Shown here: positions 1 through 64,000 of the stretch, one piece after another
How the letters are laid out: each line of letters starts with the position of its first letter
Numbering within the stretch: the first letter of the stretch is position 1
Assembly (NCBI GenBank): GCA_949751835.1
Contig: CATKHK010000084.1
Span: forward strand, 62,001 to 126,000
DNA: 64,000 nucleotides
Direction: 5' to 3'
Source: Blepharisma japonicum
Taxonomy: Eukaryota > Ciliophora > Heterotrichea > Heterotrichida > Blepharismidae
Notes under the pieces: generated by a model
What the model was told of the DNA's origin: nothing
Database searches by the model: none
Seen by the model: the letters and a program-made list of their open reading frames with translations, nothing else
Position numbers and translations under genes: made by a program

Positions 1-635
1 CCAAGCAAAAATATTCAAAATCCAAATCAGAAATGCATGACCAATTTTTAAAGCTATCCACAGAAGTAGATGTATTACAAAAAGAGCTGCAAAGTAAAGA
101 AAGAGACAGTTCAGTTGTATCTTTGGAAGCTTTATTAACATTTACCCAAGAAAATTTAGAAATTTTAAAAAAACGAAGCAGATTGGAAAATGAATTATTG
201 AAACAATATCAAGATGCCAATGAAAGATTAATACAATTAGATAATAAGCATACTGAAATGAAGCTGCAGTATGAAAATGATCTTGCTGAATTAAGAAGAA
301 AAGCTGAAAGCGAAATCCGCGAGCTGGAGTCATCCATTGTAAAACCTGTTGAGCCTAACTCTGATGCTGATCTAGAGGTTCTAAAACAAAGACTTAAGGA
401 TAGTTTGGAAAACCAAAAAAGAAATAAAGCTATGTATGATGAACTGCAGCATTTACAAGCTATGATACAACATTATGAAAAATCATTAGCATTTGCACAA
501 AGACAGCTGGGAGATTTGGAATTTTTGAGAGAAAATGATCAAAAGCAAATAATCCAGCAAGACACCCTACTTCAGAACTATAATCAAGAAATTCAGGAAT
601 ATCGGAAAAAGCTTCAAGAAGCAAGATTAGTTTAA
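1..635 (+). CDS. Coiled-coil protein, C-terminal part (5' truncated by window)
   Basis: The reading frame is already open at base 3 and runs to TAA at 633-635, so at least 211 residues are visible and the start lies outside the window. An internal ATG is at 33. The sequence is almost wholly charged and helix-prone (Lys, Glu, Gln, Leu), with heptad-like leucines and no membrane segment, so an elongated coiled coil is the best structural reading. One short break rich in Pro, Asn and Ser lies around base 340-365. I do not recognise a family; centrosomal, ciliary or tethering coiled-coil proteins look like this, but so do many others. The next gene on the same strand starts 74 bases downstream, which fits the compact spacing seen outside the ABC array. 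Confidence 0.75.
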   Translation, partial: KQKYSKSKSEMHDQFLKLSTEVDVLQKELQSKERDSSVVSLEALLTFTQENLEILKKRSRLENELLKQYQDANERLIQLDNKHTEMKLQYENDLAELRRKAESEIRELESSIVKPVEPNSDADLEVLKQRLKDSLENQKRNKAMYDELQHLQAMIQHYEKSLAFAQRQLGDLEFLRENDQKQIIQQDTLLQNYNQEIQEYRKKLQEARLV

Positions 636-709
636 TTTCACTAATAAATTGAGTTAAACTATTGTGATTAATTATTTTGAACTATTTTAATTTAATCTAT
701 TTATATAAA

Positions 710-1357
710 ATGGGAGACCCTAGGTTGAAGATTTTAATTAAAGGATTTTTAGACTTGCTATATTTTTCACTCGTTTTTGTGGTATATTTAACAAGCATAT
801 TCAGCTACATGAAAGATTATTATGTAGGAACAACAGAAATCACATACAAGTATGTTGACCCTACTTTGGATTTGGATGCAAAAGTCATAGCAACTTATAG
901 TCAATTTGATGATAATTTCTGCGATTTGAAAACAACAGTATTAAAAGAAGTTTGTGATCATAGAGAAGATTGGGAAACTGCTGGAATTGTATTTATTGTA
1001 TTTTCATCAGTAGCGCATGCAATAATGGCATATGGGATGCTTAATCTAATGGGAATGCTATGCGGCTGCACATTATGGGGTTTTGCCAAATACGAGATTG
1101 AACATTACATATATCCATGGGTTTATGCAGCAGCAATTTTATTATGGATTGTCATCTCAAAAGTCTTTGACACAAGCCCACCAAGTGGCTTTGGAGATAG
1201 CTATGATGTTAGTGTCGAAGTTGGGCTTGTTTTTATGTTTTCTGCATTTTTAGTATCTGTGATAGGTTCTGTTTACTTTTTTTGGAACAGAAAAGACATG
1301 AGAGCGATACTATTGGTGACTCAGCAAGGGTTTACACCAGCCCCACCTGATAAATAG
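710..1357 (+). CDS. Small multi-pass membrane protein of unknown function
   Basis: A 215-residue protein starting MGDPRLK. The frame stays open slightly upstream, but only a TTG lies there, so the ATG at 710 is chosen; it follows an AT-rich TATATAAA stretch typical of starts in this window. Four hydrophobic segments are visible at about residues 15-37, 92-115, 132-152 and 172-194, with a polar loop of about 55 residues between the first two that contains cysteines. The C-terminus is short and proline-rich (ends APPDK). The topology is tetraspan-like, but I see no diagnostic family motif. A decayed partial copy of its 3' half lies at 2699-3060, inside a duplication that also copied the neighbouring CNNM gene, so this is the intact copy. 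Confidence 0.7.
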   Translation: MGDPRLKILIKGFLDLLYFSLVFVVYLTSIFSYMKDYYVGTTEITYKYVDPTLDLDAKVIATYSQFDDNFCDLKTTVLKEVCDHREDWETAGIVFIVFSSVAHAIMAYGMLNLMGMLCGCTLWGFAKYEIEHYIYPWVYAAAILLWIVISKVFDTSPPSGFGDSYDVSVEVGLVFMFSAFLVSVIGSVYFFWNRKDMRAILLVTQQGFTPAPPDK

Positions 1358-2610
1358 CTAAAATTAATTAAGATATATTTGTTTAAAATAATATTAATCT
1401 CCTATTTGTTATTTTATAGCCGAGTCACAAGCATAGGTCTAATAGAGCGATTCTGGTTCTTGGCTAAAAGAATGTTTTGAACTACAAATCCGTGGAGTTT
1501 ATCATAGTCATTTTCGTCCATAATGTCAGTTTTTAATATATTTTCTATTAAGTCTTCCATTGTAATAATTCCTTCACATATATCATCTTCTTTTACGATT
1601 GCCATATGCATTTTTGAATTTTTAAACAATCCTAATAAGTCAAGCATTGTTGTGGTTGACCTTACGAAAAAGAGTTTCCTTAAATTAAAGTTTAGCTCTT
1701 TTATGGTTTTATCTCTTTCAAGGCCCAACATTTCTTTCGCCATCAGGATCCCTATTACATTATTTCTGACTTTTCCATCATAAACTGGGATTCTACTGTA
1801 CCCTTCTTTTATAATTTCTTTAATTTTTTTTTTATCTATTATTTCATCATTACTCAAACAGTAAACTCTATCAAATTTTTTCATATGGTCTCTTACAATT
1901 TCTGATTTTAAGTCAATTGCTCCATGAATTATTTTAATTTGTCCTTGCAGAAGTCCTGACTGTATGCCCGCTTTTTCTTCAGAAAGTGATCGGTGAAGTC
2001 CTATAAAAGTTTTTAGTTCTTCTCCATGCATTTTTTTTGGTGCATCATGTTCGTGACCAAAAATTTTATCGAGCAGATTCGCAATAGGATAGCTAACTGG
2101 GAAAAATATTATTGTGACTCCTTGGACAAGTGGGCATAACTTATATGCGATTTTTAATTGATTTGGACCTGTACATACAGCCTGTGGAATAATTTCTCCT
2201 ACAAGCATTACAAAAGTGACACTAATCACTATAGATAAAGATTTGGCAAATAAAGTATCTAGAATAATTGGCAAAGCTTCCATGGCAGAGGCATTCGCTA
2301 CTAGTAAGCTGACCAGTACCAAATGATGCCGATTTATGACATGAAGAACCTTTCTAGCTTGTTGTTTTTCAGTTGGAGTGCCAGATGCTAGCTTTAATTC
2401 AAGATCTAATTCGTCAATTGACATTAATCCAACAGTGAGACCTGACATTAAACCTCCAAAGCAAACTAGTCCAAGTGCGATAAATGAGTATGTAATTCAT
2501 ATTCCAGCTGGCACATCTTCTATTAGAGACTCAGCACTGACACCAACTACAAGAAATCAGAGAAAAATCATGAAGTTTTTATTTTTCAATATTTTAGAGT
2601 AAATCGCATT
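1100..2610. repeat. Segmental tandem duplication, unit A
   Basis: This unit carries the 3' half of the membrane-protein gene, the short convergent spacer and the whole CNNM copy 1 gene plus about 40 bases of its upstream flank. It pairs with unit B at about 2700-4315. Boundaries are by eye and approximate. Confidence 0.7.
1414..2571 (-). CDS. CNNM/CorC-like protein (DUF21 + CBS pair), copy 1
   Basis: A 385-residue protein when UGA is read as Trp. A standard-code reading would start 41 residues late at MSGLTVG. The true N-terminus (ATG at 2569-2571) gives MIFLW..., a hydrophobic signal-like segment, and an in-frame UGA also falls in the first membrane helix. DUF21-type features follow: SGLTVGLMS, LVANASAMEALPI and GEIIPQ, characteristic of CNNM/Mam3/CorC proteins. 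A CBS-pair region spans about residues 200-345 (GYSRIPVYDG, GIITMEDLIENIL). CNNM proteins act in Mg2+ and related cation transport or sensing; that role here is inference from family. There is no obvious C-terminal cNMP-binding domain, so the protein is shorter than animal CNNMs. A close tandem paralogue lies at 3118-4275. Confidence 0.9.
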
Positions 2611-2698
2611 TTAATAGTCTAGGAACGTAACACTCCAGTATTTCATATATTTCTAGCTACCAAGTTTGTCATTGAGAGAACAGAGGGGTTTCTTACTT

Positions 2699-3060
2699 GA
2701 CTATACATATACCCATGAATTCATGCAGCTGCAATTTTCTTATGCTTCTTTGCTATTCAAAGTAGAAAACTTTTTCACATTGAAGGCAAGCCTATCATCA
2801 AGCTAAATATGTGAGGGAACAAAAAAATGCATGTGCGAAACAGAATTCTAGAAGTGAAAGGAAGAAACTACAGCAAGGGAGTAAGATTGCTATCTCAAAA
2901 GCTTTTAAGTTTACTAAATGGCTTTGGGAGTAGCGTCCAATTTGGGCTTGTCTTATGTTTTCAGTATATTTAGTGTTCATAATAGGCTCTCTTTTTTTTT
3001 AGAGCAAAAAAGCCAATAGCAATCTTATTGGTGACTCAACAAGGCTTCACGCCAAAATAG
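2699..3060 (+). pseudogene. Decayed partial copy of the small membrane-protein gene
   Basis: Stretches match the 3' half of the gene at 710-1357: 2703-2760 resembles 1108-1160, 2885-2930 resembles the segment around 1150-1195, and 2940-3060 resembles 1220-1360, including the terminal TTGGTGACTCA segment and the shared flank TAGCTAAAATTAATTAAG. About 125 bases between the first two blocks have no counterpart, and several frameshifts destroy the frame. No start codon or 5' half is recognisable. The match continues straight into the downstream flank and the second CNNM gene, so the relic arose with that gene in one segmental duplication and then lost its own coding capacity. Confidence 0.75.
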
Positions 3061-4315
3061 CTAAAATTAATTAAGATATATTTGTTTAAATTAATATAAA
3101 TCTCCCATTTTGTTATTTTATAGCCTGGTTACAACCATAGGCCTAATCGACCGGTTCTGGTTCGTGGCGAAAAGAAGTTTTTGAGCTACAAATCCGCTGA
3201 GCTTATCATAGTCATTTTCGTCCATAATGTCAGTTTTCAATATATTTTCTATTAAATCCTCCATTGTAATAATCCCCTCGCATTTACTGTCTTCTTTTAC
3301 TATTGCCATATGCATTTTTGCATTTTTAAACTGTCCTAATAAGTCAAGCATCGTTGTGTTTGACTTCACAAAAAAGGGTTTCCTTAAATGCAAATTTAGC
3401 TCTTTTATGGTTTTATCTCTTTCAATTCCCAGCATTTCTTTTACCATCAGGATCCCTATTATGTTGTTTTTGAATTCTCCGTCATAAACTGGAATTCTAC
3501 TGTACCCTTCTTTTATAATTTCTTTAATTTTAGCTTTGTTCATTATTGTGTCATTACTCAAACAGTAAACTTTGTCGAATTTTGTCATATGATCTTTTAT
3601 AATCTCTGATTTTAAGTCAATTGCCCCATGAATTATTTTAATTTGATCTTGCATAAGCCCTGATTTTCTTCTGCCCAGATTTTCTACAGAAAGTGATCGG
3701 TGAAGTCCTATAAAAGTCTTTAATTCTTCTGCGTGCATTTTTTTAGGTCCATCATGTTCGTGACCAAAAATTTTGTCGAGTAACTTCGCTATAGGATAAC
3801 TAACTGGGAAAAAAATTACTGTAATTACTTGAACTAGCGGGCATAACTTATATGCGATTTTTAATTGATTTGGACCTGTACAAATAGCTTGGGGAATAAT
3901 TTCTCCTACAAGCATTACAAAAGTAACACTAATCATTATAGACAAGAATTTGGCAAACAGTGTGTCAAGAATGATCGGTAAAGCTTCCATAGCAGAGGCA
4001 TTCGCTACTAGCAACGTGACCAGTACCAAATGATGCCGATTTATGACATGAAGAACCTTTCTAGCTTGTTGTTTTTCAGTTGGAGTGCCAGATGCTAGCT
4101 TTAATTCCAGGTCTAATTCGTCAATTGACATTAATCCAACAGTGAGACCTGACATTAAACCTCCAAAGCAAACTAGTCCAAGTGCGATAAATGAGTATGT
4201 AATTCATATTCCAACTGACGGATCTTCTATTAGCTCAGCTCTGACACCAACTACAAGAAATCAGAGAAAAATCATGTAGATTTTAATTTTTTCAACATAT
4301 TTGGAGTAATAAATT
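2700..4315. repeat. Segmental tandem duplication, unit B
   Basis: Second unit of the direct duplication. It has a decayed membrane-protein segment (2699-3060), a near-identical convergent spacer (3060-3117) and an intact CNNM copy 2. Coding sequence is well conserved between units, while the membrane-protein part has degenerated, so selection appears to have kept only the CNNM copy. Confidence 0.7.
3118..4275 (-). CDS. CNNM/CorC-like protein (DUF21 + CBS pair), copy 2
   Basis: A 385-residue tandem paralogue of the gene at 1414-2571, also starting MIFLW with UGA for Trp (ATG at 4273-4275). The same DUF21 motifs (SGLTVGLMS, LLVANASAMEALPI, GEIIPQ) and CBS-pair region (SRIPVYDG, GIITMEDLIENI) are present. 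Differences are scattered substitutions plus a locally different stretch after HRSLS (ENLGRRKSG against EEKAGIQSG), so the copy is diverged but under apparent constraint. Likely a membrane protein linked to Mg2+/divalent cation handling, by family membership. The 158 bases to the ABC transporter on the right must hold its promoter, because transcription runs leftward. Confidence 0.9.
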
Positions 4316-4433
4316 AATAGCAAGTATTTTCGGTTGAAGTAATTCATAAACAATATGAAATTCTAAGAAATATAAATTCATATGTTCTTATTCACATAAA
4401 ATATATAAAAATTAATTTCCTTAATAATTCTAA

Positions 4434-7400
4434 TTATCCTTGAAATCTTCTAACAACTCCAGCTTGCTCTGCTTCTCCTTTTTTAGCAAAATCATTAAAT
4501 ATCTGTTCTAATGAGCTTTGAGCTAATGCATATTCTGTGATTCTTAGCCTTTCTTTATTTGTCTCTACTATAGAAAAAAAATACCCAATTGATTTTTGGG
4601 CTTCTTTTGAAATCTTAAATTTATACAGGGACGAAAAGTGTTCCATTATTTCGACCTTTTTGAATTCGCTTTTAAGTCAATAATAAATTTTATCTCCCAT
4701 TTCTTCAATAATAGCCCAAGATACTAAAGTATCTCTATGAACAGCTTCATCATTTTTTAACTGTTGGTATAAAGAAGAACCTGCCCCTTTTTCTTGAATT
4801 TCGGCATATAACGATCTTTGCCCTAGCAAGTTTAAGCATTCTTCGACTTGATCCTTTTTGACTAAAGGAGCCCCTTTTAGCACTCTATCTAAAATCTTCC
4901 CTTTATCAGCCATTTCATAAGTACTTGGCACGTGGACTTTTGCTTCAAATTCATACCGGTCCCCATATTTACTTTTAATCCAAGTAGCCGTTCCTAGACA
5001 TCTAAGTCTCCCAGCAACCATAATTGCCATACGGTCGCTTAAAGCCTCTGCTTCTTCCATACTATGCGTCGTCAAAATTACTGACGAATTTTTACTTTTT
5101 ATATTCCCTATTACTTTTCACATTTTTTTCCTGGTTTCTGGGTCCATCCCTGCAGAAGGTTCATCTAAAAACACAACTGCAGGGTTTCCAATCAGTGCCA
5201 TAGCTACTGATAATTTTCTTTTATTTCCTCCTGAATACGTTCCAGCCTGCTGATCTGCATATTGTCTTAAATCCATTTGGTCTATCATTTCTTCTACCAG
5301 TGCTTCTCTTCTATCTCTAGGTATCCCTTTAATATCACAGTAAAGCCTTAAATGTTCCTTAGAAGTCAATAAGTCTGATATAGCATCAAACTGAGGACAA
5401 TACCCTATAAGTTCTCTGGCTCGATCTAGGTCTTTTGTTACGCTGTTTCCACATATAAATGCTTCCCCTTGAGTTGGCGCAATTTCTCCAGTCAGCATTT
5501 TGAAAGTCGTAGTTTTTCCAGCTCCATTTACCCCTAAAAATGCAAAACATTCTTGGTGATTTACGTTAAAACTGACATCTTCTACAGCTGCAAAGGCTTC
5601 TTTTATGCCGATTCTGAAGATTTTTCGGATCCCTTTGACATTAACTGGGATATCTTTTGGGTTAGCATTGATAGCAGTTCTGGCTTCTTTTTCGACGTCA
5701 GCGTCAATTTCATAGGAACTTGGCTCAACTTCTGGGGATTTTCAGAATTTTTGGAGAATTTTGGGGTGAGTTTCTAGGTATTCTTGGAGATAGACTAGAA
5801 GCATGTAGATTGGGATCATTAAAAAGTACATTAAAATGTCTCCTCCAGCAGAATTTATATCAAAAGCGTCATATTTAGAGGATTTGCCGTCTAAGCTTGC
5901 ATATAAACTGGAGCTGCCGATATCCATTAAACCATTCCCAAAACAAAAACTTGGGAAAAACCTAAAAAGCCACCTGAGGAAGCGGCCAAGGCCTCTTGTG
6001 GAGTCAAAAATATACAAAACCATAACTACAGCTGGAAAAATACCTCCAGCAACCACATTAAATAAAATAGTCATTATCTGCGCAGTCGGGTAATTTTTAA
6101 AGAAAAAACTGGTAAAATAGGTAAATGGCGCTATAGCTATGCCATAAAAAAACATTAAAACTCAAACAGCTCCATAATTATTTGAAGGCGATGTCAATAT
6201 TTTTACCTGAAAAAGCTGCACTAATAATGCACAAATAATGGCTGGAATAAAATGTTTTAAAGAGTCTCAGCTGAAATTGGCACACCAATAAGAAAATCTT
6301 GATACCCCACTTATCATATGCTGGTGTTTTACGTTAGTTTCTCTTTCCCTTACAATTAATGCTATAATCCCTGTAGGAATGAAGCTATATCCTAGCGAAA
6401 AAACTATAGAAGCAATAAACCCATCCCCAGTGTTAGCCAGGTCTTTTACCTTTTTGGTATATGGCAATGGATAGTTATAAACAGTCACAGTTACTGGGGT
6501 TTTTAAATTTGCAAAAATTTGGTTCGCTAGATTGTTATAATAAACTCCAGTAGCTTGTGATGCTGACTGATTATGGAAAATTATTGCTTCATATTGGTCG
6601 TTAATTGTGTCCATTTTATTAAAATAAAATGAGCCCATTCTATAGTTTTCTGGGTCAGTTCGATGATCAAATAGATATTTGTCAAATCATTGAAGGCTAT
6701 TTGCTGTATTTTTAAAATCTGAGTCTATAAGACTAGAGAAATCGCCATTAACTGTAGCATTTTCTTGAAAATAGTATAAAGGGGATTGAGGTTGGTCATA
6801 AAGAGAAGCTGATAATAGATGCTTTTCAGGAGTCTTAAAACCGTTATTAATCATCATTAAAGCTAATCCTACAAAAACCAGCACAATTGGTATAAAAATT
6901 TCATAGATCAAGCTTTTTTTATCCCTTTTTGACAGCAAAATTCTCTTTCTCAGCAGTGCTTTTAAATGTATCATAAAAAGTGACCCTTGTAGCCTATCTC
7001 GGGACAGCACATAATCAATATCAAGAGAAACCCCTTCATCGATTGGTTTTTTTGAAGATTTTTTTTTTAATTCTTGATCGTCGCCTCTGGCGACCCTTAA
7101 AAAGACTTCTTCAAGAGTAGTAACAGAGACTCCATAGGAGCGTAATTTGAGTCTACGAAGACTAGAATCTAATCGTGAAAAAAATGAGGTAAATTTAGAA
7201 GAGCTTGCCGTTGGAATTTGAAAAGTAATTTCAGCATGGACATTGCTCATTAATACAGCATTTGGGATACAAGAATGAATAAAATCTGTGACTTTTCTTG
7301 TATGAGATTTACCGGCAACTCCTACTTCTTTGACGATAGTTAAATAGTAGCCGACACCATATCTCTTTTTTAAAAAAAGAGAACTGCCCAGACATCTGAG

Positions 7401-9632
7401 TTTTCCTTGAGACATAATTGCGATTCTGTCAGCTAAAATGTCAGCTTCTTCCATATAGTGGGTTGTGAGAATAATTATTCTATTGTTTTTGTTATTTTTA
7501 AGCATATCTCACATCTGTCTTCTTGCAGTCAAATCCATACCTGAAGTTGGCTCATCTAGTAATACAATAGGAGAATCAGCAATTAAAGCAATAGCTAACG
7601 AAAGTCTTCTTTTCATTCCTCCAGACAGAAATTTGGATTTTCTGTCTTTTTTAGCTGTTAAATCGACTTCAGCTAATTTTTCTTTTATTTGATCATTTAT
7701 TAAATTTTTATCTTTCATTCCTTTAAATACAGCAAATAAATATAAATGCTCTTCAGGGGTTAAGTCATTGAACAGCACATTATGCTGAGGGCAAACTCCA
7801 AGATACCTTCTTATTTGGCTTAAATTCCTAGATAAAAACAGATTATTGATTCTCATGTCTCCATAAGTACTTGGTATAAGCCCACACATCATAGAAATGG
7901 TAGTTGTTTTTCCTGCACCATTATGCCCTAATAAAGCAAAAATTTGCCCTTTATAAATATCAAGGCTGAGATCATCAACCACAGTTTTATTTCCAAAAAC
8001 TTTTTTGAAATTCCTAATAATCAAAGCCTGGCCATTTTCCTTCTGTTTTTGCATTAAATCAGTTTCTGGCTCAACATTATCAGGCCATTTAATATCTTCA
8101 TTAAATTCTTCTTCATATTTATTATATCTATTTCTACACCAAAAGGATTTTGTGCATAAAAAATACCAAGGCTTTTTCACACCCCACTCAGTAGGCCATA
8201 CAATATCAAGATAAATCGCCAAAAGGACAAAAATAATTGAATCCACTACTAGAAAAGCTAGACAAGTTCCAAATGAATAATGCTCTACAATAGTGGATGT
8301 ATTTGAGGACTGGACGCCTTCTTGTCCATCTTCTAGCTTAGCTAAAACACTACAGCCTAGTGTAAGTGCGACATTTGGGAAAATAGAGGCAACTGTTTTT
8401 GTACCTTGGTCTCTAGAAGACCCAGTTACTGCGAAACTTATGAAATAGCTGACAAGAAAAGCCATAAGCCCAAGCATAACGGCGCTGCGGGATTTTGAGA
8501 AAAAGGTACTGATAAAGATACTGAAAGTTAAGCAGCTGATACCATAGAGCCAAAATAGTAAAAGCAGCATCCCAGCATTACTGTATTTAAAGAGGCTTAT
8601 TGAAATAAGGCCTCCGATTATAGCGATTAAAGTATAAACTGTAAAATAATAGGTAACTCATGATAGCCAATAAGCCTTATTTGAAAGCCCCATAATCATC
8701 ATCATTTCTTTAATTTTGTATTCTTTTTCTTGTACAATTAGTGACACCATTCTACATACTGGAACCAAATAAGAAATAACTATGAAAAATGGCAACATGG
8801 TAGAAATCATAGTAATAAAATCATCAGATACATAGTCATCATAATACATAGGCACAAATCCAGCTGCTATATATGGACTTGTATTATTTGAATACGTTTT
8901 TAATATATAATTGTCAATATAATTCATTATATGTATAAAATTTGACCCAAAATAATTATACTGGAATGAAGGCATTGGCTTCCTCAAATACTTATCAGTT
9001 GCTTTTGAATAAGTGTCAAAATCAAAAATATTTATATAATTTCCTAATCTTTGGCTTCCACTTGGGTAAGATTCTGTTGCGTTAAACCGAAAGCTGTATT
9101 CTATCTTATAAGGACTAGAACTATAGAATACTACAGCAAAACATATTTTAATAGATCCATTTTCTCCATAGTCGCTGCTTTCTATGTAGTCTTCTAATTC
9201 TTGCTCTGATGAATAAGTAGTAAACTTGTAAGGATTTGCGAAATTTCCAATTTTCTCTTTAAGTGCTGCTATTATTTCAGAGGCAAATGATCCTCGACCT
9301 TCGTTTACAAATGCAATGTTTCAGACTTTTTCTTTAGAGTAATAGTCTCTGTAATAGTTTTCTGAGAGGTCTTTAGGGTTTTCTGTGAATTTTACCGGTG
9401 GATCAAAATATGAGCTGAAATAATTTTGATCATTATCAGATACTGTCATAGCTGATGGAGAAATATAAGATTTAGCAGAGTGCTTGCTAAACCCAACTCC
9501 ATCTCTTATAATTGCTAAAATAATTAAGAGAAACACTGGAAATAAGAACTCACACAGAGATCCACAAAGCCTTCTCTTTCAAAGGATCCAATTTTTGTAC
9601 AACAAAGCTCTATAATGCTGTCATATGGACAT
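4434..9632 (-). CDS. ABCA-type full transporter, array copy 1 (most divergent)
   Basis: A 1732-residue protein, intron-free and open throughout once UGA is Trp; 11 UGA codons split it into many short standard-code pieces. Order: first membrane helix near residues 25-50 after [15 protein letters not shown], a large extracytosolic loop, a five-helix membrane cluster, NBD1 (Walker [10 protein letters not shown] near 569, signature LSGGMKRR near 668, Walker [11 protein letters not shown] near 686), a second membrane domain with its own loop, then NBD2 (GVNGAGKTT near 1366, YSGGNKRK near 1465, [10 protein letters not shown] near 1486). Both ATP sites look intact. ABCA proteins move lipids or amphiphiles across membranes; the substrate cannot be read. 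This copy differs most from the others: the C-terminus ends RRFQG rather than RRYTHG, and its loops are distinct. The RagC gene separates it from the rest of the array. Confidence 0.95.
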
Positions 9633-10451
9633 AATTTATATTGCAAGATGGAAATTTAAATGCTTAAGCCGAACGTTATAAATTATAAATATATGAGATG
9701 GAGATTCTCAGATGGCTACAGAATTATTGCTAATTAAGATGATGATAGTGCCAATATGGATTTTTATATCCGTCGAAAGTTGGCTGGGCAACAGATTTTT
9801 TAAAAAAAAGGCTTAAAATATTAGAAATGCAAAGAGTTGATTTGATAAAATTAGACTTTTATATGGATTGGAGAATTTAAGTAAATGGAGGATGATTTTT
9901 TGTTAGAAGCCTTAACAGCAAAATTTTAAATAGAGATAAAATACTTCTGGCTTATTTTATGTCAATTATTAAGGTATATTCTGTTAGATATTTTTATTAA
10001 ATTGCTTTATTTAATAATCAAATTTTCTCGATAAGTATAGACGGATGAGACAATTTACTTAATTTGAGGAAACTATTGAATTAATATAATAAAATTAACT
10101 CAAGGATTTTATGAAATTAAAAAGTATTATGAATTCTCTTTAGCTAAAATATTATTTTGATAAAAAACCAGTTACTGTCGAAAAATAATGCTATTTTGAT
10201 ATTCCTATTATAATAAATAACCAGATTTATGCTATATTGACTAGACCATCATTATTCTTGAATGATACTCATTTCTGGAATCTAAAAATCATACTACCAA
10301 AATTAATATGTCTAAGTTCCATAAATTAAATGATCATTCCTAAGAATAATAAAATATATGAATTATGAATATCCTAAACTAAGAAATTATTTTTTATTTT
10401 ATTTTAAATTTTAATTTTTAAGCTCTGGACTTAAATTTCCGCTGAAAACGC
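9633..10451. other. AT-rich spacer upstream of ABCA copy 1
   Basis: No coding frame is convincing. It must contain the copy 1 promoter (transcription leftward) and the 3' end of the RagC gene. A sequence TTGGAGAATTT at 9868-9878 resembles the start-proximal element of copies 3-7, but is about 236 bases from the start codon instead of 22-23, so it may be a displaced relic or chance. Confidence 0.5.
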
Positions 10452-11447
10452 TTAACTAAAACTCTTACTCTCTTCCTCATCTTTTATCCATTTTTCTCTT
10501 GCCTCGAATATTTTTCTTGCCCCTTCCCTAAAGCATTCAATATTATAATCAATTAAATGCTGTCTATCAAAATTATCGGCTTTTACTAAACACACAAGTG
10601 CCAACATATGTTCAATTTCTCTCAAATATAGCGTAAGTCCGCTATCTAATTTAATAATCGCAGTTGATTTTTTGTCAAAAACGCTGTTAATGTTTTCTGA
10701 TTCTACTAGCCTACATAATAATTACCCATAAATACAGGAAACATCAATAACGACGTCAATCATATCAGAACAAAGCTCATAAGAAATTAAATCAACTGGT
10801 GTTGAGTCAGTGGCAATATAAAGCTTTGTGATAACATCGAAGACATAAACTTTGTCAATTCTGCAATGGTTCATAAGAACATCAAGCATATTTTGCAAGT
10901 AACCTACCTGTGGGGTGATTTTCTGGACAACTTTACTTAAAGCTTCATAAATACTGAGATCATAAATACTAGTTAAACTATAACTTGGTTCAGGGATTTC
11001 TCTATCACTAATTTTAAGCCTAACCGAATCAGAAACCTCATTCAGAACTTCCAGCTTTACATCATCGTTCATAAACATATCCCCATCAATTTTATGAATA
11101 AACATTTCAAAAAAACATTGGGAATTCATCCCATGGACTTCTCGCAGAATCGAAACAAACGCATCTAATGAGCGCTCGTATGGCTTATCCTGGGCGTCTA
11201 ACACATATATAACCAATGAGCAGTTTTGAAGGTATTTTCGCTCATTTGCGTTCATTTGAGAAATCTGAAAAGTCCCTGGAAAATCAATTATCGTGAACTT
11301 TGTGTAAGGGTTGTTGTAGACGTTGATTTCTTCTATCCTAGAAGTGCTTTCTGTGAATAAGGTTTCGTTAGGAGAAATCTTTTGGAAAACTACTTTGAGA
11401 ATAGAGGTCTTTCCAGCTCTTTTATTTCCGAGGAGAGCTATGTTCAT
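10452..11447 (-). CDS. RRAGC: RagC/Gtr2-type Ras-like GTPase
   Basis: A 326-residue protein in two exons: 11447-10726, then 10710-10452, after removal of a 15-nt intron at 10711-10725. Exon 1 alone would stop right after CIYG. Removing the intron continues as GLVE... and restores the family's C-terminal roadblock-like half, ending at TAA 10452-10454. GTPase motifs are G1 GNKRAGKTS (residues 7-15), G3 DFPG (55-58) and G4 HKID (118-121). Family hallmarks include KVVFQKISPNETLF, TSIYDLSIYEA, YIATDSTPVDLISYELC and MIDVVIDVSCIYG. RagC/Gtr2 forms a heterodimer with RagA/Gtr1 on lysosome-like membranes and relays amino-acid status to TORC1. A stop codon lies two codons upstream of the ATG, supporting the start. 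The gene sits on the same strand as, and between, two ABC transporter copies, with no obvious functional link. Confidence 0.95.
10711..10725 (-). other. 15-nt spliceosomal mini-intron in RagC gene
   Basis: On the gene strand the sequence is GTAATTATTATGTAG. It begins GT and ends AG, and contains an in-frame stop if retained. Its removal joins CIYG to a frame that matches the RagC family C-terminus, which is the strongest evidence in the window for 15-nt introns. Confidence 0.92.
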
Positions 11448-11582
11448 AATTTATAATAAAATCGCCATATGGATTCTGATTTCAAGGAAGTTTGATACTT
11501 TTGAGAAAGATATGAATTTAATTATTTTTAAAAAAATTATGATTAAAGAATATTAATATTAACTAGTAGATATAGATATTCT

Positions 11583-14500
11583 TTAGATACCATGAGTGTA
11601 TCTTCTAACAATTCCTGCTTGAGCTTCTTCGCCTTTTCTTGCGAAATCGTTGAAAATCTGCTCCAAGGAACTTTGAGATAGTGCATATTCAGAAATTTTC
11701 AAGGTTTCTTTATTTATTTCAACTGCTGAGAAAAAGTATCCTATAGACTTTTCCTCTTCTTTAGCGATTTTGAATTTATAAAGTGAAGAGAAGTGCTCAA
11801 TAATTTCGACTTGCTTAAACTCTATTTTAAGCCATTCGTAAATTTTATCGCCTAACTCTTCAACAATGACCCAAGACACTAAAGAATCTCTTGATATACA
11901 TCCATCTACTTTTAATTGTTGGTGCAAAGCAGAACCTGCTCCTCTTTCATGGATTTCTTCATAGAAATTCTTTGCATTGAGAATCTCTAAACATGGCATA
12001 ATTTGATTTTCAGTGATTACTGTTTCTCCCATAAGGATACGATCTAAGCTTACCCCTCTATCATTTATTTCAAAATGGCTAGGAATTTCAACTTTTGCTT
12101 CGAACTCATATCGATCGCCATATTTGCTTTTAATCCAGGTGGCAGTCCCAAGACATCTAAGCCTTCCAGCAACCATAATAGCCATACGATCACTCAAAGC
12201 TTCAGCTTCTTCCATTGAGTGGGTTGTCAAAATAACTGAAGAGTTCTTTTGTTTAAGATCGCCAATTACTTTCCACATTTTCTTTCTTGTTTCTGGATCC
12301 ATACCTGCTGAGGGCTCATCTAAGAAAACTACTGTTGGATTTCCAATAAGGGCTATAGCTACTGATAGTTTTCTTTTATTACCACCTGAATAAGTTCCTG
12401 CTAAAATATCTGCATATTGCCTTAAATCCATTTGATCTATCATTTCTTCAACAAGTATTTCTCTTCTATCTTTAGGAATTCCTTTGATATCTGAATATAG
12501 TCTTAAATGCTCTCTTGCTGTAAGGAGCTCAGATATAGCATCAAATTGAGGACAGTAGCCGATTAACTCTCTTGCTCTATCAAGTTCGTTAATGATATTA
12601 TGCCCACAAATATAAGCTTCACCAACAGTCGGAGCAATTTCTCCAGTCAGCATTTTGAAGGTAGTTGTTTTTCCAGCTCCATTTACACCTAAGAATGCAA
12701 AACATTCTTGCTGGCTTACATTGAAGCTCACATCTTCTACTGCTGCAAAAGCTTTATTCATTCCTTGCCTGAAGATTTTTCTGATTCCTTTAACATTGAC
12801 TTGAACATCTTGAGGATTAGCATTTAATGCATTTTCTGCTTCTCTTTCTACATCATCATCAGCTTCATATTCTGATGGAGTCACATGAGGTGTTCTATAG
12901 CACCATTGCAGCAGTTTTTTATATGTTTCTAAGTATTCTTGGACATAAATAAGGGTTAAATAAAATGGGATTGTAATTCCAAGCATTAAAATATCCCCTC
13001 CGGCTGAGCCAATATCAAATGCGTTATATAATCCATCTTTTTCATCCCAAGTTGAAAAGGAGGATATGCTTCCTATATTTAACAGCCCATCTCCATAGCA
13101 AAAAGCAGGGCTTATTCTTAAAATCCATCTAAGATACCATGCAACAGGCCTTGTAGATTTAAACAGATAAAGAATCCAAATGAAGTATGGGAGAACTCCA
13201 CCCACAATAACATTGAAAAGAATAGTAGCCACTTGTGCAGAAGGATAGTTTTTGAAGAAAAAGCTACTAAAATATGTAAATGGCGCTATAGATACTCCAT
13301 ATAGTAGCATTAGTACCCAAACCGCTCCATATGTATCATTAGGTTCTGTAAACGTTTTTACTTGAAAAGCCATGACCAATAAAGCACAAATTATAGCTGG
13401 AAATAAATGTTTAACAGAGTCCCAAAAGAAATTAGCACACCAATAAGAAAGTCTCGAAATCCCACTAATCATGTGCAGATGTTTTACATTAGTTTCTCTT
13501 TCTTTTACAATTAAAGCTATAATACCTGCTGGAATAAAGCTAAAACCTAACGAAAATACAATCGCTGCTTTAACCCCGTTTCAGATTCCCTTGATAGATT
13601 TAACTTTTTTGGTATAAGGAAGAGGGTAATTATAAACAGTTACCTTTTTTTTATATTTTGATAATATTTCGTTAGAAAGCTTGTTATAATAGACTCCAGT
13701 TGCTTGAAAAGCTGATTGATTGTGGAAAATAACAGCTTGGTACTGATCATTGGTTGTATCCATATTTGTCAAATAATATGAACCCATTCTATAATTATCA
13801 GGATCTGTACGGGTATCAAATAAATACTGATCAAAGCCTTCTATAGTGTTATTTATAACACTATAAGCAGGGTTTGCATGTTTTGCAAAGCTTCCTACAT
13901 TTGCTCCTGATGGCCAATAATAAACTGTATCTTGAGGTAAAGAGTATGAGGATTCAGTAAGCCTCTTTTTATCAGTAGGTGGAAGCTTTCAACCAGTTTC
14001 CATTAAGCATAGCCCAAGAATAACTAATACTATTGGAACAAAAATTTCATATACTAAACTTCTTAAATCTCTTTTGGACCAGAAAACTCTTTTTTTCAGT
14101 AGTGTCCAAAAATGGCTGCAAAATAAAGAACCTTTCAACCTATCTCTGGATAAGACAAAATCATCTTTAAGCTGGCTTTCTTCTTTTTCCTGATCTATTT
14201 TCACAATTCCTGAAGCATCTTCTCTTGCTACCCTTAAAAAGACTTCTTCAAGGGTTGTTACAGATACTCCATAAGACCGTAACTGCAAAAAGCTAAGTTG
14301 CTTGTCGAGGGCTGTAAAAAATGCAGTAAATTCGCTTGAGCTGGAGGTAGGAATTTGAAAAGTTATTTCTGCATGCACATCGCTCATTAAAGAAGCTTCT
14401 GGAATATATTTTATAATGAAATCTGTGACTGATTGAGTATGGGATTTACTTGCAACTCCTACCTCTTTAACGATAGTTAAATAATAGCCAACTCCATATC

Positions 14501-16769
14501 GTTTTTTCAAGAAAAGAGAACTGCCGAGACAACTTAGTTTTCCATGAGACATAATTGCGATTCTATCTGCTAAAACATCTGCTTCTTCCATGTAGTGAGT
14601 TGTGAGAATAATAATTCTATTGCTTTTATTGTTTTTGAGCATGTCCCACATCTGTCTTCTTGCAGTCAAGTCCATACCTGAAGTTGGCTCATCTAGCAGC
14701 ACAATAGGAGAATCACCTATTAAAGCCATTGCGAGTGATAACTTTCTTTTCATACCCCCTGATAAAAACTTAGTTTGAGTGTCTTTCTTGGATGTCAAAT
14801 CAACTTCAGATAATTTTTCTTTAATTTGATTATATATTTCTTTCTTGTTCTTCATGCCTTTGAAGATGGAAAAAAGATATAAGTGCTCTTCAGGAGTTAA
14901 TTCATTGAATAAAACATTGTGCTGAGGGCAAACTCCAAGAGATCTTCTTATTTTATTAAGATCTGTTGATAGGTATTGGCCATTTATTGTCATATCGCCA
15001 TATGTAGTGGGTATAAGGCCGCACATCATTGAAATTGTTGTAGTTTTTCCAGCACCATTATGTCCTAATAATGCAAAAATTTGTCCATTATAAATATCTA
15101 AGCTGATATCTTCGACAGCTGTCTTGTCTCCAAAAACTTTTTTAAATTTTCTTATAAGTAAAGCTTTTTCATTTTCCTTTTGTTTTTCTAAGTCCTCTTC
15201 AACTTTTTCGACATTATCACCCCAGCTGATTTCTTCATCGAATAAATTCTGGTCCACATTTTGCTTGCTTGGGCACCAAAATGATTTTGAGAATAAAAAG
15301 TACCAAGGTCTTTTAACTCCTCATTCAGTAGGCCAAACTTGGTCAAGATAAACAGCTAAAACTGTGAAGATTATTGTATCAATTACAAAAAATGCAATGC
15401 AGGTCCCAAAAGTATAATTATGCACCTCTGAGTCTAAATTATCATTTTGAACTCCCGCTTGACCATTCTCCAGGTATGCAAGAACATCAGAACCTAAAGC
15501 TAAAGCAACGTTAGGAAGCAAAGATGCAGCAGTTTTATCTCCTCTTTCAATAGTAGGATCATTAACAGCAAAACCTATAAAATAGCTTATGAGAAAGATC
15601 ATCAAGCCTAGCATTACAGCACTGCGAGACTTTGAGAAAAACATGCCAATGAATATGCTGAAGGCCATACAACTAATGCCATATAGCCAGAAAAATAAAA
15701 ACATCATTCCTGGAGCACTGTATTTAAACAGTCCTGCAGAAATAATTGCCCCAATTATTGCGATAATTGTATATATAGAGAAATAATAAGTGATCCATGA
15801 AAGCCAGTAAGCTTTATTTGAAAGTCCCATGATCATCATCATTTCTTTTATTTTGTATTCTTTTTCCTGCACAATCAAAGACAGCATTCTACATACAGGA
15901 ACGATGTAAGAAATGACTAAGAAAAATGGAAGAAGGTCAGCAATTGCTAACATAAAATCATCTTTGGTATAATCATCATAATACATAGGAACAAAACCAG
16001 CGGCAAAGTAGGCATTTGCATTAGAAGAAGAATCTTGAAGAATAATATTATCAATGTAATTCATCATATGCATGAAGTTTGTGCCTATGTATTCATATTG
16101 GAACTTAGGCATTGGCTCTCTAATAAGCTTATCAACATTTTGGTGGTCTCGGAAATTAAAGATGTCTATATAATCTCCAAGTCCATCTTCTCCTGATCAA
16201 TATGCTTCTGTTGTATTAAATCTAAAGCTATATTCAATATTTTTTGAGTCTTTGCTATAAAATACTAAAGCGAAACAAATTTTTCCATTATCTTCATAAT
16301 TGCTGTCTTTTATGTAATCCTCTAAGTCCTCCTCAGAATCATAGCGCTTGACTACATAAGGATTTCCAGTATAATTTCCTTCAGTTTTTATTTTGTCTAT
16401 AAGCTTAAGTATGATAGTTTCTGAATATGGTTCTTTATACTCGTTTATAATAGCTATCATCCATTTTTTATCTTTCTCAAAATAATCTCTATAGTAATTA
16501 TTATGACCCTTTGGGAGGTCAGGAAGCTTGACAACAGGGTCAAAATATTGACCAAAGTAGTTGTTGCCATCATAAGAGACTGTCATTGCTGATTTCTTTA
16601 GGTAAGAGGATTGATCATGGTCTGTGTAGCTAATAGAGCTTCTTATAGCCAACAAGAATAGTAGCAGGACTATAGGAAATCCCAGCTCACATATTGAACC
16701 ACATAGTCGTCGTTTTCACAAGACTCAGTTCTTGTACAGAAGCGCTCGGTAATGTTGCCAAATAGACAT
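11583..16769 (-). CDS. ABCA-type full transporter, array copy 2
   Basis: A 1728-residue protein from ATG 16767-16769 to TAA 11583-11585, no introns, with 6 UGA-Trp codons at aligned Trp positions. N-terminus [15 protein letters not shown], one helix, a large loop, a membrane cluster, NBD1 ([29 protein letters not shown]), a second membrane domain, then NBD2 ([29 protein letters not shown]). Both nucleotide sites look complete. It shares the C-terminus RRYTHG with copies 3-5. One odd stretch is just before the helix cluster of the second membrane domain: KGIWNGVKAAIVF where copies 3-7 have a glycine-aspartate-glycine segment (GDGF). HLHMISG also replaces HQHMISG. The probable role is lipid or amphiphile transport across a cell or vesicle membrane; substrate unknown. 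Confidence 0.95.
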
Positions 16770-16792
16770 TTTTACTATAAATGCTTAAAAGT

Positions 16793-16804
16793 TTTAGAGA
16801 AATT
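16793..16804 (-). promoter_or_regulatory. Start-proximal element of ABCA copy 2 (weak match)
   Basis: TTTAGAGAAATT on the + strand, 24 bases upstream of the start codon, is a two-mismatch relative of the TTTGGAGAATTT element in copies 3-7. Confidence 0.35.
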
Positions 16805-16927
16805 ATGGTTAACACAATAGAACCTATCAGAAGAGAAATTTATTGATTATCTACAAAAGCCATTTAGAGGTTGAATGATTTTTAATTACTATAGCAGACT
16901 CAGATTGAATCAGAACTGCTCTAATAT

Positions 16928-16964
16928 TTATAATAATTTCCATATTTTCACCAAACATGGAACT
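16928..16964 (-). promoter_or_regulatory. Conserved upstream block of ABCA copy 2
   Basis: It contains a TTTCCATATTTTCACCAAAC core, about 160-195 bases upstream of the start codon, resembling TTTTCATATTTTCGCCAAC in the copy 3 upstream region. It is conserved in position as well as sequence. Confidence 0.4.
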
Positions 16965-18055
16965 ACGACACAATAAGTTTTAAATGTTTAGCTTATAGAA
17001 AACAATTATTTTATTTTAAAAACAAGAATCAATATTGTTAATTTTAGGTCAAGAAGACAGTATTAAAGAATATAAAATTCTAAAGGCAAAGAAAGCATTA
17101 GAAATCCTTAGATATCATTGCTATTGATCTTCTTTTAAGTGGAAAGGCTAGTAGGTCTTCTTTGGTGCTTCAAACTTAATAGTTATTTTTATAAGATTTG
17201 TTTAATTTACCATTTATGCTTTATTGGAATTTTCTCGCCACACTAAAGTTAATGAAAAATTTAAATTCACCTAAGGGAAAATATTATAATTGCTTAAAAT
17301 AGAGCAATTAAGTGGTTTCTATAATTCTTACTGATCAAAAAGAATTTCGTGTTTTTGAATCTTTTAATTAAATTAAAATAATAATTTTTTAAATATGATA
17401 TTATCGAAATTTATCTTATTTACTTTATTAGTAACTAATCGTAAAGTAAAATATATTCTGCCTATACTTACGACTAAAAAGATAAACAAAAATGCCCTCA
17501 ATGAGTTTGCTAAAACTAGATTTTAAGAATAACTAAGGTTGAAAATTTTTATCTCACACTCTTGATCAGGCAAACAAGGCTATCAATTTTATTTGTAAGC
17601 TCAATTTGATCGAAATAGTATGTGATTTAGGATTCTAGAAAATGTTTAGAGGTAAACATATAAGACAAATTTTCAAAGAATAGCTCTGAAAATAGTTTGT
17701 AATTTTATTTTTGCTAGAAACTATAATTTATCAGTGTTCTAGCTCTAACCTTGCTCCATTTTTCACTTATATTGTGACATTTTAAATCTTGAAATTCTTC
17801 AACTATGCTTAATCAATATTTACCATTTTGGTCGACATAAAAGCATTTAATATTTAATTAATTTGTTTTAATTTCAATCCCATGGTATTATGATTGATAG
17901 TAAATTTCTTGAAGATTTATTAGAGAAAATGCTAAAAATTAAAATTAGTTTTATTATAGCTACAACATATAATAAATTAATTGTTTATTTTATAAATATA
18001 ATTTTAAAGAAAACAGAGTTTAATATAATTTCTTAAATAGTATTATTTATGATCT

Positions 18056-21000
18056 TTAGTTTCCATGAGTGTATCTTCTAACAATTCCTGCTTGAGATTC
18101 TTCCCCTTTTCTTGCAAAATCGTTGAAAATCTGCTCTAAGGAACTCTGAGATAGTGCATATTCAGAAATTTTCAAAGCTTCTTTATTCATTTCAACTGCT
18201 GAGAAAAAGTATCCTATAGACTTTTCCTCTTCTTTAGCGATTTTGAATTTATAAAGTGAAGAGAAGTGTTCAATAATTTCAACCTTCTTAAACTCGTTTT
18301 TGAGCCATTCGTAAATTTTATCGCCTAACTCTTCAACAATGACCCAAGACACTAAAGAATCTCTTGATATACATCCATCTACTTTTAATTGCTGGTGCAA
18401 AGCAGAACCTGCTCCTCTTTCATGGATTTCTTCATAGAAATTCTTTGCATTGAGTATCTCTAAACATGGCATAATTTGATTTTCAGTGATTACTGTTTCT
18501 CCCATAAGAACGTGATCTAGGCTTACCCCTCGATCGTTTACTTCAAAATGGCTAGGAATTTCAACTTTTGCTTCGAACTCATATCGATCGCCATATTTGC
18601 TTTTAATCCAAGTAGCAGTTCCAAGGCATCTAAGCCTTCCTGCAACCATAATAGCCATACGATCACTTAAAGCTTCAGCTTCCTCCATTGAATGGGTTGT
18701 CAGAATGACTGAAGAATTTTTTTGTTTAAGATTGCCAATTACTTTCCACATTTTCTTTCTTGTTTCTGGGTCCATACCTGCAGAAGGTTCATCTAAAAAC
18801 ACTACTGTTGGATTTCCAATAAGAGCCATTGCCACTGATAGTTTTCTTTTATTGCCTCCTGAATATGTTCCAGCTAAAATATCAGCATATTGCCTTAAAT
18901 CCATTTGATCAAGCATTTCTTCAACTAGCTCTTCTCTTCTATCTTTAGGAATTCCTTTTATATCTGAATATAACCTTAAATGCTCTCTTGCAGTTAGTAA
19001 CTCAGATATAGCATCAAACTGAGGACAATACCCTATTAGTTCTCTTGCCTTATCTAGTTCAGTGCTAACATTATGCCCACAAATATAAGCATCTCCAGTA
19101 GTAGGTGCGATTTCTCCAGTCAGCATTTTAAAAGTAGTTGTTTTTCCAGCTCCATTTACCCCTAAAAACGCAAAACACTCTTGCTGACTTACATTAAAGC
19201 TCACGTCTTCCACCGCTACAAACAATTTGCTCATTCCTTGCCTAAAAATCTTTCTAACACCTCTTACATTAACTTGCACATCTTTTGGGTCTATACTTAA
19301 GGCATTTTCTGCTTCTTTTTCTACATCATCATCTGCTTCATAATCAGTAGGCGCAACAACAGGGGTTTTCCAGAATTTTTGTAAGACTTTTTGATGGGTC
19401 TCTAAGTATTCTTGTATATAAACAAGGAATAAGTAAAATGGGACCGTGACTCCGATCATTAAAATATCAGCCCCAGCTGAGCCCATATCAAACGCATTAT
19501 ATAAGCCATTTTTTTCATCCCATATTGAATAATTAGATATGCTTCCTAGATCTAATAATCCATTTCCAAAACAAAAAGCTGGGCTTAGCCTGAAAAACCA
19601 TCTGAGACCTCTACCAATTGGTCTTGTGGACTCAAAGAAATAAAGGACTAGAATGAATGCTGGGAGAATCCCACCAGCAATGACATTGAAAAGAATAGTA
19701 GCCACTTGTGCAGTTGGATAATTTTTGAAGAAAAAGCTGGTAAAATAAGTGAAAGGTGCTATAGAAACTCCATAGAGGAGCATTAACACCCACACAGCTC
19801 CATAGGTATCGTCTGGATCTGTAAAGCTTTTTATACCAAAAGCTAAGACCATTGCAGCACAAATAACAGCTGGAAAGATATGCTTTACAGAGTCCCAAAA
19901 GAAATTAGCACACCAATAGGAAAATCTTGAAACTCCACTAATCATATGCTGATGCTTCACATTAGTTTCTCTTTCTTTTACAATTAAAGCTATAATACCT
20001 GTTGGAATAAAGCTAAATCCTAGTGAAAAAACTATTGATGCTAAAAATCCATCCCCTGTTCCCCTTAGATTGTTAACTTTTTGAGTATAAGGGAGAGGGT
20101 AATTATAAACTGTTACTTTTATGTCATATTTTGATAATATTTCGTTAGAAAGTTTGTTATAGTAGACTCCAGTCGCTTGAGGCGCTGACTGATTGAGGAA
20201 AATAACTGCTTGGTACTGATCATTGGTAGCGTCCATATTTGTCAAGTAATATGAACCCATTCTATAATTATCTGGATCTGTACGGGTATCAAATAAAAAT
20301 TGATCAAAGCCTTCTATTGTACCATTAATGTTTTCTGTTTCAGAGCTTTGATATCGCGCCCAAGTTCCAACATTTGCACCAGCAGGCCAATAATAAACTG
20401 TATCTTGAGGCTCTGAATATAAAGATTCTGATAAAAGTTTTTTATTAATTGGTGGAAAGCCATCTCGAATTTTCATTAAGCCAAGTCCAACAATTACTAA
20501 TACAATAGGGACAAAAATTTCATAGACTAAGCTCTTTATGTCTCTTTTGGACCAAAAAACTCTCTTCTTGAGCAAGGTCAAAAAATGGCTAAAAAATAGT
20601 GAACCTCTTAGTTTATCTCTTGATAAAACAAAGTCATCACTAAGCTGAACATCAATTTCTTTTTCCTTTTCCTGATCCTTTTTCGCAATTTCTGAATCAT
20701 CTCCTCTTGCAACTCTCAAAAATACTTCTTCAAGAGTTGTTACAGAAACTCCATAAGACCGTAACTGAAGGCTCTTTAACTGTTGATCAAGAGCTGTAAA
20801 AAATGCAGTAAATTTACTTGAGCTTGAATTAGGGATTTGGAATGAAATTTCAGCATGAACATCGCTCATTATAGAAGCTTCAGGAATATAACCTCTTATA
20901 AAATCTATAATAGATTGTGTATGAGTTTTGCTTGCGACTCCGACTTCTTTGACGATAGTCAAATAATAGCCAACCCCATATCTTTTTTTCAAGAAAAGAG

Positions 21001-23251
21001 AGCTCCCAAGACATCTAAGTTTTCCTTGAGACATAATTGCGATTCTATCAGCTAAAACGTCAGCTTCTTCCATATAGTGGGTTGTTAGAATGATAATTCT
21101 ATTATTTTTATTGTTTTTAAGCATATCCCACATTTGCCTTCTAGCAGTCAGATCCATACCAGATGTAGGCTCATCTAATAATACAATAGGAGAATCGCCA
21201 ATTAAAGCCATTGCGAGTGATAATTTCCTTTTCATACCCCCTGATAAAAACTTTGTTCTTTTATCTTTTTTAGCTGTTAAATCGACTTCTGATAATTTTT
21301 CTTTAATTTGCTTGTAGATTTCTTCTTTATCTTGCATTCCTTTAAAAATTGCAAAAAGGTATAAGTGCTCTTCTGGTGTCAAATCATTAAACAGCACATT
21401 GTGTTGAGGGCAAACTCCAAGAGATCTTCTTATTTTAGTAAGATCAGTGGATAAGTAATTCCCATTAATTTTCATGTCTCCATATGTTGTAGATATAAGT
21501 CCACACATCATTGAAATCGTTGTAGTTTTTCCTGCTCCATTATGGCCTAATAATGCAAAAATTTGTCCATTATAAATATCTAAACTTATATCTTCTACTG
21601 CTACTTTTGTTCCAAAAACTTTTCTAAAATTTCTTATAAGTAAAGCCTTTCCATTTTCTTTTTGTTTTTCTAAGTCTTCCTCAACCTTCTCTACGTTATC
21701 TCCCCAATTGATTTCTTCATTAAATAAATCCTCATGGGTATTTTTTTTACTGGAAACCCAAAACGATTTTGTGAATAAAAAGTACCAAGGTCTTTTTACT
21801 CCCCACTCAGTAGGCCAAACCTGATCCAAGTAAAGCGCTAAAATAGTAAAAATTCCAGTATCAATTGCCAAAAATGCAATACAGATCCCAAACGTATAAT
21901 TATTTACAACTGAGTCTGTGTTATCATTTTGGACTCCAACTTGACCGTTTTCCAATTGCGCCAAAACATCACAGCCTAAAGTTAAAGCAATATTAGGCAA
22001 TAATGATGCAGCAGTCTTGCTACCCTCATCTAAAGAAGGATCACTAACTGCAAAGCTCATGAAATAGCTAATAAGAAAAACCATGAGTCCTAGCATCACA
22101 GCGCTACGTGACTTTGAAAAAAGCATACTAATAACTATACTAAAGGTCATACAGCTTAGTCCATACAGCCAGAAAAATAAAAACATCATTCCTGGAGCAC
22201 TGTATTTAAAAAGATTGATGGAAATAAATGAGCCAACAATTGCGATTACTGTATATATAGACAAATAGTAAGTAATCCAGGAAAGCCAATAAGCTTTATT
22301 GGAAAGTCCCATAATCATCATCATTTCTTTGATTTTGTATTCTTTTTCTTGGACAATTAAGGATAGCATTCTACATACAGGAACTATATATGAAATGACT
22401 AGGAAAAATGGAAGAAGATTAGCAATTGCAAGAATGAAGCCATCTGAAGTCCAGTCATCATAATACATAGGAACAAAACCTGCTGCGAAGTATGCATTTG
22501 CATTAGAGGAGACGTCTTGAAGAATAATATTATCTATATAATTCATCATATGCATGAAGTTTGTACCAACATATTGGTATTGGAATTCAGGCATTGGCTC
22601 TCTGATAAGTTTGTCAACATTTTTGTGGTCTCTAAAGTTAAAAATATCTATAAATTCGCCCCTATTTCTTCCTTGGGATCCATAGGATTCTGTTGTATTA
22701 AACCTAAAGCTATATTTAATATTTTTGGAGTCTTTGCTATAAAAGACTACAGCGAAACAAATTTTACCTTTATCACCATAGTCGCTGTCCTTTATATAGT
22801 CTTCTAAGTCATCCTCAGAATCATAGCGCTCGACTACGTAAGGTTTTCCTGTGTCGTTTCCTTCAGCTTTTATTTTATTTATAAGCTTATTTATGATAGT
22901 TTCTGAATATGGCTCTTTATACTCATTGACAAAAACTATTCTCCATTTTTGGTCCTTATTAAAGTAATTTCTATAGTAGTTCTTGTGACCTTTGGGATTA
23001 TCTGGAATCTTGACAGGTGGGTCGAAATAGTGGCCAAAGTAGTTATTGCCGTCATAGGAGACGGTCATTGCTGATTTCTGGAGGTAGGAGGCTTTATCAT
23101 GATCTGTATAGCCTACAGCACTTCTTATCAACATTAAGACTAGGAGTAGGGCTATCGGAAAGAGTCATTCACAGATAGAGCCGCACAGTTTTCTCTTCCA
23201 GAGAATCCAATTCTTGTACAGCAGTGCTCGGTAGTGTTGCCAAATAGACAT
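18056..23251 (-). CDS. ABCA-type full transporter, array copy 3
   Basis: A 1731-residue protein from ATG 23249-23251 to TAA 18056-18058. Only one UGA is used (Trp in the CEWLFP motif of the first helix), so 1692 residues are readable even in the standard code. N-terminus [18 protein letters not shown], a loop of roughly 170 residues outside the membrane, membrane helices to about residue 440, NBD1 (Walker A near 569, signature LSGGMKRKLS near 667, Walker [11 protein letters not shown] near 690), a second membrane domain with a loop at about 880-1010, then NBD2 (GVNGAGKTT near 1364, YSGGNKRK near 1461, [10 protein letters not shown] near 1485). The end is RRYTHGN. All catalytic motifs are present. 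An ABCA role in moving lipids or amphiphiles is inferred from the family. Conserved elements lie 23 and about 130-180 bases upstream. Confidence 0.96.
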
Positions 23252-23273
23252 TTTATTGTAATGATGGGATTTT

Positions 23274-23285
23274 TTTGGAGAATTT
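23274..23285 (-). promoter_or_regulatory. Start-proximal element of ABCA copy 3
   Basis: TTTGGAGAATTT (+ strand; AAATTCTCCAAA on the gene strand) begins 23 bases upstream of the start codon. The same 12-mer occurs at the same distance in copies 4-6 and at 22 bases in copy 7. It may be a core promoter or initiator with a very short leader. Confidence 0.6.
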
Positions 23286-23379
23286 TTGAACAGCAAAAAA
23301 ACACGTAGAGAAGAGAAACTTATAGTTTGCTATATAAATTTGTGCTATGATTTATATCAATTAATTGTTGTATAAGTTT

Positions 23380-23430
23380 AAGACCAGGCCAGCTTTTAGC
23401 TGATTTTGTGGTCAGTTTTCATATTTTTAT
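23380..23430 (-). promoter_or_regulatory. Conserved upstream block of ABCA copy 3 (proximal)
   Basis: A GATTTTGTGGTCAGTTTTCA core lies about 130-180 bases before the start codon. It resembles 23668-23730 and the blocks upstream of copies 4 and 5. Confidence 0.5.
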
Positions 23431-23667
23431 GAGCTTAGGAACTATGCTAATTTTATGTTTAACTATTTACATAGAAAAGAAGAGAAGCTTTCGTTGCTTA
23501 AAAATCTAGCTGCCCTAATTTATTGAACAGATCTATACCCAAAAAAGCCAGGCCTTCCCAAAATTCATAATTTACCTTTTTTCGATCTCTCCAATTGCTA
23601 TTTCTAAGCATAAGATCTTTGAATATTTATAATAGATTGTAAAATCTCTTAATTTTTCGAAAACTTT

Positions 23668-23730
23668 AGGACAGCTAGCTTTGGCTTGATTTTATGGTCA
23701 ATTTTCATATTTTCGCCAACAATTGAAGCA
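23668..23730 (-). repeat. Second (distal) copy of the upstream block in the copy 3 spacer
   Basis: A GATTTTATGGTCAATTTTCA core is closely similar to 23380-23430, in the same orientation, about 285 bases further upstream. Similarity continues past the core (both run into a TTTAACTATTT/GCTATTTAACTT-like segment), so it appears to be a local tandem duplication of the upstream region. Confidence 0.5.
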
Positions 23731-24381
23731 AGAATAATTTTTATCTTAGCTATTTAACTTGGAGAATAGAGCATTGAGACTTAGAAAGAGGATGTAATCT
23801 CCTTAATTTTAATTGTCAGGATTTTATTACAGAACTTCAAAATTTTTAGAATTTTAAAAAAATTAATTCTTACAATTTTTCAAGCAATCTCATATAAATT
23901 CTTTATTATGGTCGAGATCAGACCCAAAAACTCTTATAAAGTTTTAGTTTATGTAGTTTCTCTGTCCCTTTAGATTCATTTTCCATTTATGCTGAAATAG
24001 GTATTTCATTTGTATAGCATACCCAATTAAAATTAGTTACAAATCCTATTATCGTCTTAAAATAAAATTTTAGTCATTTTCTCTTTAGATTTTCATAAAG
24101 CTATAATACTTTTCTAATTCGGAACAATCTTAACAAAGATTATAGTTTTTAATATCTAAGATAAAGCAATAAATAATAAAATTTATTTGTAAGGTATTTG
24201 AGCTGATTAAGATTTGATTTAAAATCTTTAATAAGAAAATTTATTTGCTGGTATGTGGTGACATAAGCAATTATGCAAATGTTAAAGCAATAAAATGCAT
24301 AGATGTAATGAATCTCTTGATGGGGAATATGCTTTTAAAAGATCAGATTGGTATAGAGTAAGATTTTTTATCTATTTTCTT

Positions 24382-24400
24382 AATACGGATAGTCCGTATT
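24382..24400. repeat. Short perfect inverted repeat (8-bp arms, 3-base loop)
   Basis: AATACGGA-TAG-TCCGTATT. It is more GC-containing than the surrounding AT-rich spacer. It could form a small hairpin, but no function is evident. Confidence 0.5.
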
Positions 24401-24984
24401 CATCAAGAATCTTTCAACAATCAGATTCAATTTCCATGAGTTTCAAAATTTTATTAATAATTGCTAATAAAAATTGCATTTTTATAAGTCCAACTATCAG
24501 TTGTATAGCGTGAATATTCAGGCTATAGTTTTATTGAAGTTATTTTGCCAACTCTTAATCTCTGTTGTTTTTCCTGCTCTAGAAAAGCTATCAGAATTTG
24601 AAAAATAATAGGTAGTAAGCTAAACAGCCTAAAGCTTTGCTAAAAGCACTATTGGTACCTTAAAATTTCAGAACTACACTAGATCTTTGTATTAAAGTTG
24701 CTGGTAATTTGATGAGATTATTTCTAATCCAGACTATTAAAATATATGTACACACTTCGCATACATTTGGAAGAAAAAATGAATCTTCAAAGACTAAATT
24801 TCATAAAAATTAATAGAAAAGCACATCTAAGTTATTTGAAATAAACACTATATGAAATATTAATTGTATTATAAAAATCATAAATTCTTTATAAAATCTT
24901 TAACTTTTTTCATTGTATGAACATTTTTTATTATATATTGATAGATTTAATAATAATGATAATTAACTAGAAATTATCTATACT

Positions 24985-27900
24985 TTATCCTCCATGAGTA
25001 TATCTTCTAACAATTCCTGCTTGAGCTTCTTCTCCTTTTCTTGCAAAGTCATTGAAAATCTGCTCCAAAGAACTTTGAGACAGTGCATACTCAGAAATTT
25101 TCAAAGCTTCTTTATTCATTTCAACTGCTGAGAAAAAGTATCCAATTGACTTCTCGTCTTCTTTTGCAATCTTAAACTTATAAAGTGAAGAGAAATGCTC
25201 AATAATTTCCACTTTCTTGAATTCACTTTTAAGCCAATCATAAATTTTATCACCAAGCTCTTCAATAAGTACCCAAGACACTAAAGAATCCCTTGCAACA
25301 AATCCATCTACTTTTAATTGTTGATGTAAAGCAGAGCCTGCACCTTTTTCGTGGATTTCTTCATATAAAATTTTTGCATCGAGAGCTTCTAAACATGGCA
25401 AAACTTGATTTTGCTTGACAGTTGTTTCTCCCATAAGGATGCGATCTAAGGTTATTACTTTTTCATTAACTTCGAAATGACTTGGAATACTTACTTTGGC
25501 TTCGAATTCATATCGATCTCCATACTTGCTTTTAATCCAAGTAGCGGTTCCAAGACATCTGAGTCTTCCAGCAACCATAATTGCCATACGATCGCTTAAA
25601 GCTTCAGCTTCTTCCATAGAGTGAGTAGTTAAAATGACAGAAGAGTTCTTTTTCTTGATATTTCCAATGACTTTCCACATTTTCTTTCTGGTTTCTGGGT
25701 CCATGCCAGCTGAAGGCTCATCTAAGAATACAACTGTTGGGTTTCCAATGAGTGCCATAGCAACTGATAATTTTCTTTTATTACCCCCTGAATAAGTTCC
25801 AGCTAAAATATCGGCATATTGTCTTAAATCCATTTGATCTATCATTTCTTCAACAAGTGCTTCTCTTCTATCTTTAGGAATTCCTTTTATATCTGAATAT
25901 AGTCTTAAATGTTCTCTCGCTGTAAGCAGCTCAGATATAGCGTCAAATTGAGGGCAATAGCCGATTAACTCTCTTGCTCTATCAAGCTCAGTAATGACAT
26001 TATGTCCACAAATATAAGCTTCACCAACTGTCGGAGCAATTTCTCCAGTCAGCATTTTGAAAGTTGTTGTTTTTCCAGCTCCGTTAACTCCTAAAAACGC
26101 AAAGCATTCTTGCTGGCTTACATTGAAGCTCACATCTTCAACTGCTGCAAAAGCTTTATTCAGTCCTTGTCTGAAGATTTTTCTGATTCCTCTAACATTG
26201 ACTTGAACATCCTTAGGATCGAGGCTTAGAGCATTTTGCGCTTCTTTTTCTACATCATCGTCAGCTTCATATTCAGAAGGAGCAACATGAGGAGTTTTCC
26301 AGAATTTTTGTAATAGTTTTGGATGAGTCTCTAGATATTCTTGAACATAAACAAGTAATAAATAAAATGGAACTGTTATTCCAAGCATTAAAATATCAGC
26401 TCCAGCTGAGCCTATATCAAATGCTTTATATAAACTGCTTTTTTCATCCCAGTTTGAGTAAGACGATATGCTTCCTATGTCCATTAATCCATTTCCGTAG
26501 CAAAAGGCTGGGCTTAATCTGAAAATTCATCTAAGAACTCTACCGAGAGGTCTTGTAGATTCAAAGAAATAGAGAACAAGAATAACTGCTGGAAAAATTC
26601 CGCCTGCAACGACATTGAAAAGAATAGTAGCAATTTGTGCAGTTGGATAATTTTTGAAGAAAAAGCTACTAAAATAAGTGAATGGGGCTATTGAAATTCC
26701 ATATAGGAGCATTAAAACCCATATAGCTCCATATGATTCATCAGGGTCAGTAAAGCTTTTTATACCAAAGGCTTTAATCATTGCAGCACAAATAACACCT
26801 GGAAAGATATGTTTAACAGAGTCCCAGAAAAAGTTAGCGCATCAGTACGAAAACCTTGAAACCCCACTAATCATATGCTGATGTTTCACATTAGTTTCGC
26901 GCTCTTTTACAATTAAAGCTATAATACCTGTTGGAATAAAGCTAAACCCTAAGGAAAAGACTATTGAAGCTAAAAATCCATCTCCGACTCCTTTCAGATC
27001 TTCCACTTTTTTGGTATAAGGAAGAGGGTAATTATAAGTAGTTATTGTTACTCCATATTTTGAAAATATTTCATTAGAGAGTTTGTTATAGTAGACTCCA
27101 GTTGCTTGAGGGGCTGATTGATTGTGGAAAATAACAGCTTGATACTGGTCATTAGTGGTATCCATATTTGTTAAAAAATAAGAGCCCATTCTATAATGCT
27201 TAGGATCATCACGAGTCTCAAATAAGAAATAATCAAAACCTTCAATTGTGCCATTAATACTTGCCGTTTCAGTGCTTTGATATTGTGAAAAAGTTCCAAC
27301 ATTAGCTCCAGCTGGCCAATAGTACAATGTGTCTTGAGGTAGAGAATATGAAGTTTCAGTCAGCCTCTTTTTATGAGTAGGAGGGAAATTATCTCCAATT
27401 TTCATCAACCCAAGACCAACTATGACAAGCACAATCGGTACAAAAATTTCATAAACTAAGCTTTTTAAATCTCTTTTTGACCAGAAAACTCTCTTTTTAA
27501 GCAGAGTGTAAAAATGGCTGAAAAACAATGATCCGGTCAGCCTGTCTCTTGACAAAACAAAGTCATTTTCAAGCTGAGCATCGTTTTCATTTTCTCTTTG
27601 TGTTTCATTTTCTTTTTTATTGATTTCATTATCATCTCCTCTTGCAACCCTCAAAAATACTTCTTCTAGGGTTGTTACAGAAACTCCATAAGATCTTAAT
27701 TGCAAATTTTTCAGATTTTGGTCCAGAGCAGTAAAAAATGTTGTAAACTTGCTTGAACTGGAATTAGGGATTTGGAATGAAATTTCAGCATGAACATCAC
27801 TCATAATTGAAGCTTCAGGGATGTAGCCTTGTATGAAATTTGCGACTGATTTGGTATGAGACTTACTGGCTACTCCAACTTCTTTTACAATAGTTAAATA

Positions 27901-30186
27901 ATAGCCGACACCATATCTTTTTTTCAAGAAAAGAGAGCTCCCAAGGCATCTAAGTTTTCCATGAGACATAATTGCGATTCTATCAGCTAAAACGTCAGCT
28001 TCTTCCATATAATGAGTAGTCAAGATAATGATTCTATTATTTTTGTTGTTTTTAAGCATATCCCACATTTGCCTTCTTGCAGTCAAGTCCATTCCAGAAG
28101 TAGGCTCATCTAATAATACAATAGGAGAATCTGCTATTAAAGCCATTGCTAGTGATAATTTCCTTTTCATACCCCCTGATAAAAACTTAGACTGCCTATC
28201 TTTTTTGGCAGTTAAATCGACTTCAGTTAGTTTTTCTTTAATTTGTTGGTATATTTCTTTCTTGTCCTTCATTCCTTTGAATATAGAGAAAAGATATAAG
28301 TGCTCTTCTGGTGTCAAATCATTAAATAGTACATTGTGCTGAGGACAGACTCCTAGAGATCTTCTTATTTTGGTAAGATCTGTTGATAAGTAGTTTCCAT
28401 TTATTTTCATATCTCCGTATGTTGTTGTAATTAAGCCACACATCATAGAAATAGTTGTGGTTTTTCCTGCACCATTATGGCCTAGTAATGCAAAAATCTG
28501 CCCGTTATATATATCTAAGCTTATGTCTTCAACAGCAGTTTTGGTACCAAAAATCTTTTTAAAGTTTCTTATAAGCAAAGCTTTTCCATTTTCCTTTTGT
28601 TTTTCTAAATCTTCTTCTACTTTTTCAACATTATCTCCCCAGTTAATTTCTTCATTAAATAAATTTTCATGTGCATTCTTTTTGCTTGGGCACCAAAATG
28701 ATTTTGTGAATAAAAAGTACCAAGGTCTTTTTACTCCCCACTCAGTAGGCCAAACCTGATCAAGATATAGAGCTAAAACTGTAAAAATCCCTGAATCAAT
28801 CACCAAAAATGCAATGCAAGTCCCAAATGTATAATTATTTACAACTGAATCTGTATTATCATTTTGAACTCCAACTTGACCATTTTCCATTTGAGCTAAA
28901 ACATCACAGCCTAAAGTTAAAGCAATATTAGGCAGTAAAGATGCAGCAGTTTTGCTACCCTCATCTAAAGTAGGATCAGTGACAGCAAAACTTATAAAAT
29001 AGCTTATCAGAAAAGCCATAAGGCCTAGCATTACAGCACTACGCGACTTAGAAAAAAACATACTAATGAAAATGCTAAAAGTCATACAGCTAATCCCATA
29101 CAGCCAGAAAAATAAAAACATCATTCCTGGAGCACTATATTTAAAAAGTCCGACAGATATAATAGCACCAACAATTGCGATTATTGTATATATTGATAAG
29201 TAGTAGGTAATCCAGGAAAGCCAATAAGCTTTATTGGAAAGTCCCATAATCATCATCATTTCTTTGATTTTGTATTCTTTTTCTTGAACTATTAAAGACA
29301 GCATTCTACATACAGGAACTAAATAAGAGATGACTACAAAAAATGGGAGAAGCCCTGCAATAGCTGAAATAAACCCATCAGAGGTATAGTCATCATAATA
29401 CATAGGAACAAAACCTGCTGCGAAGTAAGCATCTGGATTACTAGAAACGTCTTGAAGAATGATGTTATCTATATAGTTCATCATATGCATGAAGTTCGTA
29501 CCAATATACTGATATTGGAATTTAGGTTGCGGCTCTCTGATAAGTTTATCAACATTTTGATGATTTAGAAAATCAAAAATATCTATAAAATCGCCCAAAC
29601 TTCGTCCTCCTGACCCATATGATTCTGTTGTATTAAACCTAAAGCTATATTTAATATTTTTGGAGTCTTTGCTATAAAACACCACAGCGAAACAAATTTT
29701 TCCTTCATCTTCATAGTCGCTATCTGTAATATAGTTTTCTAAGTCATCTTCAGAGTCAAAGCGATCAACTAAATAAGGGAAGCCTGTGCCATCTCCTTCA
29801 GCTTTGATTTTATTAATAAGCTTGGTTATGATAGTTTCTGAATATTGGTCTTTATATTCGTTGACGAAAACGATTTTCCATTTGTCATTTTTATGAAAGT
29901 AGTCTCTATAGTAGTTTTCGTGGTCTTTCGGAAAGTCTGGGATTTTGATTATAGGGTCGAAATATTGGCCAAAATGGTTGTTGCCGTCATAGGAGACAGT
30001 CATTGCTGACTTATAAAGGTAAGAGTGCTTGTCATGATCTGTATAACTCACTGCACTTCTTATAAGTAGTAAAACAATTAGTAAAGCTATAGGAAAGAGT
30101 CATTCACAAATTGAGCCACAGAGTCTTCTCTTCCATAGGATTCAATTCTTGTATAAGAGCGCTCTATAGTGTTGCCAAAGAGACAT
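24985..30186 (-). CDS. ABCA-type full transporter, array copy 4
   Basis: A 1733-residue protein, the longest copy, from ATG 30184-30186 to TAA 24985-24987. There are four UGA-Trp codons (KNW and CEW in the N-terminal motif, SYWCANF and RWIFRLSP in the second membrane domain) and no introns. It has the standard ABCA order of membrane domain, NBD1, membrane domain, NBD2, with [19 protein letters not shown] and [10 protein letters not shown], then [19 protein letters not shown] and [10 protein letters not shown]. The linker after NBD1 is slightly expanded and highly charged (KKENETQRENENDAQLEND). The C-terminus is RRYTHGG, shared with copies 5 and 7 in the final residues. Both ATP sites appear functional; substrate unknown. 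Confidence 0.96.
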
Positions 30187-30208
30187 TTTAGTATAAAGGA
30201 TGAACTTT

Positions 30209-30220
30209 TTTGGAGAATTT
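30209..30220 (-). promoter_or_regulatory. Start-proximal element of ABCA copy 4
   Basis: An exact TTTGGAGAATTT (+ strand) beginning 23 bases upstream of the start codon, as in copies 3, 5 and 6. Confidence 0.6.
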
Positions 30221-30318
30221 CTGGACACCGAATAGAAACGACAGAGAAGAAAAAGTTAGTATTTGAAATTTAAAGTCGAAATGCAATTTCAATATCTCTT
30301 AATCTTTATAAAATCCTT

Positions 30319-30380
30319 AGGCTAGATCAGACTTCTTCTAGATTTTATGGTTAAATTTCATATTTTTGGCAACTATCGAA
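30319..30380 (-). promoter_or_regulatory. Conserved upstream block of ABCA copy 4
   Basis: It contains GATTTTATGGTTAAATTTCA followed by a TATTTTTGGCAAC stretch, about 133-195 bases upstream of the start codon. It aligns with the block upstream of copy 3. Confidence 0.5.
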
Positions 30381-31852
30381 CTATCATAATTTTAATCGAA
30401 AAAGATATCAATATAATAGAGATTATTTCTGAGATAAGAAGATTTAATACAATTTATCTATTTTAAAGAAAAAGGGTTTCAAAATGCAAGATTTCTTAAA
30501 AACATTAATATTTGATCTTTGTTTTTTTTTGAAAAGCATAAATTGTCTTCGATATTATTTTTTGCCTATCAAAAACTGTAAGGTCTCTTACCTAGTAATG
30601 CTTCATTATTCTCAGACAAGAGCATTAATTTTTACCATTTTAAGCTAAATGGGAATTTTGTCGCCTAACTAATTTTTTGAATTCAAAAATAAATTAGCTC
30701 ATTATAGGTATAGTGAAATGAATATAATTATTTAACAACAATTAATTTAAAGAATCAAAAATTTTAAATAATTTTATCTGACAATTCATCTTTTAAATTT
30801 GAAACAATTTTTTTTTATAAAACTTCTAAACGAAATAAAGTTTTAACTATAGTTTTAAATTTGATTATTTAAAAATAATTAAAGCTCTCCTGAAATCTAT
30901 ATTTATAATTAAAATGAAGAATTAAACTCTCAATTTCCTATCAAAAGTTTTAAATAAAATATCGCAAAAACTATGATTTTATAGTTTTATTTTCTTATTT
31001 CGTGCTTTTAATAAATAAAATAATTAATATTGGAGATGAAGACGTCATTCTAGACATTATGCTAAGCAGTTTTTATTTCAAAAATTTCTCCAGAAGAGAA
31101 ATGGAATACTTTTATAATTTTCATCCATTATACTTTACATAAAATATTAAACTATAATTATTATCAACACCTTAACAAAACAAAAGTTGAAAAAGTGTTG
31201 ACTATTTCTGAGTTTTTATATTTATCTAAAGAGGCAGTGAAAAAGTATTAAATGAACAGGAATGAGCTAGATATATATCACTATATTATAGCTGAATCTA
31301 CTTTTATCTTGCTGCAGAGCAATTATTATTTGCTCTTATTACAATTTGATGTTGAAATAAATAATATGCTAACTTTTATGTGTTAGCTTGACTATTAAGC
31401 TATTGCTTCATAGTGACTAAATTACAAATTATATAGATATTGTGGTAATAAAAATGAGAGATAACTCCAGCATCAATAGACTGAAACTCTTAGAGCTCTC
31501 AAGATTCTTGATCAGTGAAGCAGAATTAGATTGGACAATTTTGTAAGAATATCATTGATGCTTTTACTAATTTTGAATTACACTGATAAGAAGTTGTATC
31601 GAATTAAGATCAGCCATTCCCAAATTTGATTAGATATGCTAATGTTTTCAGAGAATGCAATTTTATTCAGTCGAGTTAAATTTACTTTTTGTATGTTTAA
31701 ATGAGCGATGCTCAAATTAATAAATAAAGGGTTTGTTACGCTAAATGATATTTTGCTATATAGAAAATGATTTTATAATTCTTAGTACTCAGGACTGAAT
31801 AGTTATACTAATAAATCTCAGATTTAATTGTTATAAAATATTTAATTAAATT

Positions 31853-34800
31853 TTATCCACCATGAGTATACCTGCGAACAACTCCAGCTTGGGCTTCTTC
31901 TCCTTTTCTTGCGAAATCATTGAAAATTTGTTCTAAAGAACTTTGAGATAATGCATACTCAGAAATTTTAAATGTATCTTTATTCAACTCCACAGCTGAA
32001 AAAAAGTATCCTATTGACTTATCTTCTTCTTTGGCTACTTTAAACTTAAAGAGAGATGAAAAATGCTCAATAATTTCGACTTTTTTAAACTCACTCTTAA
32101 GCCAATCATAAATTTTATCGCCCAATTCTTCAATTATCACCCATGATACCAAAGAGTCTCTTAATATTACTCCATCTACCTTTAATTGTTGGTGTAAAGC
32201 AGAGCCTGCTCCTTTTTCGTGGATTTCTTCATATAAAGCTTTGGCGTTGAGTATTTCTAGACATGGCAAGACTTGATTTTTATTTATAACTGTTTCACCC
32301 ATAAGGATGTGATCTAAGCTTACTCCTCTGTCGTTTACTTCGAAATGACTTGGAATACTTACTTTGGCTTCGAATTCATAACGGTCACCATATTTGCTTT
32401 TAATCCAAGTAGCGGTTCCAAGACATCTGAGTCTTCCAGCAACCATAATTGCCATACGATCGCTTAAAGCTTCAGCTTCTTCCATAGAATGAGTTGTTAA
32501 AATGACAGAAGAATTCTTTCTCTTAAGATTTCCAATGACTTTCCACATTTTCTTTCTGGTTTCTGGGTCCATACCAGCTGAAGGCTCATCTAAGAATACA
32601 ACTGTTGGGTTTCCAATGAGTGCCATCGCAACTGATAGTTTTCTTTTATTACCACCAGAATAGGTTCCTGCTAATATATCGGCATATTGTCTTAAATCCA
32701 TTTGGTCTATCATTTCTTCAACAAGTGCTTCTCTTCTATCTTTAGGAATTCCTTTGATATCTGAATATAGTCTTAAATGTTCTCTTGCTGTAAGCAACTC
32801 AGATATGGCATCAAACTGAGGACAATAACCTATTAGATCTCTCGCTCTATCAAGTTCAGTGTTCAAGTTATGCCCACAAATATAAGCCTCCCCAGTTGTA
32901 GGAGCGATCTCTCCAGTTAGCATTTTGAATGTCGTTGTTTTTCCAGCTCCATTTACCCCTAAAAACGCAAAACATTCTTGCTGACTTACGTTAAAGCTCA
33001 CATCCTCTACTGCTGCAAAAGCTTTATTCATTCCTTGTCTAAAGATTTTTCTAATTCCTCTAACATTAACTTGGACATCCTCAGGTCTTACATTTAGCGC
33101 ATTTTCTGCTTCCCTTTCTACATCATCATCAGCTTCATACTCAGATGGAGCCACATGAGGAGTTTTCCAGAATTTTTGTAAAAGTTTTGGATGGGCTTCT
33201 AGATATTCTTGAACGTAGACTAAAAATAGATAGACAGGAATCATAATACCAATCATTAAAATATCAGCACCAGCGGAACCCATATCAAAAGCATCGTATA
33301 AGCCATCAACTTCATCCCAATTTGAATAAGATGATATACTTCCTATGTCCATCAGCCCATTTCCATAACAAAAAGCTGGAGCTAGTCTGAAAAACCACCT
33401 AAGCCCTCTTCCAATAGGACGCGTAGACTCAAAGAAATACAGGACCATAATAACTGCTGGGAAAATTCCACCAACAACGACGTTGAAAAGAATTGTAACA
33501 ACTTGTGCAGTAGGATAACTTTTGAAGAAAAAGCTGGTAAAATATGTAAATGGCGCTATGGAAACTCCATATAAGAGCATTAAAACCCATAAAGCTCCAT
33601 AAGAATCATCAGGGTCAGTAAAGCTTTTAATATCAAAAGCCTTGACCATTCCAGCACAAATAACAGCTGGAGCAATATGCTTAATAGAGTCCCAAAAGAA
33701 ATTGGCACACCAATAAGAAAATCTAGAAACTCCACTAATCATATGCTGATGCTTCACATTAGTTTCTCTCTCTTTTACAATTAGTGCTATGATCCCAGTA
33801 GGAATAAAGCTAAATCCTAACGAAAAGACTATTGATGCTAAAAATCCATCTCCAACTCCTTTCAGGTCTTCTACTTTTTTGGTATAAGGAAGCGGGTAAT
33901 TATAAACTGTCACAGTTACATTATACTTGGCAAAAATTTCATTAGAAAGCTTGTTATAATAGACTCCAGTCGCTTGAGGAGCTGTTTGGTTGTGGAAAAT
34001 AACAGCTTGGTACTCATCATTGGTAGTGTCCATATTCGTCAAATAATATGAGCCCATTCTATAATGGTCAGGAACTTTGCGAGTATCAAATAAAAATTGA
34101 TCAAAGCCTTCTATTGTGCTGTTAATATTTGCTGTTTCAGAGCTTTGATATTGTGCGAAAGTTCCAACATTGGTACCTGAAGGCCAATAATAAACTGTAT
34201 CTTGAGGCTGAGAATATGAGGAGTCAGTTAAATGCTTCTTATGAGTTGGTGGGTAACTATTTCCAATTTTCATCAAGCCAAGCCCAACGATTACAAGGAT
34301 AATGGGGACAAAAATTTCATAGACCAAACTTCTCATATCTCTTTTAGACCAAAAAACTCTTTTTTTAAGCAAAGCCAAAAAATGGCTAATAAATAATGAT
34401 CCTCTCAATCTATCTCTTGACAAAACAAAATCATTTTCAAGCTGAGCATCGTTTTCTTTTTCGCTTTCATGGCTTTTTTTTGCGATTTCATTATCATCTC
34501 CTCTTGCGACCCTCAAAAATACTTCTTCAAGAGTTGTTACAGAAACACCATAAGACCTCAATTGCAAAATTTTCAAATTTTGATCAAGAGCAGTGAAAAA
34601 TGTAGTAAATTTGCTTGAGCTTGAGGTAGGTATTTGGAATGAGATTTCAGCATGGACGTCACTCATAATTGAAGCTTCAGGGATGTAGCCTCTTATAAAA
34701 TCTGTGACTGATTGTGTATGCGATTTACTTGCAACTCCGACTTCTTTGACGATAGTTAAGTAATAGCCTACGCCATAACGTTTTTTCAAGAAAAGAGAGC

Positions 34801-37048
34801 TTCCTAGACATCTAAGTTTTCCATGAGACATAATTGCTATTCTATCAGCTAAAACGTCAGCTTCTTCCATATAGTGGGTTGTGAGAATGATGATTCTATT
34901 ATTTTTGTTGTTTTTAAGCATATCCCACATCTGTCTTCTTGCTGTAAGATCCATTCCAGAAGTAGGCTCATCAAGCAATACTATAGGAGAGTCTCCAATT
35001 AAAGCCATTGCAAGTGATAATTTTCTTTTCATACCACCTGACAAAAACTTAGATTGCCTATCTTTTTTGGCTGTTAAATCGACTTCTGATAATTTTTCTT
35101 TAATTTGTTTGTAGATTTCTTCTTTATCTTGCATTCCTTTAAAAATAGCGAAGAGATATAAGTGTTCTTCAGGAGTTAAGTCATTGAATAAAACATTGTG
35201 CTGAGGACAGACTCCTAGCGATCTTCTTATTTTATTAAGATCTGTTGATAAGTAATTTTCATTTATTTTCATATCTCCATATGTCGTTGGTATAAGTCCG
35301 CACATCATTGAAATCGTTGTAGTTTTCCCTGCACCATTGTGGCCCAATAATGCAAAAATTTGTCCATTATATATATCTAAGCTGATATCTTCAACAGCTG
35401 TTTTAGTTCCAAAAACTTTTTTGAAATTCCTTATAAGCAAAGCCCTACCATTCTCTTTCTGCTTTTCTAAGTCTTCTTCAACTTTTTCAACATTATCTCC
35501 CCAATTAATTTCTTCATTAAATAAATTTTCATTTGCGTTCATTTTGCCTGGGCACCAAAATGATTTTGTGAATAAAAAGTACCAAGGTCTTTTTACTCCC
35601 CACTCAGTAGGCCAAACCTGATCGAGATAAAATGCAAGAATTGCAAATATACCTAAGTCAATAACTAGAAATGCAATACAAGTCCCAAAAGTATAGTTAT
35701 TTATAGTTGAGCCTGTATTATAATTTTGCACTCCTACTTGGCCATTTTCCAACTGCGCTAAAACACCGCAGCCTAAAGTCAAAGCAACATTTGGTAATAA
35801 TGATGAAGCAGCTTTACTGCCCTCATCTAAAGTAGGATCAGTGACAGCAAAGCTTATAAAATAGCTTATCAGGAAAAGCATAAGTCCTAACATTACAGCG
35901 CTACGGGATTTAGAAAAGAGCATGCTGATTAAAATGCTGAAAGACATACAACTCATTCCATATAGCCAGAAAAATAAAAACATCATTGCTGGGCTACTGT
36001 ATTTAAAAAGGCCAACTGAAATAATTGCGCCTACAATTGCAATGAGTGTATATATTGAAAAATAGTAAGTAATTCATGAAAGTCAATAGGCCTTATTTGA
36101 AAGACCCATAATCATCATCATTTCTTTGATTTTGTATTCTTTTTCTTGGACAATTAAGGATAGCATTCTGCATACAGGAACCAAGTAAGAAATGACAATA
36201 AAGAATGGAAGAAGTGTGGAAATAGTTGTAATGAACCCATCTTCTGTATATTTATCATAATACATAGGAACAAAGCCTGCTGCAAAATAGGCGTTTGAAT
36301 TTGAGGAAACATCTTGGAGAATGATATTATCTATATAATTCATCATATGAATGAAATTTGTGCCAATATACTGGTACTGGAATTTTGGTTGAGGCTCTCT
36401 GATAAGTTTATCAACATTATTGTGGTCCAGAAAATCAAAAATGTCGATATAGCTTCCCATGCTCCTACCTCCTGATCCATATGATTCTGTAGTATTGAAT
36501 CTGAAACTATAATTTATACTCTTGGAGTCCTTGCTATAGAAGACGATAGCGAAACAAATTTTGCTATCATCTCCATAGCCGCTATCCTTGATATAATCCT
36601 CTAAGTCACTCTCAGAGTCATAACGTTCGATTACATAAGGATTTCCTGTGTCATTTCCTTCAGCTTTTATTTTATTTATGAGCTTATTTATGATAGTTTC
36701 TGAATATGAGTCTTTATGCTCGTTTATGAAAACTATCCTCCATCTTTTATCTTTCTCAAAGTATTCTCTATAGTAATTCTCATGACCTTTTGGAAAATCT
36801 GAAATCTTGACAGGAGGGTCAAAATATTGGCCAAAATAGTTGTTGCCGTCATAAGAGACTGTCATTGCTGACTTCTGAAGGTAAGAGGATTTCCCATGAT
36901 CTGTATAGCTTACAGCACTTCTTATGAGCATCAAGACAAGCAGTAAAGCTATCGGAAAGAGCCACTCACAGATAGATCCGCACAATTTTCTCTTCCAAAG
37001 AATCCAATTCTTGTATAACAGTGCTCGGTAGTGTTTCCAAACAGACAT
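31853..37048 (-). CDS. ABCA-type full transporter, array copy 5
   Basis: A 1731-residue protein from ATG 37046-37048 to TAA 31853-31855, with two UGA-Trp codons close together in the membrane segment AYWLSWITYY. The N-terminus is [15 protein letters not shown], with Val and Lys where the other copies have Ile/Leu and Gln. Domain order and motifs match the other copies: NBD1 [32 protein letters not shown]2 [29 protein letters not shown]. The C-terminus is RRYTHGG. It is closest by eye to copy 4 in the loop before the second membrane domain and in NBD2, as expected for neighbours made by serial duplication. Probable membrane lipid/amphiphile transporter. The start-proximal element and upstream block are both present. 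Confidence 0.96.
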
Positions 37049-37070
37049 TTTATTATAAAGGCATTAATAC

Positions 37071-37082
37071 TTTGGAGAATTT
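37071..37082 (-). promoter_or_regulatory. Start-proximal element of ABCA copy 5
   Basis: An exact TTTGGAGAATTT (+ strand) beginning 23 bases upstream of the start codon. The intervening bases contain TATAATAAA directly before the ATG on the gene strand. Confidence 0.6.
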
Positions 37083-37184
37083 CTGGACTTCAAAAAAAAA
37101 TTCCGTACAGAAGAGAATTTGAGAATTCAAAATATAATTTTTAATGCAAACAAATATTGCTAAATATATATAAAAACTTAACGC

Positions 37185-37240
37185 ATAGTCTGTCTTAGTT
37201 TGGCTTTTATGTGCATTTTTCATATTTTTGTTACAAATGA
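37185..37240 (-). promoter_or_regulatory. Conserved upstream block of ABCA copy 5
   Basis: It contains GGCTTTTATGTGCATTTTTC and then ATATTTTTG, about 137-192 bases upstream of the start codon. It is a weaker but position-matched relative of the copy 3 and 4 blocks. Confidence 0.4.
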
Positions 37241-38414
37241 AATTAGTAAGAATTTTAATAGTTATTTTTGCTGAAAATAGAGATTTATTCTTTTTAACAA
37301 GGAAGAAGTCAATTTTTAATTCTATTTGTAAAGATAAAGTAGAAAAATCTAAAAATTATCAAAATTCAATGTTTTTATTAGTGCTTTGTTTAAGATAGCT
37401 TTTTTCGGAACCAAGTTTAAGCTCATAAAATGATAAACACTCTTTAAATGCCTTGAGCTTGACTTGTTGAGAACAAGAGTCCATTATTGACCATTTTAAG
37501 CCTATGAAAATTTTTCTATTACTAAAAAATTTTGATTGTCGAAAAAGAAGAATCAAATAAGTTTAGTCCTGAAAACCTGAAGTTATCTAAAATTTGTCAT
37601 TTTATCCTAAAATTCTAAATATTTTTATATGATGCTTATTTTTTGAGTTTTGTAACGATTTTTTGTTTGAAAAATATTAAAAGGAATAAAGTTGGGAATT
37701 ATAGTTTACTATTTAAAGTCTTAAATAAGCATAGATTGATGTAAATATTTTGAAATTAAATGTTTTTCTCTGCTTATTTAAGATAAAATCATTTATATCA
37801 AATGGTTAGAAAAGGTCATTATATTAGAACGCTGGAAACTTATTAAAATTTAAAAATAAACTGTCTTTATGAATATAAACTCTGTGATACTTTAGTTGTA
37901 TCATTAAGTTCATTTTCGTACTTTCTTCTCCAGAAGACATTTTCTAAAATACGATTGGATAAATATGAGATGTCTTAGTAAAACCTAATGTATTATTGCT
38001 AACATTGAAACTATTTGCAAAATATAAAATTTTACCTGAAGCTGTATAATAAAATGCAACTGTTTCCTAAATTTAACAATCTTCAATGCTCATAATGAGT
38101 CTTTTGATATCAAAATTGTGCATAAACTTTTGCAGAGTAAAGGAAAGTTGAAACAAAAATATAAATCAAGCTCGTAAAAATATAAAATATTCATAAAAAC
38201 GTATTTTTGTATTTTATTTTATTTAATAAAAGATTATTAATAATTAGGAAAAAATTTCCTGAAACAATATTTTCTATAAATTTTTACTGTTTTGAGAAGA
38301 TACCATGCTATGAAATAGTCAATTTATTTTAGTTTATATTAAAAGAACTTTTAAGTTTTATAAAACTGGAAATTTTAATTAATATTGATATTAACTAATA
38401 ATTATCGATATTTT

Positions 38415-41400
38415 TTATTGCGCATGAGTATATCTTCTCACAATTCCTGCTTGAGCTTCTTCTCCTTTCTTGGCAAAATCATTGAAAATTTGTTCTAGAG
38501 AACTCTGAGACAGTGCATATTCACAAACTTTCAAAGCTTCCTTATTTGTTTCCACAGCTGAGAAAAAGTACCCAATTGATTTACCTTCTTCTTTTGAGAT
38601 CTTGAATTTATAAAGTGAAGAGAAATGCTCAATAATTTCTACCTTCTTGAACTCACTTTTAAGCCATCCATATATTTTATCACCAAGCTCTTCCACAATA
38701 ACCCAGGATACTAAAGAATCTCTTGATATGAATCCATCTACCTTTAATTGCTGATGCAAAGCAGAACCTGCACCTCTTTCATGGATTTCTTCATAAAAGA
38801 CTTTTGCGTTGAGGATTTCTAAGCATGGTAATATTTGGAGTGAATTGATAGCAGTTTCACCCATAAGGATATGATCTAAAATCATTCCTCTGTCGTTGAC
38901 TTCAAAATGGCTAGGGATATCAACTTTCGCTTCAAATTCATATCGATCGCCGAATTTACTTTTAATCCAAGTAGCAGTTCCTAGGCATCTAAGTCTTCCT
39001 GCGACCATAATTGTCATGCGATCACTTAAAGCTTCAGCCTCTTCCATAGAGTGGGTTGTCAAAATAACTGAAGAGTTCTTTCTTTTTAGGTTACCAATGA
39101 CTTTCCACATTTTCTTTCTGGTTTCTGGATCCATTCCTGCTGAAGGTTCATCTAAGAACACCACTCTTGGATTACCAATAAGTGCCATAGCAACTGATAA
39201 TTTCCTTTTATTACCTCCTGAATAAGTTCCTGCTAAAATATCGGCATATTGTCTTAAATCCATCTGATCTATCATTTCTTCAACAAGTGCTTCTCTTCTA
39301 TCCTTAGGAATCCCTTTTATATCTGAGTATAATCTCAAATGTTCTCTTGCTGTAAGCAGCTCAGATATAGCGTCAAACTGAGGGCAGTAGCCAATTAGCT
39401 CTCTTGCTTCATCAAGCTCAGTATTCAAATTATGTCCACAAATATAAGCCTCTCCTACTGTGGGAGCAATTTCTCCAGTCAGCATTTTGAAGGTTGTCGT
39501 TTTTCCAGCACCGTTTACTCCTAAAAATGCAAAACACTCTTGCTGATTCACATTAAAACTTACGTCTTCTACAGCAACAAAAGCTTTATTCATTCCTTGT
39601 CTGAAGATTTTTCTGATTCCTCTCACATTAACTTGAACTTCCCGAGGATTAACTGCCAAAGCGTTTTCTGCTTCCCTTTCTACATCATCATCAGCTTCAT
39701 ATTCTGATGGTGCCACATGAGGAGTTTTCCAGAATTTTTGGAGCAATTTTTGATGAGTTTCTAAGTATTCTTGTACATAGACTAAAAATAGATAAACCGG
39801 GACCATGATTCCAATCATTAAAATATCTGAGCCAGCTGAACCCATATCAAAAGCATTATATAATCCATCTTTTTCATCCCAATTTGAATATGCAGTTATG
39901 CTTCCTAAATCTAATAATCCATTTCCAAAGCAAAATGCTGGGCTTAGTCTAAATATCCATCTAAGTCCTCTTGCAAGATCTCTTGCTGACTCAAAGAAAT
40001 ACAAAATCATAATAACAGCGGGAAGAATCCCACCTGCAACGACGTTAAAAAGAATTGTGGCCACTTGGGCAGTTGGGTAGCTCTTGAAGAAAAAGCTGGT
40101 AAAATAAGTAAAAGGAGCTATAGAAACGCCGTATAAAAGCATTAATGCTCAAACTGCTGCATATGTGTCGTCAGGATCTGTGAAAGCTTTTATATCAAAT
40201 GCTTTAACCATTGCAGCACTTATAACAGCTGGAAATATGTGCTTAATGGAATCCCAGAAGAAATTAGCACACCAATAGGAAAATCTTGAAACCCCACTTA
40301 TCATGTGCTGGTGTTTTACATTAGTTTCTCTTTCTTTTACAATTAATGCTATGATACCTGTTGGGATAAAGCTAAATCCTAAAGAAAAAACTATTGATGC
40401 TGCAAATCCATCTCCAACTCCTTTCAGGTCTTCTACTTTTTTGGTATAAGGAAGCGGGTAATTATAAACTGTCACAGTTACATTGTACTTGGCAAAAATT
40501 TCATTAGACAGCTTATTGTAGTAGACTCCAGTTGCTTGAGGAGCTGATTGATTATGGAAAATAACAGCTTGATACTGATCATTATTAGTATCCATATTCG
40601 TCAAATAATATGAGCCCATTCTATAGTGATCAGGATCTTTACGAGTATCAAATAAGTATTGATCAAATCCCTCTATTGTATTATTTATATTGCTTATAGC
40701 TTCAGAGTTTTGATATTGTGACCAATGTCCAACATTGGATCCAGCAGGCCAATAGTAAATTGTATCTTGAGGATCTGGGTATGAAGATTCGGTCAACCTC
40801 TTTTTATGAGTAGGAGGAAAATTATCACCAATTTTCATAAGGCCAAGACCAATAATGACTAATACAATTGGAACAAAAATTTCATAGACTAAACTTTTCA
40901 AGTCTCTTTTAGACCAAAATACTCTCTTCTTCAATAAAGCCCAAAAATGGCTGAAAAAGAGAGAGCCCCGCAATCTATCTCTTGATAAAACAAAATCGTT
41001 TTCAGGCTGGGCTTCGATATCTCTTTCGTTCTCATGGTCTTTTTTAGCGATTTCATTATCATCTCCTCTTGCAACTCTCAAGAAAACCTCCTCAAGAGTT
41101 GTTACCGAAACTCCATAAGACCGTAATTGCAAAGTTTTCAGATTATTGTCAAGAGCAGTGAAAAATGTAGTAAATTTACTTGAGCTTGAATTTGGTATTT
41201 GGAATGAAATTTCAGCATGGACATCACTCATAATTGAAGCCTCAGGAATGTAACCTCTTATAAAATCTGTGACTGATTGTGTATGCGATTTGCTTGCAAC
41301 TCCGACTTCTTTGACGATAGTTAAGTAATAGCCGACTCCATATCGTTTTTTCAAGAAAAGAGAACTGCCAAGACATCTGAGTTTTCCATGAGACATAATT

Positions 41401-43610
41401 GCGATTCTATCAGCTAAAACGTCAGCTTCTTCCATATAGTGGGTTGTGAGAATGATGATTCTATTATTTTTGTTATTTTTAAGCATATCCCACATTTGCC
41501 TTCTTGCTGTAAGATCCATTCCAGAAGTAGGCTCATCAAGCAATACTATAGGAGAATCGGCTATTAAGGCCATCGCTAATGACAATTTCCTTTTCATACC
41601 CCCTGACAAAAACTTAGTTCTCTTATCTTTTTTGGCTGTTAAATCGACCTCTGATAATTTTTCTTTAATTTGCTTGTAGATTTCTTCTTTATCTTGCATT
41701 CCTTTAAAAATAGCGAAGAGATATAAGTGTTCTTCAGGAGTTAAGTCATTGAATAAAACATTGTGCTGAGGACAAACTCCAAGAGATCTTCTAAGTTGAT
41801 TGAGATGAGTTGATAAGTACATGTCATTTAATTTCATATCTCCATATGTTGTTGGTATGAGTCCACACATCATTGAAATCGTTGTAGTTTTACCTGCTCC
41901 ATTATGCCCTAATAAAGCAAAAATTTGTCCATTATATATATCTAAGCTTATATCCTCAACTGCTACTTTATTCCCAAAGACTTTTTTAAAATTCCTTATA
42001 AGTAAAGCTTTTCCGTTTTCCTTTTGCTTTTCTAACTCTTCCTCTGCCTTCTCAACATTATCTCCCCAATTGATTTTCTGAGAAAATAAGTCTTCATGAG
42101 CATTTACTTTATTTTTTACCCAAAATGACTTTGTAAATAAAAAATACCATGGCCTTTTCACTCCCCATTCAGTAGGCCAAACCTGATCAAGATAAACTGC
42201 TAAAATCGTAAAAATCGCTGAATCAATAAGCATAAACGCGATAAATGTGGCAAATGTATAGTGATAAACCTCATCGCTTACATTATCACTTTGGACGCCA
42301 ACTTGACCATTTTCCATCTGGGCTAGGACATCAATGCCTAATGCTAGTGCAATATTAGGCAATAAAGAAGCAGCAGTCTTGCTACTTTGATCTAAAGTAT
42401 GGTCGGTAACAGCGAAACTTATGAAATAAGTTATTAGAAAAGCCATGAGGCCTAACATTACAGCACTACGTGATTTAGAAAAAAACATGCTGATAAATAT
42501 ACTGAAAGTCATACAGCTTAGTCCATATAGCCAAAAAAGAAGAAACATCATCCCTGCATTGCTATATTTAAAGAGGCCAATTGAAATAATTGCGCCAACC
42601 CCTGCTATTACTGTATATATTGAAAAATAGTAAGTGATCCATGATAGTCAATATGCTTTATTGGAGAGGCCCATAATCATCATCATTTCTTTGATTTTAT
42701 ACTCTTTTTCTTGCACAATCAAAGATAGCATTCTGCACACTGGAACAATATAGGAAATTACTAAGAAGAAAGGAAGGATTCCTGCAACTGCTGTCATGAA
42801 GCTATCATCTGTATATTTATCGTAGTACATCGGAACAAAACCTGCTGCAAAATAAGCATTTGAAGAGGAAAGGTCTTGAAGAATGATATTGTCAATATAG
42901 TTTATCATATGAACAAAGTTTGAACCAATATACTCGTATTGCAATCCAGGTTTTGGCTCTCTTCTGTATTTATCAATATTTTGATGGTTTAAAAAATCAA
43001 AAATGTCCATATAATCACCTATGCTTCTTCCTCCACTCCCATATGATTCTGTTACATTAAACCTGAAGCTATACTTGATATTTTTAGTGTCCTTACTATA
43101 AAAGATCACTGCGAAACAAATTTTGCTATGCTTTCCATAGCCACTTTTCTTGATATAGTCCTCTAAGTCGTCCTCAGAATCATAACGATCAATTATATAA
43201 GGGAACCCAGTGTCATTTCCTTCAGCTCTTATTTTATCTGTCAGCTTATTAATGATCATTTCTGAATAAAGGTCTTTATACTCATTAACAAAGGCGATAC
43301 TCCATCTTTTGTCTTTATGATAATAATCTCGATAGTAATTGTCATGACCTTTTGGATAGTCTGGAATTTTGACAACAGGGTCGAAATATTGACCAAAATA
43401 GTTGTTGCCATCATAGGAGACAGTCATTGCTGACTTGTGAAGGTATGAGGATTTACCATGATCTGTATAGCCGACTGCACTTCTTATGATCATCAATACT
43501 AAAAGCAAAGCAATAGGAAATGCTCATTCACAGATAGACCCGAACAGCTTGCGCTTCCAAAGAATCCAGTTTTTGTACAACAGTGCTCGATAATGCTGCC
43601 AAAGAGACAT
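38415..43610 (-). CDS. ABCA-type full transporter, array copy 6
   Basis: A 1731-residue protein from ATG 43608-43610 to TAA 38415-38417, with three UGA-Trp codons and no introns. The N-terminus is [15 protein letters not shown] and then KRKLFGS, with Phe where copies 1-5 have Cys, a feature shared with copy 7. It has all ABCA parts in order with intact NBD1 ([29 protein letters not shown]) and NBD2 ([29 protein letters not shown]). The loop segment ESSYPDPQDTIYYWP is shared only with copy 7, so copies 6 and 7 form a sister pair. The C-terminus is RRYTHAQ. A variant residue (DRMTIMV for DRMAIMV) occurs after the NBD2 switch histidine region. Function inferred as lipid/amphiphile transport. Confidence 0.96.
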
Positions 43611-45121
43611 TTAATTATAAGATGAAGGCCATTTTGGAGAATTTTTCAATGTTAAAATGAAGAATGAAATCATCAATTACTTAGAATTTGAGCACCAATA
43701 CATTTAATACCTTTTAAATTTAGTAAAAACTTTGGATTCAGATATGAATAAGCCTGGCATTTTGAATTTTTTTCTACTTTTTGTGAATTTTTTGAAATTT
43801 TGAAATTTAAAAGAATTTTTCCTTTATTTATGCTTTTATAAGAAAAATTGATTATTTCTTAGAGAAAACAGCTTAATCTTTGTGATCGTAATTAGTTGAG
43901 TGCAATTTTGAGCTATGAAGCTTTATTTTTAAAATAATTATATTTTACTGCGATGAAATTAATTGTCTTTCATTCAAGCATCAAGTTTTCAGATGGAAAT
44001 AGACTAAAAAACTTGAGTGGTGACTAAGTGAACTCTGGCTAGATCTCGATAATATATACTAAATAAATATGAGGCGTCGATTACCTAAAATGCTAAATAA
44101 GCAAGTTTTTTATTTCCCGATCTATTAAATGATTTGATCTTAAATGCAGAAAAAGCAAAGCCCTATAGTGCTCTACAATTAACCCTATTAAATCAATTTA
44201 TTTTCTTTTATAATTTAGCTAAATTGGCTCATAAAAATTAGTGCTATTAATTTCAGGAAGTGAGTGAATAAGATCTTTTTAAATACGTACAATTTCATCG
44301 TATCGCAAACAAAATCCCCAAAACAATTTTTTTGAACTAATTAAGATTTGACAAATAGTTGTAACTTTGCCATTTTATACTCCCAAAAGTCAAATAGAAA
44401 TGAGATATTAGATTAGTAGGACTAATTAGATAGTTAAAGATAAAAACTAATAAGAAGTGCTTCGAAAATTAAATTTTGAAAGAAGCTGAATTTTGAATAT
44501 TTTCTTAAATTTGAAACAGCTTTTTAAAGTTGAAAATATAAGTTAAATTGAAAGTTTAAGCCCGTGGTATTGAAGTTAATTATTTAAAATAAGAATAATA
44601 AGCATAATAGAATTAGATTATTATTCAGTGCTGATATACAATTAGATTTTATCTTAATCAATAATTTTAACAATAAATTTTGAATTTTTATAAATAACTA
44701 AAATTTTAGCTTATTTAGCAGTCTATTTTAAGGCAAATTTTGTCACAAGAAATTATTTTTGCAAGCGACTTATGAGAAGATAAACTTAAATTTGACTTAA
44801 TTTATTTCAACTTGCTTTTCAAAATTTTGATAAGGACTTGCGAATATATTGTTAAAAAAAATCCTTTAAAATTTAATTTATTGTATGTGCTATTAGATGG
44901 AGCGAAAACTTTTTTTTATAGCAAAATGCCTTTCACATTAATCACCATTTTTCAAATAAGCTTTAAATTATTTATCTTAATGTTGATTCATTTCTATGAT
45001 GAATAGGAATCATCTCAATTTTAGGTTCGGATATTATTTTTTAGTCTCTGCTTAAGGAATATTAGTTAAGTTGTGCAAATAAATAATAAATACTGATATT
45101 TAATTATAATTATCCACATTC
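43611..45121. other. AT-rich spacer between ABCA copies 6 and 7
   Basis: About 1.5 kb. A 64-codon frame at 44812-45006 is hydrophobic and phenylalanine/isoleucine-rich, as AT-rich sequence would give by chance, and I reject it as a gene. Apart from the copy 6 start-proximal element I see nothing supported. Confidence 0.5.
43633..43644 (-). promoter_or_regulatory. Start-proximal element of ABCA copy 6
   Basis: An exact TTTGGAGAATTT (+ strand) beginning 23 bases upstream of the start codon. The distal upstream block is not clearly recognisable for this copy. Confidence 0.6.
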
Positions 45122-48100
45122 TTATCCTCCATGAGCATACCTTCTTACAAGCCCTGCTTGTACTTCTTCTCCTTTCTTAGCGAAATCATTGAAAATTTGC
45201 TCCAAAGAACTTTGAGATAGTGCATATTCACAGATTTTTAAAGCTTCCTTATTTGTTTCCACAGCTGAGAAAAAGTACCCAATAGATTTTCCTTCTTCCT
45301 TTGAGATCTTGAATTTATAAAGTGAAGAGAAATGCTCAATAATTTCTACCTTCTTGAACTCACTTTTAAGCCACTGATAAATCTTATCGCCTAATTCTTC
45401 AATAATAACCCAGGACACTAAAGAATCTCTTGATATGTATCCATCTACCTTTAATTGCTGATGCAAAGCAGAGCCTGCACCTCTTTCATGAATTTCTTCA
45501 TAAAAGACTTTTGCGTTGAGGATTTCTAAACATTCCAAAATTTGCTTTTCAGAAATGGAGGACTCACCCATGAGAATACGATCCAAACTTACACCTCTAT
45601 CATTCACTTCAAAATGGCTTGGAACTTCAACTTTAGCTTCAAATTCATATCGATCGCCAAATTTGCTTTTAATCCATGTAGCTGTGCCTAGACATCTAAG
45701 CCTTCCTGCGACCATAATTGACATACGATCACTTAAAGCTTCAGCTTCTTCCATAGAGTGAGTCGTTAAAATAACTGAAGAGTTCTTTCTTTTTAGGTTA
45801 CCAATGACTTTCCACATTTTCTTTCTGGTTTCTGGGTCCATTCCTGCTGAAGGCTCATCTAAGAATACTACTTTTGGATTCCCAATTAGCGCTATAGCGA
45901 CTGATAATTTTCTTTTATTACCTCCTGAATAGGTCCCTGCTAAAATATCAGCATAAGGTCTTAAATCCATTTGGTCTATCATTTCTTCACTAAGTGCTTC
46001 TATTCTATCTTTAGGAATCCCCTTTATATCTGAGTAAAGCCTTAAATGCTCTCTTGTTGTGAGCAATTCAGATATAGCATCAAATTGAGGGCAATAGCCA
46101 ATTAACTCTCTCGCCTGGTCCATTTCTGTGTTAAGGTTGTGCCCACAGATATAAGCTTCTCCAGTTGTAGGAGCAATTTCTCCTGTCAACATCTTAAAAG
46201 TTGTCGTTTTTCCAGCACCGTTTACTCCTAAAAACGCAAAACACTCTTGCTGATTCACATTAAAACTCACATCTTCTACAGCAACAAAAGCTTTATTCAT
46301 TCCTTGTCTGAAGATTTTTCTGATATTTCTTACATTAACTTGAACATCTTGAGGGTTTACAGCCAAAGCGCTTTCTGCTTCTCTTTCTACATCATCATCA
46401 GTTTCATATTCTGATGGAGCAACAGTAGGTGTTTTCCAGAATTTTTGGAGCAACTTTTGATGTGTTTCTAGATATTCTTGGACATATACTAAAAATAGAT
46501 AAACAGGAACCATAATTCCAATCATTAAAATGTCAGCTCCAGCCGAATTCAAATCAAATATATTGTACACTCCACTTTCTCCATCCCAGTTTGAGTATGC
46601 AGTTACACTTCCTATATCTAATAATCCGTTTCCATAGCAAAATGATGGGCTTAGCCTAAATATTCATCTAAGTCCTCTGGCAAGATTTCTAGTAGACTCA
46701 AAATAGTATAAAATCAAAATAATTGCTGGGAGAATTCCTCCAGCAATCACATTGAATAAAATAGTAGCAACTTGAGCTGTAGGGTAAGTCTTGAAGAAAA
46801 AACTTGTAAAATAAGTAAATGGGGCAATAGAAACTCCATATAAAAGCATTAAAGCCCATACTGCTGAATATTCGTCATCAGTGCTTGTAAAAGCTGTCAC
46901 ATCAAAAGCTTTTACCATTAAAGTACAAAAAACAGCTGGAATAATATGCTTGACAGAATCCCAAAAGAAATTAGCACACCAATAAGATAATCTTGAAACC
47001 CCACTAATCATGTGTTGATGTTTTACATTTGTTTCTCGCTCTCTTACAATTAAAGCTATAATTCCTGTTGGAATAAAGCTAAATCCTAATGAAAATACTA
47101 CTGAAGCTGCAAATCCGTCTCCAATGCCTTTCAGATCTTGAACCTTTTTAGTATATGGAAGAGGATAGTTATAGACTGTTACTGTTACATCGTACTTGGA
47201 AAGAATTTGATTTGAAAGTTTGTTGTAGTAGACTCCTGTTGCTTGAGGAGCTGTTTGATTGTGGAAAATAATAGCTTGATACTGGTCATTATTAGCATCC
47301 ATATTTGTCAAATAATATGAGCCCATTCTATAGTGATCAGGATCTTTGCGGGTGTCAAATAAAAATTGATCAAGACCTTCTATAGTGCCATTAATGTTTG
47401 CTGTCTCAGAGCTCTGGTATTGTGACCAAGGTCCAACATTGGCGCCAGGAGGCCAATAGTAAATTGTATCTTGAGGATCTGGGTATGAAGATTCTGTTAG
47501 ATGCTTTTTATTAGTAGGTGGAAAGTCACCTCCTATTTTCATTAGTCCAAGTCCAATTATTACCATACAAATGGGTACTAAAATTTCATAGACCAGGCTC
47601 TTAAAGTCTCTCTTTGACCAAAGTACTCTTTTTTTCAATAAAGCCCGAAAATGGCGGAATAATAATGAATCTCTTACTTTATCTCTCGATAAAACAAAAT
47701 CAATTTCTAGCTTAGTTTCTTCATCTTCTTTTTCTTTTTCATAATCTTTTTTAGCAATTTCATTATCATCTCCTCTTGCAACTCTCAAGAAAACCTCTTC
47801 AAGAGTTGTTACAGAAACTCCATAAGACCGTAATTGTAAATTTTTCAAATTATTATCGAGAGCAGTGAAAAATGCTATAAATTTGCTTGAGCTTGAATTT
47901 GGTATTTGGAATGAAATTTCAGCATGGACGTCGCTCATAATTGAAGCTTCAGGAATATAATCTCTTATAAAATCTGTGACTGATTGTGTATGAGATTTAC
48001 TTGCGACTCCGACTTCTTTGACGATAGTTAAATAATAGCCAACTCCATATCTTTTTTTCAAGAAAAGAGAACTGCCAAGACATCTGAGTTTTCCATGAGA

Positions 48101-50320
48101 CATAATTGCGATTCTATCAGCTAAAACGTCAGCTTCTTCCATATAGTGGGTTGTGAGAATGATGATTCTATTATTTTTGTTGTTTTTAAGCATATCCCAC
48201 ATCTGTCTTCTTGCTGTAAGATCCATACCAGCAGTCGGTTCATCTAATAGTATAATAGGTGAATCTGCTATCAAAGCCATCGCTAATGATAATTTTCGTT
48301 TCATACCTCCTGATAAAAACTTCGTTCGCTTATCTTTTTTATCCATTAAATCAACTTCTGTTAGTTTTTCTTTTATTTGCTTGTAAATTTCTTCCTTATC
48401 CTGCATTCCTTTGAAAATAGCGAAGAGATATAAATGCTCTTCTGGTGTCAAATCATTAAACAGCACATTGTGCTGAGGGCAGACTCCAAGGGATCTTCTC
48501 ATTTGGTCAAGATGAGTTGACAAATACATGTCATTTAGCTTCATATCTCCATAAGTAGTCTCTATAAGTCCACACATCATTGAAATTGTTGTAGTTTTTC
48601 CTGCTCCATTATGCCCTAATAGTGCAAAAATTTGTCCTTTATAAATATCTAAGCTTATATCCTCAACTGCTACTTTATTTCCAAAAACTTTTTTAAAGTT
48701 CCTTATAAGTAAAGCGTTTCCATTTTCTTTCTGTTTCTCCAAGTCTTCTTCAACTTTTTCTACATTATCCCCCCATTTGATGTCCTGAGTAAATAAATTT
48801 TCAAGTGCGCTCTGTTTGCTCTTGAACCAAAATGATTTTGTAAATAAAAAGTACCAAGGTCTTTTAACCCCCCATTCAGTAGGCCAAACTTGATCAAGAT
48901 AAACTGCCAAAATAGCAAAAATTCCTGAGTCAATTATTAGAAAATATATGCATGTACCAAAGCTATAGTGGTAAACCTCTTCATCGATATTATCACTTTG
49001 GACTCCGATTTGGCCATTTTCCATCTGCATCAGAACATCACAGCCTAAAGTCATAGCAATATTAGGCAATAGCGATGAAGCATTTTTACTTTCTTCGTCT
49101 AGAGTGTGATCGGTGACTGCAAAACTTATGAAGTATGTTATAAGAAAAGCCATAAGGCCTAGCATTACAGCGCTACGGGACTTAGAAAAGAGCATACTAA
49201 TAAATATGCTGAAAGTCATGCAGCTGATCCCATATAGCCAATAAAATACAAACATGATGCCTGGGTCGCTATATTTGAAAAGGATCATTGAAATGAGAGA
49301 ACCAGCTCCTGCTATAACAGTATATACAGTGAAGTAGTAAGTAATCCATGAAAGCCAGTAAGCTTTATTGGAAAGCCCCATAATCATCATCATTTCTTTT
49401 ATTTTGTACTCTTTTTCTTGTACTATCATAGATAGCATTCTGCAGACAGGCACCAAGTAAGAAATTACAAGGAAAAATGGCAAAGTACCTGAAATCGCAT
49501 TGATGAAATTATCTTTAGTATACTTATCATAATACATAGGCACAAAACCAGCTGCGATATAAGCATTTTGATTAGAGGAAACATCTTGAAGAATGATATT
49601 GTCTATATAGTTCATCATATGGATAAAGTTGGAGCCAATGTACTGATATTGAAACGAAGGCTTTGGCTCTTTATAATATTTATTAATATTTTGGTTGTCT
49701 AGGAAATCAAATATGTCGATTCAATCTCCAAGGCCGCTTCCATCTGAACTATATGAGTCAGTAGTATTGAACCTGAAACTGTAATTAATATTTTTGGAGT
49801 CTTTGCTGTAAAAGACCACTGCAAAACAAATTTTGCTATGCTTGCCATAGCCACTTTTCTTTATGTAATCTTCTAAGTCGTTCTCAGAATCATAACGCTC
49901 TACTACATAAGGGAACCCAGTGTCGTTCCCTTCAGCTTTTATTCTATCTGTCAGCTTATTTATGATGGTTTCTGAATAAGGGTCATTGTGCTCATTTATG
50001 AAGACTATCCTCCATCTTTCATCTTTATCAAAGTAATCCCTATAGTAATTTTCATGACCTTTTGGAAAGTCTGGAATTTTGACAATAGGATCGAAATATT
50101 GGCCAAAATAGTTGTTACCATCATAGGAGACGGTCATTGCTGACTCTTCAAGGTAAGATGACTTTCCATGATCTGTATATTTGATTGCACTTCTTAAAAT
50201 GGCTAAGACCAGTAATAAGGCGATAGGAAATAGCCATTCACAAATGGAGCCGAACATTTTTCGTTTCCATAGGATCCAGTTCTTGTATAGAAGCGCTCGA
50301 TAGTGTTGCCAGAGAGACAT
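45122..50320 (-). CDS. ABCA-type full transporter, array copy 7 (right end of array)
   Basis: A 1732-residue protein from ATG 50318-50320 to TAA 45122-45124, with two UGA-Trp codons. The N-terminus is [15 protein letters not shown] then KRKMFGS. Both NBDs are complete, but with copy-specific changes: NBD1 Walker B reads IILLDEPTAGMD (Ala for Ser), the NBD2 helical region has [20 protein letters not shown] where others have [12 protein letters not shown]...RQYAD, and HREHL-type sequence becomes TTREHLRL. The membrane part also carries VFYWLYGIS where others have LFFWLYG. The C-terminus is RRYAHGG. These are substitutions in an otherwise intact frame, so it is probably active with slightly altered properties. 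It is the pair mate of copy 6. Confidence 0.96.
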
Positions 50321-50341
50321 TTATTATGAGGCTATGGATTG

Positions 50342-50353
50342 TTTGGAGAATTT
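50342..50353 (-). promoter_or_regulatory. Start-proximal element of ABCA copy 7
   Basis: An exact TTTGGAGAATTT (+ strand) beginning 22 bases upstream of the start codon. Confidence 0.6.
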
Positions 50354-50457
50354 TTGAATATTTTAGGTCTAAAGATGGACAGATTATTCTTAGAAATTCT
50401 AAGTTTTTTTTTTAAATTTTATCTACGTTAAATAAGCAAGCAAAACTTCTTTCTGTC

Positions 50458-50482
50458 GCCAAATTTCATATTACTGCCCATT
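50458..50482 (-). promoter_or_regulatory. Partial upstream block of ABCA copy 7
   Basis: GCCAAATTTCATATTACTGC, about 140-160 bases upstream of the start codon, shares the TTTCATATT core and position of the blocks in copies 2-5. Confidence 0.3.
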
Positions 50483-51152
50483 TATTGTATTAGGACCGCA
50501 TTTACCTTAATTTCCTTGAACATCATAATCTTGAATATACCATCAAAAAAAGCATCTAATGTTGATTACTCACAAGGCTAGGATTTTAGGAGCACGGATC
50601 TTTATTTTCATTTAAAATAACTAGTTCTTATGTGAACTTTAAATGCAAAATTTTGGACTTTTGCATTTTTATATGGCCTTAGAAGTCCTGGCTCTCCTGC
50701 CATTTATGGTCTTTTGGAAATTTTGTCAAATGGAATTTACTGATTATCTATCAGCTTAAGGTTAACTTTTCTTCTTAAGCTAATTAAGTATAGAAAAATA
50801 ATTAGCATGCTATGAGTATCAAAAATCCTTCATTTTAGAAATTGTGAAATATTTTTTATTAAAGAAATCTCATGCAAAAAACCTTGCTAAAGAATAAAGC
50901 TCTAAACATTAGAGTTAATATTCTATAAGAAAATGACTTTGGAGCTAATGTGAACTAAAATTTAATTATAAGGAACCTTACTTAATTCAATAATAAATAG
51001 GCCAAAGAAATGCTAACGCTTCTAGTTATTACTATGTAATCTCAATAGGAAATTAATCTCAACAAATATGAGGCAAAATTAAAAAATAAAAAGGGGTCTT
51101 GATAACGAAATTAGCTCAGTAAGAATTCAAAGATCATAGAAATGGTATAGCA

Positions 51153-51434
51153 TTTATATCAAGAAAAGAATTTTATAGTTATATCGGTTATTAGCTACTC
51201 TATAAGTTATTTTAGAATCTATGGAAGATTTTCGTCAGGAAAATCGGAAGATTGTGCTGTGGTCGAAATTCAATATTTTTTTCTGTCACTCTCTGCTTAT
51301 TTTGATAAAGGATGGCTCTATCTCTCTCTTGTTGCTGATCCTTCAATATTATGACATATAGCAGCAGACAAAGAGGAAGATTTATATATAAAAAAGCTTA
51401 TATGGGAGGCTCCTGGAATTTTAAGAACCTTCCT
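51153..51434 (+). pseudogene. Possible gene remnant without start codon
   Basis: A 93-codon frame, open with UGA as Trp and ended by TAA at about 51432-51434, contains protein-like sequence such as YFDKGWLYLSLVADPS and KKLIWEAPGILRTFL. There is no ATG, and no plausible 15-16-nt intron that would supply one. A second frame follows at 51443-51605 (starts MHKNF). I do not recognise a family. It may be the decayed remains of a gene, or a chance frame; two-stop genetic codes make long chance frames commoner. Confidence 0.25.
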
Positions 51435-51566
51435 TACATAATATGCATAAAAATTTTATGTATTATGCAAACTTTAAATGCCTGGAAGATGCTATCTTTT
51501 GCAAGCGACTTTATGGAAGAATTAGACGTCAAGATCTTGAAAATCCCCTGAGAAGAATTGCTGTTG

Positions 51567-51800
51567 TTACAAATAGGAATCATCATACTCCTTTAACGCT
51601 GTTTTAAATACGTCAGCAGAAGGGAAAAGAAGTAAAACTTTTCCTATTTCTTTCTTTCCTAGAGCTATTTCGACTTTTAACTTTCCGTGAAGAAGGAATT
51701 TCTCCATGTGTACGCGCCAATAAACATAATTAAAATCATTATTTTTAAGAGGATATTCAAGCCAATATGCTTCTGCAAGGGGCAGCCCAAGGCTATAAGT
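51567..51800 (-). pseudogene. Possible 3' fragment of a gene
   Basis: A 77-codon frame ends at TAA 51567-51569 and is preceded directly by a stop. The only ATG (51705-51707) would give 46 residues. The translation has ordinary protein composition (for example AEAYWLEYPLKNNDF and LHGKLKVEIALGKKEIGKV), unlike the Phe/Ile/Lys/Asn-rich output of the surrounding spacer. No 15-16-nt GT...AG intron rescues a longer frame. Best read as a truncated remnant, family unknown. Confidence 0.3.
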
Positions 51801-52234
51801 TTAAAAATAAATAATGATTTTATGGCATGTAAACTAAATTCATTTTAACTCTTGCTTAATAATCTATTTTTAAAAACTAATATACTGAGAATATTAAATA
51901 ATGAATTTTATAGCATTATCGTATGAGAACTCATCAATTTATATTTAAAATTTTTATCTTATTATATTTTTCTTTATATAAATTGTAATATCATTATTTA
52001 TTATCAGATTTCAAAAATGAACACATCTGAAAAAATCCCTAAATATCATTTAATTTTTTATCACAACCGCTTATCATTTCATGTCACCCCCATTATGCCC
52101 CATATCTCTTCTAATCTTCTCACACAGAATATTCTGATAAGAAACTCCAATTTTAAATACCACTTTTTAGTCATTTTTCGTCAAAATTCTTCAATGAATG
52201 GTCTAATTTTATCTGAAAAATGGTTATAATTTTT

Positions 52235-54202
52235 ATGCTGAGTAAACCTTCTCTTAACGGCGAAGAAATAGAGGAGCTAGAAAAAGAGCTCAAGGAAAAC
52301 CCTAATAATATTGGTGCTTTAAGTGAGCTTGCCCAATGGTGTGCAAGTCATGGCGATTATACATCAGCTTGCCAGCATTATGAAAAAATCGTCAGGGTTG
52401 ATGACCAAAATGGAAAAGCCTGGACAGCTTTAGGCCACTGTTATTTGCTCAAAGGAGACTATCAGAGATGCTTTACTGTCTATCAGACTGCAATCAGAAC
52501 TTGTGAAGACAGCAAAGATCCACAGCTTTGGTACGGGATTGGGCTCCTTTATAGTAAGTTTGATAGTTTTGACCACGCTGAGTCAGCTTTTCAGTCAGTT
52601 TTGCGATATGACTCCAATTTTGATCAAAAGCATGAAGTTTTGTATCGGCTTGGGATTATTTATAAGCACAAAAAAGACTATTCGACAGCTATTAATCATT
52701 TCAGAAATGCAATATATTGTGAGAAAATTTCGCCAGCAAAAAAAATTGACTCGATGTGTAATATAGGAAGCTGTCTTGAGCATGAGAATAAATTTGAAGA
52801 CGCTGTACAAATTTATAAAGAAGCATTAGAGTTAGACCAGAACAGCTTCAAGACAAGAGAGTATCTTGGATTTGCATTGATGAATCAGAAGTTATATGAA
52901 GAAGCGATAGAAATATTGACGCAAGCCTTGGAGTTTTCTAAAGAAAATTGTTTGGAAACGGGAGATATTTATTACCTTATAGGAAGATGCCACTTGGAAA
53001 TGAAAGATTTTGTTGCCGGCCAAGAAGCATTTCAGAAAGCTATATATAAGAATCCAAGTGTGTATATATATTGGACAAGCATAGGGATTTTATATGCATT
53101 AGCAAATCAGCCACAAGATGCTTTTGAGTGTTTTGTAAAAGCCTCAAATATCAATCTAGATAGTGGAGATGTCTGGTTTAATATGGGAATTCTGTATGAG
53201 CAATGCAAACAAAAGCAAGAAGCATGCTTAGCTTACCAGCGATCCTACACATTAAATTCATCAAATACACATGCTATGGAAAGAAAATTAAAATTGCAAT
53301 CAGAAGAAGACTATGAAAATATTCCAAATTTTATTCATTCGAGTTTTGAAATTTCTGAAGTTCCATTTTCAGCAAAGAAAAGTGATAAATTAATAAAGAA
53401 TATTAAGACATTGCCAGATATTACGAAATTTGATGCGAAAATAGATATTGATTCAGGGCAGGCGAAAAACGAAGAAGTTGTAGATGAACAATTAGTAAAA
53501 AATCAAGGAAATGAAGATGAAAAAATAAATCAAGAAAATATTCCAAATATAAATGCGTTAGAGTCAATAATTAAGCCCGAACCACAAAATCTTGCAAGCA
53601 CTCAGCGATTACCTCAGCCTTCTCCTCAAAAGTCAGGGTTCTCGATGCTACCAGCTACTAATGGCACCATCTCCGAAAATTTTCCTAGAGTTCCGATTTC
53701 TCAACCAATTAAAATGCCTCAGCAAACTGAAATAAAGCCATCCTTATTCCAGTCAGCTCCTCCAGAGGTTCAATCACCCTTAATGCCTTCCACTCTCCCA
53801 TTCCAAAACCCTTCAAATTATCAATATCCTGTTTCACATGAAATTCCTTCAGTTCCCCCTCAATACCCAAGGCCTCCGCAAGCATCCCCTCTCCTTCAAA
53901 ATCAAATGAAAATTCCTTATAATCAGCTTAATCAATATCAGCTAGCAGCTATACAAAATTTAATGATGAACCCAATGCTTGCAGCCCAAATGATGTATGC
54001 TATGAACTCCATGTCAGTCATGAACAATATGAAATACATGCCAAATCAGCAGCAGAAGCCAAAAACTGAAGAGCCTCCAAAAGTGAATCAAGAAGAAGAA
54101 CTCGCCAAAGCTTTGGCGAATTTAAATGAAGTTGAGGATACAAAAAAACAGAAGAGAAAGCTTTCATCTGATGATACAGCAACAAAAAAGAGGAAAAGGT
54201 AA
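52235..54202 (+). CDS. TPR protein resembling Cyc8/Ssn6 corepressor
   Basis: A 655-residue protein from ATG 52235 (an ATG five codons earlier at 52220 is possible; 52235 follows TATAATTTTT and is preferred). Residues 5 to about 345 are a run of about nine or ten tetratricopeptide repeats with the usual small and aromatic residues (WTALGHCYLLKGDYQ, WYGIGLLYSKFDSFDHAESAF, VWFNMGILYEQCKQKQEACLAYQ). Then comes a low-complexity Pro/Gln/Met-rich region (about 400-630) and a very basic C-terminus, KKQKRKLSS...KKRKR, a likely nuclear localisation signal. TPR array plus Pro/Gln-rich tail plus nuclear signal is the architecture of Cyc8/Ssn6 (and the TPR half of UTX), which binds Tup1-like WD40 proteins to repress transcription. 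The assignment is by architecture and repeat spacing, not by a unique motif. No introns. Confidence 0.75.
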   Translation: MLSKPSLNGEEIEELEKELKENPNNIGALSELAQWCASHGDYTSACQHYEKIVRVDDQNGKAWTALGHCYLLKGDYQRCFTVYQTAIRTCEDSKDPQLWYGIGLLYSKFDSFDHAESAFQSVLRYDSNFDQKHEVLYRLGIIYKHKKDYSTAINHFRNAIYCEKISPAKKIDSMCNIGSCLEHENKFEDAVQIYKEALELDQNSFKTREYLGFALMNQKLYEEAIEILTQALEFSKENCLETGDIYYLIGRCHLEMKDFVAGQEAFQKAIYKNPSVYIYWTSIGILYALANQPQDAFECFVKASNINLDSGDVWFNMGILYEQCKQKQEACLAYQRSYTLNSSNTHAMERKLKLQSEEDYENIPNFIHSSFEISEVPFSAKKSDKLIKNIKTLPDITKFDAKIDIDSGQAKNEEVVDEQLVKNQGNEDEKINQENIPNINALESIIKPEPQNLASTQRLPQPSPQKSGFSMLPATNGTISENFPRVPISQPIKMPQQTEIKPSLFQSAPPEVQSPLMPSTLPFQNPSNYQYPVSHEIPSVPPQYPRPPQASPLLQNQMKIPYNQLNQYQLAAIQNLMMNPMLAAQMMYAMNSMSVMNNMKYMPNQQQKPKTEEPPKVNQEEELAKALANLNEVEDTKKQKRKLSSDDTATKKRKR

Positions 54203-54548
54203 AATTTTAATTGAGTTTATTAGAAATCAATTTTTGTAAAAATAATTAGGCATTATGGCTCAATTTTAGAAAGCAAATCGTATATTTATAATCTATAGTA
54301 TACCTCTAAATGAAATGCTTATACATGATTGTATGTATATAAATATATTACCTATTTATATATCAATCTTGTAATAGACCATTCTTATATTCAAATTTCC
54401 TTAATTTTTAAAAATTCATTAAGATTGGCATCTTCTTTCCATGTGCCATAAGAATATTCATTATTATAATGCTTTGACATATTCATGCTGTTTTCAAGCC
54501 TAATGGCTATTTATAAATTTATTTAATTATATATATAGACCCACTTAA
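54203..54548. other. Intergenic, AT-rich
   Basis: About 350 bases with TATATA-type runs immediately upstream of the next start codon. I see no gene or repeat here. Confidence 0.5.
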
Positions 54549-55125
54549 ATGGGAATTAATGGATCCGTTTGCACATGTAGTGACCGCCCTAGGAATACTC
54601 TTTCTAATAAAAACTCTTCAAAAAATCACTTCACAGATGGCTGTGTAAAGATTGTGGATTATACTGGAATGTACTCAGGTGTTCACTCTATTCAAGAACT
54701 AAAACAGAGAATGCTTGACTATTTGCCTTACCATCTTCAATGCATAAAAGACAGCGATATTGACCCTGTCCACAGTTTTGTACGAGTCATAGGTATTCAA
54801 TCAAGTTCTGATGCTTGAAGCGAAATTATGATAGAAATTATTTTTGCATCAATAGGGAGATTTGCAATTGGGATATGACCATCTTGAAGCACAAGAGAAG
54901 GATCTCCTAAAGTCACAGGCACTATTGAATATCTTTATAGATTCCCAGAAAATGCTGTAAGAAGTTATATAGAAATATAGAGGAGGTTTTCACACTTTTT
55001 TAGATTGACTTGATACTTATAAGTACAATCCATTTGAAGTACTAGATGAAGAAGAAAATAATATAGGAAAAATTGTATATTCAATCTTCAAATCCTTAGA
55101 AATCAAAGAAAATGACCCAAATTAA
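54549..55125 (+). CDS. Conserved-looking protein with possible N-myristoylation signal
   Basis: A 186-residue protein in two exons: 54549-54956 and 54973-55125, joined by removing a 16-nt intron. Without splicing the frame stops at a TAG shortly after 54970. With splicing it continues to TAA 55123-55125. At least four UGA codons are read as Trp (for example SSDAWSE, GIWPSW). The N-terminus MGINGSVCTC fits a myristoylation signal (Gly2, Ser6), and the two following cysteines could be palmitoylated, so membrane attachment is plausible. The rest is globular, with no membrane helix, and ends in an acidic patch (EVLDEEEN). I do not recognise the family. The next gene starts only 30 bases downstream. 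Confidence 0.75.
54957..54972 (+). other. 16-nt mini-intron
   Basis: GTAAGAAGTTATATAG lies between codons (phase 0). Retention shifts the frame (16 is not a multiple of 3) and leads to an early stop, while removal extends the protein by 50 residues of sensible sequence. Confidence 0.82.
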
Positions 55126-55155
55126 TTTAAACTAATTAATAATTAAATTTTCCTT

Positions 55156-57651
55156 ATGGCTGAGTTTCAAAGCATAAAAAACAACCCAAATAAGCTTCTT
55201 ATTGCAATTGAAGATCAAGAGAGAGAAATAGAAACGCTGAATAAAAAAATTGAAAAAATCAAACAAACTTACAGGATGAGATCTGAACATTTGGAGAGGC
55301 TAGAAAGGAAAACGCACTCTTTAAAAGATGAAAAAAGGCAGCAAGAAGATACAATTTCTGGGCTTTTTCATGATTTAAAGCTGATTTCCTCAGATTTCAA
55401 GCCAGATCATAACATTGAAGTTGAATATGAAAATGCAGTAATCTTAAAATAGACTGAATTTGTGAAAAAAACTCCAAAAGAAGGTATAAAAATGCTAATT
55501 GATGAACTCAATGCTATTGAATCAGCCTTATCCAATGAAAGTTACGTAAAAAGTGTAGAGCTTAAAGAAAAATACACATATTCAGTGGAATTCAGAGGTG
55601 AGAATTGCATGATTAGGACATCAAATCAAAACTATTCTTTTGACGATTTATGCAAGGATGCAGCTGTTTATTTTAATTTACTGCCTGGAGACTGTTTAAT
55701 GAAAGATGAAAGGGGGGTAATCTGGCCAAATCATTCAAGAGTTATTGATGAGTATGAAGGCTCAAAAACAAAGTTAATTTTAGGACTTAAGCATGGAAAA
55801 GTTTATAAAAACCCTGAGGTTTCTCAGATAGATTGAGAAAAAGTAGCTGCTCATTCTTTGCTGGAAGCTCGCATTCGAGAAATGTCTAAATGAGTCGCTA
55901 ATAAAAGCAAATCTGGGACAAAAAGAGGTACAAAACAAGCAAGTGTTATTAGGAGAATTTTTATGTTTTTATTTTATTTAGCATTTTTATTCCAATTACT
56001 ATATATGATCTTCCAATAGTAATTTTTAGATAGCTTATCACTCCAAGACACTTATGAGCTGAATACAGGAATCAATGCAGTTTTCGCCCAAAATAATTTT
56101 CCAGTTGATTGTAATTATCAAAATGGACTAAGCACAACTTATAGTTATATAGTAAAGCCAGATCAATTTTTTTGTTGGGTCGATCAAGTGTTTATTCAAG
56201 GGTTAGATCAAGGAGATGATAATAATTTGTATGTCATAAAGTATAATCAGGTAGGTGCAATAAGATTTAGACAATTAAGAGCGAACACTAAATCATGTTC
56301 TTATATTGATTATGATACAAAGAAGATATATGACATTGGAGAGGGGGAATGTATAGGAGACTACTCATCTAGTCATAAAAGTACTACCTCTTTTGGTAGA
56401 GACTTAGACTCGGCTTTTTATCAAAATTGTTCAAATTACCCAACTAGCGAAGACTGCATATTTTCTAAAGCATTTAAATATTCTGATAATATTCCTTATA
56501 GCTCTAACTTCAAGGGCCAAATATCAGAATATGATGAAACTGGATATTATATTGATTCTTCTGATTATTGAACTGGCATACCTGATGTTGATACAATTTC
56601 TCATTTAAATAGCTTTCTGAAAGAAAATTTATGGATAGATAACCAAACAAGAGCTATTTTTATCAGTTTTACAACTTATAATATTAATTATGATTTTTTT
56701 ACAACTAGTGTGATTTTGATAGAATTTGGGTCCTCTGGGGTCATGATTCCAAGTTCATTTACGAATTCAATATATGTAAGTTATTATAAAAATTCCTGGG
56801 ATGATATGTGATCGTCAGTAGGCTCATTTTTTGAAAAAGTTCCAGAATTGTATTGTTATTCATATAATTTTTTTGCATTATTACCAGTTATTATAAAAAA
56901 ATTTTTTACAAGGAAAACAGAAATTCTTAAAGAAATGTGAATTTATATCGATATAATGCTTTTTCTATTAATTACAGGAATCATGATTATAAGAGTACTG
57001 CTGTATTATGCTTGCAGTGATGTGATAACACATATGATTTCCCATTTCTCTAAAACAGTTATTGATCTTACCTATTCTGCAAGATTGATATCAGTTATGT
57101 GGGCATTTGAAGGCTTTGCTGCTCTATTTGCTTTTATGAAGGTCCTTAATTATTTTAAATTTAATAGTATGACTATGATTTGGGATACTTTAGGAAGAGG
57201 AGCAAAATCAATTTTCGCCTTCATGATTTATTTTATTGTACTACAAGTTTCTTTTTCAATGATGGCATATCAGGTATATGGATATGCTCTATACGATTTT
57301 TCAAAATATATTTTGAGCCAAATTAATATATTTATGATAGATCTTGGGAATCTTAACCTTTACCCAGATATGTCAGAAGTCGAATCTATTTTTACGCCAT
57401 TATTTTTTGTGTTCTATTTTTTCTTTGTGTTTTTTGTGACAAATAATATCTTTATAGCTATTTTAAATGAAGCCTTTGGAGTTATTGTAGAACGCCAAAG
57501 AGAACAAAATGAAAGAGAGCTGATAGGAAAATTAAAAACAAGGGTTATAGATGAACTGAAGTTTTTTTGTGAAAAATGCAAGTATTGCTGCACACATTTT
57601 AAAAAGAAAAAGAAGGTTGAGCAAAGTAAAGCATTTAAAGCATTCACTTAA
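55156..57651 (+). CDS. Polycystin-2-like cation channel with coiled-coil/UBL-like N-terminus
   Basis: An 821-residue protein in three exons (55156-55437, 55453-56018, 56034-57651) with 15-nt introns; UGA is Trp. Residues about 1-80 form a strongly charged coiled coil. Residues about 115-205 look like a compact beta-grasp, ubiquitin-like region (YSFDDLCKDAAVYFNLLPGDCLM), which is inference. A first membrane helix follows near 260. The large extracytosolic polycystin domain contains the family signature WIDNQTRAIFISFTTYN near 483, aligning with the TRAVF.EF..YN motif of PKD proteins. Later helices include VLNYFKFNSMTMIWDTLGRG (S4-S5/S5) and a final S6 (FFVTNNIFIAILNEAF) near 745-760. Polycystin-2-type proteins are Ca2+-permeable TRP-family channels, often ciliary. 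No EF-hand is evident; the C-terminus is short and basic. Confidence 0.88.
55438..55452 (+). other. 15-nt mini-intron 1 of the PKD2-like gene
   Basis: GTAATCTTAAAATAG ends in an in-frame TAG if retained. Removal joins ENA to TEFVKK and preserves the frame. Confidence 0.82.
56019..56033 (+). other. 15-nt mini-intron 2 of the PKD2-like gene
   Basis: GTAATTTTTAGATAG is in phase 2. If retained, TAG TAA stops interrupt the frame. Removal joins the first membrane helix (FLFQLLYMIFQY) to the polycystin domain. Confidence 0.85.
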
Positions 57652-58117
57652 TTTTTAAATATTTTTTAAAAATAATTGCAGAATTGTTCTTCCTACTACT
57701 TAGAGTTTAGTATAAGCCTTTCTATAGTTTTTCTTATATTAATTCAGGAGTCTTGGGTATTCTCTAGTTCATTTGGTTTTTTCATTTTCTTTTAATGAAT
57801 TTTGGAAAATCTTGGAAAATTTGCCCTACACAAATGGAGTTATTTTTGGAATAAATTCAAGATTTCTCTTCATAAATATTTTATATGATTTCTGAACGCT
57901 AGATTTTGAGCATCAGATACTGCTCTTTTATTAGCGCTTTAACTACAGAAATTAATAAAAAAGATTATTGAGTTATATAATTTTAATTGGCTAATCTGAT
58001 AAAAGTATTTATAATGGTCCTATTATCATATGTTAACGCTATATTTGCTCTAACATTTTATTGGATATCAGAATTACTAATAAGGCAACATCCCTTCTTA
58101 ATATTCTTAAATCTGAA
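57652..58117. other. Intergenic, AT-rich
   Basis: About 470 bases without a supported gene. A short ATG frame at about 58016 ends quickly and no mini-intron connects it to the next gene. Confidence 0.45.
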
Positions 58118-58864
58118 ATGTGTTTAATTTCTGGAAAACCCGAAGTCTGTTCTCACCAGCAATGCATCGTGTTTTATCTGGAGCTTGCCCTAAAAAGCAT
58201 AAACTACCAGCAATTGCAGCAATCCCAACAAGAAGCCCGAACAGCATCAATTAATGACTACCAAACCTCTATGATCTGTTCAGCACTAGAAAGCCAAAAT
58301 CAAACCCTTGAAGAAATCATTGCCACAAATAAGAGAGTCCATGCAGGACTAGATGAAATGCTCAGCTCGTTGCAAGTGTGAACTCGCCCACGAGCCACAC
58401 ATCTATGCCAAGAATTCATTGCTGAGGCAGACTATGATCCTGATAAAATATTGGCCCTTCTTACTTCTACCAATACTTTTGAGTACACACTAGACCTGCA
58501 GCATACCTTACCAGCCAGCGTATTCAAAGAAAGAAGATTTTCAATAGCATTAGTCCTAAAAGACAAATATGGATTTCCTGCTTTTTTAAGCACACATCCG
58601 AGGTTTAAAGCTTATCTTTTCACTCAAGATATACCGCCAAGATGCTTGAAGTTAAACATTTCCAGTAAAAAAATATTGAGGGGTACCATAGAGACTGAAA
58701 TTAAAGAAGATGGAATAATTCATTTTGATTCACTGGTCATTAATGAGGTAAGCTCACACTATACAAATGGATGCTTTAATTTAGTTATAGCAAATTTGAC
58801 TTCGAGCTGTATAAAGCCCTTTAAGATTGAAAATCTTTACGTTCGGGCAAGAAAACTTGAATAA
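58118..58864 (+). CDS. Protein of unknown function, helical N-terminus and beta-rich C-terminus
   Basis: A 248-residue protein from the first ATG in frame (58118), ending at TAA 58862-58864. The frame is open a little further upstream (to a stop near 58034) but offers only TTG, so the N-terminus is somewhat uncertain and an unseen first exon is possible. One UGA-Trp lies in the middle (SLQVWTRPRA). Residues about 1-90 are helical and glutamine-rich with paired cysteines and histidine (VCSHQQC). The C-terminal half has alternating hydrophobic strands (FSIALVLKDKYGFPAFLS, CFNLVIANLTSS) suggesting a beta-sandwich. No family recognised. It lies between the two channel genes on the same strand. 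Confidence 0.7.
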
Positions 58865-59365
58865 CTAAGAAGACCATCCATCCGGATTGATTTTGACTAG
58901 CATCAGAAATCAAGTATATTTTTAATGCCATTTAAATATCTATTTAATTTCTAAGGAAAATTATTGTGCATTGATATTTATAATTAAAATATATTAATTC
59001 ATAATGCTATATAGCAGTAAATTACGGTATTCAGCAAAATCCTGCAGAAAAAATATTTAATTTCTTAGTTTTATGTTAAAATATTCAATTCAAAAAAATT
59101 ATTATAAGGCATGTTTTAATCATCCAAATTGAACTCATTTTAAAATTATAATAAATGGTTAAAATACTGCTAGATAATCACAATTGGCTTAGAAAAATGG
59201 TTAAATTTTTTATCTTTTCATTTAGTTGTTTGACTGATAAATTTTTATATCCTTAATTTTTTAAAATACAGGCAAAGCTTCTTTTTGACCTTAATATAAA
59301 TTAAACCTTTTATAATTTTAAAACAGATAGAATGAGTCACAATATTAATTGTGGAGTATATTTTT
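58865..59365. other. Intergenic, AT-rich
   Basis: About 500 bases of AT-rich sequence upstream of the WD40-channel gene. GAGTATATTTTT lies directly before its ATG. I see no other feature. Confidence 0.5.
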
Positions 59366-62300
59366 ATGTCAAGCTCAAAAACTGAAAAGCAAAGTGGAAT
59401 TATGTCTTGAATTTTTAGCAATGAGCAAACTAAAACTGTGGTAAGGAAATCCAGAAAGAGAATAAAGCTATCAAAATCTCAGATTAAGCTAAATAAATTG
59501 ATGAATGAAATTACTAATTATATCATCGACAATGCTGAAAATTCAGTCACAGCTTCAAATCCAATCAATTCCATTTGTCTGTCAAGTGACGAATCATTTG
59601 TATATTTCGCAAGCAGCAAAGGTAGCGTGAGTTGCTTCAACTACGATGAATGCAAAATTATGAATGATAGTATTTTACAGATAAACTCTATAAACACTCT
59701 TCTAATAGATCATAGCTCAAATAGAGCTGCCATATGTGGGGAAAGTCCTATACTTAGAATTTATACAGTCCCAGATTTTGAACTGGAATATGAATTTAAA
59801 GGGCATTCTTCAAATTTATCAAAAATTTATTTAAGCAATGGATTTTGCTACTCTGGAGATGTAGGAGGAATTATAAAGAGGATAAATTTATTTGAGCTTA
59901 AACCAGATAACTTTTCTATAACAAATATAGGGAAAATCACTGATTTAGTAGTTACTCGGGATGGTAATTTTCTTTATGTGAGTGGAGATGCTTTTCTTAA
60001 AGTTTATGATATAAGAGCTAAAAAAGAAATAAGCCAGCTGAATAATCATACTGGAATTGTAATTTGTTTAGCTATTGACCAAACATCTGAATTTCTAGCA
60101 TCAGGAGGAGAAGACTGTAATATTTTCTTATGAAAAATCCCTGATAACACTCTTTTTAGAAAGATTGGCCAACATAATGCAATTGTAAGGTCATTAAGCT
60201 TTAGCTATGATGGAATTTATCTTGTTTCAAGCAGCGATGATCTTTTGGTTAAAATATGAGATCTAGATCAAGAAAGAAGAGAGCAAACCTTCGCAGGACA
60301 CAAAGGGATCATAAGAGCTGCTATTTTTTCAGCAAAACGAGACTTTATTTTTTCTGGAGGAGACGACACAATGCTTAAAGTCTGAAAATTCCCTGAATTC
60401 CAAGAGAGTTATTTTTATAAAGCAAATTCAAGCACTGACTATAACTCAGTCACATTTATCCCAGACACAAAAGCTCTGATGTCTTGTGGGACAGATAAAA
60501 TTGTTAGAAGATGAGATAAAAACGGGAATCCTTCAAACGCATTCGCTACACAAGGTTCAGGGATGAAAATATGTATATCACAAGACGAAAGATATGGAGC
60601 TGTAGGAGATGAGCTTGGCATTCTTTATATTTTTAACCCATTTACATTTGAAGTCCATCATAAAATACAAGCACACCGTGGGCTGATTAGAGATTTATGC
60701 TTTTCTCCCAGAGGTGATTATTTAGTCACAGGAGGCGGAGACTCCATAGTCTATATATGAAATGTTGAAGGTACTGAAAATCTCCAACTCAGAGGTCACA
60801 GTCAAAGTATATGATGCCTTTGCATTAGCCATGATGGGAAAAGAATATATTCAGGCAGCAGCGATAAAACAGTCATTGAATGAGAGGCTGAAGCAGCTTG
60901 TGAGAAAAAGATCTTTTATATTCAAGAGCCAGTTAATGCTATTGAAATATCTCAAGATGATAATCTGATAATAACAGGAGGCATGGTTGGTGCTGTAAAA
61001 GTCTGGAATGTCGATGAAGCCTGACTTGAGTCAAAATTTACGGTCCACACAGGGGTTATAACACAAATTGTTGTTCTTCATAGCAATGAAACTATGCTGA
61101 CTGCTGGGACCGATTTTAAGGTTTTTGTGATTTCTTTATTATATCGTGAGGCAGTGACATATTTTTCACACAAATCTCCTATATATTCATTAGTGGTATC
61201 ATCCGATGAATGCTATATTGCATCAGGAGAAAAGCAGCATATAAATTTCCAAGAAAATCCACTTTCTGCTCAGACTATTTCTCTTGCAGGACCTCAAGAA
61301 AAAATTCAGGAATATTTATCATATATGAGAGATGTATTGACCGACAAGCATCCGACCTATGACAACGTGTATGACAATTTTTTAATTTTGCCTCATTATG
61401 TGAATAGTCTTCATATTTATTCCATTTTGAACCTCAAAGAATATATTGCTGGAGCTCTTAGCCATTCTGCAGCTACACTAAAAACAAGTCAAGGGTTTTA
61501 TCCTTTATCTATTGCTTTACTTAAAGAATTTAAAGGATTGAGAGATGAATTCGTTAAATGTTTTTGTGCAGTTGGGAAACATAATCCTTTTATTTTGCAA
61601 ATAGTCGAAAATGACTTGAATTCGATGAACCAGCAGGGATTTGGAGCATTAAATGACCTTTATGAAGTTCTATATCAAGAAACACAAAGGAAAAGCCTAC
61701 CTAAATTTTGTGAGTCTAATGTGGTTTTACCTATAACAAATATTTCTGACAATCCAAGAATCAAAATATCTGATTTTTTCAATGAAAATGACATCAGTAA
61801 CCAAGGGACTTCTATGATATTTAAAGAATCCTATATAAAATTAAATTTCCACATGGGAAGTCGCCAAAGTTTAGATTTCCTTATGAGTTTATCTTTATGT
61901 AAAAACAATGAAGTGTTTAAAACCCCTTTAATTCTTGACGTAATTCGGTATAAATGAGAAACTGCTAGATATCCATTAATGTACCAAGGCTTTATGTATT
62001 ATTCATATTTAGTCACGCTTTCTATCTATACAGCCTGATTCATGAAAAATCGGTCCTTTCAGATCACCCTTTTTATTATGAATTCTCTATTAAACATTTT
62101 CGAGCTGTTTTTAATGGCTGTCTCAGGGAAATATTACTTCACATATATATGAAATTACGTTGACTGGTTTAGAGGCACAATGCTTTTATTATACGAGTAC
62201 ATGGAATGATACAACGTTTTGCCTGAGCTCATGCCTTCAGTTTTCGCTATAGTCACTTTTCTCAGCTGAGCCAGAGGGATTGCATATTTTCGGCTATTTA

Positions 62301-62923
62301 AAACCACACGATATTTCATTAATCTCCTCATAAGTGTGATCAGTGGGATGTCTGGGTACATCGTCTTATTAATTTACTCCACTTTTGCATTTACCTTTAT
62401 ATTTATAGTCCTTGAGAGAGATATGCATATTCCAGATTTAATGCTAAACGTAAGAACCTCATATAGCTTGGTATTCGGAAATTTTGACTTTGAGGGTGAA
62501 ATAATTGAGATTACTGTGGTCACGCTTGGAATTATCATAAATCCTATCATAATGATGACCATTTTAATTTCTATTATTACTGATGTATATGAGCAGGTTC
62601 AAAGTGATTGTTTGTCATCAGATATAAAAGAATTGATTTTTTTGAATATTGAAGTCGAAAATCTGATGTTTTGGAAAAGAAAAAATAAGCATAGGCAGTA
62701 TATACAAGTAGTTAAAGAATATGAAAAAGAAGAAGATTTGTCATGGGAAGGGAAACTTACTCTCCTCAAAAAGTCACTAGAAAAATCACACCATTCGACA
62801 CTCCAATTTTATGGAGCCTTTACTAAAAGGCTTAAAGATAGAGATGAGCTTATGTCTCAAAATGCAAAAAAAGCTCAAAAGATAATTGAGTTGCTTGATA
62901 AAGAAGTAGAAAAAGAAGACTAA
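59366..62923 (+). CDS. WD40-repeat / TRP-like cation channel fusion protein
   Basis: An 1185-residue protein in one uninterrupted frame when UGA is Trp; more than ten UGA codons fall at expected Trp positions, including the WD dipeptide of several blades (VKIWDL, LKVWKF, VKVWNV). The N-terminus is basic. Residues about 60-640 hold WD40 repeats, probably two propellers' worth (for example HTGIVICLAIDQTSEFLASGG, HKGIIRAAIFSAKRDFIFSG). A linker at about 640-860 follows. Residues about 870-1075 form a six-helix channel-like region: an S4-like LSWARGIAYFRLFKTTRYF, an S5 helix, a pore-loop candidate LVFGNFDFEG, and an S6 helix NPIIMMTILISIITDVYEQ. The C-terminus is a charged, probably coiled-coil tail. 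The channel part is TRP-like by eye. Membrane location and protein-regulated gating are inference. Confidence 0.88.
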
Positions 62924-63172
62924 TAATTACATAATTTATTATTTAGAAAATAACATAGAGCTTTGATAATAATTAATTCCCGCGAAATAAAAATGCTTGT
63001 AAATTTTTATCTAAATTTTTATTTTATTGAAATTTCCAATCCCATACCCTTAAATTGTTTAAAAATGCCTGCCATATTATTTTTAACGTTAAAACTCAAA
63101 GAAAGCCAAAAATCTTTCTCTAGTAAAAAGTTCTTTATTATCTTAATTGTGATATAATAAACTCGCGGCAAT

Positions 63173-64000
63173 ATGGAACCACGGCGGGAAGACGGTAGTG
63201 AATCATCTTCATCAAGAATCCGAACTCAAGGCACCCAAGGCCTTGGGCGGCACGGAATCTCCAATACAGAAGGTTCTCTCGCCCCTCAATTTGTAAATCG
63301 AATGGAGGATGGCACCGATTTTGATCCTGGTGCTTTGCGCTCAGTTCTCTGGGGCACAGATATAAATATCGACGAAATTCAGACCAAATTCAAAGATTTC
63401 CTGTTAAGATTCACTGACTCTGACGAAATGACTGATGGGGAAACTCCTTTCTACATCAAAAGACTGATGGAAAATACAGATACTTCATTCTTAAACCTCG
63501 ACGTAGACTGTGATCATATTTTTCAATTTGACAGAGAGCTTTACCAGCAACTAGTTAATTACCCCTCAGATATTGTCCCACTTTTCGATTTATCAGCAAT
63601 GGAGCTTTATAGAAGCATGCAAGGTGGAAACATAGACGAAGACTACAAAATCCAAGTAAGGACCCATAATTTAAGACATGTCACTGGGATGAGAGAAATG
63701 GGCCCAGACAAAATTGATATGTTAATTGCAGTCAGAGGGATTGTGATTAGGTGCTCAGATATCGTTCCTGATATGAGAGTCGCTGATTTCCGATGTGCAC
63801 AATGTGGAAGACATGAAAAGGTTACCTTAGAAAGAGGAAAAGTGGAAGAGCCTAACTCCTGCCCAAGGTGTTTAGCGAAATATTCATTTGAGCTTATTCA
63901 TAATTTGTCAATATTTTCTGATAAGCAGCATATAAAAATCCAAGAAACACCAGAAAATATTCCTGAAGGAGAAGTCCCTCATACTGTGCATATTTGCTGC
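63173..64000 (+). CDS. MCM4: MCM4 replicative helicase subunit, N-terminal part (truncated by window end)
   Basis: The first 276 codons, open to the window end. After a Ser/Arg-rich flexible tail come LWGTDINIDEIQTKFKDFL and DPG-like N-terminal domain sequence, then QVRTHNLRHVTGMREMGPDK, RGIVIRCSDIVPDMRVADF, a C4 zinc finger (CAQC near residue 207, CPRC near 229), HNLSIFSDKQHIKIQETPE and PEGEVPHTV. This order and wording match MCM4 best among MCM2-7 (the LWGTD start and the CAQC/CPRC finger). MCM4 is part of the hexameric CMG helicase that unwinds DNA in S phase. The AAA+ ATPase half is outside the window. The coding sequence is noticeably less AT-rich than its neighbours, as common for strongly conserved genes. 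Confidence 0.93.
   Translation, partial: MEPRREDGSESSSSRIRTQGTQGLGRHGISNTEGSLAPQFVNRMEDGTDFDPGALRSVLWGTDINIDEIQTKFKDFLLRFTDSDEMTDGETPFYIKRLMENTDTSFLNLDVDCDHIFQFDRELYQQLVNYPSDIVPLFDLSAMELYRSMQGGNIDEDYKIQVRTHNLRHVTGMREMGPDKIDMLIAVRGIVIRCSDIVPDMRVADFRCAQCGRHEKVTLERGKVEEPNSCPRCLAKYSFELIHNLSIFSDKQHIKIQETPENIPEGEVPHTVHICC

Follow-up and report, generated by a model that had tools for sequence, protein, structure and literature searches.

Animals sense heat, cold and touch through TRP channels, which are usually classed by their cytosolic front: ankyrins, TRPM regions or a polycystin domain. The locus described here raises the question of whether a ciliate gene joins a front of another kind to such a channel. 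The original prediction, made from a 64,000-nucleotide stretch of Blepharisma japonicum DNA (the window), was that one frame carries both WD40 repeats and a TRP-like channel. We give a probability of roughly 0.78 to the reading that the product of this gene forms one subunit in a tetrameric, probably non-selective cation channel of the TRP superfamily with a double WD40 propeller at its front. In this layout, two seven-blade propellers and a linker with a probable degenerate ankyrin-like stretch would precede the six-helix pore unit, with an equivalent of the TRP helix and then a helical tail behind it. The predicted features are as follows.

59366-62923, plus strand: whole gene for a putative 1185-aa double-propeller TRP-type channel; UGA read as Trp, introns none seen, colinear with paralog L002
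59546-60400, plus strand: predicted first WD40 beta-propeller, about blades 1-7, residues 61-345; from the WD40 match, repeat matches and 42-residue period, with blades 2 and 3 placed by spacing
60401-61243, plus strand: predicted second WD40 beta-propeller, about blades 8-14, residues 346-626; on the same bases, with blade 9 placed by spacing
61244-61945, plus strand: conserved linker between propellers and membrane, residues 627-860; pN/pS about 0.13, invariant residues
61397-61561, plus strand: probable degenerate ankyrin-like repeat pair, about residues 678-732; linker profile positions 29-83 against ankyrins, Ank_2 in some members
61973-62590, plus strand: predicted TRP-type transmembrane region S1-S6, residues 870-1075; from hydropathy, family profiles and alignment
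62102-62164, plus strand: putative S2-S3 calcium-site positions E913, L916, N930 and D933; from the TRPM8 S2-S3 alignment
62438-62494, plus strand: predicted pore helix and filter, residues 1025-1043; G1038 shared by 32 of the 39 members
62612-62680, plus strand: putative TRP-helix equivalent after S6, residues 1083-1105; from alignment with TRPV3
62738-62920, plus strand: charged heptad-like C-terminal tail, possibly a coiled coil, residues 1125-1185; from its hydrophobic rhythm

Frame translation with UGA as Trp gave a single 1185-codon frame with exact ends, an ATG at 59366 and a TAA at 62921-62923 with a second TAA directly after it. The frame contained 14 in-frame TGA codons, and stops were present throughout the opposite strand. 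At the local base composition, the probability of 1185 codons free of TAA and TAG by chance was about 1e-31; the window is A+T-rich, with a G+C content of 26-37% in 2-kb steps. At eleven of the 14 TGA codons, Trp is the majority residue of the alignment column, present in 20 to 37 of the 39 family members; those at residues 15, 553 and 891 lay outside the Trp-majority columns. The closest paralog in the same genome, L002, was colinear with the window gene at 78% identity and carried TGG at seven of the window TGA positions (residues 298, 383, 465, 506, 553, 864 and 929). The window TGA at 891 is TAT in L002, and the window TGG at 1103 is TGA there. Comparison with L002 gave pN/pS values of 0.236 for the WD40 part, 0.126 for the linker before S1, 0.142 for the transmembrane region, 0.127 for the tail and 0.375 for the N-tail; these ratios are rough because synonymous sites are near saturation. 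The linker value was the lowest of the six segments measured. The gene is constrained and under purifying selection, the N-tail (60 residues) least so. The single frame under UGA as Trp, as originally predicted, is borne out by its exact ends, its 14 TGA codons and its constraint against L002. The accompanying claim that standard annotation would split the gene holds under the standard code only, whereas UGA as Trp is already stated for Blepharisma stoltei in an excerpt of the report on its 41-Mb, 66% A+T somatic genome (PMC9942806).

The same excerpt describes B. stoltei introns as predominantly 15 and 16 bp (PMC9942806). UGA as Trp, the A+T-rich base composition and the 15-nt introns of the neighbouring polycystin gene all indicate Blepharisma as the source. 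In the 39-member family alignment and the comparison with L002, no hidden 15-nt intron was found in the WD40-TRP frame. Family-rare residues occurred only at 23-30, in the N-tail, and at 357, and only two indels, each of a single residue, separated the window protein from L002; hidden 15-nt introns were rejected on these grounds. Trp codons were unevenly used in the window: the WD40-TRP gene has 14 TGA and 4 TGG, and seven large minus-strand frames have 1-11 TGA and 12-27 TGG each. Gene age, or how strongly each gene is expressed, might lie behind this unevenness.

The genome of the same organism (45.2 Mb, 224 contigs) was searched for paralogs. The full-protein search, with 39 of 401 candidates scored, gave 73 matches, and the family set comprised 39 proteins including that of the window, drawn from 38 fetched loci (one locus with two proteins, one of them a shortened frame). 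When the C-terminal halves of three distant members served as queries, 85, 84 and 84 matches were obtained; the 85 merged into 79 loci, and at least four of these (C75, at 134.6 kb, C19, C217 and C91) appear to be remnants, fragments or pieces at contig edges. Forty-two of the 79 loci were fetched; apart from the 39 and the remnant on C75, these were two loci on C54 and C53 (L047 and L048), both with WD40 repeats ahead of the channel. The Pfam WD40 model matched all 37 full-length members scanned, and a local repeat model gave seven matches in L024 and three in the shortened frame, the remaining two members. WD40 repeats are expected in the other 37 family loci, outside the 42 fetched.

These data bear on the possibility that the single frame spans two distinct genes or a transcript that is split. 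The WD40 and channel parts shared a single frame in all 39 family proteins from the first search (one shortened) as well as in L047 and L048; the joint between them was strongly conserved, and no intron-like block was found. Furthermore, distances among the WD40 halves followed those among the channel halves (r 0.72), with none of 1000 label shuffles as high and the best shuffle at 0.18. We regard the two-gene reading as very improbable and rejected it, given the co-inherited halves and the WD40 match in 37 of 37 scanned members. Such shared divergence is as expected if the WD40-channel joint is older than the family expansion. The layout is that of a large paralog family in this genome.

A seven-sequence profile (A4) confirmed no relatives in viral_contigs (90 pattern matches) or genome_contigs (147 pattern matches), a result that says little because neither collection was meant to hold ciliates. 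Within the genome, a family-member remnant lies at about 263-996 of L010, its pieces 63-66% identical to the L009 protein and broken by TAA and TAG; it sits between two open-frame family members, a picture of gene birth and death in the family. The member at L024:24-1718 (minus strand) runs on into a 565-aa tail, which weakly matches an apolipoprotein helix model, under its cut-off.

The N-terminal half of the window protein matched WD40 at E 3.7e-57 (Pfam), and a period of 42 residues (autocorrelation 0.43) extended over residues 61-625. With a repeat model built from the family, the window protein gave 11 repeats; the range over the 39 members was 2 to 15, with a median of 10. Cutting the window sequence at the 42-residue period gave 14 blades, and about 14 blades would therefore make two seven-blade propellers, not one; we infer this count, because blades 2, 3 and 9 were unmatched by the repeat model and placed by spacing. 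The predicted WD40 front is thus retained, with its extent corrected from about 580 to about 565 residues and with two propellers rather than one. Two consecutive propellers are also found in tandem-propeller WD40 proteins such as WDR3 and EML, and the WDR3 and EML_2 models scored above their curated cut-offs on the whole window protein; the likeness is one of generic repeat similarity only. We know of no tandem-propeller WD40 protein of the WDR3 or EML type fused to a channel. Naming a propeller partner from the WD40 matches was dropped, the matches being too generic.

Between the propellers and the membrane, P676, H683 and G831 of the linker, and K863 just beyond it, were invariant in 39 of 39 members. 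At E<=1 the Pfam Ank_2 model matched nine of the 39 members, with 9e-4 the best value, and left the window copy unmatched. Three of ten members tested gave ankyrin matches, each under the Pfam cut-off. When the linker profile was compared with the PDB, 112 matches were obtained at E<=10, and Ankyrin-1/2 stood at the top of those listed (6e-12). Among the 60 listed, 32 were named ankyrin or DARPin, a further 25, NOMPC, TRPA1 and HACE1 among them, are ankyrin proteins or designed proteins with ankyrin repeats, and three were non-ankyrin (biglycan, an RNA-binding protein and a yeast protein). NOMPC was matched at 5e-5 and TRPA1 at 0.11. These scores are sums of weak repeat matches, the best single repeat having an independent E of 7 to 9 in the two alignments. 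A degenerate ankyrin-like pair therefore probably remains in the linker, as judged from profile similarity. The idea that WD40 repeats had replaced ankyrin repeats is doubtful as worded, since the linker profile finds mostly ankyrin-repeat proteins.

The channel half of the window protein, taken alone, matched no Pfam family at E<=5 and no NCBIfam model at E<=0.01, and the assignment came from the family. All 50 PDB matches of the transmembrane profile A3 at E<=1e-9 were TRP channels, with TRPM8 best (3e-13), followed by TRPV1, Inactive, TRPM2, TRPV2, TRPV3 and a 'TRP-like ion channel'; Inactive is a fly TRPV. With another family profile, the 60 listed of 270 PDB matches were all TRP or polycystin channels, including PKD2L1 and polycystin-2. 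The NCBI model TIGR00870 (trp) matched 27 of the 39 members at E<=0.01 (best 1.2e-7) and was absent from the window member. Pfam Ion_trans was found in 32 members (E<=0.1, best 8e-12) and PKD_channel in three (E<=0.1). Mean hydropathy over the 39 members peaked at 1.47 to 2.23 for S1, S2, S4, S5 and S6; S3 was weakly hydrophobic (1.12), its position being set by the TRPM8 alignment. These results point to a six-helix unit with a re-entrant pore between S5 and S6, and the family profile makes clear that the predicted channel half belongs to the TRP superfamily. The six-helix TRP-like channel of the original prediction is accordingly upheld at the level of the family, although the window protein alone was unconvincing.

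It might be argued instead that the six-helix part is a non-TRP, voltage-gated-like member (Nav, Cav or CatSper-like) whose TRP match reflects mere shared ancestry. The C-terminal half of the window protein alone did score a bacterial Nav pore (E 0.42, its best PDB match) about level with TRPA1 (E 0.51), and Ion_trans proteins abound in the genome (157 matches). However, the PDB matches of both family profiles and the TIGR00870 matches speak for TRP, conserved arginines in the S4 region (970, 976 and 982) are spaced six apart and not every third, and the alignment of S6 and the segment after it is TRP-like. We consider a non-TRP channel improbable. In the TRP-type channel as we read it, the profile from S5 to the tail matched Inactive best (1.3e-9), then TRPV3. 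A TRP box and TRP helix after S6 occur in most TRP channels, though not all. In the TRPV3 alignment, this helix aligns, E1096 and E1098 match Glu residues of TRPV3, and the position of the TRP-box Trp is D1086, which is Asp in 33 members and Trp in none of the 39. The predicted filter contains G1038 (in 32 of 39 members, the window copy included) and an acid at 1041 in 23 of 39; a Gly after the pore helix is tied to non-selective TRPs in an excerpt of PMC7431192. Hydrophobic residues of the C-terminal tail recur in a heptad-like rhythm: against shuffles, P was 0.007 for the window protein and fell below 0.05 in 19 of 39 members. The rhythm agrees with the predicted coiled-coil tail and is consistent with, not proof of, such a structure.

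The family fits no named TRP subfamily tested, because the defining parts (TRPM regions, ankyrin array, polycystin domain) are missing. TRPM2, TRPM4 and TRPM8 come near it in the best profile match, to TRPM8, and in the calcium-site residues E-Q-N-D common to most members. Unlike TRPM, the family has WD40 propellers in place of TRPM homology regions and lacks the TRP-box Trp, and the window copy lacks the calcium-site Gln. A TRPM N-terminal model did not appear among the Pfam families listed (25 of 75 in the member scan; 25 of 47 for the window protein). TRPM membership was rejected, the N-terminus being WD40 and the linker ankyrin-like. TRPV3 and Inactive are alignable from S5 to the TRP helix, and the linker profile finds NOMPC and TRPA1; in contrast to TRPV, TRPA1 and NOMPC, the family has at most a degenerate ankyrin-like pair, with about 14 WD40 blades in front. 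Membership in the ankyrin-bearing TRPV, TRPA and TRPN groups was rejected for want of an ankyrin array before S1. Polycystins (TRPP) belong to the same superfamily, and family profiles match PKD2L1 and polycystin-2, but the S1-S2 loop of the window family is only a few residues long and holds no large S1-S2 domain; TRPP membership was set aside with the absence of that domain.

The S2 E-x-x-Q and S3 N-x-x-D of the family align on the TRPM8 residues E, Q, N and D. E-Q-N-D was found in 27 of 39 members and Gln at position 916 in 29; the window copy has E-L-N-D, as does its 78% paralog L002. The remaining 12 members comprised ELND (two), VRED (two) and one each of GLND, EIND, EKNG, VRDD, GQNE, EKNE, EKND and a gapped site. 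Among the 27 E-Q-N-D members, position 1096 was E in 24 and D in two; E1096 probably corresponds to the TRPM TRP-helix Glu, as judged from the TRPV3 alignment and from TRPM8. On the family tree, E-Q-N-D occurred to either side of the midpoint root and required eight changes against 10.4 expected (33 of 500 shuffles as low). We read E-Q-N-D as a putative ancestral site with several later losses, one of them represented by the window gene and L002; with only weak clustering on the tree, loss and gain are not firmly told apart. Excerpts of published work give the nvTRPM2 calcium ligands as E893, Q896, N918 and D921, to which a TRP-helix Glu is added as the fifth (PMC8145809), the TRPC4 cation site as E417, Q420, N435 and D438 (PMC6079076), and the calcium-site residues as not conserved in TRPV (PMC7431192). 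A calcium step is doubtful in the window copy, because the site glutamine is replaced by leucine.

The missing Gln, together with a filter and S6 that vary among paralogs, would also suit a membrane scaffold or pseudo-channel, in which the TRP fold is kept without conduction and the propellers do the work. Against this, the transmembrane region of the window copy is well constrained (pN/pS 0.142), and the filter Gly and the acid at 1041 are widely kept, the Gly in the window copy as well. We judge a non-conducting protein unlikely. Under the favoured reading, a conducting TRP-type channel, the propellers would dock the channel to a partner, either the cytoskeleton or a signalling complex. Binding or strain might then pass via the linker and the pre-S1 segment to the S6 gate, and cytosolic calcium may modulate gating in most paralogs, perhaps not in the window copy. 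Four subunits would assemble as a tetramer that conducts cations.

A repertoire of sensory channels within a single cell would fit the large number of paralogs. As a tentative wider proposal, which we hold to be rather doubtful as a whole, these genes could form a ciliate-specific TRP class of about 75 genes per cell. In such a class, a WD40 double propeller placed before a shrinking ankyrin module would be the changeable sensing or docking part, and a calcium site predating the split from animal TRPM would set the gate, giving a large single-cell sensory repertoire. Repeated over dozens of paralogs, a double WD40 front would add another cytosolic-front solution for TRP channels, one that lends itself naturally to testing the coupling between a cytosolic platform and the TRP gate. 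With TRPM-type calcium-site residues spread over a protist family, calcium gating of TRP channels may predate animals. Heterotrich ciliates have long been studied for their contraction, light and touch responses, and the family would give them a defined set of candidate sensors. In searches of open-licence literature, no title on a WD40-TRP fusion appeared among the matches listed; the protein may well be present in public databases under an automatic label. In Chlamydomonas, TRP15 and a WD40 protein occur as separate proteins in an excerpt of PMC5068960.

Several neighbouring genes were also observed in the window. A polycystin-type channel gene (55156-57651, plus strand) is the upstream neighbour of the WD40-TRP gene; it has three internal stops as it is, two or one when either of two 15-base GTA...TAG stretches is removed, and none, with 821 residues, when both 15-nt introns are removed. 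A small frame between the two channel genes (58061-58864) had no Pfam match. Ion_trans (PF00520) formed high-scoring repeat clusters on contigs C16, C71, C95, C26, C51, C159 and C6, among the matches listed of the 157 genome-wide. A TPR-repeat protein is encoded at 52220-54202 (plus strand); at 63173-64000 (plus strand) an MCM helicase subunit begins and then runs off the window. On the minus strand, a tandem pair of CNNM/CBS-domain (magnesium transporter-like) genes occupies 1414-4353, and seven frames in tandem, each about 1730 aa long, occupy 4434-50320, with a RagA/Gtr1-type GTPase gene (10722-11447, minus strand) between two of these large frames. Two of the seven were scanned (4434-9632 and 45122-50320), and both encode ABC transporters of the ABCA type.
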